DNA of 63,339 nucleotides from a virus, in the IMG/VR virus record IMGVR_UViG_3300028025_002225, positions 1 to 63,339 of that record. One strand, given 5' to 3'. A model generated the notes under the pieces. The model saw nothing but the letters and a program-made list of their open reading frames with translations, was not told the origin of the DNA and ran no database searches. Numbering within the stretch: the stretch's first letter is position 1; every line of letters begins with the position of its first letter. Of this stretch, positions 1 through 63,339 are shown in pieces. Both the position numbers and the translations under genes were made by a program.

Positions 1-386
1 CTACCGCCACACCGTTTGAACAGCGTTTGTATGGCACTGAGTTGGCGCTGTGTCAGCGGTATTACTATCGCTTTTTCCCTGCATCTGCCAATGGTATGTT
101 TGGTTCTGGCTATACATATGACACAGCAACTGCAATTTTCTATCAAAAGTTTCCTGTAAATATGCGAGCGGCTCCATCTGCTCTTGAGCAATCAGGTACT
201 GCGTCTCATTATCGAATTTATGCTGTAAATTCAACAGTTACTTGCACAAGTGTGCCAGTATTTAACACCGCAGATTTTGATGGAGCCACAACTCAATTTA
301 TAGCAACAGGTTTAACGGCTGGTCAAGGAACAATTGGTCGATCAAGCAATACAGCCGCATATCTTGGATGGAGCGCAGAATTATGA
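1..386 (+). CDS. Tail fibre protein, C-terminal end (5' truncated by window start)
   Basis: An open frame runs from base 3 to the TGA at 384-386 with no start of its own, so this is the C-terminal end of a longer protein. Bases 1-68 are identical to 61544-61611, inside the fibre gene 60826-61932, and both proteins end in the same way (LGWSAEL). It is therefore the tail of a fibre paralogue, very probably the one that begins at 62750 and is cut by the window end. The TTG at 27 is internal, not a start. Its stop overlaps the next gene (ATGA), the same arrangement as at 61929. Confidence 0.8.
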   Translation, partial: TATPFEQRLYGTELALCQRYYYRFFPASANGMFGSGYTYDTATAIFYQKFPVNMRAAPSALEQSGTASHYRIYAVNSTVTCTSVPVFNTADFDGATTQFIATGLTAGQGTIGRSSNTAAYLGWSAEL

Positions 387-547
387 TTTATAAAATTTAT
401 TCAACCAACATGGATGGTCAAGTCATCTATGCTCGTATTGACGATGATGGCAAATGTCGCCTGACTTGCACCGAAGACTACCCAGAGTTCAAGGCTTGGA
501 TTGAGGCTGGCAACACACCAGAGCCAGCTAATGAGGAAACACAATGA
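383..547 (+). CDS. Small conserved fibre-associated protein (54 aa)
   Basis: A 54-residue acidic protein starting MIYKIYSTNMDGQ, with ATG overlapping the preceding fibre stop. It is nearly identical to the 53-aa protein at 61929-62090, which also directly follows a fibre gene. The fibre and small protein therefore behave as a two-gene cassette present twice. No known domain was recognised; a role as fibre accessory or assembly factor is inferred from linkage only. Confidence 0.75.
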   Translation: MIYKIYSTNMDGQVIYARIDDDGKCRLTCTEDYPEFKAWIEAGNTPEPANEETQ

Positions 548-690
548 ACGAAATTAAATTATCAACTAACCTAGTAAACGCAGTATTACAATATCTGGGA
601 ACTAAACCTTATGCTGAAGTATTTCAGCTAATAGAAGTAATCCAGAAAGAAGCTAAAGATCAAAATCAACCTGATATAACACCATCATGA
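544..690 (+). CDS. Small phage protein (48 aa)
   Basis: Starts MNEIKLSTNL and overlaps both neighbours by ATGA junctions. The pattern L-x-x-N-A-V-L-x-Y-L-G-x-x-P-Y-x-E-V-F-x-L-I is of a type I associate with short aquatic podovirus proteins just before the lysis genes. Function unknown. Tight coupling on both sides supports it being real. Confidence 0.65.
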   Translation: MNEIKLSTNLVNAVLQYLGTKPYAEVFQLIEVIQKEAKDQNQPDITPS

Positions 691-896
691 CAGAACGATT
701 ATTAACAGAAACAGAGGCACGACTAAACAGCCACGAACAAGTGTGTGCTGAACGTTATGCAGCCATATCAAATAGTCTTGAGGCAGCAAGTATGCGTATT
801 ACTAAGATTGAATACTTACTCTATGGGGTAATGTTATGTGTATTACTTGGTCCAGGTACTGCTGCTGAATTCTTTAAACACTTAATAGGAATGTGA
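687..896 (+). CDS. Small membrane protein, holin-like candidate (69 aa)
   Basis: The N-terminal 45 residues are polar and probably helical. A single hydrophobic segment follows at about 46-64 (LLYGVMLCVLLGPGTA). This polar-helix plus C-terminal membrane-segment plan resembles XhlA-type lysis accessory proteins. It sits first in the lysis cassette ahead of the spanins and endolysin. A holin or holin-accessory role is inferred from position and topology; no decisive motif is visible. Confidence 0.55.
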   Translation: MTERLLTETEARLNSHEQVCAERYAAISNSLEAASMRITKIEYLLYGVMLCVLLGPGTAAEFFKHLIGM

Positions 897-921
897 AATT
901 GAACCAATCAGTCTTTTACTT

Positions 922-1602
922 ATGGGTGCGTACCAATGTGTCAACGCTATCAAAGAAGGTTGTGAGTTATATAAGCAAACTAAAGAATCTTTTGTCGAAA
1001 TAAAAGAATCTTATGACGAAGTAGCGGGAGATGTAGAGGAAATTAAAGGTATCTTTTTATTCCTCATAACATTCTTTCGTGAAAAGTTATTAGGCAAACC
1101 AGTTGTTGTTACTCCTAAACCTAAAGCTAAACAAAAACAAAAAGCTAAGTATGTTACTGTAGATGAAACTAAAGTAAGAGCAGGTGTTATAGCTAATCTT
1201 ACTGAGTTCTTAACTATACAAGAAAAGATGGCATCTATAATCCGTGAAATGGAATATAAGAGTAGTCATGTATATGATAAAGATCAGAATCATATGAAGG
1301 CAGCTCTTGAAAGAGTAGATGCCTTAGATCAAATGGCTGCTCTTGAAGTAACAATTAGAGAAACTATGGTGTATCAATCTCCCCCTGAAATGGGTGCTCT
1401 TTATTCTAAAGTATTTGAGATGAGAGATATCATCAGAGAAGAACAAGAGCAAGCTAGGTTAGCTGAAGAACAGCAGGAGAGGGCTAGGCTATGGCAACTA
1501 AGGCAACAGGAAACAAAAAGAAAAATAACAATATATCTAGTAATAGCAACCCTGTTCCTAGCTGGATACCTCCACCTGTGGCTCCTGTATCTCAGCATGT
1601 AG
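922..1602 (+). CDS. Coiled-coil protein with two hydrophobic segments (226 aa)
   Basis: A Lys/Glu-rich, mostly helical protein with a short hydrophobic stretch near residues 43-53 (GIFLFLITFF) and a strong C-terminal segment at about 201-225. The middle is long charged helix ending in a Glu/Gln/Arg run (170-200). No family was recognised. It lies in the lysis region and overlaps the next frame at its 3' end, so an inner-membrane role in lysis or lysis timing is plausible but unproven. The ATG at 922 has only a weak ribosome site. Confidence 0.65.
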   Translation: MGAYQCVNAIKEGCELYKQTKESFVEIKESYDEVAGDVEEIKGIFLFLITFFREKLLGKPVVVTPKPKAKQKQKAKYVTVDETKVRAGVIANLTEFLTIQEKMASIIREMEYKSSHVYDKDQNHMKAALERVDALDQMAALEVTIRETMVYQSPPEMGALYSKVFEMRDIIREEQEQARLAEEQQERARLWQLRQQETKRKITIYLVIATLFLAGYLHLWLLYLSM

Positions 1603-1613
1603 AGGAGTCTAAT

Positions 1614-1811
1614 ATGCACTACTTAGGATGGATAGCCGCATGTGTTCTTGTTGCAATACTATTACCTCTTTCAGGTATAGTACTCACAAGGATGTATAGT
1701 ACTGAAATAAAGACAGAAGCACTCAATATAGAAACTAAACAAACTCTTAGGCAAATTGAAAAGTTAAAACAAGAGATAGAACAAAAGGGAAATAATGAAA
1801 CAACTAGATAA
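1614..1811 (+). CDS. Single-span membrane protein with cytoplasmic helix, holin-like candidate (65 aa)
   Basis: The chosen ATG at 1614 has a strong GAGGAG site six bases upstream. The same frame could begin at 1491 (106 aa), but that start has no clear ribosome site and would lie inside the preceding gene. The protein has one N-terminal hydrophobic segment (residues 3-26) followed by a charged coiled-coil tail. It overlaps both neighbours in other frames. Topology and position fit a small holin or antiholin; function is inferred. Confidence 0.55.
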   Translation: MHYLGWIAACVLVAILLPLSGIVLTRMYSTEIKTEALNIETKQTLRQIEKLKQEIEQKGNNETTR

Positions 1812-2118
1812 AGATTCAGCATACAACCAATTTGATACTAATAATGATGGTACTGTAAGTGATGAAGAGTTATCACGTTCTGAACGAATGATGATGATTG
1901 AGAACATGGATAAGATGGCTGATCAACAACGTATCATGGCATGGTTTGCTCTGGGTTTACCTGTTGTACTCACTATTCTATTTGGCTCTGATTTTATTTC
2001 ATTAGAAAAAGTAGCTGCATTAACTGGTTTACTAACTACGTATTGTGCAGGTATGACTACTATTGTTGTTGCATTTATGGCAGCACAAGCATATACTCGT
2101 GGAAAGATGAATGAGTAA
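1795..2118 (+). CDS. EF-hand-containing two-span membrane protein, probable holin
   Basis: Residues 13-25 form a canonical-looking EF-hand loop (FDTNNDGTVSDEE), with Asp/Asn/Asp/Thr/Glu at the expected calcium-ligand positions. Two hydrophobic segments follow (about 49-66 and 74-96). It overlaps the Rz gene by one base (TAATG). The combination of one EF-hand and two membrane spans immediately before spanin and endolysin genes points to a holin or holin regulator, possibly metal responsive. Holin activity is inferred from context; the EF-hand pattern is seen directly. Confidence 0.65.
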   Translation: MKQLDKDSAYNQFDTNNDGTVSDEELSRSERMMMIENMDKMADQQRIMAWFALGLPVVLTILFGSDFISLEKVAALTGLLTTYCAGMTTIVVAFMAAQAYTRGKMNE

Positions 2119-2582
2119 TGAAATCTGCTATAGCATATCTTTTATTTGGTATACTATTATTTTCAGTAGGTTACTACAAAGGTAATCGTGATGAGTATGA
2201 AGAACAACAAATAGAAGTTCAAAGATTAAACAAACAATCAAAAGAAGCAGAAGATAGGTTAGCCACAGTAGCAACTACTTATGCTCAAACTTTAAGGAAA
2301 GCAGATAATGTTGCTAAAGTTAAACAGAATAAGCTTATTGCTGATATTAAGTCTGGCGAGCGTAAGCTGTTCTTTCCTGCCCAGCAAACCCAGAGCAGTA
2401 TTTCAACTACCGACAATACCAGAACTACCAGCGGAAATACAGAAACAGGAACCGAACTTGACGGACGAACTGCTGAAGCTCTTATCACCATCACCTCCAG
2501 AGGCGACAAAGCAATAAGAGATTTAAATGTTTGTGTAGATCAATACAACAATGTTAAAAAAGAAATTGAAGGAATTAAATGA
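2118..2582 (+). CDS. Rz: Rz-like inner-membrane spanin (154 aa)
   Basis: The N-terminus has a single uncleaved membrane segment (about residues 3-19), followed by a long polar coiled-coil periplasmic region. This is the plan of i-spanins, which link to the outer-membrane lipoprotein Rz1 and fuse the envelope membranes after the endolysin has cut the wall. A separate Rz1-like lipoprotein frame is nested inside (2308-2517), the classic Rz/Rz1 layout, and an endolysin gene follows with a 4-base overlap. The nested partner makes this call firm; a spanin implies a Gram-negative host. Confidence 0.85.
   Translation: MKSAIAYLLFGILLFSVGYYKGNRDEYEEQQIEVQRLNKQSKEAEDRLATVATTYAQTLRKADNVAKVKQNKLIADIKSGERKLFFPAQQTQSSISTTDNTRTTSGNTETGTELDGRTAEALITITSRGDKAIRDLNVCVDQYNNVKKEIEGIK
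2308..2517 (+). CDS. Rz1: Rz1-like outer-membrane spanin lipoprotein (69 aa), nested in Rz
   Basis: This frame lies entirely within Rz in another register. It has a basic start, a hydrophobic core and a lipobox ending LASVSC (cysteine about residue 21), expected for signal peptidase II cleavage and lipidation. The mature part is short and proline-rich (LPSKP, LPTIPELP, SPSPPEA), typical of Rz1. Together with Rz it would form the envelope-spanning complex. Overprinting rather than adjacency is the lambda-like arrangement. Confidence 0.85.
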   Translation: MLLKLNRISLLLILSLASVSCSFLPSKPRAVFQLPTIPELPAEIQKQEPNLTDELLKLLSPSPPEATKQ

Positions 2583-3043
2583 CACAACTAAGTACTAACT
2601 TTAGTTTAAAAGAATTTACTAAATCAGAAACTGCCACTCGATTAGGTCTTGATAATACACCTAATGAAGAAGTAATTGGTAGACTTAAAACATTAGTTGA
2701 AACCATTATTCAACCTGTAAGAGATCATTTTGGTAAGACTACAATTAACAGCGGTTATCGTTCTCCTGAATCTAATGCTGCTGTAGGTGGTTCTAAAACA
2801 TCAGATCATTGTAAAGGTTTTGCTGCTGACATTGAAGTCCCTGGAGTAGCTAATGGTGACTTAGCTGAATACATTAAAGCTAACTTTAAATTCACTCAAT
2901 TAATCTTAGAATTTTATACTCAAGGAATTCCTGATAGTGGCTGGGTACATGTGTCATATGACCCATCTAACCTCAAATGTGAATGTTTAACCGCTGTAAA
3001 ACAGAATGGTAAAACAGTGTATTTAAAAGGTATTCAAGCCTAA
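2579..3043 (+). CDS. Endolysin, peptidase M15 (D,D-carboxypeptidase/VanY type, 154 aa)
   Basis: The zinc site of M15 peptidases is visible: SDHCKGFAADIE (the S-x-H-x-x-G-x-A-x-D pattern, about residues 78-89) and the downstream GWVHVS histidine (about 121-126). GYRSPESNAAVGGS is the usual preceding segment. The enzyme is expected to cut peptide bonds in peptidoglycan stems during lysis. There is no signal peptide, so release would depend on the holin. It overlaps the Rz stop by 4 bases and closes the lysis cassette. Confidence 0.88.
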   Translation: MTQLSTNFSLKEFTKSETATRLGLDNTPNEEVIGRLKTLVETIIQPVRDHFGKTTINSGYRSPESNAAVGGSKTSDHCKGFAADIEVPGVANGDLAEYIKANFKFTQLILEFYTQGIPDSGWVHVSYDPSNLKCECLTAVKQNGKTVYLKGIQA

Positions 3044-3046
3044 CAC

Positions 3047-3068
3047 AGACGACCCCTAATAGAGAAAG
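3047..3068 (+). promoter_or_regulatory. Putative phage RNAP promoter before phoH
   Basis: AGACGACCCCTAATAGAGAA is one of eight copies of a motif in this window with core CCCCTAATAG. It lies just downstream of the endolysin stop and just upstream of the PhoH gene, on the same strand. It resembles a T7-class promoter in length and in its A/T-rich element followed by a purine-rich start. It would drive phoH and the tail and internal-protein genes. Confidence 0.7.
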
Positions 3069-3074
3069 ACTCCT

Positions 3075-3755
3075 TTGAAAAGAAAAGCCAAACAAATGAC
3101 TGAGCGTCTTCAAACACCTCGGTTATTTCACATTCAACCAAAGACTCTCAATCAACAAATATTGTTAGATGCAATAGAGGACTTTGAAATTACAGTAGCT
3201 TTAGGACCAGCAGGTACTGGTAAAACCTTTTGTAGTGCAAGTAAAGTAGCCCAACTATATTTAAAGGGCGGGTATGATCATATTATTTTAAGTAGAGCTA
3301 ACGTACCCACAGGAAAGTCTTTAGGGGCTTTTCCTGGTACAGTAGAAGATAAATTAAGTCCTTGGTTATTACCTATTACTACGGTATTAGAGAAACAGTT
3401 TGGCGTTTCTAAGTACCAATATTTATATAATAAAAAAATAATTCAAATGCAACCACTTGAAACTATTCGTGGTAGATCATTTGAAAACTCATTAGTTATT
3501 GTTGATGAAAGTCAGAACTTAACATTTGATGAAATTAAAGCTATTACAACTCGTTTAGGTGAGAATTCTAAAATGATTCTATCAGGTGACTCATCTCAAT
3601 CTGACGTATCTAATGGTAATGGTATTATTAAATTTGTAAATATGTGTGAGAAACATAATATTCAAATTCCTATTGTTGAATTTACAACCAATGATGTTGT
3701 AAGATCTGATATTGTTGGGGCATTAGTAAAAATGTTTGTAAAAGAAAAAGTTTAA
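3075..3755 (+). CDS. phoH: PhoH-like P-loop ATPase (226 aa)
   Basis: A single-domain PhoH-family protein with Walker A GPAGTGKT (residues 44-51) and Walker B-like LVIVDESQN near residues 139-147. These proteins are common auxiliary genes of aquatic phages; they are ATP-binding and thought to act on RNA or in the phosphate-stress response, but the phage role is not settled. The frame opens with TTG at 3075; the first ATG is at 3096 (MTERLQ) and is a reasonable alternative since neither has a strong ribosome site. It is the first gene after the promoter at 3047. Confidence 0.88.
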   Translation: MKRKAKQMTERLQTPRLFHIQPKTLNQQILLDAIEDFEITVALGPAGTGKTFCSASKVAQLYLKGGYDHIILSRANVPTGKSLGAFPGTVEDKLSPWLLPITTVLEKQFGVSKYQYLYNKKIIQMQPLETIRGRSFENSLVIVDESQNLTFDEIKAITTRLGENSKMILSGDSSQSDVSNGNGIIKFVNMCEKHNIQIPIVEFTTNDVVRSDIVGALVKMFVKEKV

Positions 3756-3766
3756 AGGAATGAAAT

Positions 3767-5308
3767 ATGGCTGAACAGATAAAAGAGTTAGGTAAGGGAG
3801 GTTGGAATTCTGACATTCCTTCTATGATCGTACCTATGAACACTTTCACAGACGTACTTAATGTAAGGTTTGACGATGAGGCTGTTCAGACAACCACAGG
3901 AGAGACTACATACAGAGTAGTATCAACATCTCCTGACTATGGTATTCATTGGAGACGTCCTGATCAAGGATATAACATTTTTGCTAAGAATGGTAATATT
4001 AAAAGGGTAGATGCAGCAGGTAATATATCTGATATGCTAGTATCCTCTGACCCTGTGTATGCTAATAGCGATTGGCAAGGTACATTATTTAATGGGGGAT
4101 ATGCTATTGTTATTAACAATGGTACATCTACCCCATTATATTGTTTGTATGGAAGTTCTACAGCTGGCTCAAGCTTTCAACCGCTTCCAGGATGGAATTA
4201 TGTTTCAGGTTTAACTGTATATGCTAAAGTAGTTAGATCACTTAACTATTCTTTAATTGCAGCTAACTTAACATTAAATCAAAGTGGTACTATCACTTAT
4301 GCGCCATCTACAGTAAGAGTATCTGTACAAGCTACTACAGGTGGTATTCCTTCTGTATGGCAACCAGGATTAACTACAGATACTGCTGATGAATTTGAAT
4401 TAAACTCTACATCTCCTGTTCTTGATATGCAAGAACTAAGAGGGAATATGTTTATATATTCTTCTGATAGTATTTCTATTCTTACTATTGGAACAACTAC
4501 TAGAGTATCTCCTTACAGTAAGTCTTATGGTATCTTAAGTACAGATTGTGTAGTAGAGTTTGATGGTAAACATTTTGTTGTTGATCGTAATGACATCTAT
4601 CTTCACACTGGTTCTGGTGCTATTGAATCAATAGCTGACTTCAGAATTAAAAAATATTTCTTTAGTAATCTTAATAAGAATGCTATTAATAAAGTTCATG
4701 TAGTTAAAAACCCATTTTACAAAGAGATATGGATTAATTACCCTAAAGGTGTATCTACTGTTTGTAATGAAGCTTTAGTATTTAACTATAAAAATAATAC
4801 ATGGTCTAAAAGACAATTACCTTCAGCTACATATTTGTTTAATGGCCCTGCTAACGTATCTAGTACATTCCAATATGGAAAAGAAGTATTGTATATGTGT
4901 ACAAATTCTACACAAACATTAGTTACTGATGATAATTATTTAATGTGGACTGGTTCTGCGTTAGCATCATATACTTCTTATATTGAGAAAAAGAAACTTA
5001 ATACAGGTGATATTACTGGTAGCTCACTTATATCTGCATTGTATACTGTATTTGATAAGGTACCTACGGATACAAACATTACTATCAGAGTTGTAGGACA
5101 AAATAATTATTTAGATGATGTTGATTTATCTGTAGATGATCCTAATTTAAAAGATACATTTACTTCCCTTCCAAGTAATGACAAGTCACAAGGTTACAAA
5201 GTAGATCCACGAGTTAATGGTAGGATATTAAACTATAGAATTACATCAGGTAATCGATGGAGATTAGCCTTAATGGGTATTGATCTTAAACAAGCTGACA
5301 GGAGATAA
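3767..5308 (+). CDS. Tail nozzle / tail tubular protein B candidate (513 aa)
   Basis: Begins MAEQIKELGKGGWNSDIPS and continues with a pattern (D-V-L-N-V-R-F-x-D-x-A-V) that I associate with podovirus tail nozzle or DNA-stabilisation proteins; the rest is mostly beta-strand-like with many Thr/Ser/Tyr/Asn. It heads the tail-tip block. T7 gp12 is larger (about 794 aa), so this is a shorter analogue if the call is right. It lies more than 10 kb, through the window ends, from the adaptor candidate at 54013. Assignment is from sequence style and context. Confidence 0.6.
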   Translation: MAEQIKELGKGGWNSDIPSMIVPMNTFTDVLNVRFDDEAVQTTTGETTYRVVSTSPDYGIHWRRPDQGYNIFAKNGNIKRVDAAGNISDMLVSSDPVYANSDWQGTLFNGGYAIVINNGTSTPLYCLYGSSTAGSSFQPLPGWNYVSGLTVYAKVVRSLNYSLIAANLTLNQSGTITYAPSTVRVSVQATTGGIPSVWQPGLTTDTADEFELNSTSPVLDMQELRGNMFIYSSDSISILTIGTTTRVSPYSKSYGILSTDCVVEFDGKHFVVDRNDIYLHTGSGAIESIADFRIKKYFFSNLNKNAINKVHVVKNPFYKEIWINYPKGVSTVCNEALVFNYKNNTWSKRQLPSATYLFNGPANVSSTFQYGKEVLYMCTNSTQTLVTDDNYLMWTGSALASYTSYIEKKKLNTGDITGSSLISALYTVFDKVPTDTNITIRVVGQNNYLDDVDLSVDDPNLKDTFTSLPSNDKSQGYKVDPRVNGRILNYRITSGNRWRLALMGIDLKQADRR

Positions 5309-5310
5309 TT

Positions 5311-6171
5311 ATGCTTAACCCTCCAATAACAGGTAATGAAGAACTAGATTCATATCTTTATCAGATTCACCTAGGAGGTGTTTCAGGAGATGGCTCATCA
5401 GGATTAACAGTTAATACTGGTAATGGGCAAATCTATGATCCAGCTACGGGAACAGTTGTATCTTATCTTTATAGATATATGCATGTTAAATATGCTGATA
5501 GTAACGTTGGTGCTGGGTTCTCTAATACCCCTACTAATAAAAGTTACTTTGGTTTGTTTAATAGTAGTTCTTCTACTGAATCAACTAATCCAGCAGACTA
5601 CACATGGTATGAGGTATCAGGTGGATTTGGTACTACTAAATATTTCTGGTATATATCTACTGGTGGTAGACAAATTAATTATTCAGTAGGTACTTCTGCT
5701 CCAAGTAGTACTTACACAATAGACACTGGTTCTGCTATTGATTTGGATACTATTACAGGTTCTGATGGTTCTTCTGCACGTATATGTTATGCTAAAGCTA
5801 ACGTAACTACTTTAAGTTCTACTCCAGCAACAGTTACTACTGTTGGCCCTACTTCTTTTCCACCATATAACAGTTGGGGTGGCTCAGAAACATGGCAAGG
5901 AACACCTTATGCCCTTGGTACTGGTGAAGCATTATTCCAATCAGATGGTATCTATAGTCCAGCAACAGGTTTAACAATATGGAATAATCCTTATTTGTCT
6001 AATCTTAAAGTAGGTTCTTTAAGTGCTATTAGTGCTAACTTAGGTAGTATTACTGCAGGTACAGCTACTTTTGCTACTGATGCAAACAATTATATTATTA
6101 TTGATGGTAACAATCAATGTATTAAAGTATATAGTGGTGGTGTTCTTAGAGTTAAACTAGGTAAATTATGA
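5311..6171 (+). CDS. Tail tip structural protein (286 aa)
   Basis: A Gly/Ser/Thr-rich beta protein. The last 60 residues (SANLGSITAGT ... IIIDGNNQCIKVYSGG) match the kind of segment at the C-terminus of phage central tail and receptor-facing proteins. It starts 2 bases after the nozzle stop and overlaps the next gene by 4, so it belongs to the same unit. A host-contact role is inferred. Confidence 0.55.
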   Translation: MLNPPITGNEELDSYLYQIHLGGVSGDGSSGLTVNTGNGQIYDPATGTVVSYLYRYMHVKYADSNVGAGFSNTPTNKSYFGLFNSSSSTESTNPADYTWYEVSGGFGTTKYFWYISTGGRQINYSVGTSAPSSTYTIDTGSAIDLDTITGSDGSSARICYAKANVTTLSSTPATVTTVGPTSFPPYNSWGGSETWQGTPYALGTGEALFQSDGIYSPATGLTIWNNPYLSNLKVGSLSAISANLGSITAGTATFATDANNYIIIDGNNQCIKVYSGGVLRVKLGKL

Positions 6172-6488
6172 GTTATGGTTTTGAAATATACAACGGTTCA
6201 GGAACTAAAGTATTTTCTGATGCCGATCTTTCTTATGTAATCTTAGATACATTCCAAGTTAGTCCTACCGCTACTGGTAGTAAGACTTATACTGATATGG
6301 GTAATTACCAGTTCTTACTAACCCAAACAGCAGTAGAACCTACTACAACTACTATTGCACAATTAATGTCTTTCAATACAACAACCTTAACTTGGTCATC
6401 TTCAGGTACTAATAGAACAGTCTATTGGGCTCCAGGAAAACAACTAGGTACTTTATACAACGTACAGGTGTACGTGCTAGGATATTAA
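6168..6488 (+). CDS. Predicted tail protein, unknown (106 aa)
   Basis: A small beta-rich protein starting MSYGFEIYNGSG, overlapping the previous gene by 4 bases and abutting the next. No family was recognised. The start resembles short fibre or tip subunits (FEIYNGSGTKVFSDAD). Part of the tail-tip block. Confidence 0.55.
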   Translation: MSYGFEIYNGSGTKVFSDADLSYVILDTFQVSPTATGSKTYTDMGNYQFLLTQTAVEPTTTTIAQLMSFNTTTLTWSSSGTNRTVYWAPGKQLGTLYNVQVYVLGY

Positions 6489-7490
6489 ATGGCGTATGGT
6501 CTTTTAGTTACAGGACATAACAACACTGTATGTTTAAATTCAGATGTTAAATCTATGGTGTACATGGGTAAAGCTACCAGAATTACTGGTACTAACTTAA
6601 CATTATTTCCTGCTGATCTTACTGGTAATCGTGTAGAATACATTTTTTGGTTAAATAGAACTACTAATTATCCAGCTGCAGCAGGTCATAGAGATATAAC
6701 TTGTACAGGTTATTGTAATAGTGGTAACTCAGTTAATACCTTGCCTAATGATAATGGTTGTTATACATACAGTATTGAATCCTATAGTTATCCTCAAGTG
6801 TTTGTTAATACTACTAATTACAATGTTACAGGTATTGTTTTAGCAATAGTTGATACAGGAACTACTGGCCCTCAAGGATGGCCTATTTGGTATATTAAAT
6901 TAGGGGTATCATATCCAGTAGGTTGGAGAGATACAGCGTTACCATACTTATCTCTTTATTGTTTCTCACCTATTCCTCCAACAACTTCAACAAATTATGG
7001 TATAGCAACATACGATTCTGCTGGTAATATAACTTTCTCTAATGCAACTAAGCCATTAAGAATTAAAGATATTATTTCAGTTAATTCTATTTCGTTTTCT
7101 GATCCAAATAACTTAACTACTATTTCTATTAATCATACTCGAATGGCAAACCCAGTTGTGTCAGTATATGATATGACTAAACCTTCATTCTTAAATATTG
7201 ACTTTGCAAGGTATCAATGGTTACGATCATTTAACTTAGGAAACATTGCTTATGGCTACAATGACTATTGGGGCTATTGCGAAGATTATGCGCCTACTTA
7301 TGGTTACCTTAATCAAACATTTTTGATTGGCGGCTTAAGACCTAACTTAACTGATACCGATATTGCTTTTAACTTATTAGGGCTAGATACAACAGCCTAT
7401 GGTTGTTTAAGAAATCCTGCGTCTTCATTAGGTAAATATGAACAGTTACCCTCTTATGTTCCTGTTATAGATGGAGCCGATTATGATTGA
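6489..7490 (+). CDS. Predicted tail protein, unknown (333 aa)
   Basis: Starts MAYGLLVTGHNN directly after the previous stop. Rich in Tyr, Asn, Thr, Ser and Gly with little helix, as in receptor-facing tail proteins. No catalytic motif was found. It belongs to the contiguous block between the nozzle candidate and the internal virion proteins. Confidence 0.55.
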   Translation: MAYGLLVTGHNNTVCLNSDVKSMVYMGKATRITGTNLTLFPADLTGNRVEYIFWLNRTTNYPAAAGHRDITCTGYCNSGNSVNTLPNDNGCYTYSIESYSYPQVFVNTTNYNVTGIVLAIVDTGTTGPQGWPIWYIKLGVSYPVGWRDTALPYLSLYCFSPIPPTTSTNYGIATYDSAGNITFSNATKPLRIKDIISVNSISFSDPNNLTTISINHTRMANPVVSVYDMTKPSFLNIDFARYQWLRSFNLGNIAYGYNDYWGYCEDYAPTYGYLNQTFLIGGLRPNLTDTDIAFNLLGLDTTAYGCLRNPASSLGKYEQLPSYVPVIDGADYD

Positions 7491-8190
7491 TAAAATTGAA
7501 TGGGAACCTGAAACAACTACAACTCCAGTAAGTTTCTTTAGTAATGTATCTAATATTGAGCTTGTGCGTCATGAACCTGAAGCTCCTTTAGTGTCAGAGC
7601 AATATGTAGGTAGCAATGGAGAACAAAGGGTTTTAGTTAGTTCTTGTACTCAACAAGGTAAAGATATTATTTATAAAGCTATGGAAGTGTTTGGAGATGA
7701 CTTCTTTGATTCTCTTAATACTAGCGTAGTAGGATTACTAGAATCTGAAAATGTTGTAACATCTAATTTAAAGTATCCTAACAATACTATAACTGAATTA
7801 AAACTTTATTTAAACACTTGTGAAGCTGCTGTAAAAGAAGTAAATGTGTACGATGGCGATACGTCTTCTTTCCCTATTCCTTCTTCGGCTAAAGTAATTT
7901 TTGTAGGCACATACACAAACTACAAAGATCTTAATTTTCCTGAATCATTAAACAATATTATTGATGTATATTTTAGTTGTAATCATAGTGATGTTTGTGA
8001 TTACTATAAATTTAATTTCCCTGAAGGTTCTTTAAGAACATACTATGGTGTGTCTTTTAATAAAGATACCAAAGAAATTAGAAGATCTAAATCTTATACT
8101 TACTCTGTTGATAGCCCTCAATCTAATTGGGATTTAATAGAAGAGAACTACAGGAAAAGAAAAAATGAAAATAATCCCATTAGCTCCTGA
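7483..8190 (+). CDS. Unknown protein in tail block (235 aa)
   Basis: The start at 7483 (MIDKIEWEPE) is chosen because TGGAG lies six bases upstream and it overlaps the previous stop (ATGATTGA). An in-frame ATG at 7471 would add four residues. The protein is acidic with mixed strand and helix character and several cysteines. No family was recognised. Its position suggests a minor structural or chaperone role. Confidence 0.55.
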   Translation: MIDKIEWEPETTTTPVSFFSNVSNIELVRHEPEAPLVSEQYVGSNGEQRVLVSSCTQQGKDIIYKAMEVFGDDFFDSLNTSVVGLLESENVVTSNLKYPNNTITELKLYLNTCEAAVKEVNVYDGDTSSFPIPSSAKVIFVGTYTNYKDLNFPESLNNIIDVYFSCNHSDVCDYYKFNFPEGSLRTYYGVSFNKDTKEIRRSKSYTYSVDSPQSNWDLIEENYRKRKNENNPISS

Positions 8191-8584
8191 TATTGTAATT
8201 AAACACTGGAATACACTATCTAAGTATATTGCTGAAGCATTAGAACATGGGCAAGGTGAATCAACCTTAACAGATTACTTACGTAGAATTCTTAACAACG
8301 AAGTGCATTGTTGGGCTGTAGCTGAGGGTGAAAATAATAATATTGTTGGTGCTGGATTAACACAAGTACTCCAATATGCTCAACATAGTACATTACATAT
8401 TATTGTTTTTTCAGGTAGTAATTTTGAAGAACAATCTAAAGTATTCCCTACTGTAGAACAATTTGCAAAAGATTTAGGCTGTAAAGCTATTGAACAATGG
8501 GGTAGACCAGGATGGGCTAAAACCCTACCTAAGTACGTACCTGGCTTTAAACAAGCCTACGTGGTTATGAGAAAAGACTTATAA
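8165..8584 (+). CDS. GNAT-like protein, possible internal virion protein (139 aa)
   Basis: The C-terminal pattern VEQFAKDLGC...EQWGRPGWAKTLPKY...VVMRKDL looks like the last part of a GNAT acetyltransferase fold. Length and position, just ahead of the internal virion proteins, match T7 gp13 (138 aa), which is itself GNAT-like. No clear acetyl-CoA loop (Q/R-x-x-G-x-G/A) is visible, so enzymatic activity is doubtful. It overlaps the previous gene by 26 bases. Confidence 0.5.
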   Translation: MKIIPLAPDIVIKHWNTLSKYIAEALEHGQGESTLTDYLRRILNNEVHCWAVAEGENNNIVGAGLTQVLQYAQHSTLHIIVFSGSNFEEQSKVFPTVEQFAKDLGCKAIEQWGRPGWAKTLPKYVPGFKQAYVVMRKDL

Positions 8585-8594
8585 GGAAACACAA

Positions 8595-9266
8595 ATGAGT
8601 AAATGGAAATTAAACAAGATTACCCGTAGGTACAAAGGTGGTGGCGGTGGTGGAAACCAAACAGTAGAATCTATTCCTTCATGGCTTAGACCTGCTTATG
8701 AAAATGTAACTGGTACTGCCAAGTCTCAATACGATTCAGGTAATTTAAGTAAGGTAGCTGAGGCATCTGGTCTACAAGAAGAAGCTTGGACTTCTGGTAT
8801 TGGTGGTGTAAGAGATGTATCTAAAGCTAACCAAGAAATGTTTGGTGATCAAGCAAGCCGTATAACTGAAATGGCTAAGACAGGTGGAGCTAATGAGCTT
8901 AAAGACGCATTAGCATTAGACATTGGTATGGGTGAATCTAGCCTTGGAAATCAATTTGGTAGCTCAGGTACATTAGGTTCTTATCGCCATAACTTAGCTT
9001 CAGCTACAAGTGGTGATGCTGCTAAAGCTAAATTTGCACAACAAGTTATTGCTAATAAAGCAGGTGCTGAAGAAGCCCTTGGAAGAAGTGCTTCAGGTGC
9101 TTCTGCTGATGCAACTAACTTGCTTAAATCTCTTGAAGCAACTGGTGCTGGTGAACGTGCTGTTGATCAATCTCAATTAGATGCTAATTGGCAAGGTCTA
9201 CAACGTTATGCTTCTACTATTTATGGTAATCCTGCAAGACAACAACAAGCTCAAGGGGGTAAATAA
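8595..9266 (+). CDS. Virion protein, gp14-region candidate (223 aa)
   Basis: A basic start followed by a Gly run (residues 16-20), the segment SIPSWLRPAYENVTG, then Ala/Gly/Ser-rich helices. I recognise this style from internal or ejection protein operons of aquatic podoviruses. It abuts the next Ala-rich gene. A role as a small ejection or tail-lumen protein is inferred. Confidence 0.55.
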   Translation: MSKWKLNKITRRYKGGGGGGNQTVESIPSWLRPAYENVTGTAKSQYDSGNLSKVAEASGLQEEAWTSGIGGVRDVSKANQEMFGDQASRITEMAKTGGANELKDALALDIGMGESSLGNQFGSSGTLGSYRHNLASATSGDAAKAKFAQQVIANKAGAEEALGRSASGASADATNLLKSLEATGAGERAVDQSQLDANWQGLQRYASTIYGNPARQQQAQGGK

Positions 9267-9715
9267 TGAATAATGACCCTTGGGATTGGGCTAAACAAAG
9301 TCAACAACAAGTTGTAAACCAACCACAGGTAAGTAACGTTATTGCACCATTAGGTGGTGGTAGTCAAGAGTCAATGCCTTCAGCTCCTGCAAAACAAAGT
9401 GATCCATTAGAAGGTGCTTTAACAAGTGCTGCTATAGGTAAAACAATTGGTGGCGCTGAAACAGCTTTAACTGCTGGTAAAGCCGCATATACTGCTGCTA
9501 ATGCTGCACCACTAGCTGGAGCAACTCAAGCCGCTACTGGCTTTTTAGGTAGCGCATTACCCGCTGGTGCTGGCGGTGCTGCTACTGCTACAGCAGGTGG
9601 ATTAGGTGCTAGCTTAGGTGCAGGTTTAAGTGCAGGATTAACTGCTGCCGCTCCTATTGCATTACCCGCATTAGGTATGTATGCTGCATATAAGGCAGTA
9701 AAAGGAGGAAAATAA
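9266..9715 (+). CDS. Ala/Gly-rich internal virion protein (149 aa)
   Basis: Starts MNNDPWDWAKQS; from about residue 50 it is almost entirely Ala/Gly/Thr/Leu with hydrophobic stretches (about 75-145) able to enter membranes. This fits small T7 gp14-type ejection proteins that form an outer-membrane pore. The start overlaps the previous stop (TAATGA) and the end abuts the next gene. Composition is seen; function is inferred. Confidence 0.55.
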   Translation: MNNDPWDWAKQSQQQVVNQPQVSNVIAPLGGGSQESMPSAPAKQSDPLEGALTSAAIGKTIGGAETALTAGKAAYTAANAAPLAGATQAATGFLGSALPAGAGGAATATAGGLGASLGAGLSAGLTAAAPIALPALGMYAAYKAVKGGK

Positions 9716-12289
9716 ATGGGACCACTATCTGCTAAACAGCATAGAGAATACCTAAAGTTTGCCGCACAAGAAGCCAGAGAAACATCTAAGATGGAACGAG
9801 AGGAATCTCGTAAGCAAGAATTACATGAATTAAAACTCATGGAAGCTGCTGGTAAAGCTAATCAATCATTAGGCCATAAAGAACAAGTTCACGAATACAA
9901 GATGGGTACTATGAGTGCTCCATTAAGTAAAGTTAAAAAGCCTAACCCATTAGCTGGCGCTGGTTTATTTAGCCGTGGTCAACACATGCTGCCATACCAA
10001 GTGGAAGATGCTGCTAAGGCACGTAAAGCAGCTAAACAAACTACAGACACTATTCCCGCAATGTTAACTCCTGGGGAAGCAGTTATTCCTGAACCAGCTG
10101 CACAAGACCCTAAGAATAAACCTATCATTAAACAAATGGTACAAGAAGGTAGAAAAGCTAATCGCAGAAAACAACGTGGTTATCGTGATGGCTCAGTTAA
10201 TATTGTTAACTCAGATGTTATTCCTACAAGAGTACAACAAGCTGCAGGCTATAATGAAGGTACTATTCAAGTACCTGTACCCTCATTAGCATACGAGCAT
10301 AGTGATGTTCCTGGCTCTTCATTTGAAGATGGTACTGAGAGAGTATATGATTTTAAAAGGGGTAGTTCTGCTGATTATCACTTTGAAGACGGTATTGAAG
10401 AAGTTCCTAATCCTATTCAGGCAGCTGTTGAAGCTAACAAATTAAGAATAGCAGAAGAAGTTCCAGCTCCTGCAGTAATACCTGTTGAACAACCAGCTTC
10501 TGTAGCAAGTAATGCTACGCCTGTAGCGCCTGAATTACAAGTTGATCCAATTCAAAACGCTGTTAAAGAAAATAATGCAAGAGTAATTTCTGAAAGAACA
10601 ATTGAAGCAGTACCTGTTGTTGACCCTATTAATACTAATGTAGTTAATGCTATAACAACTAATACGCCGCAAGTACCTCAAGCTCAAAATAGATTCCAAG
10701 CATTAGAACCAGTACCCGCTACTGCTGTTGCTGTAGGTGGTAATGAATCTACTGTTAATATTGATGTACCTAAGCCTGTAACAGAAGGAATTGTTGCTCC
10801 TGATATCGTTCCTAAGCCTGTTCTTAAAGCTGAAGATGATGACACTAAACCTGAATATTGGATTAAACACTTAAGAGGCACTCAAGGAGATGTTGATAAA
10901 GCTATTGCTGGTAAAACAGATGAAGATGCTATTAAATCTCTTAAAGATGTTTTTACCTTAAAAGGTTTTAAAAGTATTTTAGGTTTAAATGATCAAGAAC
11001 TAATGCGGTTAGCTGTTACTACTATTGGTGGTAGAGCTATGGGGTATGATACTGCAAAATCATTATCATATGCTGGTAAACAAGCTTTTGATAGTTCTTT
11101 AAAACGTCAGGCTCAAGAGGCCCAAGATAAACGCCAAGATAAACAGCTTAAAGCTCAACAACAACGTGATGATACTAGGTTTGCTATTACTATGGCTAGC
11201 CAATCCAAAGCAGAAAAGAAAGCTGAAGCTGATAGAGAGTTAACTACAAGAAGATTAGATTTAGCTGAAAGAAAAGCGGAAGCAGTAGAACTTGCAAGAG
11301 ATGCTGACAGAAAGTTTCAACAACTTAAAGAAGATAATAAGTGGACTATTGAACAAAATAGAGCAGTTCAATCTAGACATCAACATCTTCAAGATAAATT
11401 CCAAACTCATTTAGCTATGGATGTTCCTAGTAACGTTAGAAAATCAGCTTTAGATATGGTTTATAAATCTAAAACACCTGAAGATTGGTTGTCTAATATG
11501 GAATCAGCTACTATTTTATTAGCAGCTAACACTCGCCATAAAGACCCTAATGCAGGAGCTAATAGCTATAAGCCTCATTGGTCAACTTATGTAATGGGTA
11601 ACGGCGATACAATTCAAGCATCACGTAGACCTGATGGTAATTTAGATGTTGTTACTCCTAAAGGTGTTGTAGTTGCTCCCCCTAATTATGCTGTTAACTA
11701 TGGTGAAAAGAAAGACAATGAAAACTCTGTTAGAGCTATTGTTGAAAACAGAGCTAAAGGTATTAAGGGACTTACCGAAGGTCAAGTAAGCAAAATGAAA
11801 GAAGATGCTGTGTTAATGTCTCAGCAATTCCAACATATTAATCCTACTCAATTTGCTTCTGCTTTAGAAAAGACATTTAGTAACCTTAAAGAGCAAGGCG
11901 AAGGTTTGTCTAGTGGTGCTTTTCAAAAAGCATTTACAACTACAGCCATTGTTGAGCTTAATCCCTCTTCTTCCCATTTATATAGTGGAACAGATAAAGA
12001 AGGTAAATTAGGTTATTTATCAGATAAAGCACAGATTGATATGGGTGATGCTTATCAAAAATTATCTAAACAAAAAGGCAGTTTAGATAAAGCCGATTTA
12101 GATACCAAACAAAAATGGAATAGCTTATCCCAAGAACAAAGAGAAACTATGCACCGTATTGGTAGCAATGGTAAAGGCCAAGATGTTGGAACACGTAGAG
12201 AAGGTTATTCAGCATATAGCGAATTCGTTATTGAAATGGCTAAACCACCAGAGCAACGCAAATATAAATGGTTGCAATCAATTAAATAA
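9716..12289 (+). CDS. Large internal virion protein (857 aa)
   Basis: Residues near 110-145 carry the segment PAMLTPGEAVIPEPAAQ, which I associate with phage internal or tape-like proteins. The middle (about 460-560) is a very charged coiled coil rich in Gln, Lys, Arg and Ala. The rest is Val/Pro/Asn-rich linker and a helical C-terminus. It is first of three very large consecutive proteins (857, 1412 and 1198 aa), the place of T7 gp15/gp16-type ejection proteins. No lytic transglycosylase motif was found. Confidence 0.65.
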   Translation: MGPLSAKQHREYLKFAAQEARETSKMEREESRKQELHELKLMEAAGKANQSLGHKEQVHEYKMGTMSAPLSKVKKPNPLAGAGLFSRGQHMLPYQVEDAAKARKAAKQTTDTIPAMLTPGEAVIPEPAAQDPKNKPIIKQMVQEGRKANRRKQRGYRDGSVNIVNSDVIPTRVQQAAGYNEGTIQVPVPSLAYEHSDVPGSSFEDGTERVYDFKRGSSADYHFEDGIEEVPNPIQAAVEANKLRIAEEVPAPAVIPVEQPASVASNATPVAPELQVDPIQNAVKENNARVISERTIEAVPVVDPINTNVVNAITTNTPQVPQAQNRFQALEPVPATAVAVGGNESTVNIDVPKPVTEGIVAPDIVPKPVLKAEDDDTKPEYWIKHLRGTQGDVDKAIAGKTDEDAIKSLKDVFTLKGFKSILGLNDQELMRLAVTTIGGRAMGYDTAKSLSYAGKQAFDSSLKRQAQEAQDKRQDKQLKAQQQRDDTRFAITMASQSKAEKKAEADRELTTRRLDLAERKAEAVELARDADRKFQQLKEDNKWTIEQNRAVQSRHQHLQDKFQTHLAMDVPSNVRKSALDMVYKSKTPEDWLSNMESATILLAANTRHKDPNAGANSYKPHWSTYVMGNGDTIQASRRPDGNLDVVTPKGVVVAPPNYAVNYGEKKDNENSVRAIVENRAKGIKGLTEGQVSKMKEDAVLMSQQFQHINPTQFASALEKTFSNLKEQGEGLSSGAFQKAFTTTAIVELNPSSSHLYSGTDKEGKLGYLSDKAQIDMGDAYQKLSKQKGSLDKADLDTKQKWNSLSQEQRETMHRIGSNGKGQDVGTRREGYSAYSEFVIEMAKPPEQRKYKWLQSIK

Positions 12290-12306
12290 AATAAAGGAGT
12301 GAGTGT

Positions 12307-15300
12307 ATGAAACCAACTGACTTAGCACCAATAGAAGAAGATAGTAGTATACTCCCTCCAACCAATGCAACTGCTAATTGGTTAGACCCTGATACTTTTA
12401 AATCTAAAACCACAGGTAAATCAAATCGTGTTCAAGGTTTAAATGCACCTGAAGTTAGTCATATTAAATCCGATAGAATAATTCCTGGACAATATCAAGG
12501 TGAATCTGCTTTAATACCTGAAGCAGCTCGTATATCTGGGTTTACTCAAGATGAAGTTGTGGGTACTGACAAATATACACGAGATATTAATAAGGTTGTT
12601 AATCCAGCAACAGGTGAAAACTTAGGTAATTTTGCAACACGTACTGGATTAGTTGCTCCTAATCCTTTTACAAATGAAAAAGCAATATCAGATAAAAGTT
12701 ATCTTAACGCATTTTCTACATTGTATCCTTCATTAGCTAGCCAAGATCCTGTGCTTGCTGCTGCAAAGGAATCTAAAAAAGCTAAACAAAAAGCCTTAGC
12801 ACAACAAGGGTTACCTGAATACATCTTAGGTTTAAATGCCCCTAATGAAGCTGCATTTGCTTATCAAAAGAATGCTGTGGGTACTGGCGCTCAAACTAGA
12901 ATCCTAGATAGGATGAAAGAGATTGATGCGGACTTAGCTACGTATGGTGGTTCCACTACCATATACGACCCTATGACTGGTCTACCTCAAGGGGAAACTA
13001 CTGCTGGTATTACAGACTCTCAAAGGGCTATGTTGCTTAAAGAAAAAGCACAATTATCTAATGACCTTCAGTATGCTGCTATGGCTCCTGATGTATATAC
13101 TGGTGTTGATGTAAGATCAAAAGACCGTACTATGATGAATAAATCCAAGAGTAATCTTGGAACTATGTATGATAGTATGTGGTTAGGATTGTACGAAAAC
13201 ACTTATGGTCTTGGTCAATTAGCGGGTGATGTTACGGGATGGGAAGCTCTTAGTAAAGCTGCATCTAAAAATGTTAAGCTTAACCAAATGGAAAAAGGTA
13301 ATTTACCTGAAGGACTTTCTTTTAAAGATGTCACTAACGCTAATAGTACTTGGGATACTATTTCTACAGGTGCTTCATTTATTGGTGGTCAATTAATTAA
13401 CTCATTACCTTATATTGCTGCCATTACTGGTGCTGAAATAGCTACTGCTGGTATGGCTAGTCCTCTTATTGCTGGAACATTAGCTACTATGCCTGTATCA
13501 GCAATGTATGCAGGTCAATTTTATGCTGAACAACCTGATAATAAAAAAGACCCTATGCTAGCGGTTATGACTGCTATTGGGTCAGGTGTGTTAGATAAGT
13601 TTGGTTTAGATATTGCTTTAGGTGCTAACTTATTTACTAAAGTAGGTGAAAAACAAGCTATTGAAGCTATGATACGTAATAGCGGTGGTGCTTTAGGAAA
13701 AGCAGAGGCAAGACATTTACTTCATACAGAAGCTAAAAGTGAAATTCTTAAACTAACAGGTTTTTCAAATGACTTTGCTATGAAACAAATTAAATCGGCT
13801 GAAGCTATTGCTAAACGAACAGCTGATTTAACCCTTAGAGCAAGTGCAGAATCAGGTACTGAAACATTACAACAAGAATTAGAAATGTTAGGCCAATCAG
13901 GCCAACGTAATTTAAATTATCGTTATACACCTGAATATAAACATCAGCTAATGGAAGCTGCGGGTGGTGGCTTTTTAGTTGGTGGTGCATTTGGTAGTGT
14001 TCATCATGGTATTGATATGGCAGGATGGCATGGCGCTGCTGACTTAATGGCTCTTAATGAAAAGATGTTAGGTGATGCACAAAGATTTCAAGCAGAAAAT
14101 GAATCAGCATTATTAAATGGTACTGGTGGTTATAGGACTGTTCAAGAGATGTCAAGATCTGAAAGTAGATCTGCACAACAAAGCAATTCTCCTGGATTAG
14201 ATAGTATACCTACACATACAGGTTTCTTTAAAGAGACCCTTATTCCAATGTTAACTAGACCATTGTCTCATTTAAGACAGTTAGCTACTGATGCTATCCC
14301 ATCTATTACAAATGAAGATGGTAGCTTTAAAACTAATTTAGCAAAAATTAAAGCTATTATGGGTGGCTATGGTATTCTTCCTGGAGAACATGCTTCAGGA
14401 TTCAGACAAAGATTACTAGGTAAATGGACTGAGGGTATTTCTCTTGATGATTTAGCCGCTGACTTAGGTGTTAGTAGAGAAAAAGCTAAAGAATACGTTC
14501 AACACGCATTTGAAAATGTATGGAGCCAAGGTATAAAAGCTACTGGCGATATAGGTTATAAAATTCAAGCTTGGAAAGATAAGCTAGATATTGCTCATCA
14601 AAATATGATTGATTTAGGTAGAGTGGCGGGTGTAGATGTTACTTCTATTGATTCACCTAACGCATTATTTAATGCTGCCGAAGTGGATCCTGCTCAATGG
14701 GCTGCTAATAAACTAAATATCTTAACTGAAATGGTTAATGCAGGAGCTGATCAAGGTTCTGCTAGAGCTGCAATTAATAACCTTACTTCTAAAAATAAAC
14801 AAGAAGCTAATTTAGCAAGGGATTATTTAAATCAATACGGTTTATTTACTAATCCTAATTTAAGCCATTTGTTTAAACAAGGTGTCTTTGATAATATAGA
14901 ACACCATAAAGACAGAATAGCTAATGCTATTATGGCTAATACTTATTTTGGAAAGAATGGTCAAGTCCTAGCTAAATTATTAAAACAAGCCTATGATAAT
15001 AATGAGTTTGAAAATGAAGCTGACTACAAAAATACTGCAACTAAAGTAAAAGCTTTTTATGATATTATGAATAATAATTATCATATGCCTAAAGAAGAAA
15101 GCTTATTACATAAAACAATAGGTTGGGCTACAACAATGTCTATGCTAGCTTATTTAGGTAAAGCAGCAGTATCATCTCAAGCAGAAGCTGCAATAGCATT
15201 ATTAGGAACCCCTGGACATTTAATTAGCAAACAATTAGGTACATACTTTAAATCTTATTTTAAGGAAGCAAAAGCAGACATAAATATGGGTGTATCTTAT

Positions 15301-16545
15301 GCAGCATCTCGTGCTGGTATTGATATGCTAAGATCAATTCCAAGTACTACGCTACAACAAAGGCTAGATGCTCTTGTTTCATTACAACAAAAACCTGGTT
15401 TATCTTTAAAAGAACATGAAGAGATTGAACAAGAAGTTAATCAATTAACTAAACAGTACTTTCATGAAAGTTTAATATCTAGATTAGGATACACAGAAAC
15501 AGGTGCTGGTGCAGCATTAAGATATGATTATGCTAATACATCTGCTGGTATTCAAAGAAAAGTTATGGGTATATTTGCTAAGGCAATTTCTTTAAGAGCA
15601 CAAACTGATGCTAATCGTATTGCTGTATTAACAGTAGGTTCAGATATTATGGCTACGCAACTAAGATCGTTAGCTATGATTCCCGCTGCTAATAGAGCAG
15701 CTATGTTTGAATCTGGTATGGGTTTAACTAAAGAACAAGCACAATCTTTAACTGAGTTACAAGCTTATGGCTTAGATGTAAATGGCTTCTTAACCTTAAT
15801 GGATAAAATGCCTGATTTAAATCCATTTTCTAATGACTTTATGAGCTTAGAAGCTAATAGTCCTGAAGCACAACACCTACAAGATAACGTAGCTACTGCC
15901 CTTGGCAATATGGTTGATTCAAGAATTGTTAACCCACAAGCGTTTAATACACCATTAATATTTAACGACCCTAGATTTAGATTGTTAACCGCTATGGGTA
16001 GATTTATGGCTACAGCTCAAGCAGTTGTATTACCTAGATTGTATAAACAATATTTATTAGAAGGTAATATGGCTATGAAATACAGTGCATTTACTACTAT
16101 AGGTATGGCTATTATTGCTGGTCAATTAGTTAATATGCTTAAGAACAGTTTGTCTTATGGTGATGATGATAGTCCTTACGTTAAATCTTCTGTTAAGAAA
16201 GCACAAAGAGTTTTATATAGTTCTGGTTTATTAGGACAAGGTGAAAGATTGATTGAACAAATAAGTCCCTTATATGATTTCAATAGAGCACCTAACTTCT
16301 TTGATAAGACAACTGCTAAAGGGAAAGTTATTGAAGGTAAACCTGGAGAATGGGCTTATGAAAAAGTCAAAGGGTTATCTCCTCAAGCATCTTGGGCAGC
16401 TAGCGTAGGAGAAGGTATGTATAAATTAAGTGAGGGTAACACAGAAAAGGGTGTTAAACAACTTGCCAAAGCAGCACCTGTAATGGGTAGCTTCCCAATA
16501 ACTCAGCAGGAGTTTGCTAACATGTTTAAGAAAGAAGGTAAATAA
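12307..16545 (+). CDS. Very large internal virion (ejection) protein (1412 aa)
   Basis: An AAAGGAG site precedes the ATG at 12307. The protein has several hydrophobic, small-residue-rich helices around residues 350-400 and more near 938-965 and 1260-1280. Between them are long amphipathic helices, a pattern of T7 gp16-like proteins that build a transient channel through the inner membrane. No transglycosylase or protease motif was found. It shares its last base with the next ATG (TAATG), so the two are translationally coupled. Function inferred from size, order and hydrophobicity. Confidence 0.65.
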   Translation: MKPTDLAPIEEDSSILPPTNATANWLDPDTFKSKTTGKSNRVQGLNAPEVSHIKSDRIIPGQYQGESALIPEAARISGFTQDEVVGTDKYTRDINKVVNPATGENLGNFATRTGLVAPNPFTNEKAISDKSYLNAFSTLYPSLASQDPVLAAAKESKKAKQKALAQQGLPEYILGLNAPNEAAFAYQKNAVGTGAQTRILDRMKEIDADLATYGGSTTIYDPMTGLPQGETTAGITDSQRAMLLKEKAQLSNDLQYAAMAPDVYTGVDVRSKDRTMMNKSKSNLGTMYDSMWLGLYENTYGLGQLAGDVTGWEALSKAASKNVKLNQMEKGNLPEGLSFKDVTNANSTWDTISTGASFIGGQLINSLPYIAAITGAEIATAGMASPLIAGTLATMPVSAMYAGQFYAEQPDNKKDPMLAVMTAIGSGVLDKFGLDIALGANLFTKVGEKQAIEAMIRNSGGALGKAEARHLLHTEAKSEILKLTGFSNDFAMKQIKSAEAIAKRTADLTLRASAESGTETLQQELEMLGQSGQRNLNYRYTPEYKHQLMEAAGGGFLVGGAFGSVHHGIDMAGWHGAADLMALNEKMLGDAQRFQAENESALLNGTGGYRTVQEMSRSESRSAQQSNSPGLDSIPTHTGFFKETLIPMLTRPLSHLRQLATDAIPSITNEDGSFKTNLAKIKAIMGGYGILPGEHASGFRQRLLGKWTEGISLDDLAADLGVSREKAKEYVQHAFENVWSQGIKATGDIGYKIQAWKDKLDIAHQNMIDLGRVAGVDVTSIDSPNALFNAAEVDPAQWAANKLNILTEMVNAGADQGSARAAINNLTSKNKQEANLARDYLNQYGLFTNPNLSHLFKQGVFDNIEHHKDRIANAIMANTYFGKNGQVLAKLLKQAYDNNEFENEADYKNTATKVKAFYDIMNNNYHMPKEESLLHKTIGWATTMSMLAYLGKAAVSSQAEAAIALLGTPGHLISKQLGTYFKSYFKEAKADINMGVSYAASRAGIDMLRSIPSTTLQQRLDALVSLQQKPGLSLKEHEEIEQEVNQLTKQYFHESLISRLGYTETGAGAALRYDYANTSAGIQRKVMGIFAKAISLRAQTDANRIAVLTVGSDIMATQLRSLAMIPAANRAAMFESGMGLTKEQAQSLTELQAYGLDVNGFLTLMDKMPDLNPFSNDFMSLEANSPEAQHLQDNVATALGNMVDSRIVNPQAFNTPLIFNDPRFRLLTAMGRFMATAQAVVLPRLYKQYLLEGNMAMKYSAFTTIGMAIIAGQLVNMLKNSLSYGDDDSPYVKSSVKKAQRVLYSSGLLGQGERLIEQISPLYDFNRAPNFFDKTTAKGKVIEGKPGEWAYEKVKGLSPQASWAASVGEGMYKLSEGNTEKGVKQLAKAAPVMGSFPITQQEFANMFKKEGK

Positions 16546-19500
16546 TGGTTGGAAAAGTTTCAACACCATCTACAACCAATGTAAATGCTCCTATAGGCGG
16601 CAAACTATCGGTTCAAGATTTAATGAACCAAGCGGTAGATCGTTATGGTCAGGCATCTACCCCAGCAATTCCTGGATCAGAAGCTGCGGCTAAAGGTATT
16701 AGTGAATACAATCCTGTTCCCTTAGTCCCTTCACCATTACCAGCCCCTGGAATGAAAGGGGTTGTAGAGTCAAATAGAATTACCGCTGAGTCTTCTCCTC
16801 AAGCATTAGCAGATGTTACCCAGTCTCCTCTTGCTAGTATACCTAGAGTAGAACCTGTATTCAATGAAAGAGGTATGGCGGTTATTGATCCTAATACTGG
16901 TGAGTATGCTACTCAACAAATCCCTATGGAAAGATTTGGTGAAGAGCAGGAAGCTCAATTAGATTCAGTACCTAACTTTGATCCTGCGTTAATGGAAGAT
17001 AACTCTGTAGAAATGGCTAAGGCTATTCTAATTACTAACAACAAAGGCGACTTTGATGAAGTAACTATTAGTAGGCTTGCTGATAAAATGGCTCCTACCC
17101 TACAGACAATAGCTAATAACACTGAACACGATTTGTTTAATCCAACAGAAGCTACTATTGGTAGTACCCAACTAGGATATGAGAATGTTCCTGTAGGTAT
17201 TCAAATACAACATCAATTTAATATTCCACAAGAACAAGTAAAACCATTATCAACTATTATGGGTATTGCTCATGTGTTAGCAACTAATGAAACTAATCAG
17301 TTTAAAGAAAGCCCTAATACTGGTTACACAAAAGAAGATGGTTTAATCTTAGATTCTAGTGGCGCAGTAATTGAAGATGCCGTTCCTCAAGTTAATTTAA
17401 TTAACTCAATGATTCATTCTGCTCAAAATGCTTTAGAAAGAGTTGGTATTGATCTACCAGTAGAGGCTGTAAGACAATTAGCAGAAGCTAAAGTACAAGC
17501 AGAAATCTATAATGGTAATCATCGTTTAATGCAAGATAAAAACGGTAGATGGGTTCTTGGTTCTACTCCTAGAGTTAAAGACTATGCCAGAGAACTTAAG
17601 TATTTATCTGAAGCATTAGCAGGGGATATGCGTAGATCTCCCCCATCTAAAGTACCTCAATTATCAGGCTCTAACTTTTTAAAACCAGGAAGTCAAACTA
17701 GTAGAAATACTATGAAAGTTCCTGGGATGATTAGTAGAACAGCAGAAGTAGTTAAAGATATCTTTGGTTCTATAGCAGAAAAGTTTCAAAAGAAAAATGT
17801 TATATCTACCTATAAGCAACTTGAAGATATCCGAAACAATATGGTTGATGATGAGTCAGGTTACTACTCTACTAGTGTGTTTGCTAAAAGACACAAAATG
17901 GATCAGGCAACATACAAGAACTTATTAGCTCGTGTATCTCCTCCTAAAGATTACGATAACAATAAACCTGAAGACAGAAGTAAATTGTTTGATGCAAGAA
18001 TTAGTCATGCAAGAGACCAAATGGATTCAAGAATGAAGGCTCTTGAAAACGATATCAAGAAAGCTTCTGGATTAAAGGGCTTGTTATATAGCGCATTCAT
18101 TCATAGTAGTGCTAACCAACGTTTCTTTAGAAACAGTGATGGCACTGATATCATGGCTTCTAAAGGTGGTGTACGTGAGATGCTTAACTTTGGTGTACAA
18201 GGTCATGTTATCTCTACTTCATTATTTAATCCAACAAGGATTAAAGAACTACAACAAAGAGCTGAAGGTGTATTTAGTAAAGTAGGTCAGGCAAGACAAG
18301 ATGAGCTAATGAAAATGACACCATTTGACAGAGCTACTCTAGGTCTTATGGAAATGGCTGTTGTTAACTATTACTCTTTTTCTGCTGATCCTTCTGTTCA
18401 AAAGAAAAATATTAAGAAGTATTCTGAGCTAGAATTAGTTCAGATGTATACTCCTGAAATAGGTCAACACTTAGCTTCGTTAGGTAAAGACTACAATGAT
18501 TGGTTAAAAGGTGAACTACCTAATGACCATCCTTTTGTTGTAGATCAACTATCTAAAACACCTAGAGGGGAAGCGCAAGGGTTTCAAAACCTATGGGATG
18601 ATATGTTCCAGCTAATGTCTGCTTCACTTAATCCTGCTGCAACTAGAACACCTGTAAGATTATCTGCATTAAATTTTGATGATGGTAATCAAAACGGTAT
18701 CTTCTTACAAGCATTATATTCAGGTAATACTGACACAGCAACAAGGCTTGGTACATTTAACCCGTCATTAGCTGACATGCGTGGTCATGCTTTAAATATT
18801 ATCTATGATCAATTAGATGAATTACTACCTGATCAAGAACAAAAGAAAGAAGCATGGGCTAAATTCTTTACAGAGGCATATAACAAATTACCTGATAAAT
18901 TAGCTGCTGATTTATTCAAAGTACCTATGATGCAAAATTCTTATGGTAAAGATGCTGGTATGTTCTTTGAACATGTCAGGGAATTCTTAGAGGACTCTCA
19001 AGAGTATTCAACTATCTATAGTGATGTTATAGCTGAAGCATATAATAACGATATTAATGCAGCATCATCTGATTTAGCAAATGCTATGGAAGCTACTTTA
19101 AGGAAGACTATTAATCCTAAGTTTGTTGAAGCTTTAAAACGAGTAGGTCGTATGTTTGCTATTATGGATACCGTCCCTACTATCCTTGGTACTGCGGGAG
19201 ATCATTGGGTATTTAGTTCTGTTGACTGTGGGTTTATACCTGATTACAGTAAAAATGCTATTAGCCAAGCAATAACTCCTGAAGGTCAAGAGTATGTTGA
19301 AAAAGTAATTGGTCAAACTACTACAGGTTATATGACACCTGCTGGTCGTGTTGAAGCACCAATGGCTAGACGAGGTTTAAATCCTAATGCTTCTAAGGGC
19401 ATACAAAGATTCTTCAATAAGAAAACAAAAGTGTTTGATGTCTTTGAAAATGCAATTGGATCTGCTTTATCTAGACAAATGGGTGTTATGCCTATTCAAT

Positions 19501-20141
19501 CTACTGATGGCGACTTGATTAAGCTTATGATGCTTGCTGTTAATTCTAAATTAAAATTACCTATGCCTGTGTTTACTGTGCATGATGCGTTAATTACTAC
19601 AGCAGACTCTATGCACCTGTATCGTAATGCTTATAACAACATTGCTATACCACAAGCTATAGGCGAGATATCTAAATTTGGAATTAAATTAGATGAAGCT
19701 TATACTAAAGCTAAAGATAATTTGTTTAAAAAGTTATCAGGAGAACAATACATTGGTATTGGTGAGAATGGTGATTACCCTTCTCTTGGAGGTGTCTTTG
19801 ATGAGATCTCTAAAAAGATAGATAGCCCAACTTATAAAGAAGTTTTCTTAAGACGATCACATAATGATGAATCAAATTGGAATGATTATGTAGCTAAACA
19901 AAAAGAAATATTAAGGAGAGCTACAGAAGCAGGTTGGATTCAAGGTAAACCTAACTTAGCCGTTGATGCTAAGTCATTCAGAGAATTATTTAATCTTTCT
20001 GAAGAAGTATTTGGTATGGGTGGATCCAATAATAAATTCAAACAATGGGTTAATAACTTTTCAACTGATGTAGAACAAGGTTGGAAAGAGTTTAAACGTA
20101 ATACTGGTAAAGCTGGTATAGCCCAAATGACTCATGCTTAA
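16545..20141 (+). CDS. Virion-type single-subunit RNA polymerase fused to ejection-protein-like N-terminus (1198 aa)
   Basis: The C-terminal half carries, in order and at T7-like spacing, the catalytic motifs of single-subunit RNA polymerases. Motif A is FDDGNQNGIFLQAL (Asp713; T7 Asp537). Motif B is FKVPMMQNSYG (Lys792 and Tyr800, 8 apart as in T7 Lys631/Tyr639). Motif C is TVHDALIT (His1013-Asp1014; T7 His811-Asp812), preceded by QSTDGDLIKLMM, matching T7 HSQDGSHLRK. SANQRFF (520s) may stand for the T/DxxGR motif. The N-terminal 400 residues are linker-like. It is the last gene of the internal virion protein operon, so an N4-like virion RNAP delivered with the DNA is inferred. The phage also encodes a normal T7-type RNAP at 25339-27540. 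Confidence 0.8.
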   Translation: MVGKVSTPSTTNVNAPIGGKLSVQDLMNQAVDRYGQASTPAIPGSEAAAKGISEYNPVPLVPSPLPAPGMKGVVESNRITAESSPQALADVTQSPLASIPRVEPVFNERGMAVIDPNTGEYATQQIPMERFGEEQEAQLDSVPNFDPALMEDNSVEMAKAILITNNKGDFDEVTISRLADKMAPTLQTIANNTEHDLFNPTEATIGSTQLGYENVPVGIQIQHQFNIPQEQVKPLSTIMGIAHVLATNETNQFKESPNTGYTKEDGLILDSSGAVIEDAVPQVNLINSMIHSAQNALERVGIDLPVEAVRQLAEAKVQAEIYNGNHRLMQDKNGRWVLGSTPRVKDYARELKYLSEALAGDMRRSPPSKVPQLSGSNFLKPGSQTSRNTMKVPGMISRTAEVVKDIFGSIAEKFQKKNVISTYKQLEDIRNNMVDDESGYYSTSVFAKRHKMDQATYKNLLARVSPPKDYDNNKPEDRSKLFDARISHARDQMDSRMKALENDIKKASGLKGLLYSAFIHSSANQRFFRNSDGTDIMASKGGVREMLNFGVQGHVISTSLFNPTRIKELQQRAEGVFSKVGQARQDELMKMTPFDRATLGLMEMAVVNYYSFSADPSVQKKNIKKYSELELVQMYTPEIGQHLASLGKDYNDWLKGELPNDHPFVVDQLSKTPRGEAQGFQNLWDDMFQLMSASLNPAATRTPVRLSALNFDDGNQNGIFLQALYSGNTDTATRLGTFNPSLADMRGHALNIIYDQLDELLPDQEQKKEAWAKFFTEAYNKLPDKLAADLFKVPMMQNSYGKDAGMFFEHVREFLEDSQEYSTIYSDVIAEAYNNDINAASSDLANAMEATLRKTINPKFVEALKRVGRMFAIMDTVPTILGTAGDHWVFSSVDCGFIPDYSKNAISQAITPEGQEYVEKVIGQTTTGYMTPAGRVEAPMARRGLNPNASKGIQRFFNKKTKVFDVFENAIGSALSRQMGVMPIQSTDGDLIKLMMLAVNSKLKLPMPVFTVHDALITTADSMHLYRNAYNNIAIPQAIGEISKFGIKLDEAYTKAKDNLFKKLSGEQYIGIGENGDYPSLGGVFDEISKKIDSPTYKEVFLRRSHNDESNWNDYVAKQKEILRRATEAGWIQGKPNLAVDAKSFRELFNLSEEVFGMGGSNNKFKQWVNNFSTDVEQGWKEFKRNTGKAGIAQMTHA

Positions 20142-20150
20142 TTAAATAAA

Positions 20151-20191
20151 AAACCCCTCAAGGAGTAATCCTTAAGGGGTTATTTTTTTTT
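20151..20191. terminator. Bidirectional terminator between convergent operons
   Basis: The stem ACCCCTCAAGG / CCTTAAGGGGT has an A run on its left and a run of about nine T on its right, so it can terminate both strands. It lies exactly between the + strand virion operon (ends 20141) and the - strand middle operon (ends 20190). The stem is almost the same as the one at 40892-40930. Confidence 0.85.
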
Positions 20192-20450
20192 ATTTCTTTG
20201 TAAGCTCTTTAATTTGTTTACGAGTATCATTAGCAAGTTTATCTGCTTTAGACAAAGCATTTTCAGGAGAATAACCTTTAGTAAGGTATCCTTCATAATT
20301 TTCTCGATGCATCTTTTTAATTGCTGCTTCATTAATTGCAGGTGTACCCGCTAAATTAGGGTCTAATCCCAAACTTTCACACACATCAGCATCAGAGGTT
20401 TCTGTATCACCTCTTAAAGCAAAGATGTTATAGTTTTTATATTCATTCAT
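20190..20450 (-). CDS. Small unknown protein (86 aa)
   Basis: A Lys/Glu/Ala-rich, mostly helical protein starting MNEYKNYNIFALRGD and ending with a basic tail. The last gene of the long minus-strand operon, overlapping the Dps-like gene by 4 bases. Central sequence (NEAAIKKMHRENYEGYLTKG) suggests a small helical domain. No family recognised. Confidence 0.6.
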   Translation of the reverse strand: MNEYKNYNIFALRGDTETSDADVCESLGLDPNLAGTPAINEAAIKKMHRENYEGYLTKGYSPENALSKADKLANDTRKQIKELTKK

Positions 20451-20926
20451 TTAAAACTCTTTCCAATAGTTGCTTTGACTTTCCAATGAAGTTTATTTAA
20501 GTCTCTTAGGTAATCACCAATATAAGTATTTAATCCACCATAACCAGCTTCTTCAGATACTTCAAATAAACCTTGAGCATTTTGTATTAAGATTTCAAAG
20601 TCATTACATAACTCAGTAAACATAGTCTTGCTTGACTCGCCTAATTTATTACACTCAACAATCTCAGTAATATCTAAGATAGCTTTAAGAGAAGGTAATG
20701 CTGGCTTATCTAGCTGACGTAGCTGTTCACCTAAAGAATCATGTTGTGCCCATAAAAAATCATAAATCTCGTTTAATAGCTCATGATCTTGAACAAAAGT
20801 TGGTCCTTCAACATTGAAATGATAGCCATGAGACTTGTAATATACAGTAAAGTTATCTGCAAAAAGATTTCGTAATGGTACTAATACTGTTGCAAGACTA
20901 GATACCGATAGCGGGGGTGTTGCCAT
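20447..20926 (-). CDS. Dps-like / ferritin-fold protein (159 aa)
   Basis: The start at 20926 (MATPPLSVSS) has an AAGGA site eight bases upstream; a longer in-frame start at 20962 is less likely. The segment SHGYHFNVEGPTFVQDHELL, then IYDFLWAQHDSLGEQLR, follows the Dps plan H-x-x-H-[FW]-N-x-x-G-x-x-F-x-x-x-H-E-L ... D-x-x-x-E-x-[IL]-R, including the His/Asp/Glu positions of the ferroxidase site. Dps proteins bind DNA and oxidise iron, protecting DNA from peroxide. Length matches cellular Dps (about 160). In a phage it could protect or condense DNA, or scavenge iron; the role is not shown by the sequence. Confidence 0.7.
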   Translation of the reverse strand: MATPPLSVSSLATVLVPLRNLFADNFTVYYKSHGYHFNVEGPTFVQDHELLNEIYDFLWAQHDSLGEQLRQLDKPALPSLKAILDITEIVECNKLGESSKTMFTELCNDFEILIQNAQGLFEVSEEAGYGGLNTYIGDYLRDLNKLHWKVKATIGKSFK

Positions 20927-21029
20927 TAGGTTGTTCCTTAGTTGGTTGTTTCTTTTTACCAAAGATTTGATCGTAGTTATCTTTGTATTTTTGTTCGTCA
21001 GTAGGTCTACGACCGCTACCCTTACCCAT
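20898..21029 (-). CDS. Small basic phage protein (43 aa)
   Basis: Starts MGKGSGRRPTDEQKY and contains the pattern Y-x-x-N-Y-D-x-I-F-G-K-K-K, typical of short proteins found in many aquatic phages. It overlaps the start of the Dps-like gene (29 bases, another frame) and the end of the next gene upstream (8 bases). Function unknown; the conserved style and tight packing support it as real. Confidence 0.65.
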   Translation of the reverse strand: MGKGSGRRPTDEQKYKDNYDQIFGKKKQPTKEQPNGNTPAIGI

Positions 21030-21267
21030 TAGCTTCTTCCCATTCATTAAAAACAGGGGAGTCTTCTACAAAATCTAAATGAGTACCTGCTGGAGGATAA
21101 TAACCCATAGCACGTAAGAATCGTTCAAACTGTTCTACTACCTCAGAGATGTGTACATGGGCAGACATCTCCATACGAGTTGCTAAATGTGGTGTGGTGT
21201 ATTTAGATTCAAAGACAATAACATCTTTGTTCTCACACATATCTTCAATATCATACTCATTAATCAT
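21022..21267 (-). CDS. Unknown small acidic protein (81 aa)
   Basis: Starts MINEYDIEDMCENKD. Acidic, mixed strand and helix, with HVHISEVVEQFERFLRAMGY near the middle. Overlaps both neighbours by 8 bases. No family recognised. Confidence 0.6.
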   Translation of the reverse strand: MINEYDIEDMCENKDVIVFESKYTTPHLATRMEMSAHVHISEVVEQFERFLRAMGYYPPAGTHLDFVEDSPVFNEWEEANG

Positions 21268-21598
21268 TTAACAATTCCTCTAGTGTTACTGTTTTATTTG
21301 CTAACTTACGTTCTTTGTTTTGTTCTGTTTTCCTTTTATTAAATTCAGGAAAGTGTTTTTCCATAAGGCTACGATAAGCAGATAATTCTTCAATAAGAAT
21401 ACTGATCTTACCAAGCTTATTTGCAAAGTCTTTAGAATCAAATACATGAAAGTCTAAATTAATATTCCTATTACAATCAGAAATAATGATATCACCACCC
21501 ATAGACCATGACCCAGACTGAAAGTCAGTTTGAATAGCAGCTAATCCTTCTTTTTTATTTAAGAACTTACGAGTAGTACGTTGGAAATCTTTTTTCAT
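21260..21598 (-). CDS. Unknown protein (112 aa)
   Basis: Basic at the N-terminus (KKDFQRTTRKFLNKKEG), then a beta-like stretch and a helical, charged C-terminus. Lies one base after the RyR-domain gene and overlaps the next by 8. No family recognised. Confidence 0.6.
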   Translation of the reverse strand: MKKDFQRTTRKFLNKKEGLAAIQTDFQSGSWSMGGDIIISDCNRNINLDFHVFDSKDFANKLGKISILIEELSAYRSLMEKHFPEFNKRKTEQNKERKLANKTVTLEELLND

Positions 21599-21599
21599 A

Positions 21600-21953
21600 T
21601 TACGTTAATACCTTCATAGATTTAACAATAGCACAGAAAATATAATCTTTAGCTTTTTGTTCTACAGGTAATTCATCATAAGGTACCATACAAGGGTGCT
21701 TTTTATTCTCAACATCTTTAACTTCACCGTATAACCAACCATCTAATTCTTTTTCTTGATACCAAGAATTATGGCTAGCTTCAGGACCAGCATTATGATT
21801 ATTGTAATGGAATACAACTCCATTGTACGCCGATTGTTTCTGCCAATCAGGTGCTTCTTCCCATGATAATTGGGAATCATCTCCTAAAGATAAACAGTAA
21901 GCACGATTAGCTTCATGACATACTTTAGCAATGTTTTCTAATGTTGGTTTCAT
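21600..21953 (-). CDS. RyR-domain protein (117 aa)
   Basis: The pattern W-E-E-A-P-D-W-Q-K-Q-S-A-Y-N-G-V, then AGPEASHNSWYQEKELDGW and DELPVEQKAKDYIF, is the RyR domain found in ryanodine receptors and in many phage proteins. Phage versions are single-domain and of unknown role, perhaps nucleotide-derivative binding. It is the first protein gene after the tRNA cluster and would be transcribed with it from the promoter at 22681. Confidence 0.78.
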   Translation of the reverse strand: MKPTLENIAKVCHEANRAYCLSLGDDSQLSWEEAPDWQKQSAYNGVVFHYNNHNAGPEASHNSWYQEKELDGWLYGEVKDVENKKHPCMVPYDELPVEQKAKDYIFCAIVKSMKVLT

Positions 21954-21968
21954 TTGTGTCCTTAATTA

Positions 21969-22043
21969 TGGTAGGTCATACAGGAATCGAACCTGTATTG
22001 ATGGCTTAGAAGGCCATTGTTCTGTCCATTGAACTAATGACCT
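21969..22043 (-). tRNA. tRNA-Arg (TCT anticodon)
   Basis: A complete cloverleaf: acceptor AGGTCAT/ATGACCT, anticodon loop CTTCTAA on a five-base stem (ATGGC/GCCAT), T arm with TTCGATT loop, discriminator A and encoded CCA. Reads AGA codons, common in AT-rich phage genes. Last of the tRNA cluster, 15 bases before the RyR gene. Confidence 0.93.
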
Positions 22044-22048
22044 ATGTA

Positions 22049-22135
22049 TGGTGGATTTTCTAGGAGTCGAACCTAGTTGCCCCTAAGGGCTACAGATTTA
22101 CAGTCTGCTGCAGTCGCCAATGCTGCTCAAAATCC
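22049..22135 (-). tRNA. tRNA-Tyr (GTA anticodon)
   Basis: Acceptor GGATTTT/AAAATCC, anticodon loop CTGTAAA on GCAGA/TCTGT, a long variable arm (CCCTTAGGGG) as expected for bacterial tRNA-Tyr, T loop TTCGACT and encoded CCA. 87 nt. Five bases separate it from the tRNA-Arg. Confidence 0.93.
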
Positions 22136-22152
22136 TTGTTGTTTAGTTGTTG

Positions 22153-22413
22153 GTGGCTCCAATTTGCCTTGCCCCGCTAAGGTAAGCACACGCAGAGTCT
22201 TGTCTCAACCAAGGATTGCGTTTCCTTTGGCATAGCCACAGCGTCCTGTAGCGTTACGAACTTCACACCAACACGGCTGGGGACTGTTCAGGTGGTCTAG
22301 GGCTTCTTCTCTCCCCACCTACGGCGTAGCATCCTTTCGGTCTAGCCCTCAGCCGCAATCCCCATGCGTCTTGATGTTAAAGAAACACCCCCATAAAGAG
22401 GGTGTCGGGCCAC
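22153..22413 (-). ncRNA. Candidate structured non-coding RNA between tRNAs, family unknown
   Basis: About 260-300 GC-rich bases without a convincing protein gene, in an AT-rich genome, flanked by tRNAs on the same strand. Minus-strand pairings seen: an exact 8-bp helix between 22354-22361 (GGATTGCG) and 22213-22220 (CGCAATCC); inside it GGCTG/CAGCC (22350-22354 with 22275-22279) and AGGGCT/AGCCCT (22344-22349 with 22299-22304); a 6-bp hairpin with GACG loop at 22236-22251; a 6-bp hairpin at 22385-22405; and a possible closing GTGGC/GCCAC (22409-22413 with 22153-22157). I could not match it to tmRNA, RNase P RNA or group I intron cores. It is much shorter than GOLLD or ROOL RNAs, which also sit near phage tRNAs. 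Confidence 0.65.
22376..22405 (-). terminator. Possible terminator-like hairpin at the 5' side of the structured RNA
   Basis: GC-rich stem ACACCC/GGGTGT with a 9-base loop, followed on the minus strand by TTTCTTTAA. It could be a weak terminator or pause after the upstream tRNAs, or simply the first hairpin of the structured RNA. Confidence 0.35.
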
Positions 22414-22438
22414 AGATACGATCTTGTGGGGAATTAAA

Positions 22439-22513
22439 TGGTTGCGGAGGAAGGATTCGCACCTTCGACTTCTGGATTATGAGTCCAGCACTCTACTACT
22501 GAGCTACTCCGCT
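22439..22513 (-). tRNA. tRNA with CAT anticodon, copy 1 (Met or Ile-lysidine)
   Basis: Cloverleaf with acceptor AGCGGAG/CTCCGCA, anticodon loop CTCATAA on CTGGA/TCCAG, T arm GAAGG/CCTTC, discriminator A and encoded CCA. The first and last acceptor bases are A and A and do not pair. CAT may be methionine or, after lysidine modification, isoleucine (AUA); the sequence alone does not decide. It lacks the three G:C pairs of an initiator anticodon stem. Confidence 0.88.
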
Positions 22514-22521
22514 ATATTCAT

Positions 22522-22596
22522 TGGTTGCGGAAACTGGATTCGAACCAGTAACCAAGGGATTATGAGTCCCCTGCTCTACCTTTAAGCTATCCCGCA
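22522..22596 (-). tRNA. tRNA with CAT anticodon, copy 2 (Met or Ile-lysidine)
   Basis: Acceptor TGCGGGA/TTCCGCA (one G-T wobble), anticodon loop CTCATAA on GGGGA/TCCCT, T loop TTCGAAT and encoded CCA. Body sequence is quite different from copy 1, so the two CAT tRNAs are likely different isoacceptors, for example one Met and one Ile2. Confidence 0.9.
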
Positions 22597-22605
22597 TTAT
22601 GCATT

Positions 22606-22677
22606 GGGTACTCGGTAATGGATTTAAACCATTATCTCTCAATTAATCGTTGATTGCTTTACTTAAGCTAACCGAGC
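22606..22677 (-). tRNA. Atypical or degenerate tRNA (apparent ATT anticodon)
   Basis: The acceptor (GCTCGGT/ACCGAGT), D arm and T arm fold as a tRNA, but the anticodon loop reads CGATTAA with G in place of the invariant T33. The T loop is TTTAAAT instead of TTC-RA-x, and the 3' end is A-CCC rather than CCA. The apparent anticodon would be ATT (Asn), unusual in bacteria. It may be a decaying tRNA or a tRNA-like element. It is the first unit after the promoter at 22681. Confidence 0.6.
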
Positions 22678-22680
22678 TTG

Positions 22681-22700
22681 TTCTCTATTAGGGGACGTCT
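22681..22700 (-). promoter_or_regulatory. Putative phage RNAP promoter before the tRNA cluster
   Basis: Minus strand reads AGACGTCCCCTAATAGAGAA, matching the phage promoter consensus and almost identical to the copy at 3047. It overlaps the 3' end of the thioredoxin-like gene and lies just upstream of the tRNA genes. Confidence 0.72.
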
Positions 22701-22957
22701 GTACTTGTAATAAAAATATCTAACTCCTGTAATGAAATAGAACCATTAATCTTTCTGATCATATTATCATTGTCATCGGTCAATACAAACGTAGGTACAG
22801 TCTTGATACCGTATAGTGCAGCCTTATCTGGATCTTTATGAGCATTAATATTATTTAATACAACACCATAGTCCAACATAAAGTCTACGTCTTTAATTCG
22901 TTCTGACATTTGTTTACAAGGAACACAAGTGTCAGTATAAAATTTATATAAGTTCAT
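22688..22957 (-). CDS. Thioredoxin/glutaredoxin-like protein (89 aa)
   Basis: N-terminal redox motif CVPC (residues 11-14) preceded by a YKFYTDT strand, and a cis-proline segment KTVPTFVLTD near 52-61. Length fits a short thioredoxin or glutaredoxin. The likely job is electron donor for the ribonucleotide reductase encoded just upstream in the same operon. Overlaps the GIY-YIG gene by 14 bases. Confidence 0.82.
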   Translation of the reverse strand: MNLYKFYTDTCVPCKQMSERIKDVDFMLDYGVVLNNINAHKDPDKAALYGIKTVPTFVLTDDNDNMIRKINGSISLQELDIFITSTDVP

Positions 22958-23372
22958 TTTTTGTTGGTATTAAAAACCATTCTCCATTTGTTTTATATTC
23001 TGAAAATATTTCATGATATGTAGATTCCATATAGCCTTCATTAATACCTTCATACAACACATGTAAAGGATAAGGATTAGACACTTCTAAATTTTTTAAT
23101 CTGTCTGCTAAATTATCTGTAGAACCTATTTTAACATATTCTCCACAACCAATCATATACAAATGATTTTTTGATTGAGCATCTAAACCTTTACGTCCAT
23201 TAATTCTAGTAGCACAAGATTTACATTGAGTAGATTTACCTGTTCTTAAGTTAGAATCTTTTACAATACCCTCTTTACCGCAATCACAAATACACTTGTA
23301 CTTTGAATTATAATTCTTTGTTTTAGAATCAAATTCAAGTACAAGCCACTTATTAAACCTCTGACCAATCAT
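22944..23372 (-). CDS. GIY-YIG-type (T5orf172/MUG113-like) nuclease domain protein (142 aa)
   Basis: The start is taken at 23372 (MIGQRFNKW) because the region above it to 23459 is the 3' end of the RNR gene plus a promoter. Residues 1-60 hold a four-cysteine zinc-finger-like part (CICDCG...CKSC). Residues about 70-140 have HLYMIGCGEYVKIGSTDNLADRL and ESTYHEIF, the pattern of T5orf172/MUG113 GIY-YIG domains. Such proteins are often mobile or DNA-processing nucleases. It separates RNR from its likely thioredoxin partner, consistent with insertion. Confidence 0.72.
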   Translation of the reverse strand: MIGQRFNKWLVLEFDSKTKNYNSKYKCICDCGKEGIVKDSNLRTGKSTQCKSCATRINGRKGLDAQSKNHLYMIGCGEYVKIGSTDNLADRLKNLEVSNPYPLHVLYEGINEGYMESTYHEIFSEYKTNGEWFLIPTKNELI

Positions 23373-23382
23373 AATAGTTACC

Positions 23383-23403
23383 CTCCTATTAGGGGCCAAC
23401 TGG
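23383..23403 (-). promoter_or_regulatory. Putative phage RNAP promoter before the GIY-YIG gene
   Basis: Minus strand reads CCAGTTGGCCCCTAATAGGAG, a promoter motif copy with G in place of T before CCCC. It lies between the RNR stop and the ATG at 23372. Its GGAG also sits 8-10 bases from that ATG and could double as a ribosome site. Confidence 0.65.
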
Positions 23404-23415
23404 CCAGTAGTTGAG

Positions 23416-25290
23416 TTATATTTCACATCCCCCAGCAGCGCAACTAAGTGTCTGTACACCCTCTACATTATCACGATCTTCAATAAAGTTTTCCCAATCA
23501 ATAGTTGGTAGTGTATCTTTTAAACGATGGTATACAGACAAGTCAATATCTTCATATGGAGCCTGACGATAAGTACCACCATCATCAGGTAAGAAGCTGA
23601 TACCAGTACACTCATCAAAGTGTTCATATACCCATGCACCTACTTCAACCCACTCATGTTCTTTAACAGAGATAGTTACAGAAGGTTTATGTTCGCACCA
23701 GTAACGCTGATACATTAACCAGATATTTAAATGATCAATAGCGGTTAAGTCTTTGCGAGTAAACCCAGGAGCATGTTGAGGGAAACTAAACACAGTAGTT
23801 TGGTCAGGCTTCATTACACAGTCTTCATTAGGTAAACCTTGTTCAACTAGGAACTGTGTTAATGGGTCTTTCTTATCTTGACGAATACGTCTAATATAGT
23901 ATGGAGCATGTCCTGCATGGATACCACTACTTGTTTGTGTTAACTGAGATACAGTACCCTCAGGTTTAACGCAAGTAATAGCAGTAGATTCTGGTACACC
24001 TAAGATTTCAGCCCATTCTTTATTAGTCTCACGAGCAACATCACGTAGCTTTTGGAGTACAACTTCTAAGTCATAACCATCACCACGGAGAATAGCATTG
24101 TCTAAGATACCAGTCATAGATACACCTAATAAGCGTTCTGCTTCAGTGTTAGTACGCCAGATATCACGTAGATAAGGGAAGTATGTTAGGGTGGATTGCA
24201 TGGTTCCCATAATAGTAGCAACTCTAACTTTGTGCTTAAGGGATTCAAGTGTATCCTTCGGTGACACGACAACGGTGGATAGGTTACAAAATTGGTATGG
24301 CTTAAGGATGATTTCTGAACAGGGATTAGTTCCGTAATCAGTATCCGCTGATCGTCTTCCCCATTTAGCTGCTTGTTTTTGTGATGCTTCACGATTAAAG
24401 ATTCCTCGTTCACCTGAATGACTGTTGTAGATATCTAACCATTCCTTCATGAACTCACCTACAGAAGGTTTGCTGTTATACACAGCTGAGTTATTAGCTA
24501 AGGCACGTTCACCATGTTGTTCCCACCATGTACCTGTCTTAGCAGTAGCATGGTCATAGTCACCTAAGTCACCTAAGCTAATCATAGCACTACGGCGTAC
24601 ACCACCTACAACAACTACTTCACCAATCTTACACATGATATCATGGCACTCGATAGGTTTTAATTGGCGGTCTTGAGCATTAGTAAATTTATTAACTGTG
24701 TAGCTGAATAGATCAATCAATGGGCCAGGACCAGAAGCACGACCACCAAAGGTTTTTAATGGAGCACCAGCAGGGCGTACTAAGGATGTATCCCATAATG
24801 GAATAATACCTTTGTATAATAAATCAATTAAGATACGATAAGCATCACACCAACCTTCTTTGCTATCTTGAACTTGGATAGTGATAGCATTATCTTGTAC
24901 TAGTGGGGGTACAATCGGTAACTGATTTGTATATTGTTGTTCAGCCGAGAAGCCCACTCCAGTGCCACATAGTAGGATGTACATGGCTTCATCAAAACAA
25001 CGAGGATTATCGACAGGTAAGTAAGAACAATTATATGCTGCTACGTTAGTACGGCGTAAAGCCTCTCCAGCAGTCATAATAGAACGCATTGAAGGTAATG
25101 TAGACAAACTATTAATTTCTTTACGTAGGATTCCCCAGATACTATCGTCTGGTTTTAATTTATTCTTTAATTCCTTTTGAAAGAAAGTTACCCAGCGATC
25201 TGCTGTTTCACCCCAATTTTCTCTACGTTTTTTCTCAGGTAAGTAACGAGCATAACGGGATTTAGCAATAAGTTGTTGATAAGAGTTCAT
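23416..25290 (-). CDS. nrdJ: Class II (adenosylcobalamin-dependent) ribonucleotide reductase, monomeric (624 aa)
   Basis: Reduces ribonucleotides to deoxyribonucleotides for phage DNA synthesis. Visible features follow monomeric RTPR enzymes: YNCSYLPVD (Cys88), the NPCSE motif (Cys324, Glu326; thiyl radical site), Cys335 as partner of Cys88, GTGVGFSAE near 109-117, and a C-terminal redox tail with Cys617 and Cys622 that would be re-reduced by thioredoxin. No separate small-subunit gene is nearby, as expected for class II. Preceded by a phage promoter (25321) and followed by the thioredoxin-like gene. The need for B12 suits an aquatic host able to supply it. Confidence 0.88.
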   Translation of the reverse strand: MNSYQQLIAKSRYARYLPEKKRRENWGETADRWVTFFQKELKNKLKPDDSIWGILRKEINSLSTLPSMRSIMTAGEALRRTNVAAYNCSYLPVDNPRCFDEAMYILLCGTGVGFSAEQQYTNQLPIVPPLVQDNAITIQVQDSKEGWCDAYRILIDLLYKGIIPLWDTSLVRPAGAPLKTFGGRASGPGPLIDLFSYTVNKFTNAQDRQLKPIECHDIMCKIGEVVVVGGVRRSAMISLGDLGDYDHATAKTGTWWEQHGERALANNSAVYNSKPSVGEFMKEWLDIYNSHSGERGIFNREASQKQAAKWGRRSADTDYGTNPCSEIILKPYQFCNLSTVVVSPKDTLESLKHKVRVATIMGTMQSTLTYFPYLRDIWRTNTEAERLLGVSMTGILDNAILRGDGYDLEVVLQKLRDVARETNKEWAEILGVPESTAITCVKPEGTVSQLTQTSSGIHAGHAPYYIRRIRQDKKDPLTQFLVEQGLPNEDCVMKPDQTTVFSFPQHAPGFTRKDLTAIDHLNIWLMYQRYWCEHKPSVTISVKEHEWVEVGAWVYEHFDECTGISFLPDDGGTYRQAPYEDIDLSVYHRLKDTLPTIDWENFIEDRDNVEGVQTLSCAAGGCEI

Positions 25291-25320
25291 GATTTCCTTG
25301 TATTATTATGGGTGTTGTTC

Positions 25321-25340
25321 TTCGGTATTAGGGGCCATCT
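25321..25340 (-). promoter_or_regulatory. Putative phage RNAP promoter before RNR
   Basis: Minus strand reads AGATGGCCCCTAATACCGAA. The core CCCCTAATA is kept, but the start region (CCGA) differs from the other copies, so it may be weaker. It overlaps the stop of the RNA polymerase gene, about 30 bases before the RNR start. Confidence 0.6.
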
Positions 25341-27540
25341 AACAGAAAAAGTATTTAGAATCATAGACTTGTTTCAAATCTAGATCACCTTCTTCTGGAG
25401 GAGGATAATTAAAGCTTTCTTTATTAAGCATTAAGGTATCCATAAGATTACTAAAGAAGTCTTCAATATCATATTGAGCTATGAAGGTCATCTTAGTTAC
25501 TTCTTGTAGAAAATCAACTTCGCTAGCATGAGTGCTAAAGCTATCATGGACAGCACCAAAATTACCGTTGAAAATGGAGATAACATTAGCCATATGAGCC
25601 GCATCATAACTATGAACGACATTAGGACTAATCCCAGAAGCAAAAGATCTACGGCAGGGGACTTTTTCACCTGTTTCTTTATTGAGGACATCCACTTTGA
25701 TGACATGTCGGATCCTTCCTTTAGGGTTACCAGCAATACCTTTAATAGTACCTCTGTGTTTACGTTCATGTTGTAAGAATGCCTTGTATACTACAGGGAA
25801 TCCTGAAGGGGTATGCCATGACAATTGGTTACGACCAGAATTAAGCTCATGTTCAGCAATTTTCTGTAAAAACTTAGTAGTCTTTAATGGGCCAGAGCAT
25901 ACAGTGTTAATAGCTTTAATTAAGTTACCTGCTAACTCTCCACATTCAGACTCAGTAATACCATACTTAACAGTGAAACCTTCTACGTGGCAGTCATCAT
26001 ACATATTTTTAGCAATACGTTGTTTGCCTGCTGAGTACGCACGAGTCATAGAACCTCGTTTAGCAATACCTTTTCGGATGTCTTTCATAGGCATCTTTTT
26101 ATTTTCAAAGTAGTCAGGCATTAAGCCAATAAGTTCTTTAGCTACTGCTACATAGAAGTCTTTCTGGATAGGTGTAGGTACTAATGATACTAGTGTACCT
26201 GCTTGTTTGTCTCTAGACATAGCTGCTAAATGCTGCCATCCGTTATTACTACCATCAATAGGAATAGGAAAGCCAGACATATAAGGTTTACCTTTAAGCT
26301 TTGATTGAATATAGTTTTTTATTTCTAAACAACAAGCAAGGAAGCTATAGGGTTTCTCAGCAGAGATATCAATAGCATTATGTTTAGATACACTTGCTAT
26401 TAACTCTAGATTGTTATCTACCCATGTAGCTCTATCTTCAAGAGTCATTTTATCTAAAGAAATAGTATCAAGACCCTCTTCTTTAAGATATGTTTTGTAG
26501 TCAGTTGTAAAATAGCTTGGTAGCTTATTAGCATTAAATGATTTGTTATAGCATCCTGCTGTATGAACCTTTAACCAAAAGTATCCACGATCATCTACGT
26601 GTTTTTTATCAGCAAATAAAAAGAGACTACGAGCTAAGTCACTACCCTGAAACTCTAAGAAAGATTCAGCATAATATACTCGACCACGATAGTCACATGA
26701 TACTTCTTGATAGAAGGTTTGATCACCAATTAATTCTGCCTTCTTTACTACTTGATTGTATTCAAAGTATTTACTTAGCATACGTTGTAGCTTAGGGTCT
26801 TTCTTACCAAGAAAGGTAGTACCATCCATATGCTTAAGCTTCTTAGGTAAGTTTAGGTTTTCATAATGAATATTATATTCATAAATAACACTATCACTAT
26901 CAGTTAAAGACAATACCTCTGTTGGTTTAGCCTTAAGCATACCTTGTAAGACTCCTTGATTAAGTACCCAAGGCTGTTGGCGTAATGTCTCAAGTGATTT
27001 GACAAAAGGTTTATCAAGGTATTCATGAAATAGTTTGCTGTTAGTCCATCCCTTAATAAAAGGTTCTTTAGTAAGGTTACTATACAGTCCAGCAATAGGT
27101 AACAATGGTTCAAATGAAGTACCTATTAATGTTGGTTTAATATTGTCAGGCATATTGACAATACGTACCATGTATGGGGCTTTAAACCCTTCATACTCAC
27201 GGAAGATATCAATCAATCCATCTTGGAGAAACGTTTCGAGTAAAACATCTCCAAGAGCGAGAGTTGATTTGATGTTGTGTTCATCAGTTCCAATAGCTCT
27301 TGCGATTCGCTTTCCGATAAGGTCACTTGCAAAAGTAAGTTTAACTGATGCGCTATGAGTTGCATTCTTGTTGCGAATACAGTAGCGGAGAAGTGTGTCC
27401 CACGATTCATTTACAAACCTTTCTAAGTCATATTCCCACGTTGGATGATGTGCTAATAGTCGAGCACCTTCATTATAAATCTTATCTGAGTTGACTACGA
27501 CTTTAGCTACTCGTTCAGATAAGTATTGTACTGGATTCAT
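25339..27540 (-). CDS. T7-type DNA-dependent RNA polymerase (733 aa)
   Basis: All single-subunit RNAP motifs are present: DYRGRVY (about 283-289), motif A PIDGSNNGWQHLAAM (Asp429), motif B AKRGSMTRAYS (Lys494 and Tyr502, 8 apart), and motif C AVHDSFSTHA (His665-Asp666) preceded by SGISPNVVHSYDAAHM. It ends YFFC, like the FAFA end of T7 RNAP. At 733 aa it is shorter than T7 (883), as in many marine podoviruses. It probably recognises the eight promoter motifs in this window. It lies between the primase-helicase and RNR genes with no promoter copy of its own directly upstream. Confidence 0.95.
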   Translation of the reverse strand: MNPVQYLSERVAKVVVNSDKIYNEGARLLAHHPTWEYDLERFVNESWDTLLRYCIRNKNATHSASVKLTFASDLIGKRIARAIGTDEHNIKSTLALGDVLLETFLQDGLIDIFREYEGFKAPYMVRIVNMPDNIKPTLIGTSFEPLLPIAGLYSNLTKEPFIKGWTNSKLFHEYLDKPFVKSLETLRQQPWVLNQGVLQGMLKAKPTEVLSLTDSDSVIYEYNIHYENLNLPKKLKHMDGTTFLGKKDPKLQRMLSKYFEYNQVVKKAELIGDQTFYQEVSCDYRGRVYYAESFLEFQGSDLARSLFLFADKKHVDDRGYFWLKVHTAGCYNKSFNANKLPSYFTTDYKTYLKEEGLDTISLDKMTLEDRATWVDNNLELIASVSKHNAIDISAEKPYSFLACCLEIKNYIQSKLKGKPYMSGFPIPIDGSNNGWQHLAAMSRDKQAGTLVSLVPTPIQKDFYVAVAKELIGLMPDYFENKKMPMKDIRKGIAKRGSMTRAYSAGKQRIAKNMYDDCHVEGFTVKYGITESECGELAGNLIKAINTVCSGPLKTTKFLQKIAEHELNSGRNQLSWHTPSGFPVVYKAFLQHERKHRGTIKGIAGNPKGRIRHVIKVDVLNKETGEKVPCRRSFASGISPNVVHSYDAAHMANVISIFNGNFGAVHDSFSTHASEVDFLQEVTKMTFIAQYDIEDFFSNLMDTLMLNKESFNYPPPEEGDLDLKQVYDSKYFFC

Positions 27541-27549
27541 GTATTCCTT

Positions 27550-29154
27550 TTATTGAAAGTCTACGAATGTGTTTTGATGTAGACGTCCTGTGTTAGCATC
27601 GTATTTAGTAGTACCACAGTCACCTGTAAGACCTGTAAATCGAGACTTCAATACACGAAGACGAATAGTATTACGCATTGCTTCTGTTTCAGCAATCATA
27701 TTACGAGCAAAAGCAATAATATCAAATGAAATCTGTTTAATAGAACCAGAACCTTTGATGTCATCAATAGTAGGTAGGTTACCTTCTTCAAAAGGCTTTT
27801 CACCTTTACGCAAGTGAGATACAACACCTAACCATACATTATGTTTCTTAGCAATCTTTAATAGGTCAGACATAACAGAGTCAACTGCTTCATTACCTGT
27901 CTTACCTTTAGCACCTTCAGATACAGCAATAGTGATGTGATCAAGAATAATATATTTACAACCCATTAATGCTAGGTGTTCCATCTTATCAATGAGTGAC
28001 TCATCACTTACAGAGCCTTGATGATCTAGAAGGATTAATCGTTCATCACCAAAGACCTTTTGAAATGCTTCATATTGTTCTTGTTCAGATACAACATCTA
28101 AGTTAAGGTTCTTTTGTAGTTGCATACTAATAAACTTCTGAGCGGTATCACCTACTGATTCTTCAAGAGATACCATACCAACCATATCAGTTGTTTTATT
28201 TAGTACTTCAAATACAATTTCTTTAATTACAGTTGATTTACCTGAGCCAGTACCCGAAGTAAACAATACAATTTCACCTTGACGCATACCATATAGCTTA
28301 TCATTTAAACCATCTAGGCATTGAGGATAAGGAACAGATACAGTAGATTGCCTACGTTGATATTGTTCCCAGATTTCTTCACCCTTAACTACACCTGCTG
28401 GGCTATATGTACGTGCATTAAAGATACACTTCATTAACTCATCCGATCCATGTTTAATTAATACATCACATGGGTCTTTCTCAGGTAACTCAGCTACTTT
28501 AATCTTATCATAGCCAATAATTTTAGCTGCTTGTTGAGTAGCTTTACGACCAGGTTCATCCATATCAAACATGAGTACTACTTCATCAAAGCTCCGTAAG
28601 TACTCACGTTGATTAAGGATTAACGCCATTGCCGAGGCCGAAGGGATTGCAACTGACGGGTAGAATTTAGAATATTTATTGTGTTGGGCCTGTGCCACTG
28701 CAAGCGCATCCAGTTCGCCTTCAGTAATAATAATACGTTTACCACCTGTGGAAACATTCTGGCCAAACAATTCAGTGTCTTTAAAGTCACCATGAATAAG
28801 GAATGTCTTAGGTAGTTTACGTTCTTTATAGGCAACAACGACACCGCCTTTAGTATATGGATAGAAGTGGCTACTAATAGTTCCATCTTCAGCATACGAT
28901 ACCTTAACTCCATAGTGAGATGCAACCACTTTTGTGATAGCTCTTTCTTGAAAACCTCTAGTGTCATAGTCTTTGATTTCCTCTAGTGTGTGCATATTGT
29001 AATTCTCTTTGTGATATACAGTTGGTTTAAAGTTAGGGTCTATAGGTGAAGACTTTTGACAGCTAAAACAAAAGCCAAAGTCATCATTTTCTTTGTAGCT
29101 AAATGCATCTGATGATGAACATTTAGGGCATGGTGCATGTACCCATCTACTCAT
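27550..29154 (-). CDS. T7 gp4-like primase-helicase (534 aa)
   Basis: The N-terminal zinc ribbon has Cys9, Cys12, Cys29 and Cys32. A Toprim fold follows with TEGELDA (144-150) and MFDMDEPG (195-202). The RecA-type helicase has Walker A SGTGSGKST (300-308) and further motifs to the end. It synthesises primers and unwinds DNA at the fork with the DNA polymerase encoded nearby. Size is close to T7 gp4 (566). Its ATG overlaps the preceding small gene by 8 bases. Confidence 0.93.
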   Translation of the reverse strand: MSRWVHAPCPKCSSSDAFSYKENDDFGFCFSCQKSSPIDPNFKPTVYHKENYNMHTLEEIKDYDTRGFQERAITKVVASHYGVKVSYAEDGTISSHFYPYTKGGVVVAYKERKLPKTFLIHGDFKDTELFGQNVSTGGKRIIITEGELDALAVAQAQHNKYSKFYPSVAIPSASAMALILNQREYLRSFDEVVLMFDMDEPGRKATQQAAKIIGYDKIKVAELPEKDPCDVLIKHGSDELMKCIFNARTYSPAGVVKGEEIWEQYQRRQSTVSVPYPQCLDGLNDKLYGMRQGEIVLFTSGTGSGKSTVIKEIVFEVLNKTTDMVGMVSLEESVGDTAQKFISMQLQKNLNLDVVSEQEQYEAFQKVFGDERLILLDHQGSVSDESLIDKMEHLALMGCKYIILDHITIAVSEGAKGKTGNEAVDSVMSDLLKIAKKHNVWLGVVSHLRKGEKPFEEGNLPTIDDIKGSGSIKQISFDIIAFARNMIAETEAMRNTIRLRVLKSRFTGLTGDCGTTKYDANTGRLHQNTFVDFQ

Positions 29155-29299
29155 AGTCTCTTTCTTCTTTAAGTTCTCGGATAAACTTACGGCGTTCCTT
29201 AGCTTCTTTTTGTGTAGATTTCTTTTTATGAAATTGATTCTTGAAATCTTCTTTAAGGCTAATGTATTCTTTTAGAGGTTCAGGTTTTTTATTCTTCAT
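29147..29299 (-). CDS. Small highly charged protein (50 aa)
   Basis: Starts MKNKKPEPLKEYISLKEDF and is 50 residues of nearly continuous Lys/Glu/Arg helix. It overlaps the upstream GIY-YIG gene by a short TATGA junction and the primase-helicase start by 8 bases. Function unknown; it could modulate replication proteins. The coupled overlaps are the support. Confidence 0.6.
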   Translation of the reverse strand: MKNKKPEPLKEYISLKEDFKNQFHKKKSTQKEAKERRKFIRELKEERDYE

Positions 29300-29736
29300 A
29301 GCTTTGGTTTAAGAAATTTTACTGCCCCAATGTTCCCATTGTAGTAAAGGCGCTCTCCATCAGGTGTTTCAGCTCTCGAAAGAACTTCACATTCCCACTG
29401 CTCTTGGACTTCCCTATACGTAAGCATTCCTTTTCCGAATACCCACTCGTAGATAACAAAAGTAAATGAATTAAATCCGTAGTACTCAATATCATCAAGG
29501 AGTTCTCTGCACGAGGATTTATAATCTCTCCAATCACTTTCTCTTCGAGTGATGGTTCTTCGTTTAGATCCAGGTAGTAGTCGTTTTGATTCACTTATTA
29601 ATTGCTTTCTTCCAATGTATCGTCTTCCTGTTTGGAGGTTTTCGATATAGTAGATGAATCCAAAGGCTCCGTCTGGTCTGTCTGTGAGGGGGTGCCAATG
29701 TCCGTATGACTCAGCACTGAGGCATTGCTGTTCCAT
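29296..29736 (-). CDS. GIY-YIG-like nuclease-domain protein (146 aa)
   Basis: GFIYYIENLQTGRRYIGRKQL (about residues 26-46) is a GIY-YIG core, followed by W-x-D-Y-K-S-S and an acidic helix with EVQEQWECEVL carrying the expected catalytic Glu. Phages use such small nucleases for DNA breakdown or junction processing, or as mobile elements. Its first 46 codons overlap the end of the exonuclease gene by 139 bases in another frame, and no later ATG exists before the domain. Confidence 0.7.
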   Translation of the reverse strand: MEQQCLSAESYGHWHPLTDRPDGAFGFIYYIENLQTGRRYIGRKQLISESKRLLPGSKRRTITRRESDWRDYKSSCRELLDDIEYYGFNSFTFVIYEWVFGKGMLTYREVQEQWECEVLSRAETPDGERLYYNGNIGAVKFLKPKL

Positions 29737-30476
29737 GTTAATCTTTCTTTGAGTTCTTCAAAAGTTAGGGGACGCAAGTCTGATTCAAATTCCCTAATGT
29801 AAATACAGTTAGCGCATCTCACAAAGTTATTATACCACAAGTCACCTTGTTTTGCTTTCCAGATTTCAATAACCTTATTCCACAGTTGGGTATTAGGTGT
29901 ATCTTTAATTAGCTTTTCAGCTGTCTTAGTTCCTACACCACGTAACCCTTGGATGTTATCTGTAGCATCTCCTGTCAGGATTTGAGTCATCAAGAAACGA
30001 TAAGCCTCTGCGTCATCCATGAAGTATATTTCACCTGTTCTAAAGTTATGATGCCATCCAGGAATAGCATTCAAGTCTTTATCAATGTGAGATACAATAT
30101 ACAACTGACCTTCATCAAGAGCTTTCTTAGCGGTAATACCACATAGATCATCTGCTTCACCGTTGTCACTAAGAACACAGAAGTCTTTAGCGTATTCATA
30201 TAGCATATCAATACGATCTTTTACTTCAGGTTCAATAGTGTCTTTACGGTTTCCCTTGTAAGCAATATCAACTTCATATCTAAAGTTGTTAGCACCCTTA
30301 ATAAACACCACTCCATTAGAAGCATTTACGTTCTCCATAATCTCTTTTAGTTTATTATCGAGTGCTTTCTTACATTTAGCTGGAGATGGTTCAACGAAAG
30401 CAATCTGATACATGATACTATCTGCATCTATGATTGCCAGATTAAACTGAATATCATTATCAGTGTACTTCTGCAT
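29598..30476 (-). CDS. 5'-3' exonuclease, T7 gp6/FEN family (292 aa)
   Basis: The start at 30476 (MQKYTDND) has a GGAAAG site and overlaps the polymerase stop by 17 bases. FEN-type acidic residues are visible: AIIDADSIMYQ, DNGEADDLCG, HIDKDLNA and ILTGDATDN, followed by the helix-hairpin-helix GLRGVGTKTAEKLI. It degrades host DNA and removes primers. The C-terminal 45 residues are Ser/Thr/Glu/Asp-rich and are the part overprinted by the GIY-YIG gene. Confidence 0.9.
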   Translation of the reverse strand: MQKYTDNDIQFNLAIIDADSIMYQIAFVEPSPAKCKKALDNKLKEIMENVNASNGVVFIKGANNFRYEVDIAYKGNRKDTIEPEVKDRIDMLYEYAKDFCVLSDNGEADDLCGITAKKALDEGQLYIVSHIDKDLNAIPGWHHNFRTGEIYFMDDAEAYRFLMTQILTGDATDNIQGLRGVGTKTAEKLIKDTPNTQLWNKVIEIWKAKQGDLWYNNFVRCANCIYIREFESDLRPLTFEELKERLTWNSNASVLSHTDIGTPSQTDQTEPLDSSTISKTSKQEDDTLEESN

Positions 30477-32319
30477 ATGTCTTTCCAATGTGAGCATCAC
30501 CGCCCATACAATTAATGCCAAACCATTTAGGCGCTTCAGTGAATGCTTCAATGGCTAACTCTTTAACTTCTTCTGCGTATTCATCTTTAACTACAACAGC
30601 TAGTTCATCATGATAATGAATAGAGAAGTAGAATTGTATACCACGCTCTTGTAGCTTACGTTTAAGATAAACAATAGCTGCTTTACAAGTAACACCTTCA
30701 GCTGTCTGTAGTAGGTAGTTTAATACTTGATGACCAGAGCTAACAAAGATTAATCTACCATCAATACCACGGATGAAAGCTTTATCCTTACCAAACGCAT
30801 TAGATGTTCTTTCAAACATACCATTGAGTTTGTCTTTAAGTTCTTTTAATCCTGGAATAGCACTTTCAAACTTATCTTGAGAGGCTTTACCAATGACAGC
30901 ATCACGTTTACCTGTAAGAATTAAACCAGATTTACCTGCACCTGCACCAAACAGATATGCGTATAGCCATGGTTTAGCTGTCTTACGAGAGCAAGGATAG
31001 ATGGTACTTAGAATGTTAGCATTCTTTGTATGGACATCTCCATTAATTACTTCATTAGTGAATTCGTCATTACCAATATAATGGCATAAACCACGCATCT
31101 GGTTACCAGCAGAATCGGCTCCAACGATTGAGGTACCAGATTCGCATATGAGAAGACTTCGCATCTCTTTTCCGTATACTGAATCCACACTAGGCAGATT
31201 AGCAACAAGCTCATGCCTACAACGGAAAGTTGGTGTACCAATAGTCCACATACGACCATGAAGACGATTATCACGGGATCCTTTAACAGCTTCAATCCAA
31301 CCCTCCAAGATACCTTTCCTTGATCTGATTGTATAGTATTCACTAACCAGCATAGCATCAGGGCCAAGCCGTTCAAGAGATGACTCGGTAATCTTAGGAC
31401 TTTTATTAACAAACTTCCCATTGATTTTCTCCACATTCCATTCATCAGGTACCCAGCCAAGACTATACAACCAGTCTTTAACTACTTCAATACTACCTAC
31501 TTTGCCTTGTTCAAAAGCAATACGACAATATGCACCATCAATAGGTCTATCTTCTTTACCTGACTCTTGTGTATATCCAAAATGTTTTACTGTTGCTACA
31601 GTATAGCATCCATCCTTACGCCATGCAGGTTCTTTATACTCATCTGCTTTATCCATCTTTAAACAACGCATACCAATTCGAGGCTCAAGTACAGCTTCAA
31701 TAGCATCAAGCTTATTATTGATCTGCATCAATAGCGTTTGAGCAGCAGCCATATCAAACATCCAACCTTTTTGTTGTATCTCTGATTCAATCTGAGCAAA
31801 TTCCATCTCAACATCCATACCTGTTTTGTACATAGGATGTTTGTTGATGATCTTAGTTGCTTCTTCTGTAAGTACCTTATAAACCTTTACATTAAGCTCT
31901 ACATCTCGGATACAATATGTAAGCATTTCTTTACTGTATTTATCAAAGGTATTGAATTCTAATTTAGGAAACCCTAATTTAGAACCCCATCCTTCAAGAC
32001 CATGCTTATGATCTCGTTTATATTGATTAAGCTGAGACAATACCCAGGTATCAATTACCTTGGTGGTACTAGCAGGAGTCCATCCAGTGATATATTTGAG
32101 TACAGTAAAATCATAGCCAATAATGTTGTGACCGTAAATAATGTCAGCAGTTTTAAGAAACTCAAGACCTTCTTGTAGAGATGGCAGTTCATTATCATAA
32201 TCAGAAAAAGAATAAATAGTTCCAGTATCAGAATCAATAGCTACCATTAGCCAAATAGTATCTACATTAGGCATAAGCCCGTTTGTTTCTATGTCTACAC
32301 ATAGCCTTAATTTTTTCAT
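30460..32319 (-). CDS. T7-type family A DNA polymerase with 3'-5' exonuclease (619 aa)
   Basis: Exonuclease motifs: VDIETNGL (Asp9, Glu11), GHNIIGYDF (Asn65, Asp70) and YCIRDVELN (Asp139). Polymerase motifs: A VGADSAGNQMRGL (Asp402), B KTAKPWLYAYLFGAG (447-461), and C IHYHDELAVV (His570-Asp571-Glu572). It replicates the phage genome with the primase-helicase and SSB; T7 uses host thioredoxin as clamp, and this phage carries its own thioredoxin-like gene. Size is somewhat below T7 gp5 (704). Confidence 0.95.
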   Translation of the reverse strand: MKKLRLCVDIETNGLMPNVDTIWLMVAIDSDTGTIYSFSDYDNELPSLQEGLEFLKTADIIYGHNIIGYDFTVLKYITGWTPASTTKVIDTWVLSQLNQYKRDHKHGLEGWGSKLGFPKLEFNTFDKYSKEMLTYCIRDVELNVKVYKVLTEEATKIINKHPMYKTGMDVEMEFAQIESEIQQKGWMFDMAAAQTLLMQINNKLDAIEAVLEPRIGMRCLKMDKADEYKEPAWRKDGCYTVATVKHFGYTQESGKEDRPIDGAYCRIAFEQGKVGSIEVVKDWLYSLGWVPDEWNVEKINGKFVNKSPKITESSLERLGPDAMLVSEYYTIRSRKGILEGWIEAVKGSRDNRLHGRMWTIGTPTFRCRHELVANLPSVDSVYGKEMRSLLICESGTSIVGADSAGNQMRGLCHYIGNDEFTNEVINGDVHTKNANILSTIYPCSRKTAKPWLYAYLFGAGAGKSGLILTGKRDAVIGKASQDKFESAIPGLKELKDKLNGMFERTSNAFGKDKAFIRGIDGRLIFVSSGHQVLNYLLQTAEGVTCKAAIVYLKRKLQERGIQFYFSIHYHDELAVVVKDEYAEEVKELAIEAFTEAPKWFGINCMGGDAHIGKTYAEVH

Positions 32320-32801
32320 AGTAATCTATATCCATAATAAGTAGCGTATGGGGCTTCTAAAACCCTTGCTTCTATTTCTTCAGGATCAAAGAAGTATTTT
32401 TCTTGTTCATCTTTTTTGTTAACAGTATGATTAGGAATTTTAAATCCTTTTCTTCCTGTTACGTATTGGCATACATGAACAATCTCATGACATAGTACAT
32501 GTATAAACATTAACATAGCGTATTCACTATACTCTTCTCCAGCAAGGAATGGGTCTTTAACTTGAACTAAGATTCTGTTTTCAAAATCATTAAACAATGT
32601 AAGACCTAACTCATTACCATCAGGTGGATAGTCTACTGCGCATATGCTTACTTTTAAAGGTACTTTAATAACAGGTAGATTAAACCTTATTACGTAATCC
32701 ATAAGACAATCCCAAAATAGTTTACCTATTTCCTTTTCACAGTCAGGTAAGCAAGCTACTTCTAGTGTAATACCTGGGAATAATTTATTTTTCACGTTCA
32801 A
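32316..32801 (-). CDS. HExxH metallopeptidase-like protein (161 aa)
   Basis: The segment MFIHVLCHEIVHVCQ (about 98-112) contains HEIVH, the zinc-binding HExxH helix, and a downstream acidic cluster (PEEIEARV) could supply a third ligand. No family name can be given; SprT-like or phage-specific zincin are possibilities. It overlaps the polymerase start by 4 bases, so it is co-translated with replication genes. Confidence 0.6.
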   Translation of the reverse strand: MNVKNKLFPGITLEVACLPDCEKEIGKLFWDCLMDYVIRFNLPVIKVPLKVSICAVDYPPDGNELGLTLFNDFENRILVQVKDPFLAGEEYSEYAMLMFIHVLCHEIVHVCQYVTGRKGFKIPNHTVNKKDEQEKYFFDPEEIEARVLEAPYATYYGYRLL

Positions 32802-32970
32802 CTACCTTTACGTTAGGAGAACCTAACTCTTGTAGTTCTTCAGCCATACCTAAAACGAGGTCATTATACGAATTAATTTGTTCTTCTAGCTCTTGAATAC
32901 GATTACTCATTATCCAATTATATACACCCAGAATTATAATTAATCCTGACAGCAATAAAATATCTACCAT
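32785..32970 (-). CDS. Small membrane-anchored coiled-coil protein (61 aa)
   Basis: One N-terminal membrane segment (about residues 3-20) then a Glu/Leu-rich coiled coil (RIQELEEQINSY). Overlaps the neighbours by 17 and 7 bases. It resembles short phage membrane proteins of unknown role. Confidence 0.6.
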   Translation of the reverse strand: MVDILLLSGLIIILGVYNWIMSNRIQELEEQINSYNDLVLGMAEELQELGSPNVKVVEREK

Positions 32971-33431
32971 TGTAGTCCTGTTCTAGCCAACCATTCTTTA
33001 GAGGCTAATTTAGTTGTTGAGTATTCTTCATTGACTAAAACGTTATTAGCTTTTAAGAATTCAATACCATCTTTACATTTATATTCATCAATATAAACTA
33101 ATCGTTTGATACCTACTTCACTAATAAGCTTTGCACAATCAATACAAGGGCTAAGGGTACAGTAGATAGTAGCATTATCACTAGATAAGGTTGACTTAGC
33201 CAACTTAGCAATAGCTTGAGCTTCAGCATGTAAAACCATTGATTTAGTTTTACCATCATCTGTTTGAGTTTCATTGTCCCATCCTCTAGGTGTTCCATTA
33301 TAAGAGAAAGAAATGATGTTATCATTCTTTACAATGACAGCACCTACTTTACGATCTTTAGCATAGCTTTGTTGCGCTACTAACTGGGCTACCTTCAGAT
33401 AAAACTGATCCCAATCTGTCTGGGTTTTCAT
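32964..33431 (-). CDS. dCMP deaminase-like enzyme (155 aa)
   Basis: Zinc deaminase motifs LHAEAQAI (His/Glu) and LSPCIDCAKLI (two Cys) are clear, with the N-terminal KDRKVGAVIV typical of dCMP deaminases. It would convert dCMP to dUMP for dTTP synthesis, complementing the RNR; no thymidylate synthase is visible in the window. Its start overlaps the previous gene by 74 bases. Confidence 0.85.
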   Translation of the reverse strand: MKTQTDWDQFYLKVAQLVAQQSYAKDRKVGAVIVKNDNIISFSYNGTPRGWDNETQTDDGKTKSMVLHAEAQAIAKLAKSTLSSDNATIYCTLSPCIDCAKLISEVGIKRLVYIDEYKCKDGIEFLKANNVLVNEEYSTTKLASKEWLARTGLQW

Positions 33432-33555
33432 ATTGTATTACTAGCTCCTGTAGTTTTTTACATACTTCAGTTAGATGCCATAGCTCTGTTTGATCTTTAG
33501 GCGGTCTAACCATAAACAAAATAGTTACAATATCACCATGGTCTTCAATTAGCAT
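33358..33555 (-). CDS. Unknown small protein (65 aa)
   Basis: The start at 33555 (MLIEDHGDIV) overlaps the MazG-like stop by 11 bases; a further 74 bases overlap the deaminase in another frame. The core (VTILFMVRPPKDQTELWHL) looks like a small alpha/beta protein. No family recognised. The last 20 residues may be fortuitous read-through of the deaminase region. Confidence 0.5.
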   Translation of the reverse strand: MLIEDHGDIVTILFMVRPPKDQTELWHLTEVCKKLQELVIQYENPDRLGSVLSEGSPVSSATKLC

Positions 33556-33820
33556 ATTGCTTATCCCATAGATCATAGTTTTTATATTTCTTTTCGTATG
33601 CTTCTGTTACCTTTTCTCTGTCTAACTTCCAATCATTAGCCATTAGTTGCATCATAGCTAATAGCTGACCAACTTCTTCTTCAAGATGAGCCTTGTTAGT
33701 TATGTTTGTAACAGGAGACATATGATCTATACCAAAACGAAGTGCTTTAGATATAGCTTGAATCACTTCAGCACATTCTTCTTGTGTGATACGTGCGATT
33801 AAATTATTCTTCAATGACAT
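33545..33820 (-). CDS. MazG-like NTP pyrophosphohydrolase (91 aa)
   Basis: The start at 33820 (MSLKNNLIARITQEE) is chosen over a longer frame because it overlaps the preceding small gene's end. The all-alpha MazG-type signature is seen in QEECAEVIQAISKALRFG (E-E-x-x-E) and the second helix HLEEEVGQLLAMM (E-E-x-x-x). Such enzymes hydrolyse (d)NTPs or alarmones and are frequent in aquatic phages. Confidence 0.75.
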   Translation of the reverse strand: MSLKNNLIARITQEECAEVIQAISKALRFGIDHMSPVTNITNKAHLEEEVGQLLAMMQLMANDWKLDREKVTEAYEKKYKNYDLWDKQYAN

Positions 33821-33953
33821 CGATTTCCACCACGTTATATGTTTCGTTAGTATTAAGGGTTTCACCTATCATATAATCAATAGCATTTCGAATTGTATCT
33901 TCTTCGTGTTCACCATCAAACTCGATGACAACTGTTGCGATTGTTTTTTTCAT
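33804..33953 (-). CDS. Small acidic protein (49 aa)
   Basis: Begins MKKTIATVVIEFDGEH just after the promoter at 33961. Two beta-like strands flank one helix (EEDTIRNAIDYMIGE). It overlaps the MazG-like gene start by 17 bases. Function unknown; strong packing and promoter proximity support it. Confidence 0.65.
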   Translation of the reverse strand: MKKTIATVVIEFDGEHEEDTIRNAIDYMIGETLNTNETYNVVEIDVIEE

Positions 33954-33960
33954 TTTGCAC

Positions 33961-33981
33961 ACTCCTATTAGGGGACAACTG
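33961..33981 (-). promoter_or_regulatory. Putative phage RNAP promoter before the MazG/deaminase/replication block
   Basis: Minus strand reads CAGTTGTCCCCTAATAGGAGT, a strong match to the consensus. It lies 8 bases upstream of the small gene starting at 33953 and would drive MazG, deaminase, DNA polymerase, exonuclease and helicase genes. Confidence 0.72.
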
Positions 33982-33985
33982 CGGT

Positions 33986-34243
33986 TTAAGGTTGAAACTC
34001 TTCAGCATCAATATAGTTACGGCTACTTAATTCCCTGATGACTTCTCCTGGTAATTCATACACACCATCATAGTCAATCAAGAACATACATTCATCAAAC
34101 CACAAACCACCAGCACAATCTTCTCCTAGTAGTTTGTGTTCAAAGAATCCATATTTAGCATCAAGATCAATACAGATTTGGAAGTTGCGTGTATCGATTG
34201 TTTGATTATAGTTAAAAGTTTTGAAACACTCTTGTGTAGACAT
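33986..34243 (-). CDS. Unknown acidic protein (85 aa)
   Basis: Starts MSTQECFKTFNYNQTIDT; acidic with aromatic residues and several cysteines. Two bases separate it from the GIY-YIG gene upstream. No family recognised. Confidence 0.6.
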   Translation of the reverse strand: MSTQECFKTFNYNQTIDTRNFQICIDLDAKYGFFEHKLLGEDCAGGLWFDECMFLIDYDGVYELPGEVIRELSSRNYIDAEEFQP

Positions 34244-34244
34244 G

Positions 34245-34850
34245 TTAATCTTTCCTTAGGTTGTTACTCAAATTATAAAACAATTCTGACTTAGAAGCTT
34301 TAAGCTGTAACAATAGCATTGTCTCTAACTCATGCATCTCTTGATCAGTACCATACGCTAAGATTGTTCTGATGAACCGTGAGGGACAATCATTGTATTC
34401 CTCAAGCATCGATTCAGAACTGCAGACATATCCATCATCTGTTGTTCCCTTGTGCTTTCCAATGTACTTTCTATCGGTGTCTTTATTGACCCAAAGATAC
34501 ACAAATGACTCACCGCTTGGGCTGTAAGCGTCAGATTCACTGGACACCTCTCCATCATTTACTCCATTAAGATGATTCTGCCATAGTTCCTTCAGATATG
34601 CCAACATAGGCTTACCCTTAGGTGCTCTCCACATGACCACAAAGGATGGTGATCCTTCATTTTCGCATAGATACTCATAGACCCATTTGTTATATAATCC
34701 TGAGTATTCTACTTCATTAACCTTAATACGAATCATGGATTTACCTGAGTCAGATGTATAAGACTCAACCTCATCAACAGTACATTCGTAGATATCAAAG
34801 TATTTATCAGTACCTGTAACAAACTTCTTAATTGTCTTTATTAAGTTCAT
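34245..34850 (-). CDS. GIY-YIG domain protein (201 aa)
   Basis: The N-terminal 115 residues are an unrecognised alpha/beta part (VMWRAPKGKPML). The C-terminal domain has FVYLWVNKDTDRKYIGKHKG, then FIRTILAYGT and a helix HELETMLLLQL, the GIY-YIG pattern with catalytic Glu. Possibly a nuclease used in genome processing or a mobile gene. It overlaps the upstream gene by 23 bases. Confidence 0.68.
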   Translation of the reverse strand: MNLIKTIKKFVTGTDKYFDIYECTVDEVESYTSDSGKSMIRIKVNEVEYSGLYNKWVYEYLCENEGSPSFVVMWRAPKGKPMLAYLKELWQNHLNGVNDGEVSSESDAYSPSGESFVYLWVNKDTDRKYIGKHKGTTDDGYVCSSESMLEEYNDCPSRFIRTILAYGTDQEMHELETMLLLQLKASKSELFYNLSNNLRKD

Positions 34851-35037
34851 TTAGTTTCCATTTGATAGCATCATGCCACATACCTAATGCGTCCATTATA
34901 GATGTGTATTCATATGAGTAATTAAAATTCTCATCTGATTCATATCGAGCAACAAACTCTGCTACAATACTATCATTATGGTGAGCAACATTATTACTAT
35001 ATGCTTTTACAAAAGCTTTTTGTTCATCAATATTCAT
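34828..35037 (-). CDS. Unknown small protein (69 aa)
   Basis: Starts MNIDEQKAFVKAYSNN. Helical and acidic with several aromatic residues (YEYTSIMDALGMWHDAIKW). Its ATG overlaps the stop of the membrane protein at 35034-35177. Resembles short aquatic-phage proteins but no family name can be given. Confidence 0.6.
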   Translation of the reverse strand: MNIDEQKAFVKAYSNNVAHHNDSIVAEFVARYESDENFNYSYEYTSIMDALGMWHDAIKWKLNELNKDN

Positions 35038-35177
35038 TTTGCTAACATATATAAGCCTACGTTACCGAAGGCATATCCAAAGTAACAGATAGACATTCCT
35101 ATATTACCTTTAACACCTTGCTCGATAGCAATGTAAAGGTATATAAGCCCTACAAGGATAATAAGCCAGCTACTCAT
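35034..35177 (-). CDS. Small membrane protein (47 aa)
   Basis: Starts MSSWLIILVGLIYLYIAIE; one clear membrane segment at the N-terminus and a second weaker one (GYAFGNVGLYML). ATGA overlaps at both ends with its neighbours show that it is part of the translated operon. Function unknown. Confidence 0.65.
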   Translation of the reverse strand: MSSWLIILVGLIYLYIAIEQGVKGNIGMSICYFGYAFGNVGLYMLAK

Positions 35178-35341
35178 TTGCTTTTAACACACTCATGTGA
35201 GTTACCTTGTTGTTTAGTTTCAAAGAATTTTTTGCAGTTAATGCACTCATATAGTTTTGATTGGACTATATAAGTGCTTCTATCTCCATGCAAACCACGT
35301 AGTCTACCAAAGAAAGTATTAATTTCCTTTAGGTAACTCAT
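35174..35341 (-). CDS. Small cysteine-containing protein (55 aa)
   Basis: Starts MSYLKEINTFFGRLRG and ends with CINCKKFFE...HECVKSK, a CxxC pair with later His and Cys that could bind zinc. Overlaps its neighbours by 4 and 23 bases. Function unknown. Confidence 0.6.
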   Translation of the reverse strand: MSYLKEINTFFGRLRGLHGDRSTYIVQSKLYECINCKKFFETKQQGNSHECVKSK

Positions 35342-35465
35342 TAACAAATTCTTTAATTAACCTTTGAAGAGCAAATTCAACTAATTGTTTTGTTTCTTCA
35401 GGAGTAATATCAAATTGAACTGTGGCACTACCATCTTCATGTTCTTTAACTTCAATTACTTTCAT
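35319..35465 (-). CDS. Small acidic protein (48 aa)
   Basis: Starts MKVIEVKEHEDGSATVQFD; a short beta hairpin then a helix (TPEETKQLVEFALQRLIKE). Its start shares a base with the stop of the gene upstream. Function unknown. Confidence 0.62.
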   Translation of the reverse strand: MKVIEVKEHEDGSATVQFDITPEETKQLVEFALQRLIKEFVNELPKGN

Positions 35466-35698
35466 TATGATTCCTTATGTACATGTTCGTCAATACTATA
35501 GATAGAATAAAAGTCATGAACTCTTTTAAAAGATTTTAAAAGTTTCTTGACTGCTTTACGATCTTTTTTAATTCCTATATGATATAAACTTTGATGTTCG
35601 TTGTTATCATATTTCTTTTTAAAAGACCAATAATTATCTTTTAAACTTTGAGCTACTGCTTCTGCAAAAATTTCATTATCAAGAATTTCTATTTTCAT
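35465..35698 (-). CDS. Unknown small basic protein (77 aa)
   Basis: Starts MKIEILDNEIFAEAVAQSL; helical, rich in Lys, Tyr and His (SFKKKYDNN, KAVKKLLKSFKRVHDFY). Overlaps the DUF3310 gene by 4 bases. The ending DFYSIYSIDEH suggests a compact conserved phage domain I cannot name. Confidence 0.6.
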   Translation of the reverse strand: MKIEILDNEIFAEAVAQSLKDNYWSFKKKYDNNEHQSLYHIGIKKDRKAVKKLLKSFKRVHDFYSIYSIDEHVHKES

Positions 35699-36135
35699 AG
35701 CACAATACCTTCTTTTTTGTATTTAATAAGAGCATTTAAGTACCATAAAGCTTTTTCTAACTCTTGTACTTCTTCATCTTTATTACCACAACGCATTAGG
35801 TATTTGTATACTTGACCAAATAAATGAGCTTCTACACCTGACTTACCATCAAGCATATCAACCATTAACTCCATGTATTGCTTACCTGCAGCTACATTTT
35901 TGTAGTGCTTAGGGTTAATGATTGCATCTAAGTTTTGTTGTCCAGAGAACTTAGCATCTAGCATAGCTTCTTTAGCTTTGGCTTCATCATAATCGATTTC
36001 TTTGTTATAAGCTTTAGCAAAGCTACTAGGCCACAATTGCTTTTTAGACCATTCATCATAGAAGTCTGATTTGTAGGAGTCATCACGAGGGTCTTTTGTT
36101 TTAGACCATAGAGCATTATCGTCATCAATGTTCAT
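35695..36135 (-). CDS. DUF3310 domain protein (146 aa)
   Basis: The C-terminal half has INPKHYK ... YMELMVDML ... HLFGQVYKYLMRCGNKDEE, then LEKALWYLNALI, the DUF3310 pattern of many phage proteins. These have been linked by annotation to nucleotide metabolism, but the function is not established. The N-terminal 65 residues are acidic linker. Overlaps the upstream gene by 11 bases. Confidence 0.75.
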   Translation of the reverse strand: MNIDDDNALWSKTKDPRDDSYKSDFYDEWSKKQLWPSSFAKAYNKEIDYDEAKAKEAMLDAKFSGQQNLDAIINPKHYKNVAAGKQYMELMVDMLDGKSGVEAHLFGQVYKYLMRCGNKDEEVQELEKALWYLNALIKYKKEGIVL

Positions 36136-36367
36136 TTTGTTCCTTAAATGGTATGTAAATAGTGTTTAATGTTTCAAAACTACCATCATCAAATTTATAT
36201 TTTATTAATGATGTACGTACTTTATCTTCATCCCATATAGGATGATTAAGGGCATTTACATAAGCAATTTCACCTGTTAAGTTTTGATTAGTATTCCAAT
36301 CAAAGTATTCTATTATTTTGAATACAGGTTTATTAATAAAATGTACTTTAGGCTTTTGCGTAGACAT
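36125..36367 (-). CDS. Unknown protein (80 aa)
   Basis: Starts [18 protein letters not shown]; beta-rich with aromatic residues and a middle segment [18 protein letters not shown]. Overlaps both neighbours (11 and 20 bases). No family recognised. Confidence 0.58.
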
Positions 36368-36617
36368 CCCCGTTCTCTTTCATTTTAAGATCTTCATATG
36401 GTGCAGCAATACGGCGATACAACTCTAATTTAGCGCCTTCTAATGCACCCATGCAGTCATTAATGTTTTGATAACTTTTACCGTTTGATAATAGGTATTC
36501 ATTAATAATGCGTGTGAATAGATAATTCATTTCACCTGCATTACTTGTACCTACATTAGAGATAGTATCAGTAATGTATTCTAAACGATCACGATCAATA
36601 CTATGGATATATGGCAT
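36348..36617 (-). CDS. Conserved phage protein, DUF6899-like (89 aa)
   Basis: The start at 36617 ([14 protein letters not shown]) has a strong AGGAGG site. The sequence follows a widespread phage family: MPYI-x(4)-R ... [15 protein letters not shown] ... [18 protein letters not shown] ... [14 protein letters not shown]. Function unknown. It begins where the YubB-like gene ends. Confidence 0.72.
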
Positions 36618-36618
36618 A

Positions 36619-37128
36619 TTAACCTCCTGAGTGTGTTGGTTGATGGTCAAATTTGTTGATTAGAAAGTATGTTGTAATACGTTCATCTTGTTTTTCATAG
36701 TAGTCATCATCTTCATAATGATATGAACCACCATTAAGTGGCTCAACTACAAATTTGCTATCACGATAATAACCGATGAAGTCGCAACCTTGTTCACAGA
36801 ATGTAGCTTCAACAGTATATCCTTGATCAGTCATTTTATAGTAGAAAGCTTCAGGTGGACTCCATGCGGTATCAAATGTTACATGAATATAGTCTTTTCC
36901 GTTATCGTCTTCAAGGATTAATTCTGCAGCATCCCATTTAGTACCCCATGTAACAATGTTAGCGTCATACCAGTCATCATCTTTAGATGATGGAACGAAG
37001 TATTCAAAGAAACCACTTAAGAATGTTTCATCACCGCTATTTAGTCGGTTGATTAGTTCAGTTAATTTAGCGGCGTGTTCAGGTGTATTTGCAGTGATTT
37101 TTAAGCTGTTAGCTGTCCAGTTTGGCAT
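36619..37128 (-). CDS. YubB/DUF1281-like ferredoxin-fold protein (169 aa)
   Basis: Begins [11 protein letters not shown], then VTWGTKWDA and [15 protein letters not shown] ... YRDSKFV, the recognised pattern of the YubB (DUF1281/Api92-like) family found in phages and plasmids. Function unknown. The C-terminal 40 residues are acidic and aromatic. Confidence 0.72.
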
Positions 37129-37129
37129 A

Positions 37130-37294
37130 TTAGTTTCTTTTGAATTGGATTAGTATGTTTGGTTTATTTGTTAGTAATACACTTATTAGATACAAAGATA
37201 AGCCTAACACTAATGTGTATAAGATATAGAACCAGAAACTTGCTACACACGCAATAAATATTGCTGTTAGCATTAAGTTTATGAAGTTACTCAC
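37130..37294 (-). CDS. Small membrane protein, GTG start (54 aa)
   Basis: The GTG at 37294 overlaps the TGA of the upstream gene (GTGA). The protein has two hydrophobic segments (about 7-24 and 26-42) and a basic tail (QFKRN). It fills a 165-base interval between two genes with no other coding explanation. Function unknown. Confidence 0.6.
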   Translation of the reverse strand: MSNFINLMLTAIFIACVASFWFYILYTLVLGLSLYLISVLLTNKPNILIQFKRN

Positions 37295-37701
37295 AAATAT
37301 TCCTCGATAATAGTTTTACAAGCTTTATCTACAGTTGAACGCCATTCAGTGACAAGGGACTCAAAGAATGGATGGATAGTTGAGGCATCTGCTTTGAATG
37401 CAACAACAGGTTTACGTAGTACATAAGAAGCATAGAATACTTCCATAGCTGTACCATGTTTAGCGATTGTTGGATTATCAAGATTGACAAGGATAATGTC
37501 AGATTCTTGGATGTCACGTAGGTCTAACTCAAAGATACGTTTCATGTATCGTTGTTCGAAGTTATGGATACGTCTGCATGGGTTAAGGGTTTTGACATCA
37601 GCAAAGTTTAGGATAGCTTCTGCTGATGTACGCCAACCGATAGCATCTTCTTTAGATACATGTTCCATTGGACCAGCTAAATAGATTGTTCTTTGTTTCA
37701 T
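37291..37701 (-). CDS. Nucleoside 2-deoxyribosyltransferase-like protein (136 aa)
   Basis: The start at 37701 (MKQRTIYLAGPMEHVS) forms an ATGA with the preceding stop. IYLAGPM at the N-terminus, then RDIQESDIILVNLDNP and GTAMEVFYA with Glu, are the signature of the nucleoside 2-deoxyribosyltransferase fold. It may salvage or modify deoxynucleosides. Residues 14-17 differ from textbook members, so enzymatic detail is uncertain. Confidence 0.72.
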   Translation of the reverse strand: MKQRTIYLAGPMEHVSKEDAIGWRTSAEAILNFADVKTLNPCRRIHNFEQRYMKRIFELDLRDIQESDIILVNLDNPTIAKHGTAMEVFYASYVLRKPVVAFKADASTIHPFFESLVTEWRSTVDKACKTIIEEYL

Positions 37702-38003
37702 AGTTCTTGAAGGATAGTTAGTTTGTTTGCTGTATACCACAATCCACCTTGATTAGCTGGACGCATATGTTCTGTGTAGTCATCGATAATAACTAGACAC
37801 CATACACGATCTTTCTTTGATAGATGTGGCGCATCAGGTGCTGCACAACAGTGCCACCCTGGGCGATGAGCATAACCTTTTGTTTTGTGATCTTCTGCTG
37901 TGTATGTTATACCTTGTTCAAGCTTTTGTTTACGGTTAATAAAGAGTGGTCCATATGTACCATCTTTACGTTTACGAAAGAGTTTATAGGCTATTACTGT
38001 CAT
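37698..38003 (-). CDS. Unknown phage protein (101 aa)
   Basis: MTVIAYKLFRKRKDGTYGPLFI ... GYAHRPGWHCCAAPDAPHLS ... RVWCLVII matches a frequent style of small phage proteins with a basic strand, a Cys-Cys pair and a conserved RPGWH. Function unknown. Overlaps the next gene upstream by 20 bases. Confidence 0.65.
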   Translation of the reverse strand: MTVIAYKLFRKRKDGTYGPLFINRKQKLEQGITYTAEDHKTKGYAHRPGWHCCAAPDAPHLSKKDRVWCLVIIDDYTEHMRPANQGGLWYTANKLTILQEL

Positions 38004-38193
38004 ATGGTTCTACTTCAGTCCATGCTGCAAAATGATATACATTGTTGAATGCATCGGTTACATATGAGTACATACCATCAATGTTGCGTAGTTTGTAGAT
38101 TATGTTAGGGATTCCTTCATATGCGTCTGGAGGAACTTTAGGGCTTTCAGACAGTACAAATAAGGAGTGGTTAGGTAGTTCGTATAGTTTCAT
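37984..38193 (-). CDS. Unknown small protein (69 aa)
   Basis: MKLYELPNHSLFVLSESPKV followed by IIYKLRNIDGMYSYVTDAFNN; a compact beta-rich domain. It overlaps the next gene by 20 bases. The style resembles conserved phage beta-domain proteins; no function known. Confidence 0.6.
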   Translation of the reverse strand: MKLYELPNHSLFVLSESPKVPPDAYEGIPNIIYKLRNIDGMYSYVTDAFNNVYHFAAWTEVEPYDSNSL

Positions 38194-38231
38194 TTGTTTT
38201 TAAGTTTGGCAACACTCATCGGAAAGTTGCA

Positions 38232-38564
38232 TTAAGTGTTACTTTCCGATAAGTCTTTCATTTGGTAAGGACGGTTTGTATATAGATTACATTTTTGGTT
38301 AGAGCATTTAGCTACTTCTTGAATGCTACCACCTACACAGTCAACACAGAAAGCTTTGATAGCCATTAATGGTGTAACTTTACGATTAGCTTTCTTTTCT
38401 GCTTCTTTAAGAAGCCATTTCTCAAGGGTTTTACCACCTTTTTTAATAGCAATAGAACGTTCTTTACGCCATTTAGCTAAGGCTAATGCACCTTTAGCTT
38501 GCATTTCAGGTGTTAGGTGTGATCCTGGTTTTGTCTTTGAAACGTTTGTTGAGAGTTTCTGCAT
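38232..38564 (-). CDS. Small zinc-binding-like phage protein (110 aa)
   Basis: The C-terminal part has CVDCVGGS...VAKCSNQKCNLY followed by RPYQ, a four-cysteine pattern found in a common phage and prophage family. The N-terminal part is a basic helical region (KWRKERSIAIKKGGKTLEKW). DNA or RNA binding is possible but not shown. It overlaps the upstream gene by 59 bases. Confidence 0.65.
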   Translation of the reverse strand: MQKLSTNVSKTKPGSHLTPEMQAKGALALAKWRKERSIAIKKGGKTLEKWLLKEAEKKANRKVTPLMAIKAFCVDCVGGSIQEVAKCSNQKCNLYTNRPYQMKDLSESNT

Positions 38565-38703
38565 GGTGTTCTGCTTCCTCTTTAGTTAAGAACATTATTG
38601 CGTCTGTGAAAGATATTTCTCTACCTGCTACACCGTAGTACATACGATCATAGCCTTGTTTAGAAAATACGAAATAGTCAATAGTAGTTACTTTCTTGTT
38701 CAT
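38506..38703 (-). CDS. Unknown small basic protein (65 aa)
   Basis: MNKKVTTIDYFVFSKQGYDR, with an F-L-T-K-E-E-A-E helix in the middle. The final 20 codons overlap the start of the zinc-binding-like gene. No family recognised; moderate confidence because of the large overlap. Confidence 0.52.
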   Translation of the reverse strand: MNKKVTTIDYFVFSKQGYDRMYYGVAGREISFTDAIMFLTKEEAEHHAETLNKRFKDKTRITPNT

Positions 38704-38959
38704 CTTTGATATATTGCTCCCAATGTTTATTTACTTCTGCTTCAACAAGATTCCAGTCTCTGAGAGACAGTTCATCTTGTACTTCACGAATGAAGTGACC
38801 TTTGACGTACATATATACAGACCAATTAAATGAGTCAGGTAGACCTGAGTGTGGATCACCTTCATCAAACTCGTATTCACAAATTAAATTTACCTCAACA
38901 CCATTAGGAATGTTATCGAAGTCGAAATCTTCTAGAAAATCAACATTAAATTCGTTCAT
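38678..38959 (-). CDS. Unknown acidic protein (93 aa)
   Basis: The start at 38959 (MNEFNVDFLEDFDFD) forms an ATGA with the upstream stop; the longer frame would need a TTG. Strongly acidic N-terminus, then VYMYVKGHFIREVQDELSLRDW. No family recognised. Confidence 0.6.
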   Translation of the reverse strand: MNEFNVDFLEDFDFDNIPNGVEVNLICEYEFDEGDPHSGLPDSFNWSVYMYVKGHFIREVQDELSLRDWNLVEAEVNKHWEQYIKDEQESNYY

Positions 38960-39135
38960 GTGTTTTTCTCTTTGCGTTTTGGTGAACAATTTACATATTT
39001 AAAATTTTCTTTACCTTGTTGGCGATACAAAGCGTCCATTGCTTTGTAGCATTGTTCTTCTGTAGGGTATTCAATTTCTCTTATAATTCCGCAAAGACCC
39101 CAAGCGGCTGTGCAAATAGTCAGTATCCATGTCAT
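38956..39135 (-). CDS. Small protein with hydrophobic N-terminus (59 aa)
   Basis: Begins MTWILTICTAAWGLCGII, a short hydrophobic stretch that could be an anchor or signal, then EYPTEEQCYKAMDALYRQ. A GGAG site precedes the ATG by nine bases. ATGA overlap with the next gene. Function unknown. Confidence 0.6.
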   Translation of the reverse strand: MTWILTICTAAWGLCGIIREIEYPTEEQCYKAMDALYRQQGKENFKYVNCSPKRKEKNT

Positions 39136-39146
39136 GTGTTCTTCTC

Positions 39147-39734
39147 CTAGGCAAAGTTGTTCTTCTGCTTGAGTTTGGCTTCAATGGCTGTTGCAAAGAA
39201 TTTAGGAACCCCGTGCAAATCCAGCGTAGCTGCTTCAATTGCATTGCGCTCCTCATCCGTCAGCCTTACCCATGTGCGCTGTGGTGGGTGGGTGTAATAC
39301 GCAATAGCTTCTAATCCCATTTCATAAGCTTCTTCTGGATAAATTGCGGGTTCGTCAATTTGTTTTTCATAGTCAGCAATTATTTTTGCTTGACTTTGTA
39401 TGACTTCACGCAGTTTGCTAACTTCTTCGCTGCCATAAGTTGGCAATGATTCTTTATGGCATTGTTGGCAAAATTCTGGCCCTGCCTCACAATGCGCTAC
39501 AGGCTCTTGCTCAATCTCTTGACCCAACCTCTGCACTTCATACATGGCGTGTTCTCTGATGGCTTCTTTGATGGCGGTGATGGCTTGTTTGGCTTTGCAG
39601 CTTTCAGAGTGCGGATTGTAAGAAAGCACATCGCAACAAGCCCTGCGCCCAATGTCATCTTGTTCATTGTCGTACTTGATAACGTCTACAAAATCTTCCA
39701 ACGCCTCAAGCGCCTGTTTTATTGCTTCAATCAT
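39147..39734 (-). CDS. Betaproteobacterial-prophage-type hypothetical protein (195 aa)
   Basis: A helical repeat-like N-terminus (ALEALEDFVD...AIKEAIREH), a QEPVAHC linker, and AYYTHPPQRTWVRLTDEE near the C-terminus. This YTHPP-x(8)-LTDEE plan is common in prophages of Burkholderiales. GC content looks clearly higher than the genes on either side, suggesting recent acquisition. Function unknown. Confidence 0.65.
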   Translation of the reverse strand: MIEAIKQALEALEDFVDVIKYDNEQDDIGRRACCDVLSYNPHSESCKAKQAITAIKEAIREHAMYEVQRLGQEIEQEPVAHCEAGPEFCQQCHKESLPTYGSEEVSKLREVIQSQAKIIADYEKQIDEPAIYPEEAYEMGLEAIAYYTHPPQRTWVRLTDEERNAIEAATLDLHGVPKFFATAIEAKLKQKNNFA

Positions 39735-39946
39735 GCTTGTTCTCCTCTGGCTTTGATGGCGTCAATCACATCAGCTTGAAAACAATCATCAAATAATGTT
39801 TCTTTGATGATTTGTATGATGTCTTCTTGTTCTTTGGCGGCTACCAGTTTGACAAAGGCTTCAAGAAAAGGCAACAAACTAAATTCGTCATTCACAACGA
39901 TCATACCCGCCTTTTCAGCCATCTCAATGATTTCATTTTGTGTCAT
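39731..39946 (-). CDS. Prophage-type hypothetical protein (71 aa)
   Basis: MTQNEIIEMAEKAGM ... LEAFVKLVAAKEQEDI ... DAIKARGEQA follows a pattern seen in betaproteobacterial phages and prophages and pairs with the preceding gene by ATGA overlap. Probably co-acquired. Function unknown. Confidence 0.6.
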   Translation of the reverse strand: MTQNEIIEMAEKAGMIVVNDEFSLLPFLEAFVKLVAAKEQEDIIQIIKETLFDDCFQADVIDAIKARGEQA

Positions 39947-40080
39947 TGTAACACCTGTAGAATCATATTAATAGCTTGTATTAAGATCATTTGTTCTTGT
40001 GGATGAAGTTCATTCCAAGGACGACTTGGTTGAGGCCACTTTTTACGGATAGCTTCATAGAATTGTTCAACATCAGACAT
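39943..40080 (-). CDS. Small protein (45 aa)
   Basis: MSDVEQFYEAIRKKWPQPSR ... WNELHPQEQMILIQAINMIL is a compact conserved style I associate with aquatic phages. ATGA overlap with the downstream gene and 8-base overlap with the upstream one. Function unknown. Confidence 0.62.
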   Translation of the reverse strand: MSDVEQFYEAIRKKWPQPSRPWNELHPQEQMILIQAINMILQVLQ

Positions 40081-40285
40081 ATATACCCCATTTGTTGCAT
40101 TTAGCTTTGGTGCTTGGTTTAAGTTTCTTTTTATGACATACTTTAAGTTTAGAAGACATTTTAGCTTTTAGACTTAATTGGTGGGATGTCATTGGTGTGG
40201 GTGACTTGGGTAACAAGATTGCTAATCCTGTGTACCCAAAGCATAATGCAAAGATAATAAGTTTTAACTTATTTAAGGTTTGCAA
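40073..40285 (-). CDS. Small basic protein with signal-like N-terminus (70 aa)
   Basis: A hydrophobic N-terminal segment (LKLIIFALCFGYTGLAILL) followed by a very basic tail with two cysteines (KVCHKKKLKPSTKAKCNKWG). It could be membrane anchored or exported. Function unknown. Overlaps the next gene by 17 bases. Confidence 0.58.
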   Translation of the reverse strand: MQTLNKLKLIIFALCFGYTGLAILLPKSPTPMTSHQLSLKAKMSSKLKVCHKKKLKPSTKAKCNKWGIYV

Positions 40286-40481
40286 CTTCTTCTCTTACTG
40301 CTTTTAGAAAGTTGATTAGTTCATCGATGTCTTCAGCACAGAAGTAGTAGTCATTAATTGTGATTTGAACGTCAGTGCTATTGAATTTATATTCGATGTC
40401 AGCAGAGTTATCAAAGGTATGTGTACCTTTTGGGTAATCAAGGTTTACTACTGTATTTGTGTTAAAGTTATATTTTTTCAT
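40269..40481 (-). CDS. Unknown small protein (70 aa)
   Basis: A beta-rich N-terminal half (VVNLDYPKGTHTFDNSADIEY), then DIDELINFLKAVREEVANL helix. Starts at the stop of the coiled-coil gene upstream. Function unknown. Confidence 0.6.
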   Translation of the reverse strand: MKKYNFNTNTVVNLDYPKGTHTFDNSADIEYKFNSTDVQITINDYYFCAEDIDELINFLKAVREEVANLK

Positions 40482-40867
40482 TATAGGCTTTCAATCATTT
40501 CTAGGACTTCAGAAGCATCATCTGCTAAGTATAGTTTGTCTTCGATAGCAGTACGTTGTTTATCAATATCTTCACGTAATTTAGTTAGTAGTGCTTGATG
40601 CTGTTTGTATTCATCCATGAAACCTACATTATCTTCAATTAATTCACGAATACCATTAGAAAAGTAGTAACCATTGTCATATTTCTTTTTGAATGTTTCA
40701 AAAGACATAACTTCACCTGAGTACAATGCTTTATATACTTTTTCAGCATCATATCGAGGGTCTTTTACTTCAGGAATACTGTTTTGTAGATTATTAAGTT
40801 TTTCATCTAGTTTGTTATTAGCACGTTTAACAGCGTATTTGACTTGATCTTTGTTTAGTTTAGCCAT
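40481..40867 (-). CDS. Coiled-coil protein (128 aa)
   Basis: Long charged helices (KLNKDQVKYAVKRANNKLDE ... LLTKLREDIDKQRTAIED) around a short YYFSNGIRELI centre. First gene after the terminator at 40892. Function unknown. Confidence 0.62.
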   Translation of the reverse strand: MAKLNKDQVKYAVKRANNKLDEKLNNLQNSIPEVKDPRYDAEKVYKALYSGEVMSFETFKKKYDNGYYFSNGIRELIEDNVGFMDEYKQHQALLTKLREDIDKQRTAIEDKLYLADDASEVLEMIESL

Positions 40868-40891
40868 GATATTACCTTTGATTATGAGCGA

Positions 40892-40930
40892 ATAAAAACC
40901 CCTTAAAGAGGATTCCTTAAGGGGTTATTT
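40892..40930 (-). terminator. Terminator after the SSB gene
   Basis: On the minus strand AACCCCTTAAGGA pairs with the following CTTTAAGGGGTT and is followed by TTTTTATT. It lies six bases after the SSB stop. The stem is nearly the same as the terminator at 20151, so both may derive from one element. Partial read-through would set SSB far above the genes downstream. Confidence 0.78.
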
Positions 40931-40935
40931 ATCAT

Positions 40936-41445
40936 TTAGAATGGTGAATCATCAGAAGATGATGAAGATGTATCATCAGACTCGGTAGCATCAAAGTCTA
41001 CAAAGTTTTCATTATTACGTTCATATTTAACAAGTTTAGTTACTTGAACAGCAGTGAGCATGTTGGAGATACCTGACTTAGTAACTTTACCATTAGGTGC
41101 TTTGATTTCATAAGGTTTCTGCATAACCATTACGTTACCGATAGAACCATTACCAATGAGCTTAGAGTCAAGAGGATTCTTAGCATTATCTACAACACGT
41201 ACTTTAACAGCATCAGTTCCATCAGCTTTAAGAGCTTTCTTCTTGAGGTTAATAGAGATTTTACCACCATCAATAGACTTAACTTTACCGAAAGCAGATA
41301 ATTCTTTTTCACGTTTCTTGGGAGCTTGGATTTGTAGTTCATACTGTAGAGTACCGAATGGATCAACTGGCTTGTCTAATTTAGCCCAATGTAATTCTAC
41401 ATCTTTGATGATTACGTTTACTGTGTCATTGATTGCTGTTGTCAT
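40936..41445 (-). CDS. Single-stranded DNA-binding protein, T7 gp2.5-like (169 aa)
   Basis: The N-terminal OB-like part has VELHWAKLDKPVDPFGTLQYELQI, a pattern of phage gp2.5-type SSBs, and the protein ends with an acidic Ser/Asp tail terminating in Phe (SSDDSPF), as in gp2.5, where the tail contacts polymerase and helicase. It protects single strands and supports recombination. A phage promoter (42043) points to it, and a terminator directly follows, suggesting high, separate expression. Confidence 0.82.
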   Translation of the reverse strand: MTTAINDTVNVIIKDVELHWAKLDKPVDPFGTLQYELQIQAPKKREKELSAFGKVKSIDGGKISINLKKKALKADGTDAVKVRVVDNAKNPLDSKLIGNGSIGNVMVMQKPYEIKAPNGKVTKSGISNMLTAVQVTKLVKYERNNENFVDFDATESDDTSSSSSDDSPF

Positions 41446-41476
41446 GATATATTTTTCCTATGGATTTAAGTGTGTA

Positions 41477-41499
41477 AGAGTAGTCCCCTAATAGAGATA
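41477..41499 (+). promoter_or_regulatory. Putative phage RNAP promoter before the small terminase-like gene
   Basis: AGAGTAGTCCCCTAATAGAGATA; identical to the copy at 45863 over 20 bases. It drives the isolated + strand gene at 41547, with a terminator directly after that gene. It faces the opposite promoter at 42043. Confidence 0.75.
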
Positions 41500-41546
41500 G
41501 CGTAGTTATCACTACTCTATAGGAGACATTATATGAAGGAGAGATT

Positions 41547-41927
41547 ATGCCTAGAAGCATACACCCAAATTCATTAGCTAATTTGAAGGTTATTACGTCT
41601 GAGACTGCAAGAGCTGCTCAATTAAAGAGTGCTGCATCAAAGTCATTAAACCACAAAATGGCTGAAGAATTTAAGATTTCAGCTAAAGCTTTTCAGAAAG
41701 CTCTAGTAGATTTACCACAAGTATCATCATTAGATGTACTTAGAATGGCAATGTTCAAAGCCCTTCAAGAAGATAACTTTGAAGATGCAGCAAGATACGC
41801 TAATATGATAGCAGAGTATGAGAATCCTAAGCTAGCTCGGATTGAACAGACTAATACTAACAAGACAGTGGATCTTACTGATGAAGAACTTAAGAAGATT
41901 ATCTCTGAAGAAGGTCTTCAAGAATAG
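41547..41927 (+). CDS. Small terminase subunit candidate (126 aa)
   Basis: A helical protein with VSSLDVLRMAMFKALQEDNFEDAARYANMIAEYE, then PKLARIEQT and a C-terminal DLTDEELKKII. This order is what I know from small terminase subunits of aquatic podoviruses. It would recognise phage DNA and regulate the large subunit. GGAG lies before the ATG. It is 4 kb from the large terminase gene, with oppositely oriented genes between. Flanked by its own promoter and terminator. Confidence 0.68.
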   Translation: MPRSIHPNSLANLKVITSETARAAQLKSAASKSLNHKMAEEFKISAKAFQKALVDLPQVSSLDVLRMAMFKALQEDNFEDAARYANMIAEYENPKLARIEQTNTNKTVDLTDEELKKIISEEGLQE

Positions 41928-41932
41928 TAATC

Positions 41933-41980
41933 AAGAGAACAGTATTTAAGGATATATCCTTATTTATTGTTCTCTTTTTT
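41933..41980 (+). terminator. Rho-independent terminator after the small terminase-like gene
   Basis: A long imperfect stem: AGAGAACAGTATTTAAGGATA pairs with TATCCTTATTTATTGTTCTCT (one wobble and two mismatches), followed by six T. It isolates the small terminase transcript. The opposite strand has no T run after the stem, so it works in the + direction only. Confidence 0.85.
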
Positions 41981-42042
41981 ATTTATCTTTAATTAAGTTC
42001 TTTTATCAATAATATACTTTAAATAATATATTAAAGATGAAC

Positions 42043-42061
42043 TCCCTATTAGGGGACAACT
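42043..42061 (-). promoter_or_regulatory. Putative phage RNAP promoter pointing to SSB
   Basis: Minus strand reads TAGTTGTCCCCTAATAGGGAG, the closest copy to the consensus. It lies just downstream of the gene ending at 42075. Its transcript crosses the small terminase-like gene antisense before reaching SSB at 41445, so it is convergent with the promoter at 41477. Confidence 0.75.
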
Positions 42062-42074
42062 AAATTGGGAATCT

Positions 42075-42245
42075 TTAACGTTGTACTAAAGTATACGTAT
42101 AACGAGTTGGATTAACTAGGTCATAGAAGTCACAATCATCAATCTCAACACTTGACTCTTGGTCATGTAGAGATTCATAGGCTTCTTCAATAGTCTCACC
42201 GATACCCATTAAAGAGAAGTCATCACGAAGGATAGCTAAGAACAT
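42075..42245 (-). CDS. Unknown small acidic protein (56 aa)
   Basis: MFLAILRDDFSLMGIGETIEE and EIDDCDFYDLVNP; acidic with several aromatic residues. A GGAG site precedes the ATG. Last gene of the probable early block. Function unknown. Confidence 0.6.
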   Translation of the reverse strand: MFLAILRDDFSLMGIGETIEEAYESLHDQESSVEIDDCDFYDLVNPTRYTYTLVQR

Positions 42246-42246
42246 T

Positions 42247-42552
42247 TTAAGTACTCCATTCTATAGATTTGATATTTACTGACTTGATAGCAGACATACA
42301 TATAGCACATGGTTTAGCATACATTTGTCTGCCTTCTTTGTTTGTTCTGATAACGAGCATTTTGTATGCTTTTGATATATCAGAACATTTCACAATAGCT
42401 GAAACTTCAGCATGTAAAAAGATTCTCTCAGGCATATTCTGTTTCTTTGCATGTAATGCCTGAAAAGGATGTGTCTTGGTATAACTGTTTTTACCTATAC
42501 TTAAGATCTTTCCTTTCTTGTCATAGATTATTGCTGTTAGGTTTTGTTCCAT
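42247..42552 (-). CDS. Cytidine/deoxycytidylate deaminase-fold protein (101 aa)
   Basis: Zinc deaminase motifs FLHAEVSAI and KPCAICMSAI are present in a minimal domain, with TKTHPFQALHAKK before them. This is a second deaminase besides the dCMP deaminase at 32964. Substrate unknown: free nucleoside, nucleotide or a polynucleotide base are all possible. It overlaps the upstream gene by 32 bases. Confidence 0.72.
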   Translation of the reverse strand: MEQNLTAIIYDKKGKILSIGKNSYTKTHPFQALHAKKQNMPERIFLHAEVSAIVKCSDISKAYKMLVIRTNKEGRQMYAKPCAICMSAIKSVNIKSIEWST

Positions 42553-42703
42553 TGGATACCTTGTTTACTTTCAATAATTTACCTTTAAGAAAATGTTTTT
42601 GGATACCAGTTTCAGGGTCATACACAATGGTTGTGTCAGCTTTGACCTTAGCTTTGATACGTTTGATCAGATCGAAGTAGATTTCAGCGGCTTGATGAGC
42701 CAT
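42521..42703 (-). CDS. Small basic protein (60 aa)
   Basis: MAHQAAEIYFDLIKRIKAKV, then TTIVYDPETGIQKHFLKG; basic, strand-rich. Overlaps both neighbours. No family recognised. Confidence 0.58.
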   Translation of the reverse strand: MAHQAAEIYFDLIKRIKAKVKADTTIVYDPETGIQKHFLKGKLLKVNKVSNGTKPNSNNL

Positions 42704-42869
42704 TATTTGATTCCTTCCTTACCATAAGCTCATTGTGTTGTTTAGCTTTCTTTGAGTATTCTTTAGCCATATTTGTTTGATCAACGTCATTAAGATATTG
42801 ATTCAGCATATATGATAAAAGAATTAGTAGGATTATCAGTACAATTACCATTACTAGAGCGACCATCAT
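42684..42869 (-). CDS. Small membrane protein (61 aa)
   Basis: A strongly hydrophobic N-terminus (VALVMVIVLIILLILLSYML) then a polar basic tail. Overlaps neighbours by 20 and 4 bases. Possibly an early membrane-acting protein. Confidence 0.6.
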   Translation of the reverse strand: MMVALVMVIVLIILLILLSYMLNQYLNDVDQTNMAKEYSKKAKQHNELMVRKESNNGSSSR

Positions 42870-43120
42870 TCTGGATCCTTAGCTTTAATTATACCTTGAA
42901 ATAATGTATCTTCAGGACAAACTAGAGGATCATTATTTTGGCTACTGTATCTGAATAATGTTTGATAGATTTCATCACATTCATTCCTGACTTTATTTTC
43001 CCCTGAGACTCTACCTACAAGTTCACAGACTATGTCTAACTGTAGTTGGTTTAGTGTTAGTGTGTAGTATGTTTCTTTTTCAAGAAGAATACCATTGTCT
43101 TTAACTCTTGTTGTCTTCAT
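42866..43120 (-). CDS. Unknown small protein (84 aa)
   Basis: MKTTRVKDNGILLEKETYYT, then a helix (LNQLQLDIVCELVGRVSG). Overlaps both neighbours by 4 bases. No family recognised. Confidence 0.6.
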   Translation of the reverse strand: MKTTRVKDNGILLEKETYYTLTLNQLQLDIVCELVGRVSGENKVRNECDEIYQTLFRYSSQNNDPLVCPEDTLFQGIIKAKDPE

Positions 43121-43536
43121 AATTGCTCCTCGATTAAGTCAGCTAGTTCGTTGAAGGTGTATGCAAAGTTATCGTTTAACTCTGCTAACGTTATTAGTGA
43201 GTCTTCTCTGATTATATTTTTATATCCTTCCTTAATGTTCTTTTCATTCATTTTTATTTTTGGATTTTCACTTTCTAGCTTAGCCCATTTCATTACTGGA
43301 TAAGGTAATTCTGAGTCTTCATTCCAACGTTCTTCGAATGAGTTATCATACCAGAAGGTGTAACCCATGTGTTCTTTTGAACGATCATATTTACCGATAC
43401 TTTCTTTTTCGGCTAGGTCACATAGTACACCTAGACAACAGTATGTATCTTCATTGGGTCTTAACAGGTTTTTACCTTGATGGTATTTACCTGACCTGAG
43501 AGCAGATACCCATTGGGCTTTAACTTTGGGATTCAT
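43117..43536 (-). CDS. Conserved phage hypothetical protein (139 aa)
   Basis: SGKYHQGKNLLR ... YCCLGVLCDLAE ... LAELNDN ... FNELADLIEEQL is a pattern seen in many phage and bacterial hypothetical proteins. Function unknown. Confidence 0.72.
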   Translation of the reverse strand: MNPKVKAQWVSALRSGKYHQGKNLLRPNEDTYCCLGVLCDLAEKESIGKYDRSKEHMGYTFWYDNSFEERWNEDSELPYPVMKWAKLESENPKIKMNEKNIKEGYKNIIREDSLITLAELNDNFAYTFNELADLIEEQL

Positions 43537-43868
43537 TAGGTTACTCCATTGATGATGAGGCTATGATAAGAGACAATTTTGTTTCCTTGGTAGGTTAAGA
43601 TGATGCTACCGATTTCTTCATATGATGGATGTACTTTACCGATACCCCTTTCTTCGAACTTTTGAGCTATGTGTTGAACACTGTTAATGTATATCTTACG
43701 AGTGGTGTATGTGATGACTTCTTCACTGGGTTTTACTCGGTATGATTTATCGTCATACCACATTGGTTTCTCGGAGTCGTACCATGTGCTTGTATCTTCG
43801 TTGAAACACTGGATTTTAGCACCAGATGCCCATTCTGTGATGAGGTCGTAGTGGATGTGTTTGGTCAT
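43536..43868 (-). CDS. Unknown protein (110 aa)
   Basis: An aromatic, beta-rich N-terminus (IQCFNEDTSTWYDSEKPMWYD ending in DDKSYRVKP) is a frequent phage motif; then a helical segment and a strand. It abuts the previous gene. Confidence 0.62.
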   Translation of the reverse strand: MTKHIHYDLITEWASGAKIQCFNEDTSTWYDSEKPMWYDDKSYRVKPSEEVITYTTRKIYINSVQHIAQKFEERGIGKVHPSYEEIGSIILTYQGNKIVSYHSLIINGVT

Positions 43869-44044
43869 TTGTTTTCTTTTTCTATTGCTTTATCGAACAT
43901 TTCATGGGCGAGATTCATGGTTATCGTTGCTATGAATAATGCTATAGCACGATCACTGTCTGTATATCTTCCACAATATTCGAGGAGTTCATCGACTGAT
44001 CTAGGTGTTACGAAGAACCCTGAGTATGGAAACGGGTTGTTCAT
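43865..44044 (-). CDS. Unknown small protein (59 aa)
   Basis: MNNPFPYSGFFVTPRSVDEL then a helix (DRAIALFIATITMNLAHEMF). ATGA-type overlaps at both ends. Function unknown. Confidence 0.6.
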   Translation of the reverse strand: MNNPFPYSGFFVTPRSVDELLEYCGRYTDSDRAIALFIATITMNLAHEMFDKAIEKENK

Positions 44045-44274
44045 TTGAATGCTCCTTTTGATTCACTTTGTTTCACTTCTGACACACAAAAACGATTTTC
44101 TACAAAAACTGTCTTCTCGCTACTTCTCTGCGGTACTTCCTCCCAAGAACAGTCTGCCCAATGTATTCTTTCATTATCTTTCAAGGCTAGTTGGAGCTGT
44201 TTTGTCCTTAGGTATACCCTACCCATCATTTTCTGTTTGATGTCTTCTAGGTATTGTTCTATAGTAATGTTCAT
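44041..44274 (-). CDS. Unknown small protein (77 aa)
   Basis: The start at 44274 (MNITIEQYLEDIKQKM) shares a base with the upstream stop. A basic helix is followed by a mixed polar region (HWADCSWEEVPQRSS). No family recognised. Confidence 0.6.
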   Translation of the reverse strand: MNITIEQYLEDIKQKMMGRVYLRTKQLQLALKDNERIHWADCSWEEVPQRSSEKTVFVENRFCVSEVKQSESKGAFK

Positions 44275-44522
44275 TATATGACTCTTACTAGTTGATCGTA
44301 TACAGAAGTATACTCGAGTACTGTCCCTTCGATATCTACCTGAGAGCACAGTCCTTCGAGTGCTGTCTTGGTGTTTGCCATGATGAATGCTACTGTTCCT
44401 CCTGTGATTGTTGTTGACATTAAGATGTCACATCCAAACTCTTGTGTTGCCTCCCTGATTTCCTCGTAGGTGTCTAGGCAGAAGTCTGCTGGTGTTACTG
44501 GTGTTAAGAGTATGTACTTCAT
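44274..44522 (-). CDS. Unknown small protein (82 aa)
   Basis: MKYILLTPVTPADFCLDTYEE; alpha/beta with TTITGGTVAFIMANTKTA. Preceded by an untranslated stretch that carries the repeated hairpin element at 44556. Function unknown. Confidence 0.6.
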   Translation of the reverse strand: MKYILLTPVTPADFCLDTYEEIREATQEFGCDILMSTTITGGTVAFIMANTKTALEGLCSQVDIEGTVLEYTSVYDQLVRVI

Positions 44523-44555
44523 GTTTATCCCCTTGTGGTGAGTGTGTTATGTAAA

Positions 44556-44584
44556 CTTGGTACCTACCCCAAGTGGTCTCACTT
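44556..44584 (-). repeat. Repeated early-region hairpin element, copy 1
   Basis: A 29-base unit that matches 44936-44964 at 28 positions, with further similarity beyond (CTTCACG on the minus strand). On the minus strand it can form AAGTG-AGAC-CACTT and ACTTGG...CCAAGT hairpins. It ends 34 bases before the ATG at 44522. Promoter, RNA-processing site or leader structure are all possible. Confidence 0.75.
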
Positions 44585-44613
44585 TTATTTAGCCGTGAAG
44601 ACTGTCTTACAGG

Positions 44614-44904
44614 TTATGCTTCAACTACTTCATTGAACCATACATTACCATCCCATCCTTGTGTGACACCGAAGTGTACCTTCTTACCTACCAATGCACG
44701 AGCAGTCTTATATTCCTTACGAGCATGGTCTACATCACGAGTGATGGACATCTTACGGATAACTTGTTGGTCATCCACTGCATACCAGTAACGGTTCTCT
44801 TTGTCTACAAAGACTGCCATCAAGACAGATGGATGAGCTGTGTAAGCTGTTGTGGTTGTGTCGCCCTTGATTGCAAAGGCTGGTTTGATTGCTTGGGTTT
44901 CCAT
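44614..44904 (-). CDS. Unknown protein (96 aa)
   Basis: METQAIKPAFAIKGDTTTTA, then YWYAVDDQQVIRKMSITRD and VHFGVTQGWDGNVWFNEV; beta-rich. A GGAAA site precedes the ATG, and the second copy of the repeat element lies 32 bases upstream. Function unknown. Confidence 0.62.
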   Translation of the reverse strand: METQAIKPAFAIKGDTTTTAYTAHPSVLMAVFVDKENRYWYAVDDQQVIRKMSITRDVDHARKEYKTARALVGKKVHFGVTQGWDGNVWFNEVVEA

Positions 44905-44935
44905 GATGTTTCCTTTCAGGTTGATGATAACTTAC

Positions 44936-44964
44936 CTTGGTACTTACCCCAAGTGGTCTCACTT
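44936..44964 (-). repeat. Repeated early-region hairpin element, copy 2
   Basis: Same element as at 44556-44584 with one difference (minus strand GTAAG instead of GTAGG), placed at a similar distance (about 32 bases) before a start codon. The repetition at matched positions before two different genes suggests a regulatory function. Confidence 0.75.
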
Positions 44965-44985
44965 ATACTCGTGAAGAGTTAAACC

Positions 44986-45093
44986 TTAGTACGTTACTAC
45001 CTCATAGTACTGTGGATCGTACTCATTGAGGATAGTTACTGATGATGTCTTGCACATCAATACTCGAGTGAGTCTATGATAGACGTAATACAT
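44986..45093 (-). CDS. Very small protein (35 aa)
   Basis: MYYVYHRLTRVLMCKTSSVT, basic then acidic at the end. Its ATG overlaps the stop of the membrane protein upstream (TAATG). No similar protein recognised; support is the coupled start only. Confidence 0.45.
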   Translation of the reverse strand: MYYVYHRLTRVLMCKTSSVTILNEYDPQYYEVVTY

Positions 45094-45290
45094 TATAATA
45101 CTCCTTCGTTGTGTTTGTCTTCAATGTTACGGATGAGATCAATTGCTTGCATACCAGCTAAGACAGCAGATGCGATCAGGATAACAATAACAAGGATAGC
45201 ATTGTTGTCATGTGTGTAGATCTGATCAACAGACCAAGAGGCAGCAGAGTACCACATCAAAGCGGTAAGGACGTTGAGGATTGTGTACAT
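45093..45290 (-). CDS. Small two-span membrane protein (65 aa)
   Basis: Two hydrophobic segments (about 3-20 and 30-50) then a charged C-terminus (RNIEDKHNEG). A GGAG site precedes the ATG. Early position suggests a host membrane or takeover target, but nothing specific is visible. Confidence 0.6.
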   Translation of the reverse strand: MYTILNVLTALMWYSAASWSVDQIYTHDNNAILVIVILIASAVLAGMQAIDLIRNIEDKHNEGVL

Positions 45291-45318
45291 GTTAATCTCC
45301 TTGAGTTATGTACTAACA

Positions 45319-45356
45319 AGAGCAAGATCGCTCTCCATTGGGTTGTTACACCCAAT
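45319..45356 (-). promoter_or_regulatory. Tandem hairpins in the leader of the early membrane-protein gene
   Basis: Two short perfect inverted repeats: ATTGGGT/ACCCAAT (45337-45356) and AGAGC/GCTCT (45319-45334), between the stop at 45368 and the ATG at 45290. No T run follows, so not a simple terminator. They may be processing or promoter structures like the element at 44936. Confidence 0.45.
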
Positions 45357-45367
45357 AGGCAGAGATC

Positions 45368-45832
45368 TTAGGCACGAATAGCAACCAACAGTGCCTCAAG
45401 AGCAGCAGCACGAGAGTTGTCACCATTAACCTTCCAGTCAGCAACAAACTTAGAGTTGCATTCATCGTCCTCCTCAAAAGCCAAAGACACAATGGCAGGC
45501 CACACAGCAGCAACAACAGGCGGCAAAGCAAAGTCAACAAACGCCTGACCAGACCCGTAAGAACAGACAGACACAGACAAAGCACCGTCCAACGCAACCT
45601 CCGACAAGAACCGAACAGCAGCGCCAAAGGAAGGAGCAAACGAAGACAGAGACACAGAGACAACAGGAGAAGAAGAAGAAAAAGAGACCACGGAACACCT
45701 CCAAGAGAGAAGACAGGGCAACAGCGCCCAACGAGACCCGACCAGCAGCACGACACCCCAGCACGAGACAGGGGGGTCACACGACACAGAAGGGGGAGAA
45801 CAAACAAACACATGATTCTTTTTCACACACAA
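45368..45832 (-). CDS. Unknown early protein with A-depleted coding strand (about 150 aa)
   Basis: This frame ends SKFVADWKVNGDNSRAAALE...AIRA and has many codons ending in T, as in the neighbouring genes, so it is preferred over the overlapping frame at 45346-45813. Over roughly 45,480-45,790 the coding strand has almost no A and is much more GC-rich than the rest. The middle is Ser/Val/Ala-rich with cysteines. The start is uncertain (TTG 45832 or GTG 45826, no clear ribosome site). No family recognised. First gene of the early block. Confidence 0.5.
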   Translation of the reverse strand: MCVKKNHVFVCSPPSVSCDPPVSCWGVVLLVGSRWALLPCLLSWRCSVVSFSSSSPVVSVSLSSFAPSFGAAVRFLSEVALDGALSVSVCSYGSGQAFVDFALPPVVAAVWPAIVSLAFEEDDECNSKFVADWKVNGDNSRAAALEALLVAIRA

Positions 45833-45862
45833 AGACTAAGGGGGTTATAGAAAAAATAACAA

Positions 45863-45885
45863 AGAGTAGTCCCCTAATAGAGAAA
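45863..45885 (+). promoter_or_regulatory. Putative phage RNAP promoter before large terminase
   Basis: AGAGTAGTCCCCTAATAGAGAAA, identical to the copy at 41477 over 20 bases, 16 bases before the large terminase ATG. It would drive the packaging and capsid operon up to the terminator after the capsid gene. Confidence 0.75.
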
Positions 45886-45900
45886 CTATAACGAAAGCAT

Positions 45901-47541
45901 ATGTCTAACATCTCAAACACCCGCAAGCTAGAGGCTTTAAGGGAACTAAAGCGAAGAGAAAAACTCGCAGAATACCAAAATAACTTTGAACTCTTTGCGA
46001 AAGAGCAGATAAAGATTCTACCCAAAGACTCCCGACTAGGATTCCAACCCTTTCTCTTTAATGACGCCCAGAAGATTGTTAATGATGCGATCGAGGGGCA
46101 ACTAAAGGAAACGGGCAAAGTCAGGGCTATTATTTTAAAAGCCCGTCAGATGGGTCTTTCTACATATACTACTGGTAGAGTATTCTGGAAGTCTTATTTC
46201 AATGCTTTTAACAAGTCAGTTGTCATGGCTCATGATGCTGCAACCTCAGACGCTCTCTTTACTATGTCCAGGAATATTATTTCTAATATGCCTGAGCAGT
46301 TCTCACCCACATTAAAGCGGTCTAATGCAAAAGAGATTATGTTTGAACATAATGATTCTGGTTATAGATTGTATACAGCTGGTTCTCCTGAGGCAGGTAG
46401 GGGTATTACACCAACAATCGCACATCTTTCAGAAGTTTCTTTCTGGCTCCATGATGAAAAGATTTTAGCGGGATTATTCCAGGGGATCTCCCAAGCAGAT
46501 GGTACAGAGGTTATTCTCGAGAGTACGGCTAATGGGGTAGGTAACTCTTTTCATAGGTTATGGACAGATGCTGTAGCAGGTAAAAATGAGTATGTTCCTA
46601 TATTCGTACCTTGGTTCCTTATGTCTGAATACCAGAGGAAGACACCTGAGGGGTTTGAGAGGACAGATGAGGAAGAGTTACTTGTTACAAGGTTTAGCTT
46701 AACTGATGAACAGTTATACTGGAGAAGATTAAAGATTGCTGAGAGTGGTATTGATAAATTCAAACAAGAATACCCAGCTACTCCTGAAGAAGCCTTTATT
46801 GTATCTGGCTCTAATGTATTTAATATTGAAAAGTTAAATAGGTTAATACCACAACCAATCCTAGCTCAAAGAGAATTTAACTTTGAGAGTATGATGATGG
46901 AGGATGCCCGACAGGGGTCTATTGAAATATTTAAGTATCCTTCTTTTGATCAATCTTTTGTTATAGCTGCTGATGTATCCTTAGGGGTAGGCAAAGATCA
47001 TTCTGCCGCAGTAGTTATGAATGCAGAAAAAGAAGTATGTGCCACGTATAGAAATAATATGATTGATCCCAGTAAGTTTGGGGATCTATTGTTTTATTTA
47101 GGTAGGTACTATAATAATGCTTTAATGGCTGTAGAGTCAAATAGTATGGGTATTGCTACTCTGAATAGACTAGTTCAGATGGGTTATGTCAATATGTACT
47201 ATCAGACTAAGATGGCTAATGTATCTAAGGAAGAGGGTATGCGGATGGGTTGGAGAACAACAACATCATCTAAACCAGCTATCATTGGATTTCTTAAGAG
47301 TGCTATTGAACAAGAGGAAATATGGATACCTTCAAGGACTATTATTGGGGAGTTAATGAATTATGTGGCTGATGACAATGGTAGGACAAATGCTATTGTT
47401 GGTCACAATGATGATACCGTTATCGCTCTTGCTATTGCTCTCGAAGTAATAAGGACACACGGAGATAAACTAACAACAACTAATGTACCCTTCACACAGA
47501 AGATGGGTTCATTCCAACAAATAGAAACAACATGGTTGTAA
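45901..47541 (+). CDS. terL: Terminase large subunit (546 aa)
   Basis: The ATPase part has a Walker A variant ARQMGLSTYT (about 81-90) and a Walker B segment TPTIAHLSEVSFW ending in Glu, followed by the coupling motif ESTANG. The nuclease part has AADVSLGVGKDHSAA and, near the C-terminus, GHNDDTVIALAIAL with the metal-binding Asp pair. It translocates DNA into the procapsid and cuts concatemers. Size is typical. First gene of the packaging and capsid operon. Confidence 0.92.
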   Translation: MSNISNTRKLEALRELKRREKLAEYQNNFELFAKEQIKILPKDSRLGFQPFLFNDAQKIVNDAIEGQLKETGKVRAIILKARQMGLSTYTTGRVFWKSYFNAFNKSVVMAHDAATSDALFTMSRNIISNMPEQFSPTLKRSNAKEIMFEHNDSGYRLYTAGSPEAGRGITPTIAHLSEVSFWLHDEKILAGLFQGISQADGTEVILESTANGVGNSFHRLWTDAVAGKNEYVPIFVPWFLMSEYQRKTPEGFERTDEEELLVTRFSLTDEQLYWRRLKIAESGIDKFKQEYPATPEEAFIVSGSNVFNIEKLNRLIPQPILAQREFNFESMMMEDARQGSIEIFKYPSFDQSFVIAADVSLGVGKDHSAAVVMNAEKEVCATYRNNMIDPSKFGDLLFYLGRYYNNALMAVESNSMGIATLNRLVQMGYVNMYYQTKMANVSKEEGMRMGWRTTTSSKPAIIGFLKSAIEQEEIWIPSRTIIGELMNYVADDNGRTNAIVGHNDDTVIALAIALEVIRTHGDKLTTTNVPFTQKMGSFQQIETTWL

Positions 47542-47550
47542 AGGAATATA

Positions 47551-47811
47551 ATGGCAAAAGATCCAAGGTTAGAGAGAGCTGGAGTATCAGGGTTTAATAA
47601 ACCTAAGAGAACACCCAGTCATCCAACAAAGAGTCATGTGGTAGTAGCTAAGAGTGGTGACACTGTTAAGACTATCAGGTTTGGTGAACAAGGTACTCAA
47701 GGGAGTCCTGATGGTTCAAAAAGGAATGAAGCTTTTAAAGCCAGACACGCAAGTAATATTGCCAAAGGGCCACTATCAGCGGCATATTGGGCTAACAAAG
47801 TAAAGTGGTAA
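47551..47811 (+). CDS. Conserved small phage protein (86 aa)
   Basis: KRTPSHPTKSHVVVAKSG ... TIRFGEQGTQGS ... AFKARHASNIAKG ... AAYWANKVKW is a recurrent pattern in phage structural regions, near terminase or portal genes. Function unknown; possibly linked to head assembly. Confidence 0.7.
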   Translation: MAKDPRLERAGVSGFNKPKRTPSHPTKSHVVVAKSGDTVKTIRFGEQGTQGSPDGSKRNEAFKARHASNIAKGPLSAAYWANKVKW

Positions 47812-47817
47812 AATAAT

Positions 47818-47976
47818 ATGGCTATTGATTTAAGCTTACGTGGTAAAGAAAAGGAACAATTAAAGTCCTTAATTAAACCACAACAACCAAATAAACTAGT
47901 AAATCCTAAACAGGATAGTAAACTAAAAGAATCTGATGGTCGATTTATGGCTATCAGAGGACAACAATACAAATAG
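47818..47976 (+). CDS. Small basic protein (52 aa)
   Basis: MAIDLSLRGKEKEQLKSLIK ... DGRFMAIRGQQYK, short and basic with a conserved-looking ending. Six bases after the preceding stop. Function unknown. Confidence 0.6.
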   Translation: MAIDLSLRGKEKEQLKSLIKPQQPNKLVNPKQDSKLKESDGRFMAIRGQQYK

Positions 47977-47983
47977 ATACAAA

Positions 47984-48104
47984 GTTCCCTTGTGTCCAAC
48001 CTTGTTGGCTACTCATGGGGAAGGAACAAAGTAGTAGCACTAATTAATAGGTCATTGTTGACCTTGACTGATTGACAGATAGTAGTGGCGTAGACACGAC
48101 CACT
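47984..48104 (+). promoter_or_regulatory. Structured leader upstream of portal
   Basis: A 146-base gap without a gene holds several inverted repeats: GTTCC (47984) with GGAAC (48023), enclosing CCAAC-CTT-GTTGG (47996-48008); GGTCA-TTGT-TGACC (48050-48063); and AGTGGCGT...ACGACCACT (48084-48104). No T run follows, so it may be an mRNA-stability or translation-control leader, or a processing region. Confidence 0.45.
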
Positions 48105-48122
48105 TACCCAGAAAGGTTAACA

Positions 48123-50375
48123 ATGGCAGACAATACAAATACTCCTATCAGAATTACTGACAGGTATAAAGAGCCAGTAGGTGATAATGAACTATTAGCT
48201 ATGATTGAACAGGGTGTAATGAACTCTGTTGGTGACTTCTTAAATAGTTCTGACTTAGCTCGTGAAAGACAGAAGGCTACCTACGAATATGGTATGATGC
48301 CTCAGTACCATTTGACTCCTCAAGGGGTGTCACAGATTGTTTCTTCAGATACTGTAGAGGCAGTTGAGGGTTATACAGCTATTATTGCTGAATTAATGTT
48401 TAACAACAATAAACTAGCTCGTTTTCTACCTGCTGGACCCACTCCCACAGACTATCACCATGCAAAAGTAGCTTCTGACCTCACTAATTATGCTATTTTT
48501 AAGCAGAATCCTGGTTGGGAAATCTTAAATACATGGGTTAAATCTGCTCTTTTGTGGAAGAATAGTATTGTTCGGTGGGAGTTTATTGAGGATTTTGACT
48601 ATTCTTTTGAAGAATATGAGTCAATCTCTCAAGAAAATCTAGATTTAGTTTTATCTGACTCTGATGTAGAAATTATAGGTAACTTAAACTATGATCAAGA
48701 GTTAGGTATGAATCCTGATGGTAACTCAGAGTACCAAATGATTTATAAAGATGTTCGTTTAAAACGTAAAACAAATAAGACACGAGTTCTTATTAAGAAC
48801 GTACATCCAGAATGTTTTAGGATTACACGAGATGCACATTCATTAGATGATGCTGCTTTCGTAGGTATCCAAATTGACATGACCCGATCAGAGGTCAGAA
48901 AGTTTTTCCCTGATATAGCAGAGAACATTGATTGGGACGCGATTGGTGATGGGTCATATGATTGGGCCACCAAGTACACCGAAGAGCAAGCTGCTCGTAA
49001 GCGTTTAGTCGGTGAAGAGTACTGGCTAGGGGGAAATTCAAGGGAGCTATTCCCTTCTGAAGCTAACAGACAGCTAACTGTTATCGAGTGTTGGTTAAGA
49101 GTAGACAGAGATGGTGATGGTATTGCTGAATTAAAGCATTTCATTATTGCTGGATCAACAATTCTTCTTGAAGAAGATTGTGATATGATTCCATTAGCAA
49201 CTCTTTGTCCTTTTGAAGTACCTCACGAATTCTTTGGTATGAGTGTTGCAGATATGGTTCGTCCAGCTACACTTGCTACTACTGCTATTATGCGTGGATT
49301 CGTAGAGAATGTATACTTAACTAACTATGCACCTAAATTAGCTGATCCTAATGTAGTAGACTTTAGTGCTCTTCAGAATATGAAGCCTAAACAGATTATT
49401 GCTACTAATGGAAACCCACAGACTGCTGTGTCCTCTATGACTCCTGACGCTATTAGTGCAGGAACTGTACCTATCCTTGAGATGTTACAGGTTCATAAAG
49501 AACAAGCTACTGGTATGGGTAAAGCTGCTCAAGGTTTAAATGATACATTATATGTGTCAGGTAACAGTGAAGAAAAGATGCAGAAAGCTATGTCTGCTGC
49601 CCAAGTACGTATTCAGTTTATGGCACGTAGATTTGCTGAGACTGGTTTTAAACGTCTTTGTGATGGTGTATACCGTACCATGAGAACTAAACTCCGTGGT
49701 AAAGTAATTAAGTACACTGATCAGAATGATATCTTTAAGTCAGTTGACCCATCAACATTACCAAACAATATGCTCATGTATATTGATGCGGATGTAGGTG
49801 AGAATGGCAACAGCAATATTGTTAAGAAGATGACTATGGTTGGTCAGCAGTTACTACCTGCATTAATGCAAGCGGGGGCTGGTGCATCAATTAATCCTGA
49901 AGCAGCTGTACGTATTGCTTGTAAAACTTTAGAAGCATTAGACATGGATCCTTTAGATTTCCTTGTTGACTATACTTCACCTGAGTTTAAACAACAGGCT
50001 ATTCAGTCAAGAGAGAATGAACAAAAGGCTGGTGAAAAGCTTAAACAATTAGAAGAACAAGTTAAGATGTTAGACTTAGCTCAAAGACAAGCTACTATTG
50101 ACTTGACTAATGTACAAGCTCGTAATGCACTTCAAGATAATACAAAACAACTGATGGTTGCTCTAGATAAATCCTATCAAGAGTGGGGTAAGTTGTATAT
50201 TATGGCGGCTAAAGAAGGTGTTACACCTCCACAGCAACCTGATATTACTAAGCTACTAGAGATGGCTAAACAGTTTATTGATACAGATATTAATACTAAT
50301 GCATCTAAGCTGGATAATGGTGCTCAAATACCTCAGGTACAAGGGCCAGCAGCAGAGATGCCACAACAACAGTAA
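48123..50375 (+). CDS. Portal (head-tail connector) protein (750 aa)
   Basis: The start at 48123 (MADNTNTPIRITDRYK) has an AAAGG site; an upstream TTG frame is less likely. The body shows portal features: a mostly helical protein with a long C-terminal coiled coil (KLKQLEEQVKMLDLAQRQ), PHEFFGMSVADMVRPA and GNPQTAVSSM in the stem and wing region. At 750 aa it is longer than T7 gp8 (536), closer to P22-type size. Forms the dodecameric DNA channel. Confidence 0.82.
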   Translation: MADNTNTPIRITDRYKEPVGDNELLAMIEQGVMNSVGDFLNSSDLARERQKATYEYGMMPQYHLTPQGVSQIVSSDTVEAVEGYTAIIAELMFNNNKLARFLPAGPTPTDYHHAKVASDLTNYAIFKQNPGWEILNTWVKSALLWKNSIVRWEFIEDFDYSFEEYESISQENLDLVLSDSDVEIIGNLNYDQELGMNPDGNSEYQMIYKDVRLKRKTNKTRVLIKNVHPECFRITRDAHSLDDAAFVGIQIDMTRSEVRKFFPDIAENIDWDAIGDGSYDWATKYTEEQAARKRLVGEEYWLGGNSRELFPSEANRQLTVIECWLRVDRDGDGIAELKHFIIAGSTILLEEDCDMIPLATLCPFEVPHEFFGMSVADMVRPATLATTAIMRGFVENVYLTNYAPKLADPNVVDFSALQNMKPKQIIATNGNPQTAVSSMTPDAISAGTVPILEMLQVHKEQATGMGKAAQGLNDTLYVSGNSEEKMQKAMSAAQVRIQFMARRFAETGFKRLCDGVYRTMRTKLRGKVIKYTDQNDIFKSVDPSTLPNNMLMYIDADVGENGNSNIVKKMTMVGQQLLPALMQAGAGASINPEAAVRIACKTLEALDMDPLDFLVDYTSPEFKQQAIQSRENEQKAGEKLKQLEEQVKMLDLAQRQATIDLTNVQARNALQDNTKQLMVALDKSYQEWGKLYIMAAKEGVTPPQQPDITKLLEMAKQFIDTDINTNASKLDNGAQIPQVQGPAAEMPQQQ

Positions 50376-50388
50376 ATAAAGAAAGCTT

Positions 50389-50751
50389 ATGGATAAATAC
50401 AAAGGCGGCTTCGAGAAGAGAGTGAAGCCCAAAATGAACCATGAGACAGGCGAATATAAAGTAGAACCTTTCCGAGACTCCCAAGTGGCTCTCGGGAAGG
50501 CTGAGTTTGCCAGTCGTGAGAGGGAACAATTCTTTGGTGATGCATATGGAGAGATTTTATCTGATCTCTTTGTTACATGGTTAAAGACTGAACCCCATTG
50601 TGCTAAGGAACGGGAATACCTATACCATACAGCTATGGCGTTAGGCTCCGTGAAAGAAAAGCTTATTGGTATCGAGCGTTTCGGTGCTAACATGCAATTC
50701 TTAAATAAACAAAAACAGGAATCCCAAGAAGGGGAAAATGAGAATGAGTAA
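50389..50751 (+). CDS. Unknown structural-region protein (120 aa)
   Basis: DKYKGGFEKRVKPKMNHETG ... ASREREQFFGDAYGEILSDL, helical and charged. Lies between portal and scaffold. Function unknown. Confidence 0.6.
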   Translation: MDKYKGGFEKRVKPKMNHETGEYKVEPFRDSQVALGKAEFASREREQFFGDAYGEILSDLFVTWLKTEPHCAKEREYLYHTAMALGSVKEKLIGIERFGANMQFLNKQKQESQEGENENE

Positions 50752-51004
50752 ATATTCAACAGTAAAGCAAGTATTATTACGTTCCAGAGAAGAGATCCTA
50801 CGTGAACTCTCACGAGCTGGAGAGAATGGCGGTACGGGTTTAGCCCAACGCTATGCACCCATCTTAGTAAGTCTTCAAGGTGCTATTGAGGTTATTGATC
50901 GTATTGATGATCAACCCACAGTAACTACTAAAGCGGCTGGCAAAGAATTTGCCGAAAAGATGGCGGCAGCTAAGGCTGCTAAGAAGACTGCTGTTGCAGT
51001 TTAA
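50744..51004 (+). CDS. Unknown small helical protein (86 aa)
   Basis: The start at 50744 has GGGG nine bases upstream; an ATG at 50738 is too close to it. Helical, with an Ala/Lys-rich tail (EKMAAAKAAKKTAVAV). Overlaps the previous gene by 8 bases. Possibly a minor head protein. Confidence 0.58.
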   Translation: MSKYSTVKQVLLRSREEILRELSRAGENGGTGLAQRYAPILVSLQGAIEVIDRIDDQPTVTTKAAGKEFAEKMAAAKAAKKTAVAV

Positions 51005-51027
51005 TTGGACACAAAGGTAAATAATTT

Positions 51028-52167
51028 ATGAATCTACAACATCTCTCTACCAACACTCCTGCCTCCAACGTGAGTAGTCAGGACTTTGATGACGGAAGTT
51101 ATAGTGCAGATTTGGAAGCAAAGGGTCTTGATGACATTCTTCGTAACTCACCAGCAGCAAAACTGCTTGGGTTAAAGGAAGAATCTCTACCAACAGAAGA
51201 CTTAGGCGTCCCAAATCCAGATGAATCATCGGCAGAAGAAGCCCAAGAAGAGAACGATGAGGAGTCTGCAACTGACCTAGATGAAGAGGAAGAATCAACA
51301 GAAGACAAAGAAGAAAGTAAAGATGAGGATGATACGTCTACCCAAAACTCTGAACTACCTTCTGAAGAAGATATTGATTGGGAATATAAAGTACCTGTAA
51401 CCGTTGACGGTAAAACAGAGTACGTTACCCTAGAAGAAATCCGTAAGGGTTATTCTACTGATAAACATCTATCTCAAAAGGGGCGTGAACTAGGCGAACT
51501 GAAGAAACAGGTCGAACTAGAAAGAAATGAAAAGTTACAAGAAATTGTACAATTAGGTACGGTAATTAATGAAGAATTAACTGCTGTTGAAACTAATCTT
51601 GCCAAAGAGTATCACAAAGTTAAGGCTGAAATTGATAAAGCACGAGAAGATGGGGATACCTATACTGCTCGTGAATTAAAAGATCAATTAGAAACAGTGC
51701 AAGAAAAGTATTGGAAGGCACGATCTAATCGTGAAGCCAAGACAACAGCTATCGTAGAACAATTACAGGCTCAACAAGCTGAGTATCAACAACAACAACT
51801 TAAGAACTATGAAGAGAAGATTACGGAATTTATTCCTGACTACTCTGAAAAAGTTGCTACAAGTATTCGTGAGTTTGCCCTTAAAGAAGGCTTACCTGAA
51901 GAGTTGTTGAATCAAGTATATGACCCCGTAGTTGTTAAATTTATTAATGATTATCGTAAATTAAAAACCGCAAAGGAAACTGGCGAAGTGAAACGTAAAG
52001 CAGCACCATCTGTAAAATCGATACCCTCTAAAAAGGGAAATTCGATCTCCCAGAAGGAACAACAAAGTAACACTAACAACCGTTCCCGAGTTCTTTCTGG
52101 TCAAGGATCAAAACAAGACGAATTAGATTTTCTAAAACGTATTTCTTCGGTGAGCAAAAAACTTTGA
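51028..52167 (+). CDS. Capsid assembly scaffold protein (379 aa)
   Basis: A very acidic N-terminus (about residues 50-115), a short conserved part (VPVTVDGKTEYVTLEEIRKG), a long coiled coil (150-260) and a basic C-terminus. This is the usual plan of podovirus scaffolds and it sits between portal-region and capsid genes. It should guide procapsid assembly and be lost at packaging. Confidence 0.82.
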   Translation: MNLQHLSTNTPASNVSSQDFDDGSYSADLEAKGLDDILRNSPAAKLLGLKEESLPTEDLGVPNPDESSAEEAQEENDEESATDLDEEEESTEDKEESKDEDDTSTQNSELPSEEDIDWEYKVPVTVDGKTEYVTLEEIRKGYSTDKHLSQKGRELGELKKQVELERNEKLQEIVQLGTVINEELTAVETNLAKEYHKVKAEIDKAREDGDTYTARELKDQLETVQEKYWKARSNREAKTTAIVEQLQAQQAEYQQQQLKNYEEKITEFIPDYSEKVATSIREFALKEGLPEELLNQVYDPVVVKFINDYRKLKTAKETGEVKRKAAPSVKSIPSKKGNSISQKEQQSNTNNRSRVLSGQGSKQDELDFLKRISSVSKKL

Positions 52168-52199
52168 TTTAAATTTCTCACTATTAAGGAAAAAACAAA

Positions 52200-53315
52200 A
52201 TGGCAATTCAAACTTTCGCTACTGGCGGCCCTAAGGCTGCTGCACGTAGCTCTGCCGCTACAGGTAACGCAGTTAACGCTGGTGAACGCGAAGACCTAGC
52301 AAACTTTATCTCTATGATTTCTAGAGATGAAACCCCTTTCATGTCATCTATTGGTAAGACTAAAGCTACTGCTGTGTTCCATGAATGGCAAACTGACGAG
52401 TTAGCTGCACCTGCATCTACTCCTGTTGCTGAAGGTATCTCTTATGCTACCCAAGCTGCTGCTCAAGCTACTGAGCCTTACCGTACTCGTTTAGGTAATT
52501 ACACACAGATCAACAGCAAGTCTGTTACTGTTACTGGTACTAAACGTGCTGTTGACCAAGCTGGTGTTGCTGACGAATACGCATATCAACTTAAAAAGCG
52601 TGGTACCGAACTACGTCGTGACGTTGAGTTCGACTTAGTTAACAGCTGGAATAGCTCTAACGGTTCTGGTACTCGTACCTTTGGTGGCTACCAAGCATGG
52701 GTTAACTACACTGCTGCTACCACTACTCCTGCCACTGCTCTAAACATTTTAACGACTGGTTCTGAGTACACTGCTCCTACCAATCCAGGCGGTGGTATTG
52801 CTGGTACTTTCACTACTGTTACTTCTGCTGATAAAAACAGCTTAGCACTATCACACATTGATACTGTTATGCAAGCTATCTACGAAAACGGTGGTAAAGC
52901 TACTAAGCTAATGTTGTCTCCTGCTAACCGCCGTGTATTCTCTGCTAAGGCACAGTCTGCTGGCTCTAGCTCAAGCAATGCTGGTGATGGTAACGTTCGC
53001 CGTAACATCGACCAAGATGGTAAACTACGTCAATCAGTAGAAATCTACATGTCTGACTTCGGTGACATCATGGTTGTTCCTAACTACGTAATGGGTATTT
53101 CTAATACCACCGTATCTGGCTTAGATAACACTGCTAACTTCAGTGCATTCTTATATGACCCAATGTGGTTCAGCTACGCTTCTTTACGTCCTCTACAAGA
53201 AGTTGACTTAGGTCAGCTCGGTGACTCTATCATCGGTCAGATCGTTGAAGAAGGTACATTAGAGTGCCGTAATCCTAAGGGTTGCGGTCTAATCTTCGGT
53301 TTATCTGGCGCTTAA
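52200..53315 (+). CDS. Major capsid protein, SU10/DUF5309-like (371 aa)
   Basis: SMISRDETPFMSSIGKTKA, EWQTDEL near the N-terminus, then YRTRLGNYTQI and KRAVDQAG..., the pattern of SU10-type (DUF5309) HK97-fold capsid proteins, rather than T7 gp10. It builds the head lattice. Codon use (many GCT, GGT, CGT, AAC and TAC) looks more expression-optimised than its neighbours. A strong terminator follows. Confidence 0.85.
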   Translation: MAIQTFATGGPKAAARSSAATGNAVNAGEREDLANFISMISRDETPFMSSIGKTKATAVFHEWQTDELAAPASTPVAEGISYATQAAAQATEPYRTRLGNYTQINSKSVTVTGTKRAVDQAGVADEYAYQLKKRGTELRRDVEFDLVNSWNSSNGSGTRTFGGYQAWVNYTAATTTPATALNILTTGSEYTAPTNPGGGIAGTFTTVTSADKNSLALSHIDTVMQAIYENGGKATKLMLSPANRRVFSAKAQSAGSSSSNAGDGNVRRNIDQDGKLRQSVEIYMSDFGDIMVVPNYVMGISNTTVSGLDNTANFSAFLYDPMWFSYASLRPLQEVDLGQLGDSIIGQIVEEGTLECRNPKGCGLIFGLSGA

Positions 53316-53333
53316 TCGTCAAGTAACCTAAAT

Positions 53334-53364
53334 AAGGAGGGAGAGAAATCTTCCTCCTTTTTTA
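53334..53364 (+). terminator. Terminator after the capsid gene
   Basis: The stem AAGGAGG/CCTCCTT with an extra AGA/TCT pairing is followed by TTTTTTATT. It lies 18 bases after the capsid stop, as the T7 Tphi terminator does, and would raise capsid mRNA over the tail genes. Confidence 0.85.
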
Positions 53365-53379
53365 TTATAAGGAACACAA

Positions 53380-53667
53380 ATGGAATTTCTAAGAATTACA
53401 GCAACAGACGGTACTCGCCAATATATTCCTGATAATTATGTAGCTAATATTGCAACTACTGCAGATGGTACAGATGCTGGTTCAGCCTATAGAGCACCTA
53501 ATGTAACTCGTGGACGTATTAGTCAAGTTAAATATTATGATGGCGCTAATGGTACAGCTGGCGCATTAGTAGTAACTGCAGTTAGCGCATATGCGTCTGG
53601 CGGTATTCTATATGAGTATGGTTGTTTTACTATTGATGGCGCTTTTTCAGTAGCATTACGTAACTAA
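53380..53667 (+). CDS. Possible head decoration or minor structural protein (95 aa)
   Basis: MEFLRITATDGTRQYIPDNY ... ISQVKYYDGANGTAGALVV; beta-rich and compact, directly after the capsid terminator. Decoration or head-completion role inferred from location only. Confidence 0.55.
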   Translation: MEFLRITATDGTRQYIPDNYVANIATTADGTDAGSAYRAPNVTRGRISQVKYYDGANGTAGALVVTAVSAYASGGILYEYGCFTIDGAFSVALRN

Positions 53668-53679
53668 TCAAGAGGACAC

Positions 53680-54003
53680 ATGGGATTTTTATCACAAGAA
53701 AACAATGCTAAAAGCTTTGTTGTTAAAACAGACGAAAAGAATTTTCAATTAGAACAAGATGTGAACGCATACAAAGAGTATGCTGCACAGCAAAGGGAAC
53801 TAGATTCATTTGCCGCAAATGGTAGAACATACAGATCATTTGCTATTATCCCTGATATTGTTGCTATTGATATGTTAACTAAACATGGATTAGATGTACA
53901 CTCTCCTGAGTTTATGCAGGATCCAGCTAATCTAAGAAAATTAAAACAAGTTATTGAATCAGATTATCCATTACTAAAAACTAGTAATGTGAGAGCTTTA
54001 TAA
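53680..54003 (+). CDS. Unknown structural-region protein (107 aa)
   Basis: Helical and charged, with FVVKTDEKNFQLEQDVNAYK and IPDIVAIDMLTKHGLDVHSP. Between the capsid and adaptor genes. Function unknown. Confidence 0.58.
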   Translation: MGFLSQENNAKSFVVKTDEKNFQLEQDVNAYKEYAAQQRELDSFAANGRTYRSFAIIPDIVAIDMLTKHGLDVHSPEFMQDPANLRKLKQVIESDYPLLKTSNVRAL

Positions 54004-54012
54004 GGAAAATAA

Positions 54013-54927
54013 ATGGCAACACCTAGATTTGACGCTTTAGTCGCTAAAGTAAGAGACTGGAGTAATAAACCTGAGATCAACACTATTCCCGACAGCGTCA
54101 TTCAGGATTGCTTATCATACAGCGCTGATGAATGCTATCGACAACTACGTATTCCACCATTAGAAGCAACAACAATCTACACAGTTGCTGCTGAAGATAA
54201 CTCAGGAGAAAATAGTTTAGGACTACCTTATGGTAATGCCTACACTTCTTTTGATATTCCAGAAGATTTAACACAATTCGTTTATATACGGACATTAGCT
54301 CAAGAAAATCTTGGTACAGCATACTCTACTTTCCCTTCTAATGTAAGTAAAGTATTTAATGAAGTAACTGATACACGTACTTTCTTTGATTTATACAGTG
54401 AAAAATACTCTGTATATAACTGGATGTGGAAAGATGGTAAGATTTATATTCATCCACAATTAGCTGTTGGTGCTGAGGTAGAGATTCATTATTACAGACG
54501 TTTGCCTGCTTTAAATGCTACATACAGTGTTACTCCTATTAACTATTTAATTGGTTTATCAGATGCTGAGCAACCATACCTATCTCTTACAGGTGTTAGC
54601 ACAGATACTCCTTTGTATTTTTCAACAGCATCATCTGTAATGAAATGTTTTGCTACATATGCTGAAGCTGCCGCATACAATCCAACTGTAACTACTAAAT
54701 ATTATATTGGTAAAGAAGTATCTAATTGGTTAAGAGACAATAATGAAAGATTAGTTGTGTGGGGTGGATTATACAACTTAGGTGCATATTTATTTGATGA
54801 GACTATGGAGAAACGTTATGAAAAACGTTTTAATGAAACATTATTCTCACTTAACAAAGAAGAAAAATGGCGTAGAGCTTCAGGCGGTAACGTACAAGTT
54901 AATTTTAATACTAACGGTTTAATTTAA
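54013..54927 (+). CDS. Head-tail adaptor / tail tubular protein A candidate (304 aa)
   Basis: ATPRFDALVAKVRDWSNKPE, then SVIQDCLSYSADECYRQLRIPPLE, matches the N-terminal pattern of podovirus adaptors (gp11/p28 type): helices that dock on the portal followed by a beta domain (VEIHYYRRLPAL). T7 gp11 is 196 aa, so this version is longer. The nozzle partner candidate is at 3767, far away in the map. Confidence 0.7.
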   Translation: MATPRFDALVAKVRDWSNKPEINTIPDSVIQDCLSYSADECYRQLRIPPLEATTIYTVAAEDNSGENSLGLPYGNAYTSFDIPEDLTQFVYIRTLAQENLGTAYSTFPSNVSKVFNEVTDTRTFFDLYSEKYSVYNWMWKDGKIYIHPQLAVGAEVEIHYYRRLPALNATYSVTPINYLIGLSDAEQPYLSLTGVSTDTPLYFSTASSVMKCFATYAEAAAYNPTVTTKYYIGKEVSNWLRDNNERLVVWGGLYNLGAYLFDETMEKRYEKRFNETLFSLNKEEKWRRASGGNVQVNFNTNGLI

Positions 54928-54938
54928 AGGGGAGTTAA

Positions 54939-56645
54939 ATGGGATACCAACAACAACCTGGAATGACTGGTAGTATTTCTGCTGGTGGTGAATACGATAA
55001 TTTAGATAACGTAACATCAGTACAATATACTAATTTGGCCGCAGAAGATGCTGCTGCAGCCGCATTAAGTGCTGAAGAAGCTGCTGCCTCTGCATTAGCT
55101 GCTGCTGGTTCTGCTAGTAGTGCGTCTACCAGTGCAGGTACCGCTACTACTCAAGCGGGTATAGCTACAACACAAGCAGGAATTGCCACTACACAGGCAG
55201 GTATTGCGACTACTCAAGCGGGTAATGCCGCTACTAGTGCAAGTACTGCTACTACACAAGCTGGAATAGCTACTACACAGGCAGGTATAGCAACTACTCA
55301 AGCTGGGATAGCTACTACTCAAGCGGGTATTGCAACTACTCAAGCAAGTAATGCAGCCACATCAGCCGCAGACGCATTAACTTCTCAAACTGCTGCTGCG
55401 GCATCTGCTGCACAAGCATTAGCTGCATTTGATAACTTTGATGACAAATATCTTGGTGAAAAGAATGCTGACCCCACAGTAGATAATGATGGTAATCCCC
55501 TCCAAACAGGTGCATTATACTTTAATACAGTAACTAACACCATGAAGGTGTATTCTGGTACTATCTGGATAGAGGCTTATGCTGATGGAGCATCATTCCT
55601 TGCAAAAGCAAATAATTTATCAGACTTAAATAACGTAGCTACTGCACGTACTAATCTTGGATTAGGTACAGCAGCAACAACTAATAGTACAGATTATGCT
55701 ACTGCTGCCCAAGGTGCTAAAGCAGATACAGCGTTACAAACAATTACTTCTGTTGATGGTAGTGTGACTATTGCTACAACAGGTACTACAAGCGATTTAA
55801 GTGTTGCTGTTGCTGCCGCTTCTACAAACGTTATTGCTCAAGTACGTAATACAACTGGAGCAACATTAACTAAAGGAACTGCAGTATATATCTCAGGTGC
55901 TACAGGTCAATTACCTACAGTATCTAAAGCATTAGCTACATCTGATGCTACTTCAGCTCAAACACTAGGTTTAATAACTGCTGACCTAGCTAATAATTCT
56001 AACGGTTATGTTACTGTTATTGGTTTAATTACTAATATTAACACATCAGCTTATACAGATGGTGAACAATTATATTTAAGTTCTACAACTGCAGGAACAT
56101 TAACAGCTACTAAGCCTTATGCACCTCAACATCTTGTTTATGTAGCTGTTGTTGAACATGCACATGCAACTCAAGGTAAGTTGTTTGTTAAAGTACAAAA
56201 CGGTTACGAAATGGATGAGCTACATGATGTGTCTGCTCAGAACCCTACTAATGGTCAAGTATTAATCTATAATGAAACAACTTCATTATGGGAAAAACAT
56301 ACATTAACTGATGGTACTGGTATTAATATTACTGAGGGTGCTGGTTCTATTACCGTTAATTTAGCATCTAACTATGGTGATACATTAAACCCTTATGATT
56401 CTAAAACAGCTAACTATGTATTAGCAGCACCTAATGGGACAGCTGGAGTACCTACATTCAGGGCTATTAATGCAGCTGATATTCCAACATTAAATCAGAA
56501 TACAACAGGTACTGCTAATAACGTGACAGGTATTGTGGCGTTAGCTAATGGTGGTACAGGCGCAGACAATGTAGCTTCTGCTCAAACAAATCTTCAAGTC
56601 GATCCAGCAGGAACTGCAGTAGCTTTAGCGATTGCTCTTGGTTAA
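54939..56645 (+). CDS. Tail fibre with heptad-repeat shaft (568 aa)
   Basis: The N-terminal 60 residues are Ala-rich helix; residues about 69-145 are almost exact heptads of TTQAGIA, then a beta-rich C-terminal part (NNLSDLNNVATARTNLGLG) typical of trimeric fibre shafts and knobs. The last part has ANGGTGADNVASAQTNL, common in phage fibres. It probably forms a trimeric coiled-coil stalk. First of five or six fibre genes. Confidence 0.75.
   Translation: MGYQQQPGMTGSISAGGEYDNLDNVTSVQYTNLAAEDAAAAALSAEEAAASALAAAGSASSASTSAGTATTQAGIATTQAGIATTQAGIATTQAGNAATSASTATTQAGIATTQAGIATTQAGIATTQAGIATTQASNAATSAADALTSQTAAAASAAQALAAFDNFDDKYLGEKNADPTVDNDGNPLQTGALYFNTVTNTMKVYSGTIWIEAYADGASFLAKANNLSDLNNVATARTNLGLGTAATTNSTDYATAAQGAKADTALQTITSVDGSVTIATTGTTSDLSVAVAAASTNVIAQVRNTTGATLTKGTAVYISGATGQLPTVSKALATSDATSAQTLGLITADLANNSNGYVTVIGLITNINTSAYTDGEQLYLSSTTAGTLTATKPYAPQHLVYVAVVEHAHATQGKLFVKVQNGYEMDELHDVSAQNPTNGQVLIYNETTSLWEKHTLTDGTGINITEGAGSITVNLASNYGDTLNPYDSKTANYVLAAPNGTAGVPTFRAINAADIPTLNQNTTGTANNVTGIVALANGGTGADNVASAQTNLQVDPAGTAVALAIALG
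55140..55374 (+). repeat. 21-bp tandem repeats encoding heptads
   Basis: Eleven or so units coding for TTQAGIA and close variants (TTQAGNA, ATSASTA, TTQASNA). The DNA units differ mainly at third codon positions, so the peptide is under selection while the DNA drifts. This may change in number by slippage and alter shaft length. Confidence 0.85.
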
Positions 56646-56658
56646 TAAAGGAAAATAA

Positions 56659-56985
56659 ATGGCAAATACATTTACATCTTACGGCAATAAATCCGTGGGA
56701 ACATCTGCGGCAACAGTCGCTACTATTGGAGCATCAACGCAGACTACTGTAATTGGAATGTCTTGTGCTAACACAACTACTTCACCTGTTACTGTTGATG
56801 CTTATTTTACACGTTCTGCAGTAGACTATTACTTAATTAAAGGTGCAGTAGTACCTGTAGGTGGTGCATTAGTTATTGTTGGTGGTGATCAAAAAGTAGT
56901 TCTTATTACAGATGATGTACTTAAAGTAGTATCATCTGTTGCATCATCTATTGACGTTGTTACATCAGTATTAAATATTACGTAA
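56659..56985 (+). CDS. Small structural beta protein (108 aa)
   Basis: MANTFTSYGNKSVGTSAATVA ... GMSCANTTTSPVTVDAYFTR, a compact beta protein of a kind seen between fibre genes in marine phages. Probably a tail or fibre accessory; exact role unknown. Confidence 0.6.
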   Translation: MANTFTSYGNKSVGTSAATVATIGASTQTTVIGMSCANTTTSPVTVDAYFTRSAVDYYLIKGAVVPVGGALVIVGGDQKVVLITDDVLKVVSSVASSIDVVTSVLNIT

Positions 56986-56994
56986 GGAGTATAT

Positions 56995-58188
56995 ATGTCA
57001 TATATTGGTAGTACTCCTACTCAACAATCATTTGTTCCTTCATTAGATTATTTTAGTGGTAATGGATCAACTGTAGCATTTACATTATCTAGACCAGTAG
57101 CCTCTGTTGCTCAAGTACAAGTTAATATTTCTAATGTAGCACAGAATCCAAGCAGTGCATACTCAGTTAATGGTAATGTTATTACGTTCACCTCTGCTCC
57201 ACCAAGCGGTACAAACAACATCTATGTGTACTACACCAGCCCGATTACTCAGGTGATTGCACCGGGGCAGGGAACGGTTACATCAGAGAGCTTTGGAACT
57301 ATCACCAACTTCACCACCACAGGCAACACTGTCCTTGGTGACGCATCTACTGACACACTGAATGTCGGTAATGGAGGCTTGGTCAAGGATGCCAGCGGTA
57401 ATGTGGGTATTGGTACTGCTTCGCCAGCTTATAAATTACAAGCAAATGCTGGCGGTTCAAACAACAACAATGACGCAAATACTATTGTAGCCACAGGAAC
57501 GAACCACGTTCGATTGAAGGTGCACACGCCAACTACGGGCGGGTTTCGAGCGTCTTTGGTTCTTTCGTCTGACGAGGCCGTTACAGCAACGGGCAACGAG
57601 GTCAGCATTTCCACAACTGGCTCTGATGAAATGCAGTTTGCTACTGGCGGCTCAGAACGTGCCCGTATCGACTCCAGCGGTAACTTGCTGGTGGGGACTA
57701 CGAGTAATGGACGAACTGACTCAAACGGAACTGCGATTGACCCAACTGGTGTTGTTTACCAAAATCATATAACTGGTACAGCTTCAGGAAGTTTTTACAC
57801 CCGTTTTTCTCTTGCAGGCACTCAAATTGGCTCTATTTCTCAGAGTGGAACTACTGCTGTTGCATATACCACATCATCCGACTACCGCTTAAAGAATACT
57901 ATCGCCCCAATGACAGGAGCACTGGCGAAGGTTCAACAACTCAAGCCAGTCACATATAAGTGGAACGCTGACGGCTCAGACAGCCAAGGCTTTATTGCAC
58001 ATGAATTACAAGAAGTAGTACCGGATTGTGTGCATGGGGAAAAAGACGCAGTGGACGCTGATGGCAATCCGCAGTATCAAGGCATCGACACCAGCTTCTT
58101 GGTTGCCACACTGACAGCCGCAATCCAAGAACAACAAGCCCTCATCACCACCCTAACTAACCGCATCACAGCACTGGAGAATAAATAA
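56995..58188 (+). CDS. Tail fibre with S74 intramolecular chaperone (397 aa)
   Basis: The N-terminal adaptor begins MSYIGSTPTQQSFVP. The C-terminal S74 (endosialidase chaperone-type) domain has TTSSDYRLKNTIAPM, with the Ser...Lys dyad five apart (S-D-Y-R-L-K), and QGFIAHELQEVVPD. It should trimerise and then cut itself off. Base composition changes sharply near 57,190-57,240, between the AT-rich N-terminal part and a GC-richer remainder, showing a fibre swap. Confidence 0.85.
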   Translation: MSYIGSTPTQQSFVPSLDYFSGNGSTVAFTLSRPVASVAQVQVNISNVAQNPSSAYSVNGNVITFTSAPPSGTNNIYVYYTSPITQVIAPGQGTVTSESFGTITNFTTTGNTVLGDASTDTLNVGNGGLVKDASGNVGIGTASPAYKLQANAGGSNNNNDANTIVATGTNHVRLKVHTPTTGGFRASLVLSSDEAVTATGNEVSISTTGSDEMQFATGGSERARIDSSGNLLVGTTSNGRTDSNGTAIDPTGVVYQNHITGTASGSFYTRFSLAGTQIGSISQSGTTAVAYTTSSDYRLKNTIAPMTGALAKVQQLKPVTYKWNADGSDSQGFIAHELQEVVPDCVHGEKDAVDADGNPQYQGIDTSFLVATLTAAIQEQQALITTLTNRITALENK

Positions 58189-59294
58189 TGCCAATCAGTA
58201 CTATTAACTCAGCGGGGTTGACAAGCCCTTTAACGGGTGCGGCTATAACCTCCACAGGCGGTGGTTCTGTTGCCACCAACACTGCGTTTGGTTCAAGTGC
58301 TTTGGCTTCTAACACGACAGGTGCTGGGAATGTCGCTATCGGCTATCAAGCTGTGGCTACCAGCACAACAGGCAATTACAACGCCGCAGTTGGTCAACAG
58401 GCCATGCAAAACGGAGATGGCGCAACAGGAAATGCCGCTTTGGGATACCAAGCGCTCAGAGCAAGTACAGGAACATACAACACAGGTATTGGGTTTGCTA
58501 CTGGCCAATCCATTACATCTGGCAACTACAATACTGCAATTGGAAGTCAAGCGCTCAACAGTAACACCACAGCCTCCAACAACACTGCTGTAGGTTATCA
58601 GGCGGGGTATAGCAATACCACAAGCATTGAAAGCACTTACATCGGCCATGTTGCGGGCTATTCCACTACAGGTGCTAGCAATACATTTATCGGACAAGGC
58701 GCTGGCTACTCTGTAACCTCTGGTGCAAAAAACACCATTCTTGGCAAATTCACAGGCAACTCAGGCGGCTTAAACATCACTACAGCAAGCAACTACATCG
58801 TGCTGTCTGATGGGGATGGAAATCCAAGGGGTCAGTTTAACAATGGTACTGCGTTTGCTTTGCAAGGTGCTGGAAATGCCGCAAATCCATACATAACTAG
58901 TTTTGATTCTTCTCTTTATGCCTATGGAAGGATTGCATCTAGTTCGGGCGTTTACCTTGCAAATAACGCAACAAGCTGGGCAAGCACTTCTGACGAACGC
59001 CGTAAAGACATCATTGAACCAATTACAAACGCCACAGAAAAACTTTTAACACTGCGGACGGTGATTGGAAAATTTAAAGTTGATGAAGATGGAACACGCA
59101 GACCATTCTTGATTGCCCAAGACGTGCTGGCTGTTTTCCCAGAGGCTGTAAACCATCAAGAAGACGAAGATGGTGAATTTTTGGGTATGTCTTATACGGA
59201 CATGATTCCACTGCTTGTAGCCGCAATCAAAGAACTCAAAGCAGACCTTGACGCAACAAAAGCAGAACTTGCCGCATTGAAAGGTACATTATGA
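58188..59294 (+). CDS. Tail fibre with YadA-head-like repeats and S74 chaperone (368 aa)
   Basis: Residues about 25-190 are repeats of N-T-A-F/I-G-x-x-A-L (NTAFGSSAL, NVAIGYQAV, NAALGYQAL, NTAIGSQAL), the left-handed beta-roll of trimeric YadA-like heads. The C-terminus has a S74 domain with TSDERRKDIIEPI (Ser, Lys) and DVLAVFPEAV. It overlaps the previous gene by 1 base. GC-rich relative to the main genome. Receptor binding is likely. Confidence 0.82.
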   Translation: MPISTINSAGLTSPLTGAAITSTGGGSVATNTAFGSSALASNTTGAGNVAIGYQAVATSTTGNYNAAVGQQAMQNGDGATGNAALGYQALRASTGTYNTGIGFATGQSITSGNYNTAIGSQALNSNTTASNNTAVGYQAGYSNTTSIESTYIGHVAGYSTTGASNTFIGQGAGYSVTSGAKNTILGKFTGNSGGLNITTASNYIVLSDGDGNPRGQFNNGTAFALQGAGNAANPYITSFDSSLYAYGRIASSSGVYLANNATSWASTSDERRKDIIEPITNATEKLLTLRTVIGKFKVDEDGTRRPFLIAQDVLAVFPEAVNHQEDEDGEFLGMSYTDMIPLLVAAIKELKADLDATKAELAALKGTL

Positions 59295-60829
59295 GCTATA
59301 TAGGTAATACACCTACAACAGCAGCCTTTCTAACTGATCAATTCAGTGGGAATGGCTCAACCACTACATATACAATGTCAGTGGCTCCTGCCACTACATC
59401 CTCTATTATTGTGGCTATTACAGGGGTAGTACAAGACCCCTCAACATATTCTGTTAATGGTACATCATTAACATTTTCAGCAGCACCTCCAGCAGGAACA
59501 GGTAATATTTCTATACGTTATCTTGGTATCCCTGCTTCAGGTGTAGCTACTACTGCATACAGAACTATTACCGATAGTACAGCTACTGCAGGACAAACAA
59601 CGTTTACTATTCCATCATATACTGTAGGATATTTAAATGTATATCGTAATGGAGTAAGATTAGCTACGGCAGACTATACTGCAAGTAACGGTACATCTGT
59701 TGTATTAACTAATAGTGCGTCTGCTGGTGACACTATCACTACTGAGTCGTTCTATGTGTCTTCCGTGTTGAATGCTTTCCCAACAACAGGCGGGACACTC
59801 AGCGGTCAGTTGGCAGTCAACAGTGCCACAGGACAGAAGCCCTTGATCGCACAGGTCAACGGTACTGAGGTGTTTGAAGTTGATGCAAGTGGGCGAGTTG
59901 GTATAGCCACTTCGTCTCCACAAAACCTGCTGAACATCGTCAAGGACTCAGCCAACTCGTCTGCGGCGGCCAATGCTGGCGTTGCCATCCAGTCTGATTC
60001 TGGTGCAACCTATACCGCAGGATTGCATTTTGGTACAGATAAAACAGGCGTTCTTTCCTATATCCAGTCTGATAGCTCGGCGTCGTACTCAGCAGTGCCT
60101 CTTGTGATTAACCCACTTGGCGGTAATGTGGGGATTGGTACGAGTTCGCCAAGTTACAAGTTGGATGTGTCTGGAGCTATAAGTTGGTTGCCGGGAGTTA
60201 CAGGCGCTCCAAGAGGTTATATGAGCGGCGCAAGTGCAGACCAATCTGTTGAGATTGGCACAAATACAAATAGTCCTCTTGGGTTTGCAACCAATGCTAT
60301 AAGAAGGATGGCTATCGACACCAGCGGTAACTTGCTGGTGGGGACTACGAGTACAGATAGTGGAAGAATGTGTGTTGAAGCCCAAACAAATGGATATGCT
60401 ATTTCATTCCGCAGAAACACAGGTGTTTATGGTTCAAACACAAAAGTCGGTCAAATTTCTTGTGATTCATCATCTACTGTATACACCACATCATCTGATT
60501 ATCGTCTAAAAGAAAATATTGCACCTATGACAGGTGCTTTGAATAAAGTTACTCAGCTTAAACCTGTGACATATACATGGAAAGAGTCTGGAGAAGCAAC
60601 GCAAGGTTTTATTGCCCACGAACTTCAAGCTGTCGTGCCTGATGCTGTTGTTGGTGAAAAAGACGCAGTAGACGCTGAAGGCAATCCTGTCTACCAAGGC
60701 ATCGACACCAGCTTCTTGGTTGCCACACTGACAGCCGCAATCCAAGAGATGAAGACAATCATCGACACCCAAGCCAGCACCATCACTCAATTACAGGCAG
60801 ACGTAGCCGCATTGAAAGGAACAGCATGA
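59291..60829 (+). CDS. Tail fibre with S74 intramolecular chaperone (512 aa)
   Basis: An N-terminal MSYIGNTPTTAAF adaptor paralogous to the one at 56995; the C-terminal S74 domain has TTSSDYRLKENIAPM and QGFIAHELQAVVPD. The AT-rich start changes to GC-richer DNA close to 59,760, a similar junction to that in the 56995 gene. It shares nearly identical DNA with that gene near 58,090/60,700 and 57,670/60,320. Overlaps neighbours by 4 bases at both ends. Confidence 0.85.
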   Translation: MSYIGNTPTTAAFLTDQFSGNGSTTTYTMSVAPATTSSIIVAITGVVQDPSTYSVNGTSLTFSAAPPAGTGNISIRYLGIPASGVATTAYRTITDSTATAGQTTFTIPSYTVGYLNVYRNGVRLATADYTASNGTSVVLTNSASAGDTITTESFYVSSVLNAFPTTGGTLSGQLAVNSATGQKPLIAQVNGTEVFEVDASGRVGIATSSPQNLLNIVKDSANSSAAANAGVAIQSDSGATYTAGLHFGTDKTGVLSYIQSDSSASYSAVPLVINPLGGNVGIGTSSPSYKLDVSGAISWLPGVTGAPRGYMSGASADQSVEIGTNTNSPLGFATNAIRRMAIDTSGNLLVGTTSTDSGRMCVEAQTNGYAISFRRNTGVYGSNTKVGQISCDSSSTVYTTSSDYRLKENIAPMTGALNKVTQLKPVTYTWKESGEATQGFIAHELQAVVPDAVVGEKDAVDAEGNPVYQGIDTSFLVATLTAAIQEMKTIIDTQASTITQLQADVAALKGTA

Positions 60830-61932
60830 CTAATGCAGTTGATATAGCCCAATCAGGGTCAAACAATGTAACGATGCGCAATCGGATCATCAATGGCGGG
60901 ATGGCTATAGATCAGAGGAAATCAGGCGCAATTGTTGCAACAACAACGACAGGTGCGTTTTCTTATACAGTAGACCGATGGGCCTACTTTGTTGATGCCG
61001 CTTCAAAATTTACAGTCCAGCAAACTCCAAGTGCCACAGAAACTGGGTATGCAACTCGTGTTGGAGCAGGGTTTACAAACTATCTTGCAATGACTTCAAC
61101 GTCTGCTTACACCGCTGGGTCATCAGAAATACTTGTGATGTCCCAACCTATTGAAGGATTTAATTTTTCTGACATGGCTTGGGGAACCGCAAACGCCAAA
61201 ACTGTTACGTTGTCATTTTGGGCGTACTCAAGCTTGACTGGAACTCATAGCGGGTCAATTGGAAATGGAGTTGGATATTCATACCCATTTTCTTTCTCAA
61301 TTCCAACAGCAAATACATGGACGCAGATAAGCGTAACAATTGCTGGCCCGACAACCAGCACATGGCCGACAAATAACACGGCAAACGCATATTTGTTTTT
61401 TAATATGGGTTGCGGAAGTGCAAGACTGAGCACTGCTGGAGCTTGGACTGCGACAGCTTCTTACGGCGCAACTGGCTCAGTCTCCCTTGTCGGAACAAAC
61501 GGAGCCACCTTCTACATCACAGGCGTACAGTTGGAAAAAGGCTCTACCGCCACACCGTTTGAACAGCGTTTGTATGGCACTGAGTTGGCGCTGTGTCAGC
61601 GGTATTACTATAAACAACAATCAACCGGAGCTGCTTCATATTTTGGAGTAGGAACTGTCAATAGTTCCACACTCGTTGTCGCACTTATAAAATTTCCTGT
61701 TGCGCTTAGGACAGCGCCTTCAGCATTAGAGCAAGACGGAACTGCTGGAGATTATAGAGTTACTGTTGGTGCTACTTCAACAAACTGCAGTAGTGTTCCT
61801 GTATTTAACTCAGGTGATGTTTGGGGGGCTACAGTTCAGTTTACCGTTGCTTCTGGCTTAACAATAGCACAATCCGCTTTACTTCGTTCTGTCAACTCAA
61901 CCGCTTATCTAGGATGGAGTGCTGAATTATGA
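60826..61932 (+). CDS. Tail fibre protein (368 aa)
   Basis: VTMRNRIINGGMAIDQRKSG near the start, SYTVDRW, QPIEGFNFSDMAWGTA in the middle, and YGTELALCQRYYYK near the end: a pattern I recognise as a common receptor-facing domain of phage fibre and tail proteins. It is paralogous to the partial gene at 62750 and to the fragment at 1-386. No S74 domain. Its small partner follows at 61929. Confidence 0.78.
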   Translation: MTNAVDIAQSGSNNVTMRNRIINGGMAIDQRKSGAIVATTTTGAFSYTVDRWAYFVDAASKFTVQQTPSATETGYATRVGAGFTNYLAMTSTSAYTAGSSEILVMSQPIEGFNFSDMAWGTANAKTVTLSFWAYSSLTGTHSGSIGNGVGYSYPFSFSIPTANTWTQISVTIAGPTTSTWPTNNTANAYLFFNMGCGSARLSTAGAWTATASYGATGSVSLVGTNGATFYITGVQLEKGSTATPFEQRLYGTELALCQRYYYKQQSTGAASYFGVGTVNSSTLVVALIKFPVALRTAPSALEQDGTAGDYRVTVGATSTNCSSVPVFNSGDVWGATVQFTVASGLTIAQSALLRSVNSTAYLGWSAEL

Positions 61933-62090
61933 TTTTCAAAATTCATTCAACCAACATGGATGGTCAAGTCATCTATGCTCGCATTGACGATGATGGCAAA
62001 TGCCGCCTGACTTGCACCGAAGACTACCCAGAGTTCAAGGCTTGGCTTGCTGAAGGCAACCAACCCCTGCCAGCAGAGGAGAACACATAA
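61929..62090 (+). CDS. Small fibre-associated protein, second copy (53 aa)
   Basis: MIFKIHSTNMDGQVIYARID, near-identical to the protein at 383-547 but with a different C-terminal end (LAEGNQPLPAEENT). Linked to the fibre gene by ATGA and to the next gene by TAATG. Confidence 0.75.
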   Translation: MIFKIHSTNMDGQVIYARIDDDGKCRLTCTEDYPEFKAWLAEGNQPLPAEENT

Positions 62091-62749
62091 TGGCACTGAC
62101 ACAAGCTTGGAACCCGACCGCATTGTTGGTAATGCGCCATCGGGTCACGGGCTTGCGTTATTTCTGCAAGACAACCAATCTAAAGCTGATGCATCAATAC
62201 AAAGGCAGTGGCGTTTATTGGAAGCGTCACATGCGCAAGCATGGCAGAGATATTGAGGTTGGATTGCTTGGTGTTTATTTTGACAAAGAAAGATGTCTTG
62301 CCGCCGCAGAGCAATTTTGTGAAGAACACCAGATTAGCTCAAGCCCTGAGTGGGCAAACTTAATTCCTGAAAATGGGCTTGATGGAGCGCCAATGGGCGA
62401 AGCTCATCCAATGTTTGGCAAGCCAAGCCCATGCATTGGTCAAAAACGTCCTTGGGTGGGTAAGAAGGGCTCTGACAACCCCATGTGGGGAAAGCCCGGA
62501 GCTATGCTTGGCATACCAAAGCCAAAAGGTAAAGATAGCCCCTTGTACGGCAGAAAGCGTCCTGAAGGCGGCGGCAAGAAGCCTCATGCGGTCATCAGAA
62601 TAGATGCTGACGGCGCGGAAACGAGATACGATTCTGTGGCTGATGCGGCAAGAGCTTTGGAAGTTTCACGCTCTTGCATACACACAGTTTGCACTGGTAA
62701 AAACAAAACCGGCGCTGGTTACAAATGGCGATATGCCGAGGAGAAATAA
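62090..62749 (+). CDS. Homing-endonuclease-like protein with NUMOD motifs (219 aa)
   Basis: The N-terminal half (RHRVTGLRYFCKTTN ... MHQYKGSGVYWKRHMRKHG) resembles a GIY-YIG type nuclease. The middle has repeated H/N/S-P-M/L-F/W/Y-G motifs (AHPMFGKPSP, NPMWGKPG, SPLYGRKRPEG), the NUMOD3 pattern. The C-terminus (YDSVADAARALEVSRSCIHTVC) is a NUMOD1-type helix-turn-helix. These are the domains of free-standing phage homing endonucleases. It begins MALTQ, the same five residues as the fibre gene that follows. Confidence 0.78.
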   Translation: MALTQAWNPTALLVMRHRVTGLRYFCKTTNLKLMHQYKGSGVYWKRHMRKHGRDIEVGLLGVYFDKERCLAAAEQFCEEHQISSSPEWANLIPENGLDGAPMGEAHPMFGKPSPCIGQKRPWVGKKGSDNPMWGKPGAMLGIPKPKGKDSPLYGRKRPEGGGKKPHAVIRIDADGAETRYDSVADAARALEVSRSCIHTVCTGKNKTGAGYKWRYAEEK

Positions 62750-63339
62750 ATGGCTTTGACGCAAGTGGACGGTGGCTTACTAAGCCCAACAAACGGTCAG
62801 TTTTATTCCATGAAGAACCGCATCATCAACGGCGCAATGGTTATTGACCAGAGGAATGCGGGGGCGAGTGTTACTTTAGGAAGCGGAGGCGCATACACAC
62901 TTGATCGTTGGCGTTTCTACTCTGCTCAAGCATCTAAGCTATCTCTACAGCAAAATGCTGGCTCTGTAACTCCACCAGCAGGATTTATTAACTATCTTGG
63001 GCTTACTTCATTATCGGCATATTCTGTACTATCAACAGATACTTTTACACTGCAACAAAAAATTGAAGGTTTGAATGTTGCTGATTTGGCGTGGGGTACT
63101 GCGTCTGCCGCAACAGTAACTTTGTCTTTTTGGGTTCGTAGTTCTTTAACTGGAACTTTTGGTGGTTCAGTATATAACTCGGCTCAAACAAGAAGTTATC
63201 CATTCAGCTACACAATTAGTTCAGCAAATACTTGGGAACAAAAGTCAGTTACTATTGCTGGAGATACATCTGGAACATGGCTAACCACAAATGGTACAGG
63301 TGTTGAACTTGTTTTTAGTCTAGGTGCTGGTTCTACGCT
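62750..63339 (+). CDS. Tail fibre protein, N-terminal part (3' truncated by window end)
   Basis: Starts MALTQVDGGLLSPTNG and has NRIINGAMVIDQR, LDRWRFYS and KIEGLNVADLAWGTA, paralogous to the fibre at 60826. It runs off the window in frame at a point equivalent to about base 61,426 of that gene. Together with the fragment at 1-386 (which starts at the equivalent of 61,544), it probably forms one gene across the junction. Confidence 0.75.
   Translation, partial: MALTQVDGGLLSPTNGQFYSMKNRIINGAMVIDQRNAGASVTLGSGGAYTLDRWRFYSAQASKLSLQQNAGSVTPPAGFINYLGLTSLSAYSVLSTDTFTLQQKIEGLNVADLAWGTASAATVTLSFWVRSSLTGTFGGSVYNSAQTRSYPFSYTISSANTWEQKSVTIAGDTSGTWLTTNGTGVELVFSLGAGST

Follow-up and report, generated by a model that had tools for sequence, protein, structure and literature searches.

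The window analyzed here is the whole of a 63,339-nucleotide viral sequence (IMG/VR record IMGVR_UViG_3300028025_002225, positions 1 to 63,339). Its virion operon closes with three large proteins, and the third of these had been singled out in a first-pass annotation of the sequence as a second single-subunit RNA polymerase (RNAP), encoded in the same genome as an ordinary T7-type RNAP. Both the open reading frame coordinates and the residue numbers given there were correct, and the presence of the T7-type RNAP was confirmed by its Pfam match. The genes and motifs concerned are as follows:

9716..12289 (+): first large protein, 857 aa, in the same position in relatives
12307..16545 (+): second large protein, 1412 aa, at a conserved position
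16545..20141 (+): predicted compact virion-type single-subunit RNA polymerase, 1198 aa (AlphaFold2, Foldseek/VIA-align, hhalign)
18120..18176 (+): motif T region R526, K540, R544, invariant in 23 homologues and aligned with R..NPQSAK..R of the phage N4 virion RNAP (vRNAP)
18681..18683 (+): catalytic Asp713 of motif A (DGNQNG), paired in alignments with N4 D559 and T7 D537
18918..18944 (+): motif B Lys792...Tyr800-Gly (KVPMMQNSYG), aligned with N4 K670/Y678 (KNPLTITIYG) and T7 K631/Y639
19581..19586 (+): motif C His1013-Asp1014 (VHDA), invariant and aligned with N4 D951 and T7 H811-D812
20152..20181 (no strand): intrinsic-terminator-like hairpin, its stem of 13 pairs flanked on either side by a T tail
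25339..27540 (-): T7-type single-chain RNAP, 733 aa, in the replication operon (PF00940, E 3.8e-56; phrog_414, 1.6e-95)
30460-32319: family A DNA polymerase
48072..50375 (+): portal protein (phrog_1216, E 2.1e-78)

The first-pass annotation had recognized the 1198-aa protein by motifs A, B and C, and these motifs stand far above chance. Across all 23 aligned homologues (17-80% identity), R526, K540, R544, D713, Q716, Y800, Q985, D988, H1013, D1014 and N1028-I1033 are invariant. The catalytic residues of the single-subunit RNAP superfamily are thereby present and in order, with one substitution: position 792 is lysine in 17 homologues and arginine in the remaining six, all of which form a branch containing Roseobacter phage CRP-7. 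The A-to-B and B-to-C spacings are 79 and 214 residues, compared with 94 and 173 in T7 and 111 and 273 in N4. Motif A reads FDDGNQNG here and ExDARQSN in the CRP-7 branch, neither of which fits the ExDGxxxG signature of vRNAPs (PMC10654107). R526, K540 and R544 – the counterpart of N4 'R...NPQSAK..R' – make up a fourth motif that was absent from the original list.

We modeled the 1198-aa protein with AlphaFold2 from the family alignment without templates (pLDDT 85.1, pTM 0.85). A Foldseek search of the PDB with this model identified yeast mitochondrial RNAP (E 2.7e-16), T7 RNAP (2.8e-13) and N4 vRNAP (1.2e-10), and among the top matches listed all were single-subunit RNAPs. Structural matches in BFVD were phage RNAPs and N4-type vRNAPs. 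VIA-align superposed the model on yeast mitochondrial RNAP with Z 22.6 over 666 residues, on T7 RNAP with Z 22.5 over 551 residues, and on N4 mini-vRNAP with Z 15.8 over 741 residues. Since these superpositions cover model residues 45-1196, the polymerase takes up the whole protein. For a CRP-7-branch member, the core (844 residues) gave a model with pLDDT 73 – from an input alignment that included main-branch sequences – and Z values of 13.4 to T7 RNAP (475 residues) and 11.4 to N4 mini-vRNAP (518 residues). Structure prediction, which the first-pass annotation had proposed as a check, yields the right-hand polymerase fold of the T7/N4/mitochondrial RNAP superfamily, matching solved members over most of its length with the motifs in register with N4 vRNAP and T7 RNAP. 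The full-length superposition and alignment together suggest that motifs A, B and C are co-located in one active site. On the basis of this model, we regard a single-subunit RNA polymerase fold for 16545-20141 as very nearly certain.

Methods that start from a single sequence gave a different impression. Neither phmmer against the PDB nor a single-sequence PHROGs search matched the 1198-aa protein, as would be expected if short motifs co-occurred by chance in an unrelated ejection protein. That explanation is refuted by the confident full-length fold match and by a profile score far exceeding those of the shuffled and unrelated controls (see below), and we give it negligible weight. An HMM search of the PDB likewise missed the polymerase nature of the protein, and its sole trace in Pfam was a sub-threshold DNA_pol_A match (E 0.0032) restricted to motif C. 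This weak match is what a family A DNA polymerase might leave, but such an assignment is highly improbable: motifs A (DGxxxG) and B (K-x7-YG) are RNAP-type, the top structural matches listed are all RNAPs, and a further family A DNA polymerase is encoded elsewhere in the genome.

To place the protein among RNAPs, we used hhalign to compare the family profile with one built from ten N4-like vRNAPs; with N4 or T7 as single sequences hhalign found nothing, and family profiles were required. The comparison scored 60 (E 2.4e-5, or 5.4e-6 with the core only), whereas 30 column shuffles scored at most 22.9, the reversed profile 20.5, and two neighbouring, unrelated protein families 19.8 and 33.6. In one local alignment it paired D713 with N4 D559, K792 with K670, Y800 with Y678 and D1014 with D951, and within the same alignment the R526/K540/R544 region paired with R..NPQSAK..R, so that the four motifs (T, A, B and C) are collinear. 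Omitting the CRP-7 branch lowered the score from 60 to 43. Against a profile of 57 T7-type RNAPs the score was 35, yet motifs A, B and C were in register. Motif B (KVPMMQNSYG) is in the vRNAP style (compare KNPLTITIYG and KYPLMVLIYG), and a VHDA/IHDA motif C is also present in some Schitoviridae vRNAPs. Because structural Z values are higher for the T7 and mitochondrial RNAPs, affiliation with N4 rests on sequence profiles; by these, the nearest known relative is likely, though not certainly, the RNAP domain of N4 vRNAP. We rejected a recent duplication of the phage's own T7-type RNAP, as similarity to the T7-type profile is near background.

N4 vRNAP is gp50 of the Schitoviridae, with an RNAP domain at residues 998-2103 (PDB 2PO4, 3C3L, 9PNQ). 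The window protein resembles it in the size of its polymerase part (about 1,100 aa), in the shared register of motifs T, A, B and C, and in a motif B of K-x-P-[LM] style. Unlike N4 vRNAP (about 3500 aa), it lacks long N- and C-terminal parts, and at 1198 aa it falls outside the range of N4-type vRNAP chains (about 2,800-3,800 aa; PMC10654107). Pfam, PHROG and BLAST do not detect its homology to N4 vRNAP. With the T7 and mitochondrial RNAPs it shares a common fold over its whole length and the catalytic residues (Z 22), but the profile match to them is near background, the gene lies in the virion operon, and the phage encodes a separate, true T7-type RNAP.

Scans of viral contigs identified about 30 relatives that are 80% to 17% identical, whereas a scan of bacterial and archaeal genomes, 84,980 in all, identified none, and hence provided no host or prophage link. 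The sole cultured relative is Roseobacter phage CRP-7 gp33 (MK613349; 22.6% identity over about 600 aa), which occupies the same place in its operon. It is annotated as a hypothetical protein and, unlike the window protein, has arginine at the K792 position. CRP-7 also encodes a T7-like RNAP (gp30), the only RNAP reported for this phage (PMC6918029). The order large protein 1 – large protein 2 – RNAP is found in every relative whose locus reaches so far, CRP-7 included, and a separate T7-type RNAP lies downstream on the opposite strand in every locus of sufficient length.

The two preceding proteins are consistent with an ejection operon. Relatives of protein 1 have PHROG matches to endolysin/transglycosylase domains, one of the annotations being 'internal virion protein with endolysin domain'. 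Protein 2 has an N-terminal staphylococcal-nuclease-like domain (about residues 32-144), and its family profile matches SNase structures in the PDB (E 4e-8) with the catalytic D, R, E and R aligned. The hairpin at 20152-20181 separates the virion operon, which ends with the polymerase gene, from the convergent replication operon. Gene order and these lytic and nuclease domains support the placement of the polymerase among the ejection proteins, as originally proposed. N4 offers a parallel: there too a third ejection protein closes the virion operon, the genome has a second, T7-family RNAP and the portal is of the same PHROG, and in N4 this third protein is the vRNAP itself (PMC12633501). The third internal virion protein of T7, gp16, is also the last, large ejection protein; it is not described as a polymerase and recruits host RNAP (PMC12633501).

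Gene position makes it quite probable that the compact RNAP is packaged in the virion. An active single-subunit RNAP might instead be made late and stay unpackaged, serving for example in late transcription or replication priming, since a polymerase fold with its residues is in itself no proof of packaging and virion operons can contain non-structural genes. The fixed third place after lytic and nuclease-domain proteins, where N4 has its vRNAP (PMC12633501), speaks against this, as does the T7-type RNAP, which already covers late genes from promoter-like sites of its own. We consider an unpackaged enzyme unlikely.

The summed length of the three large proteins (857 + 1412 + 1198 = 3467 aa), correctly computed in the first-pass annotation, is close to the 3500 aa of N4 gp50, and the caution expressed there that this may be coincidence holds. 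Neither the 1198-aa protein nor its two neighbours match the N- or C-terminal parts of gp50, and we rejected the idea that the three proteins represent a split gp50. Because the two other proteins are without detectable gp50 homology, the agreement in length is probably coincidental.

A packaged protein of this ancestry could also have lost catalysis and become a component of an inner-membrane or DNA channel. The arginine at position 792 in the CRP-7 branch would fit such a loss, as would the pace of divergence: in one relative (L004) the polymerase is 36% identical, diverging much faster than the adjacent T7-type RNAP (81%). However, both catalytic aspartates, the motif B tyrosine and the motif T arginines and lysine are invariant down to 17% identity. 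As this invariance would be unexpected in an inactive protein, we judge loss of catalysis improbable and favour an active, packaged polymerase.

We identified eight sites with the core CCCCTAATA, all intergenic and on the coding strand, ahead of the terminase, virion genes, tRNAs and ribonucleotide reductase:

45871..45879 (+): T7-type promoter core CCCCTAATA, upstream of the terminase
3053..3061 (+): T7-type promoter core, upstream of virion genes
41485..41493 (+): T7-type promoter core
42047..42055 (-): T7-type promoter core, the first to appear on the early strand, which starts about 3.8 kb away
33966..33974 (-): T7-type promoter core
25326..25334 (-): T7-type promoter core, upstream of ribonucleotide reductase
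23387..23395 (-): T7-type promoter core
22686..22694 (-): T7-type promoter core, upstream of tRNAs

Judging by their resemblance to T7 promoters, the promoter-like sites CCTAATAG presumably belong to the T7-type RNAP. Relatives carry tAGtCGGtaCCTAATAGrGa at comparable places, each genome having 5-9 matches to the core pattern, of which a few may be due to chance. The first 3.8 kb of the early block in the window is without a T7-type promoter, and across six genomes the first such site on the early strand lies about 2.6-8.6 kb from the block start. Because T7-type sites are missing from the earliest genes, another polymerase is apparently needed there. Host RNAP could make the early transcripts, though sigma-70-like sites in the early region, scanned with an E. 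coli-type consensus only, are at chance level.

The early genes are preceded by short hairpins, two of which are candidate vRNAP promoters or RNA leaders:

45716..45729 (-): leader hairpin of the early strand, GGGC-gctgtt-GCCC
45319..45334 (-): leader hairpin of the early strand, AGAGC-gatctt-GCTCT, followed about 30 nt later by an ATG

The pattern [4-5 bp stem]-G(A/C/T)TNTT-[stem] occurs ahead of the first early genes in all six genomes, mostly a few tens of bases 5' of the start codon. It accounts for 8 sites at 0.17-0.8 kb of the early strand versus 37 matches elsewhere in the six genomes – an enrichment that is partly circular, because the pattern was drawn from the genomes in which it was counted. 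The stems covary, with six double changes (0 of 500 shuffles), while enrichment of hairpins of any kind before early open reading frames was not significant (P 0.08). A second leader type occurs twice, at 44556-44579 and 44936-44959. N4 promoter hairpins have a 3-nt loop (for their biology, see PMC4496689), and our hairpin search on N4 found GTTGC-ttc-GCAAC and AAGAAGC-tcc-GCTTCTT, of the known promoter type, upstream of early genes. The early leader hairpins here differ in having a 5-6-nt loop, which is the recurrent class; N4-style 3-nt loops recur in one relative (G003) only. The resemblance to the N4 promoters is suggestive. We offer these hairpins as tentative vRNAP promoter candidates, and a function in RNA is equally possible.

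Together, these observations suggest, with a probability of roughly 0.75, that a compact vRNAP is packaged, injected and transcribes early genes before the T7-type RNAP takes over; the polymerase fold and the homology are shown, while catalysis, packaging, injection and early-gene specificity are inferred. The compact RNAP would be packaged in a podovirus capsid as the third ejection protein and, injected third, would enter with the DNA. It would then transcribe the first early block (minus strand, from about 45.9 kb leftwards) ahead of phage protein synthesis. This early transcription would switch on the T7-type RNAP, which would in turn transcribe middle and late genes from CCTAATAG promoters. 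The first-pass annotation had described this as an unusual two-polymerase strategy. The pairing itself is known, as N4 combines its vRNAP with the T7-family RNAPII, but a compact stand-alone vRNAP is new. So are its single-chain partner, where N4 uses a gp15/gp16 heterodimer, and its occurrence outside the Schitoviridae, given that the giant vRNAP has been called unique to Schitoviridae/N4-like phages (PMC12633501).

Virion-type polymerases thus seem to extend beyond the family of N4, at one third of the known size. The main survey of N4-like viruses dropped candidates below 2,500 aa and required ExDGxxxG (PMC10654107), and would therefore have missed compact vRNAPs. More speculatively, a separate aquatic podovirus lineage may combine a minimal stand-alone vRNAP, its own hairpin early promoters (5-6-nt loop) and a single-chain T7-type RNAP, as a reduced or ancestral N4 system. 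If so, the polymerase in that reduced or ancestral form would be an independent third ejection protein rather than a domain of a 3500-residue chain. With a vRNAP of 1.2k residues and a cultured homologue in CRP-7 gp33, it would become testable which regions of N4 gp50 injection requires, how a polymerase gets through the tail, and what the origin of hairpin promoters was. In vitro applications would likewise gain a new, compact RNA polymerase.

The structural genes bear on where this phage belongs. The N4 portal, gp59, matches the same phrog_1216 as the portal here (E 2.8e-271), whereas the major head protein is phrog_1328 here versus 1357 in N4, and the terminase phrog_2 versus 38. Since its capsid and terminase PHROGs differ from those of N4 though the portal is common, the phage is not a Schitovirus.

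The two RNA polymerases of this phage diverge at very different rates. Between the window and a relative's locus (L004), the virion-type RNAP (16545-20141) retains 36% identity and the T7-type RNAP (25339-27540) 81% in the same genomes – far quicker divergence for the virion-type enzyme.

An alignment of the first large ejection-type protein (9716-12289, plus strand) with its relatives revealed a strongly variable middle. Endolysin, transglycosylase or lytic-tail domains are present in some of these relatives; none of these was detected in the window's copy. The second large ejection-type protein (12307-16545, plus strand) has a staphylococcal-nuclease-like domain at its N-terminus (residues ~32-144), whose catalytic D, R, E and R are kept in 17 relatives. 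This protein may be an injected nuclease.

Two copies of a 43-nt leader, given as GAGACCACTTGGGGTArGTACCAAG, lie in the window (44556-44579 and 44936-44959, both minus strand), each directly 5' of an early start codon. Related copies with varying stems occur in two relatives' genomes (G003 and G005), and the leader is possibly an RNA element or a promoter element. In L088 (G002), L090 (G004) and L091 (G005), early genes are preceded by leaders of yet another, third type with the layout CCTGTAGA-stem-TCTATGGGTA. The early region of L095 (G006:50500-58437) contains several short tandem repeat arrays, with units of 13, 14 and 22 bp, at about 1280-1720 of the reverse complement.

Two further genes were annotated in the window:
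22609-22677, minus strand, fifth tRNA (Rfam match; not called by ARAGORN), adjoining four other tRNAs
29296-29736, minus strand, SegE-type GIY-YIG endonuclease (PF19835, E 6.9e-29)
The endonuclease gene is flanked by those for a primase-helicase and a 5'-3' exonuclease.

Follow-up and report, generated by a model that had tools for sequence, protein, structure and literature searches.

Early transcription in a phage related to Roseobacter phage CRP-7: a candidate second RNA polymerase, covarying intergenic hairpins and a leader almost free of A

How the genes between positions 45832 and 42075 of this environmental phage genome are transcribed is the question raised by the locus. Pattern and weight-matrix scans of the whole 63,339-nt stretch analysed (the window; IMG/VR record IMGVR_UViG_3300028025_002225) find exactly eight T7-type promoter sites, three on the plus and five on the minus strand (Table 1), the strand having been called from the asymmetric flank AGTNGTCCCCTAATAGRGA because the core is partly palindromic. 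These sites are presumably read by the 733-aa T7-like RNA polymerase. None of the eight is directed into the block, the genes of which lie on the minus strand and reach up to about 45.7 kb. A previous sequence-only reading had noted the lack of inward promoters and taken the block to be probably early; the scans agree on the former and support the latter in that they set the block apart as a separate transcription class. Early gene content varies among close relatives, with copies of a hairpin, F1, at module borders, and the first early gene has a recognisable homolog at a different position in relative L075.

Table 1. Features of the window bearing on early transcription
Feature	Position	Strand	Remarks
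F1 hairpin, 54 nt	45316-45369	-	Covariation; cmsearch E 1.5e-10 in window; RNase III-type signal proposed
F2 RNA element, copy 1 (29-base repeat)	44934-44978	-	Model match E 6.4e-15
F2 RNA element, copy 2	44554-44602	-	Model match E 8.1e-13
Start element CTTTGTGTGTGAAAAAGAATCA	45813..45834	-	5' edge of early block; probable early promoter/transcript start
A-free leader	45500..45799	-	7 A in 300 nt of the transcribed-sense strand; directly downstream of start element
First early gene, 107 aa	45368..45691	-	GTG start; SD TTGGAGG; codons almost without A
Early gene, 65 aa	45093..45290	-	Probable membrane protein (MYTILNVLTALMWYSAASW...); conserved family, 42 loci
Early gene, 96 aa	44614..44904	-	KGDTTT family
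Early gene, 82 aa	44274..44522	-	Preceded by F2 copy 2; conserved family, 52 loci
Remaining early block, six short genes	42247..43868	-	Last encodes dCMP-deaminase-like protein
T7-type promoter	3050..3065	+	Late/structural genes
T7-type promoter	41482..41497	+	Serves small plus-strand gene 41547-41927
T7-type promoter	45868..45883	+	Serves terminase gene; points away from early block
T7-type promoter	22682..22697	-	Ahead of tRNA cluster
T7-type promoter, approximate core	23383..23398	-	
T7-type promoter, approximate core	25322..25337	-	Downstream end of T7-like RNA polymerase gene
T7-type promoter	33962..33977	-	Middle genes
T7-type promoter	42043..42058	-	Downstream end of early block; fires outward into middle genes
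T7-like RNA polymerase, 733 aa	25339..27540	-	PHROG RNA polymerase 1.6e-95; Pfam RNA_pol 3.8e-56
Second single-subunit RNA polymerase, 1198 aa	16545..20141	+	Candidate virion RNA polymerase; motifs, AlphaFold, fold matches

An enzyme that could serve the block is encoded by the gene that closes the late plus-strand block, after genes for other very large proteins. Its product has no match in family libraries, and PDB sequence-profile searches returned no RNA polymerase. The protein carries the catalytic motifs A (DDGNQNG), B (KVPxxxxSYGKD) and C (VHDA) and a predicted cupped-right-hand fold, the hallmarks of single-subunit RNA polymerases; residues D713, K792, Y800 and H1013-D1014 show no or almost no variation across 23 relatives, and diverged forms retain D, YGK and HDA. 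The polymerase domain occupies the C-terminal two thirds, and an AlphaFold model of residues 420-1198 built from 23 sequences reaches a pLDDT of 88 and a pTM of 0.86. A model of the whole 1198-aa protein from 8 sequences was poor (pLDDT 54.7). The best 50 Foldseek matches in the PDB are all single-subunit RNA polymerases (best E 1e-8), and fold comparison of the model (VIA) gave Z 15.4 with yeast mtRNAP and 15.1 with T7 RNAP. By motifs and predicted fold, the protein is a previously unannotated second single-subunit RNA polymerase. Homologs occur in all near-complete relatives checked, including gp33 of CRP-7 (E 3.4e-44 to the version in relative L037), which is annotated just as a hypothetical protein. 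By analogy with phage N4, the enzyme is probably packaged in the particle and injected, and most likely it is the one that reads the early genes first. A virion RNA polymerase acting at hairpins in the block had been suggested before: a candidate enzyme does exist, but the hairpins then flagged are poor candidates for its promoters, as discussed below.

The start element at the 5' edge of the block is the probable start of the early transcript, and the second RNA polymerase would initiate there. Alignment with relatives shows it conserved in the equivalent position, and it occurs once in the window, with no second copy even when 3 mismatches are allowed; a different sequence stands at this place in CRP-7. 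The element was also considered as an N4-type hairpin and rejected, its TCTTT/AAAGA pairing being weak and broken, without compensation, in several relatives. The inverted repeat GTTAT/ATAAC (45844-45860), previously pointed out right before the block, is present but was likewise discarded as a signal: it is unconserved and altered (ATACTTTTT...TATAG) in 7 of the 8 closest relatives aligned.

Within the block, two kinds of RNA hairpin, F1 and F2, lie between genes, just 5' of ribosome-binding (SD) sites. Tandem hairpins noticed earlier at 45319-45356 are real and form part of one longer 54-nt F1 structure, and the repeated 29-base element corresponds to F2 copies (44545-44587 and 44925-44967) that are 84% identical over 43 nt. 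A comparison across relatives, proposed together with these observations, shows both elements recurring at equivalent places in most relatives, with F1 strongly covarying; this recurrence is not due to chance. F1 is an RNA structure with compensatory change: 93.8% of alignment cells are paired, both sides have changed in 10 of 16 pairs, and the covariation score is 0.597 against at most 0.133 for slid controls. F2 is conserved, its variation being too low for a strong covariation test. Over 530 kb comprising the window, its relatives and CRP-7, all matches of F1 (32/32, by cmsearch) and F2 (21/21) are on the early-sense strand and within about 2.3 kb of terL. CRP-7 itself has no match to either model, just other hairpins, and Rfam, at gathering and E-value thresholds, yields only tRNAs plus one sub-threshold chance match and no F1 or F2 family. 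By analogy with T7, F1 and F2 are most likely RNase III-type processing signals that would separate the leader and the early cistrons; processing sites had been among the functions considered for the hairpins, and intergenic position, strand and placement before ribosome-binding sites are what such sites would display.

Other readings of the start site and of the hairpins have to be weighed against this proposal. Class I genes of T7-like phages are transcribed by host RNA polymerase, and a sigma70-type promoter within the start of terL, or upstream of it, might drive the early block in the same way, the second RNA polymerase then serving another role. Several relatives have AT-rich, TATAAT-like boxes in the intergenic region, which favours this possibility. 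It is nonetheless rather unlikely, considering that only 66 nt lie upstream of the start element in the window, that the sole strongly conserved element, the start element, is not sigma70-like, and that upstream of it 56 of 59 loci score at chance level (3/59 exceptions; the true host consensus may differ). Between 41400 and 46300, 12 sigma70-like sites were found against 14.2 expected. As to the hairpins, F1 and F2 might be N4-style promoters of the second RNA polymerase, one per early gene, being conserved, multiple, confined to a single strand and upstream of genes in a phage with a candidate virion RNA polymerase. N4 vRNAP promoters, however, have a 5-7-bp stem, a conserved 3-nt loop and conserved bases from -17 to +1, and the conserved stem and loop bases are required for binding (PMC4496689). 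The stems of F1 and F2 are long and irregular, with loops of 4-8 nt in F1 and 8 nt in F2, and the stem sequence of F1 changes completely between phages while pairing is retained; moreover, the first cistron, which would need a promoter most, has no hairpin upstream. A promoter role of this kind, as suggested in the earlier reading, is therefore highly improbable. Also improbable, if less so, is that the elements are mobile intergenic cassettes, resembling the PeSL of T4-type phages, which would aid early-gene shuffling by recombination without any processing role. The differing early genes of close relatives and the F1 copies at module borders fit such cassettes, whereas compensatory change in F1 points to selection at the RNA level and the stem sequences of copies inside one genome often differ, which is unfavourable for homologous recombination.

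Directly downstream of the start element lies a leader almost free of A, which had gone unremarked in the sequence-only reading. Its A content is an extreme for the window as a whole (z -9.2), and A is avoided in coding and non-coding parts alike. The relatives examined share the leader, as does cultured CRP-7, where its upstream edge lies at about 57.37 kb of the record; the leader usually stops at the first F1 hairpin or close to it. A sharp-edged tract of this kind was not found in H6/1, HTVC200P, CRP-1, N4, VSW-3, CRP-4 or Vibrio 1.204, CRP-1 and N4 having been covered to 50 kb only; stretches of HTVC200P and H6/1 are A-poor to a milder degree. In the literature searched, no description was found of hundreds of nucleotides, coding sequence included, that nearly lack one base throughout a lineage. 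Contig ends show no visible cluster at the leader, an observation that is neutral as to a genome terminus at this place.

Instead of selection, A-targeted mutation decaying with distance from the transcription start might have produced the leader. In favour of mutation, mean A content starts at 1.7% and climbs smoothly over 2.5 kb to about 37%, and C, G and T make up for the missing A about proportionally; substitution spectra do not separate mutation from selection here. Yet at equal distance (330-430 nt) A content is 7.0% upstream of the first F1 and 31.6% downstream of it (p 4e-6, overstated since relatives are non-independent), and the side of F1 explains A content better (R2 0.60) than distance does (0.49), again with relatives not independent; a pure distance model was accordingly ranked behind the border at the first F1. 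In the old clades with short leaders (L019, L030 and L080; terL 84-92% identical), A recovers at once, and the 65-aa membrane-protein family, where F1 precedes it, has a normal A content even as near as 150 nt. Mutation alone is thus an unlikely explanation. The leader points to a so far unrecognised constraint on whichever RNA or DNA comes first in infection.

A single programme, which we hold to be slightly more probable than its negation, would join these elements. The block 45832-42075 would be an early transcription unit, with transcription starting at or near 45813-45834 on the minus strand. It would be transcribed by the second RNA polymerase, packaged and injected as in N4, rather than by the distantly related 733-aa enzyme. 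The early RNA would be polycistronic with an almost A-free leader cistron, and RNase III cuts at F1 and F2, like those made in T7 early mRNA, would separate the leader and the early cistrons. Early products or read-through would then lead to synthesis of the T7-like RNA polymerase, which would transcribe middle and late genes from the eight T7-type promoters. More tentatively, the argument may be extended to the short-tailed phages of the CRP-7 lineage at large: a compact virion RNA polymerase might start infection, nucleotide-level selection might have purged A from the first cistron, reshaping its proteins, and the leader might be functional. On this extended reading, the strand-asymmetric leader, whose template lacks T, would be a functional part of the first transcription step, for example by preventing a single-stranded DNA-binding protein from occupying the template or by giving rise to a long-lived RNA that is set free at the first hairpin.

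Several known systems resemble parts of this programme. The RNase III signals of T7 early mRNA are irregular intergenic hairpins with internal loops, situated just before the next ribosome-binding site; F1 and F2 share these traits but differ in sequence and form lineage-conserved families, with cleavage predicted. In T4-type phages, promoter early stem-loops (PeSL) join a stem-loop to a sigma70 early promoter. Like F1 and F2 they recur between the early genes of a variable region, but no sigma70 promoter was found in F1 or F2 (the consensus used may not be that of the host), and F1 conserves structure, not sequence. N4 gp50, like the second RNA polymerase, is a single-subunit enzyme found besides another phage RNA polymerase and encoded by the last late-block gene, convergent with middle genes. 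The folds are shared (Z 13.8 over 520 residues with N4 mini-vRNAP), and the spacing of motifs A and B matches that of DGVTNG and KNPxxxxxYG, in the absence of detectable sequence-profile homology (hhalign probability 0.6%). N4 gp50, however, has about 3500 residues with its polymerase domain in mid-protein, the second RNA polymerase being about a third of that size; promoter hairpins with 3-nt loops of the N4 type were not found in our virus, and the first 50 kb of N4 showed no A-free leader. Virion RNA polymerases have also been proposed for the Zobellviridae, for Xanthomonas phage DES1 and for Stenotrophomonas phage StenR_269, reportedly on the grounds of size, helicity, lack of cysteine and low-confidence models (PMC10747016); these putative enzymes are large proteins with a genome position similar to that of the second RNA polymerase. 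If the second RNA polymerase is packaged, start-up by a virion RNA polymerase extends beyond N4-like phages with their enzyme of 3500 residues, and a natural enzyme of much smaller size becomes available, with CRP-7 gp33 as its cultured representative. The F1 and F2 families, for their part, may serve as markers of early operons in the CRP-7-type phage group. CRP-7 (MK613349; host strain FZCC0042), the nearest cultured relative, differs in its lack of F1 and F2 matches, its start-element sequence and its extra genes upstream of terL, but shares the genome layout, both RNA polymerases and an A-free leader that opens the early block.

Related loci (n = 80) were gathered by a terL scan, and the nearest cultured relative found for this short-tailed phage is Roseobacter phage CRP-7, which shares its layout and whose terL is 58% identical. 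Late genes lie on the plus strand, from terL past the end of the record to the second RNA polymerase (RNAP) gene; early and middle genes occupy the minus strand. As the sequence-only reading had stated, no T7-type promoter points into the early block: pattern and weight-matrix scans found eight sites, none directed there. The promoter core is near-palindromic (CTAATAG/CTATTAG) at three sites and in relatives. Promoter sequences vary from clade to clade (e.g., TAGTCGGTTCCTATTAGGAAA), which suggests co-evolution with the T7-like RNAP.

Coordinates of the features discussed
Feature	Position	Strand	Remark
Large late protein	9716-12289	plus	857 aa; no clear family match
Large late protein	12307-16545	plus	1412 aa; no clear family match
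Second RNAP	16545-20141	plus	1198 aa; final gene of late block; next to the large late proteins
Five tRNA genes	21969-22677	minus	downstream of T7-type promoter (22682); Rfam five, ARAGORN four
T7-like RNAP	25339-27540		733 aa
Near-palindromic promoter cores	41482, 42043, 45868		
Lone gene among minus-strand genes	41547-41927	plus	own T7-type promoter at 41482
Strong inverted repeat, then T run	41917-41992		3′ of lone gene; likely its terminator
Early block	45832-42075	minus	
F2 copies	44554-44602, 44934-44978	minus	overlap 43-nt repeats at 44545 and 44925
F1	45316-45369	minus	includes tandem hairpins 45319-45356
Open frames, all three sense frames	45346-45832	minus	also CRP-7 57271-57966
ORF	45346-45813		probably spurious
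Start element	45813-45834	minus	
terL	45901	plus	

The best candidate for the early transcription start is the start element at the 5′ edge of the early block, CTTTGTGTGTGAAAAAGAATCA, which occurs once in the window and is kept at the same place across aligned relatives; upstream of it, no sigma70 signal rises above chance. Four relatives (L013, L024, L063, L066) carry iteron-like repeats of varying copy number (e.g., TTTTAGTTTAAGGAA, GGGGAAAGTCTG) about 50-200 nt upstream of the element; iteron-carrying relatives have a longer terL-early intergenic region, and the window has no such repeats.

Among the most surprising results is the leader just inside this element, where the early-sense strand holds 7 A in 300 nt, extreme for the whole window. 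Across 67 loci, mean A rises with distance from the element, from 1.7% at 75-100 nt to about 15% at 400 nt, 30% at 1000-1100 nt and about 37% beyond 2 kb. An assembly artefact is ruled out: in CRP-7, which has been isolated, a 200-nt stretch at the early start contains no A at all. Long frames stand open there in all three sense frames because A-free sequence holds no stop codons; the annotated CRP-7 gp72, opposite this tract, is doubtful. Coding and non-coding sequence are depleted alike: in one gene family, clustered by linked similarity and possibly including distant members, A makes up 2-3% of the sequence close to the element (7% of residues require A there) and about 28% farther off (rho 0.81 with distance). 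A mutation process decaying with distance is less favoured than selection on the leader transcript or template, as the first F1 hairpin is a better predictor of A content than distance is (R2 0.60 vs 0.49; at 330-430 nt, 7.0% A upstream of it vs 31.6% downstream), although p-values for A content are overstated by the non-independence of related sequences. This border is only a tendency, because A recovers ahead of F1 in the window, L034, L057, L062 and similar loci. Candidate causes include a template lacking T, so that single-stranded DNA-binding protein would favour the non-template strand, which is rich in T, and resistance to an A-directed RNase.

The flagged 29-base repeat and tandem hairpins are present and belong to two families, F2 and F1, that recur in early blocks of related loci; the GTTAT/ATAAC repeat is altered in seven of the eight closest aligned relatives and was set aside. 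In 25 diverse F1 sequences, 93.8% of cells are paired, both sides have changed in 10 of 16 pairs, and covariation is 0.597 (at most 0.133 with slid partners). Covariance models matched 32 F1 and 21 F2 copies in 530 kb, every one of them early-sense and no farther than about 2.3 kb from terL; the models were partly built from these loci, so that recovery is expected and the absence of matches elsewhere is the informative part. Neither family matched in CRP-7. The elements are intergenic, mostly 25-50 nt upstream of the next start codon. T7 early mRNA carries RNase III-type processing signals, and position and structure of F1 and F2 fit such signals. The suggestion that they are N4-type promoters is unsupported, such promoters keeping their stem and loop bases (PMC4496689).

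The idea of a virion RNAP itself is supported by a candidate gene that the earlier reading had not named, encoding a compact enzyme that is also among the most surprising results. Its product has no significant PHROG match and only a sub-threshold Pfam DNA_pol_A hit; R526, D712-D713-G, K792...Y800-G-K-D and H1013-D1014 are conserved among relatives. A structure model of residues 420-1198, built from 23 sequences (pLDDT 88, pTM 0.86), retrieved single-subunit RNAPs in all top 50 Foldseek rows against the PDB. VIA-align gave Z 15.4 for yeast mitochondrial RNAP, 15.1 for T7 and 13.8 across 520 residues for N4 mini-vRNAP, where a helical model can reach 13-14 by chance. Little doubt remains that the protein belongs to the single-subunit family, given the uniformity of the top rows taken with its catalytic motifs and the full coverage.

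Homologues occur in CRP-7, whose gp33 matches the L037 form at E 3.4e-44, and in every near-complete relative examined, three of which (L259-L261) carry only diverged forms (BLAST E about 1e-7 to 1e-8). The neighbouring large late proteins are probable ejection proteins, the 1412-aa one weakly matching a virion structural protein (E 0.0015). We infer that the second RNAP is packaged in the particle, and it may use the start element. Virion RNAPs were proposed earlier, on indirect grounds, for StenR_269 and Zobellviridae (PMC10747016). The second RNAP matches N4 gp50 in its late gene position, and its motif A and B spacing resembles that of N4 mini-vRNAP.

Follow-up and report, generated by a model that had tools for sequence, protein, structure and literature searches.

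A recurrent DNA seam in the mosaic tail fibre genes of a water-borne phage, and the probable exchange of tip and chaperone cassettes by short-homology recombination

The window analysed here is the whole stretch of 63,339 nucleotides of the IMG/VR virus record IMGVR_UViG_3300028025_002225, which derives from a water-borne phage. The genome contains both the SU10 portal (PF23899, 1.5e-123) and the SU10 adaptor (PF24175, 7.3e-9), the head-tail module of an SU10-like podovirus. To the right of the adaptor gene, the locus 54939-63339 holds six fibre genes, F1-F6, where the initial annotation had counted at least five. F1 contains a 21-nt tandem repeat at 55096-55389, found by repeat search. F6 is cut by the contig end. 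Its missing part seems to open the record, a reading based on the identity between the record's first 68 nt and 61544-61611 in F5. The features of the array are:

54013..54927, + strand: SU10-type head-tail adaptor gene, constant left neighbour of the array (PF24175, 7.3e-9; relatives up to 90% identity)
54939..56645, + strand: F1, fibre gene (PHROG tail fibre families)
56659..56985, + strand: 108-aa ORF separating F1 and F2, retained in 11/44 distinct relatives
56995..58188, + strand: F2, mosaic S74 fibre (PF13884, 5.5e-13; PHROG tail fibre)
56995..57246, + strand: F2 N-terminal adaptor, GC3 0.214 as in the phage background, found in 10/44 distinct relatives
57395..57437, + strand: F2 stalk joint GNVGIGT, 81% DNA identity to 60120-60162
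57666..57706, + strand: seam A of F2, encoding IDSSGNLLVGTTS; 33 nt exact with F4; GCTGGTGG inside, at 57687
57707..57876, + strand: F2 tip region, variable, putative receptor-binding part
57877..58185, + strand: F2 S74 intramolecular chaperone, starting at Ser295 of SDYRLK
58078..58130, + strand: seam B of F2, QGIDTSFLVATLTAAIQ, 53 nt exact with F4
58188..59294, + strand: F3, S74 fibre without MSYIG adaptor, GC3 0.389
59291..60829, + strand: F4, mosaic S74 fibre (PF13884, 6.7e-15)
59291..59770, + strand: F4 N-terminal adaptor, GC3 0.200
60313..60353, + strand: seam A of F4
60354..60493, + strand: F4 tip region
60494..60826, + strand: F4 S74 chaperone plus C-terminal coiled coil
60695..60747, + strand: seam B of F4
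60826..61932, + strand: F5, second-family fibre gene (phrog_4492)
61929..62090, + strand: small ORF 3' of F5; second copy after the F6 remainder, about 383-546
62090..62749, + strand: HNH/NUMOD homing endonuclease between F5 and F6, GC3 0.470
62750..63339, + strand: F6, paralogue of F5, truncated by the contig end
1..386, + strand: F6 remainder (F6 at 3-386), the last 127 aa of its C-terminal part, at the start of the contig

The Pfam family Peptidase_S74 (PF13884) lies above the cut-off at the ends of F2, F3, and F4. The catalytic motif S295, D296, and K300 is invariant across 45 sequences and corresponds to the SDxxxK motif that is also described for S74 chaperones in the available text of PMC10769870. 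The predicted structure of F2, which is reliable in the S74 part only (mean pLDDT 69.7, pTM 0.45), resembles the MyRF ICA domain. The S74 profile finds S74 chains in the PDB, and a PDB search with the F2 sequence alone gave no match at E 0.1. It is expected that the S74 chaperone of these fibres is cut off after folding by a putative self-cleavage, and therefore the tip alone would face the host.

F2 and F4 align over residues 1-78 at roughly half identity, including the MSYIG start that had been annotated as common to both genes. Behind this part the composition changes. The best GC change point of F2 is located at 57,184 (0.333 to 0.492, p 0.003) and that of F4 at 59,717 (0.390 to 0.477, p 0.024), close to the switches annotated near 57,200 and 59,760; these p-values derive from 1000 codon shuffles per gene and are uncorrected for the 22 genes tested, among which F1, F6, and the genes at 3767 and 16545 also have a change point with p <0.05. 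The shift is clearer in GC3 than in GC. A codon-use comparison, as the initial annotation had proposed, places the N-parts at a GC3 of 0.214 (F2) and 0.200 (F4) versus 0.205 for the phage background (p 0.79 and 0.92), whereas the C-parts depart from it with 0.441 (p 7e-20) and 0.398 (p 2e-15). Both genes are mosaics in composition.

The "native" adaptor of the initial annotation is native in composition only. F4-type adaptors, mostly with ~60-83% identity, also occur in records (some >=40 kb) where the window capsid was not found, and therefore the adaptor travels too. Loci were regarded as kin if they matched the window capsid, adaptor or portal, and a short locus without such a match may still be kin. 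Similarly, the "foreign" C-terminal domain differs from the phage in GC3, but is not a single piece: it contains at least a tip of ~60 residues and the S74 chaperone. Full-length counterparts of F2, F3, F4, and F5 occur together in 0/44 distinct relatives (44 distinct of 59 loci with >2.5 kb downstream), so that a fixed full-length arrangement was not seen among them, and a single one of the 44, L051, keeps the gene order of the window array. Prophages, in which the same C-terminal domains were also to be sought, did not emerge as donors as far as searched: among 84,980 genomes the seam A 25-mer had no exact match, and the three peptide-level matches were all in MAG contigs.

The two annotated near-identical stretches of F2 and F4 contain exact runs of 33 nt (57674-57706 and 60321-60353) and 53 nt (58078-58130 and 60695-60747), while the longest run in 500 synonymous-codon shuffles was <=26 nt. 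Between these tracts, residues common to F2 and F4 are mostly encoded by different codons. The 33-nt tract of seam A is not just a repeat between paralogues. The 28-nt core of the tract, which encodes SSGNLLVGTT, was found exactly in at least 119 IMG/VR virus-contig stretches (a lower bound, as is the count of at least 120 from another search, with 80 stretches listed in each), versus 0 and 1 exact matches for two control 28-mers of F2. Across 71 distinct contexts, taken from 82 sites (those dropped lay too near an end or had flanks >80% alike), conservation around seam A drops to background within ~4 nt on the downstream side and within ~20 nt on the upstream side. In a sample chosen by peptide, of which 79 of 81 contexts were used, an identical 21-nt DNA core was present in 23 contexts with unrelated sequence on either side, where 0.002 of 79 are expected from the codon use of each gene and 3.9 from the product of the codon marginals. 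All 309 pairs with the same word lacked homology on either flank. Moreover, the seam A word is the most frequent shared DNA word (8/30) among 30 S74 representatives that had not been chosen by the word, and the seam is also present, with 92% identity over 38 nt, in an isolate, Roseobacter phage CRP-1.

Instead of exchange, the seam DNA could be preserved by a constraint at the nucleic-acid level, for example a recombination hot-spot signal such as Chi (GCTGGTGG), an mRNA hairpin (CCAGC-N8-GCTGG) or a translation pause before tip folding, but we regard this as improbable. The E. coli Chi octamer is present in 25/57 non-core variants versus 0.82 expected, and five times in the window versus 0.97 expected, three of these on the coding strand of fibre genes. 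However, the enrichment extends beyond Chi, as the next third base (GGG) is also 5.1-fold enriched, seam B has no Chi, and recombinant pairs exist without Chi in either partner (L317/L388, L357/L363), which leaves Chi as a lead only. The hairpin pairs are kept slightly above shuffles (3.56 versus 3.42 of 5, reached by 2/2000 shuffles) in a test that ignores relatedness, so the covariation is weak and confounded. Furthermore, the codons of the seam are linked (23 observed versus 3.9 under independent sites), as from shared descent, which argues against a site-wise constraint.

Recombinants that end inside the seam occur in nature. For 233 sites flanked by 200 nt on each side, which form 27,028 pairs, homology was one-sided in 14 pairs and two-sided in none, records identical on both sides being absent from the latter because exact duplicates had been removed. 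We examined 15 one-sided pairs, which are not independent of each other, namely these 14 and L291/L301, which stands in print at the 0.70 threshold. Their shared DNA starts at -1 to -27 or stops at +23 to +26 of the seam. In L051/L191 and L089/L296 it stops 4 nt beyond the start of the stop codon. The window capsid gene is present in L051 and L089 and was not found in the L191, L243, and L296 records. The recombinant gene of L051 is the F4 orthologue. In a sister phage, tip and chaperone of the F4 orthologue form a cassette that shares 94% identity, all the way from the seam tract to the stop codon, with the cassette of another phage, and in this partner the window capsid gene was not found. 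An identical tract of pairing length lies at the exchange border, with 33 and 53 nt in the window and 15 pairs with borders at the seam. Some exchanges of tip and chaperone were joined exactly at seam A.

Although seam A is a real joint, long shared blocks break more often elsewhere: an unanchored scan of 227 S74 genes (blocks >=100 nt) favours the S74 start. High-identity blocks start at the S74 motif in 49/109 cases (null mean 5.5, maximum 13) and end at GNVGIGT in 16/110 (null 2.8, maximum 10), and a looser scan agrees; the null is lenient because it was counted on one gene only. At seam A there were 6/109 starts (null 4.7), which is not above the null, and 3/110 ends (null 3.3). We therefore rejected seam A as the chief breakpoint for fibre exchange as a whole, with the chaperone start leading. 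Two further candidates were also set aside. The case for seam B being as general as seam A is weak without loci fetched by its own DNA (top word 3/16). As for a joint island in F5/F6 (68 nt identical), its 28-mer was present in 0 fetched loci, and the 14 related sites were too few for a judgement.

The one-sided joins would be spurious if metagenome assembly had produced chimeras at short repeated words, a reading that we consider very improbable. The partners are nearly all metagenomic contigs, assemblers can misjoin at repeats, and the window's own contig ends in the 68-nt F5/F6 repeat. However, in L051/L191 and L089/L296 homology stops at the stop codon, where a misjoin would bring downstream DNA along, and these pairs, whose members have different sample ids, share 94-99% identity and not 100%, with frames that stay open. 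The homology continues past the stop in L243/L089 (to +842) and L349/L401 (to +2361), and therefore a misjoin is possible for individual pairs of this kind. The GC3 breaks and paralogous tracts of the window need no joins, and CRP-1 carries the seam as an isolate. The already disfavoured reading that a hinge peptide, RIDSSGNLLVGTT, which is among the most conserved stretches of the family, is combined with similar codon preference and a GC shift due to amino-acid composition is hardly credible, since the shift is seen in GC3, the exact cores far exceed the expectation from codon use (23 versus 0.002 of 79), and FIAHELA (N 10) and GEKDAVD (N 19), other conserved S74 peptides, share no DNA word.

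It is most likely that tip/chaperone cassettes are exchanged among phages by short-homology recombination. The fibres would be modular. A phage-specific N-terminal adaptor would be followed by the beta stalk and by a tip that is short and variable, and at the C-terminus the S74 chaperone would fold the trimer before probably cutting itself off. Co-infecting phages could swap the tip, alone or together with its chaperone, by homologous recombination, with the homology provided by short joints: the stalk-tip seam IDSSGNLLVGTT (~28-41 nt identical), the chaperone start and the C-terminal end of the chaperone. Over repeated exchanges the flanks on both sides would be replaced while the DNA of the seam stayed identical, and AT-rich adaptors would come to be followed by GC-richer tips. 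This reading assumes that phages co-infect, that the tip binds the receptor and that new host ranges are selected for. Single-strand annealing may be carried out by an exonuclease and a gp2.5-like protein of the phage itself, for which the window encodes two candidates:

29598..30551, - strand: 5'-3' exonuclease, candidate recombination factor (phrog_107, 1.7e-51; PF02739)
40936..41445, - strand: Gp2.5-like ssDNA-binding/annealing protein, candidate recombination factor (phrog_112, 6.5e-12)

Minimal pairing segments are given as 31-34 bp for RecA and 23-27 for Red-beta in the available text of PMC3945230, and the length of the seam tract matches these, which was counted in favour of short-homology exchange. 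One may speculate further that the seam serves as a common standard for exchange, with lasting selection on this DNA word in several aquatic podovirus-like lineages, although we think this rather unlikely. If true, a phage with the common word could take over complete tip cassettes from any phage that also has it, and the lineages would share one pool of host-binding tips.

The initial annotation described the locus as a system for swapping receptor-binding parts. The mosaic genes, the composition breaks at module joints, the shared blocks at exchange sites and the hypervariability of the locus among relatives agree with swapping, but no dedicated machinery was found among the searched ORFs and repeats. 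T-even fibre adhesin exchange and the invertible fibres of Mu and P1 are known cases in which receptor-binding parts are altered by recombination at defined places; the former stays within one group and the latter uses a site-specific invertase and inverted repeats. Neither element of the Mu/P1 switch was found for the window array: the sole inverted pair >=20 nt in 53000-63339 is a palindrome at 53562-53595, the array repeats there being direct, and no serine invertase was present among 30 ORFs searched in Pfam and 27 in PHROGs (overlapping sets). The same ORFs gave no profile match to a reverse transcriptase, and no repeat like the template of a diversity-generating retroelement was noticed in 53000-63339. 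The array looks like the product of ordinary recombination among phages, not of a programmed switch.

Fibre module swapping is already well known, and what is new here is a seam whose DNA is identical in different phage lineages; neither the string GNLLVGT nor a description of the seam was found in the searched open PMC literature, most subscription journals being outside this scope. How host-binding parts are traded between unrelated genomes without long homology, by short-homology or by illegitimate recombination, is an old question. An identical joint in many contexts, with recombinant ends inside it, makes this question testable, as the joint can be recoded without protein change. The seam is also a handle for locating tip cassettes in metagenomes, and host prediction based on fibres may track the cassette and not the phage.

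Several described systems resemble the array in part. The available text of PMC3945230 reports relaxed homologous recombination with short-homology exchange at mosaic borders, and its pairing lengths fit the 28-53 nt found here, but those phages are mostly temperate and defective E. coli phages with Rad52-like recombinases, whereas the window phage looks lytic with a T7-type set. Domain mosaicism of receptor-binding proteins, with a conserved N-terminus and exchanged C-terminal parts, is described in PMC10684548, where tail fibres and spikes show recent exchange between phage families, but that work relies on protein profiles and in its available text names no conserved DNA joint, the word "linker" being absent from the main text. 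In Alteromonas phages A5 and V22 (PMC10579305) the transfer is old and concerns a whole module with a separate chaperone gene, and no exact DNA joint is described in the available text; as here, a fibre and its chaperone are common to distantly related phages. Finally, the MAT fibres of Bdellovibrio (PMC10769870) are bacterial surface fibres encoded on one chromosome, for which the available text describes no DNA seam. They are nevertheless like the fibres of the window in being trimeric mosaics with a conserved N-terminal domain, a beta stalk and variable tips, 13/21 of them with an S74 chaperone that has the SDxxxK motif.

Downstream of the adaptor gene of the window phage, the fibre array (54939-63339) has the following order:

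F1, fibre gene
ORF of 108 aa
F2, 56995-58188 (+), fibre gene with MSYIG N-terminal adaptor and C-terminal S74 (Peptidase_S74) chaperone
F3, fibre gene with C-terminal S74 chaperone
F4, 59291-60829 (+), fibre gene with MSYIG N-terminal adaptor and C-terminal S74 chaperone
F5, fibre gene
small ORF
62090-62749, HNH homing endonuclease
F6, fibre gene, within which the record is broken

The window is an entire virus record of 63,339 bases. The phage itself is podovirus-like, with a portal and an adaptor of SU10 type, and also encodes an RNA polymerase, a primase-helicase and a DNA polymerase A (profile searches). Genes for a PhoH-like protein (3075-3755), a ferritin-like protein (20447-20962) and a further homing-endonuclease-like protein (34245-34850) lie elsewhere, and F1 contains 21-nt tandem repeats (55096-55389) encoding ATTQAGI-like heptads. 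Nucleotides 1-68 of the window are identical to 61544-61611 in F5. At the 5' end, the last part of an F5-like protein is encoded, the remainder of F6, after which the small ORF occurs a second time. The array probably runs on past the contig ends beyond a small gap, in a genome that is probably permuted or circular.

The initial annotation described native N-terminal adaptors joined to foreign C-terminal domains, with GC switches near 57,200 and 59,760. The compositional break is real, with GC change points close to these positions, at 57,184 in F2 and 59,717 in F4. GC3 of the N-terminal parts (F2 0.214, F4 0.200) equals that of the structural genes (0.205), whereas the remainders reach 0.441 and 0.398, respectively; F3 has 0.389 and F5 0.342. 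The adaptors are native, but in composition only. The F4 break agrees with the point where similarity to other phages ends, most relatives of F4 aligning from residue 1 up to about 164-190 without extending further. No gene measured exceeds the GC3 (0.470) of the homing endonuclease (HNH/NUMOD) between the duplicated genes F5 and F6.

Among 44 distinct relatives, each with >2.5 kb downstream of the adaptor, the fibre locus is hypervariable. F2-type and F4-type N-termini occur in 10 each and the 108-aa ORF in 11, while 23 have a single first ORF of at least 900 aa instead. In no relative are F2, F3, F4 and F5 all represented by full-length counterparts, and none has the HNH/NUMOD endonuclease downstream of the adaptor; one relative, L051, shares the gene order of the window. 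A further locus, L068, shows an apparent tandem duplication of part of F1, the 108-aa ORF and the F2 N-terminus, 13-3400 nt past the adaptor.

The near-identical stretches claimed for F2 and F4 were found as exact runs of 33 nt (seam A, the stalk-tip joint, 57674-57706/60321-60353, peptide SSGNLLVGTTS) and 53 nt (seam B, within the chaperone, 58078-58130/60695-60747), compared with a maximum of 26 in 500 synonymous-codon shuffles. Between and around them the chaperone proteins are similar and the codons mostly different. The 28-nt core of seam A occurs exactly in at least 119 IMG/VR stretches; two other F2 28-mers, also coding for conserved peptides, gave 0 and 1 matches. The seam A word sits in fibre ORFs of 172-1324 aa, of which some are truncated at a contig end; in most of them a chaperone-like C-terminus follows ~160-200 residues later. 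Judged by their portals the carriers are not one group: the SU10 profile matched 19 of 34 carrier records, some at <=1e-180, some at ~1e-17 and others no better than 1e-6 to 1e-13. The remaining 15 were unmatched, although fragments may lack the gene. An exact 25-mer of seam A was absent from 84,980 prokaryote genomes searched, and the best match among GenBank phages was Roseobacter phage CRP-1 (92% over 38 nt).

Towards the tip, conservation is down to background level after at most ~4 nt, and towards the stalk after at most ~20 nt. Among 79 distinct contexts picked by peptide alone, the identical 21-nt core recurs in 23, where the codons of each gene itself predict 0.002. In the DNA-unbiased set, neither flank is homologous in any of the 309 same-word pairs. 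The codons of the word are linked (23 observed, 3.9 expected from independent sites), which favours the spread of a single DNA piece over site-by-site constraint. Moreover, seam A is the commonest shared DNA word (8/30) among S74 representatives obtained by other queries. Of 161 peptides present in at least 8 genes, 39 have no shared DNA word, including FIAHELA and GEKDAVD of the S74 domain; seam B is weak as a shared word in the unbiased set. A second shared block, GNLGLGVTPSA, lies about 335-346 aa from the fibre ORF end in 8 representatives and could be another joint.

The E. coli Chi octamer occurs five times in the window (0.97 expected), at 54981, 57687 and 60334 (+) and at 34107 and 62972 (-); three copies read along the coding strand of a fibre gene, and two of these fall within seam A. 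In 247 kb of S74 ORFs from 122 representatives, GCTGGTGG lies on the coding strand in 89 cases and on the opposite strand in 6, and is contained in 53 GNLLVG sites.

Homology on one side of seam A only was found in 14 of 27,028 site pairs (upstream 5, downstream 9), a few non-independent joins from metagenome contigs, and homology on both sides in none of the 27,028. Downstream homology begins at -1 to -27 relative to the GNLLVG codons; upstream homology stops at +23 to +26. The L051/L191 cassette spans -3 to +505 (94.3% identity, stop codon from +501) and the L089/L296 cassette -27 to +541 (98.9%, stop at +537). In L221/L276 and L243/L305 homology returns ~20-45 codons ahead of the stop, thus only the middle was replaced, and in L243/L089 and L349/L401 it extends beyond the stop. 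The recombinant gene of L051 is the F4 orthologue, close over the N-terminal 170 residues and different in tip and chaperone. The window capsid gene is present at 90% in L051 and L089 and was not found in the records of L191, L243 and L296. L349 and L401 are close contigs (97%/94% on the two sides) differing in the fibre stalk, with seam A as right border; here the tip seems to have been kept and the stalk replaced. The proposed unit of exchange, the C-terminal domain, is to be corrected to the tip with or without the chaperone.

An unanchored search for breakpoints of long shared blocks among S74 fibre genes gave the chaperone start as the leading one (49/109; null maximum 13), followed, on the opposite block side, by the stalk motif GNVGIGT (16/110; null maximum 10); seam A was not above null (6/109 and 3/110). 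Exchange thus uses several joints, and seam A stands out as a short DNA-identical island, not as the commonest end of long blocks. A simple seam story is disfavoured by these breakpoints, the weak seam B and the few non-independent metagenomic joins. The initial observation is confirmed and the reading of the locus as a part-swapping system was mostly right, although a dedicated switch was not found among the ORFs scanned and the repeats of 53000-63339.

The S74 domain serves to fold the trimer, after which it is cleaved off at the Ser of SDxxxK, as established for Bdellovibrio and phage proteins (PMC10769870). Since Ser295, Asp296 and Lys300 are invariant in the sequences compared, the leading breakpoint lies just where cleavage is expected, and this position would explain the free recombination of tips and chaperones. 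Profile searches identified a gp2.5-like annealing protein and a 5'-3' exonuclease as recombination candidates, which makes single-strand annealing during co-infection the likeliest route by which tips and chaperones would be exchanged. With 28-53 nt, the tract lengths agree with the minimal pairing segments given in PMC3945230 for RecA (31-34 bp) and Red-beta (23-27). Fibre module swapping is already well known; a DNA-identical seam that is shared by phage lineages and in which recombinants have their ends had no description in the literature searched and appears to be new.
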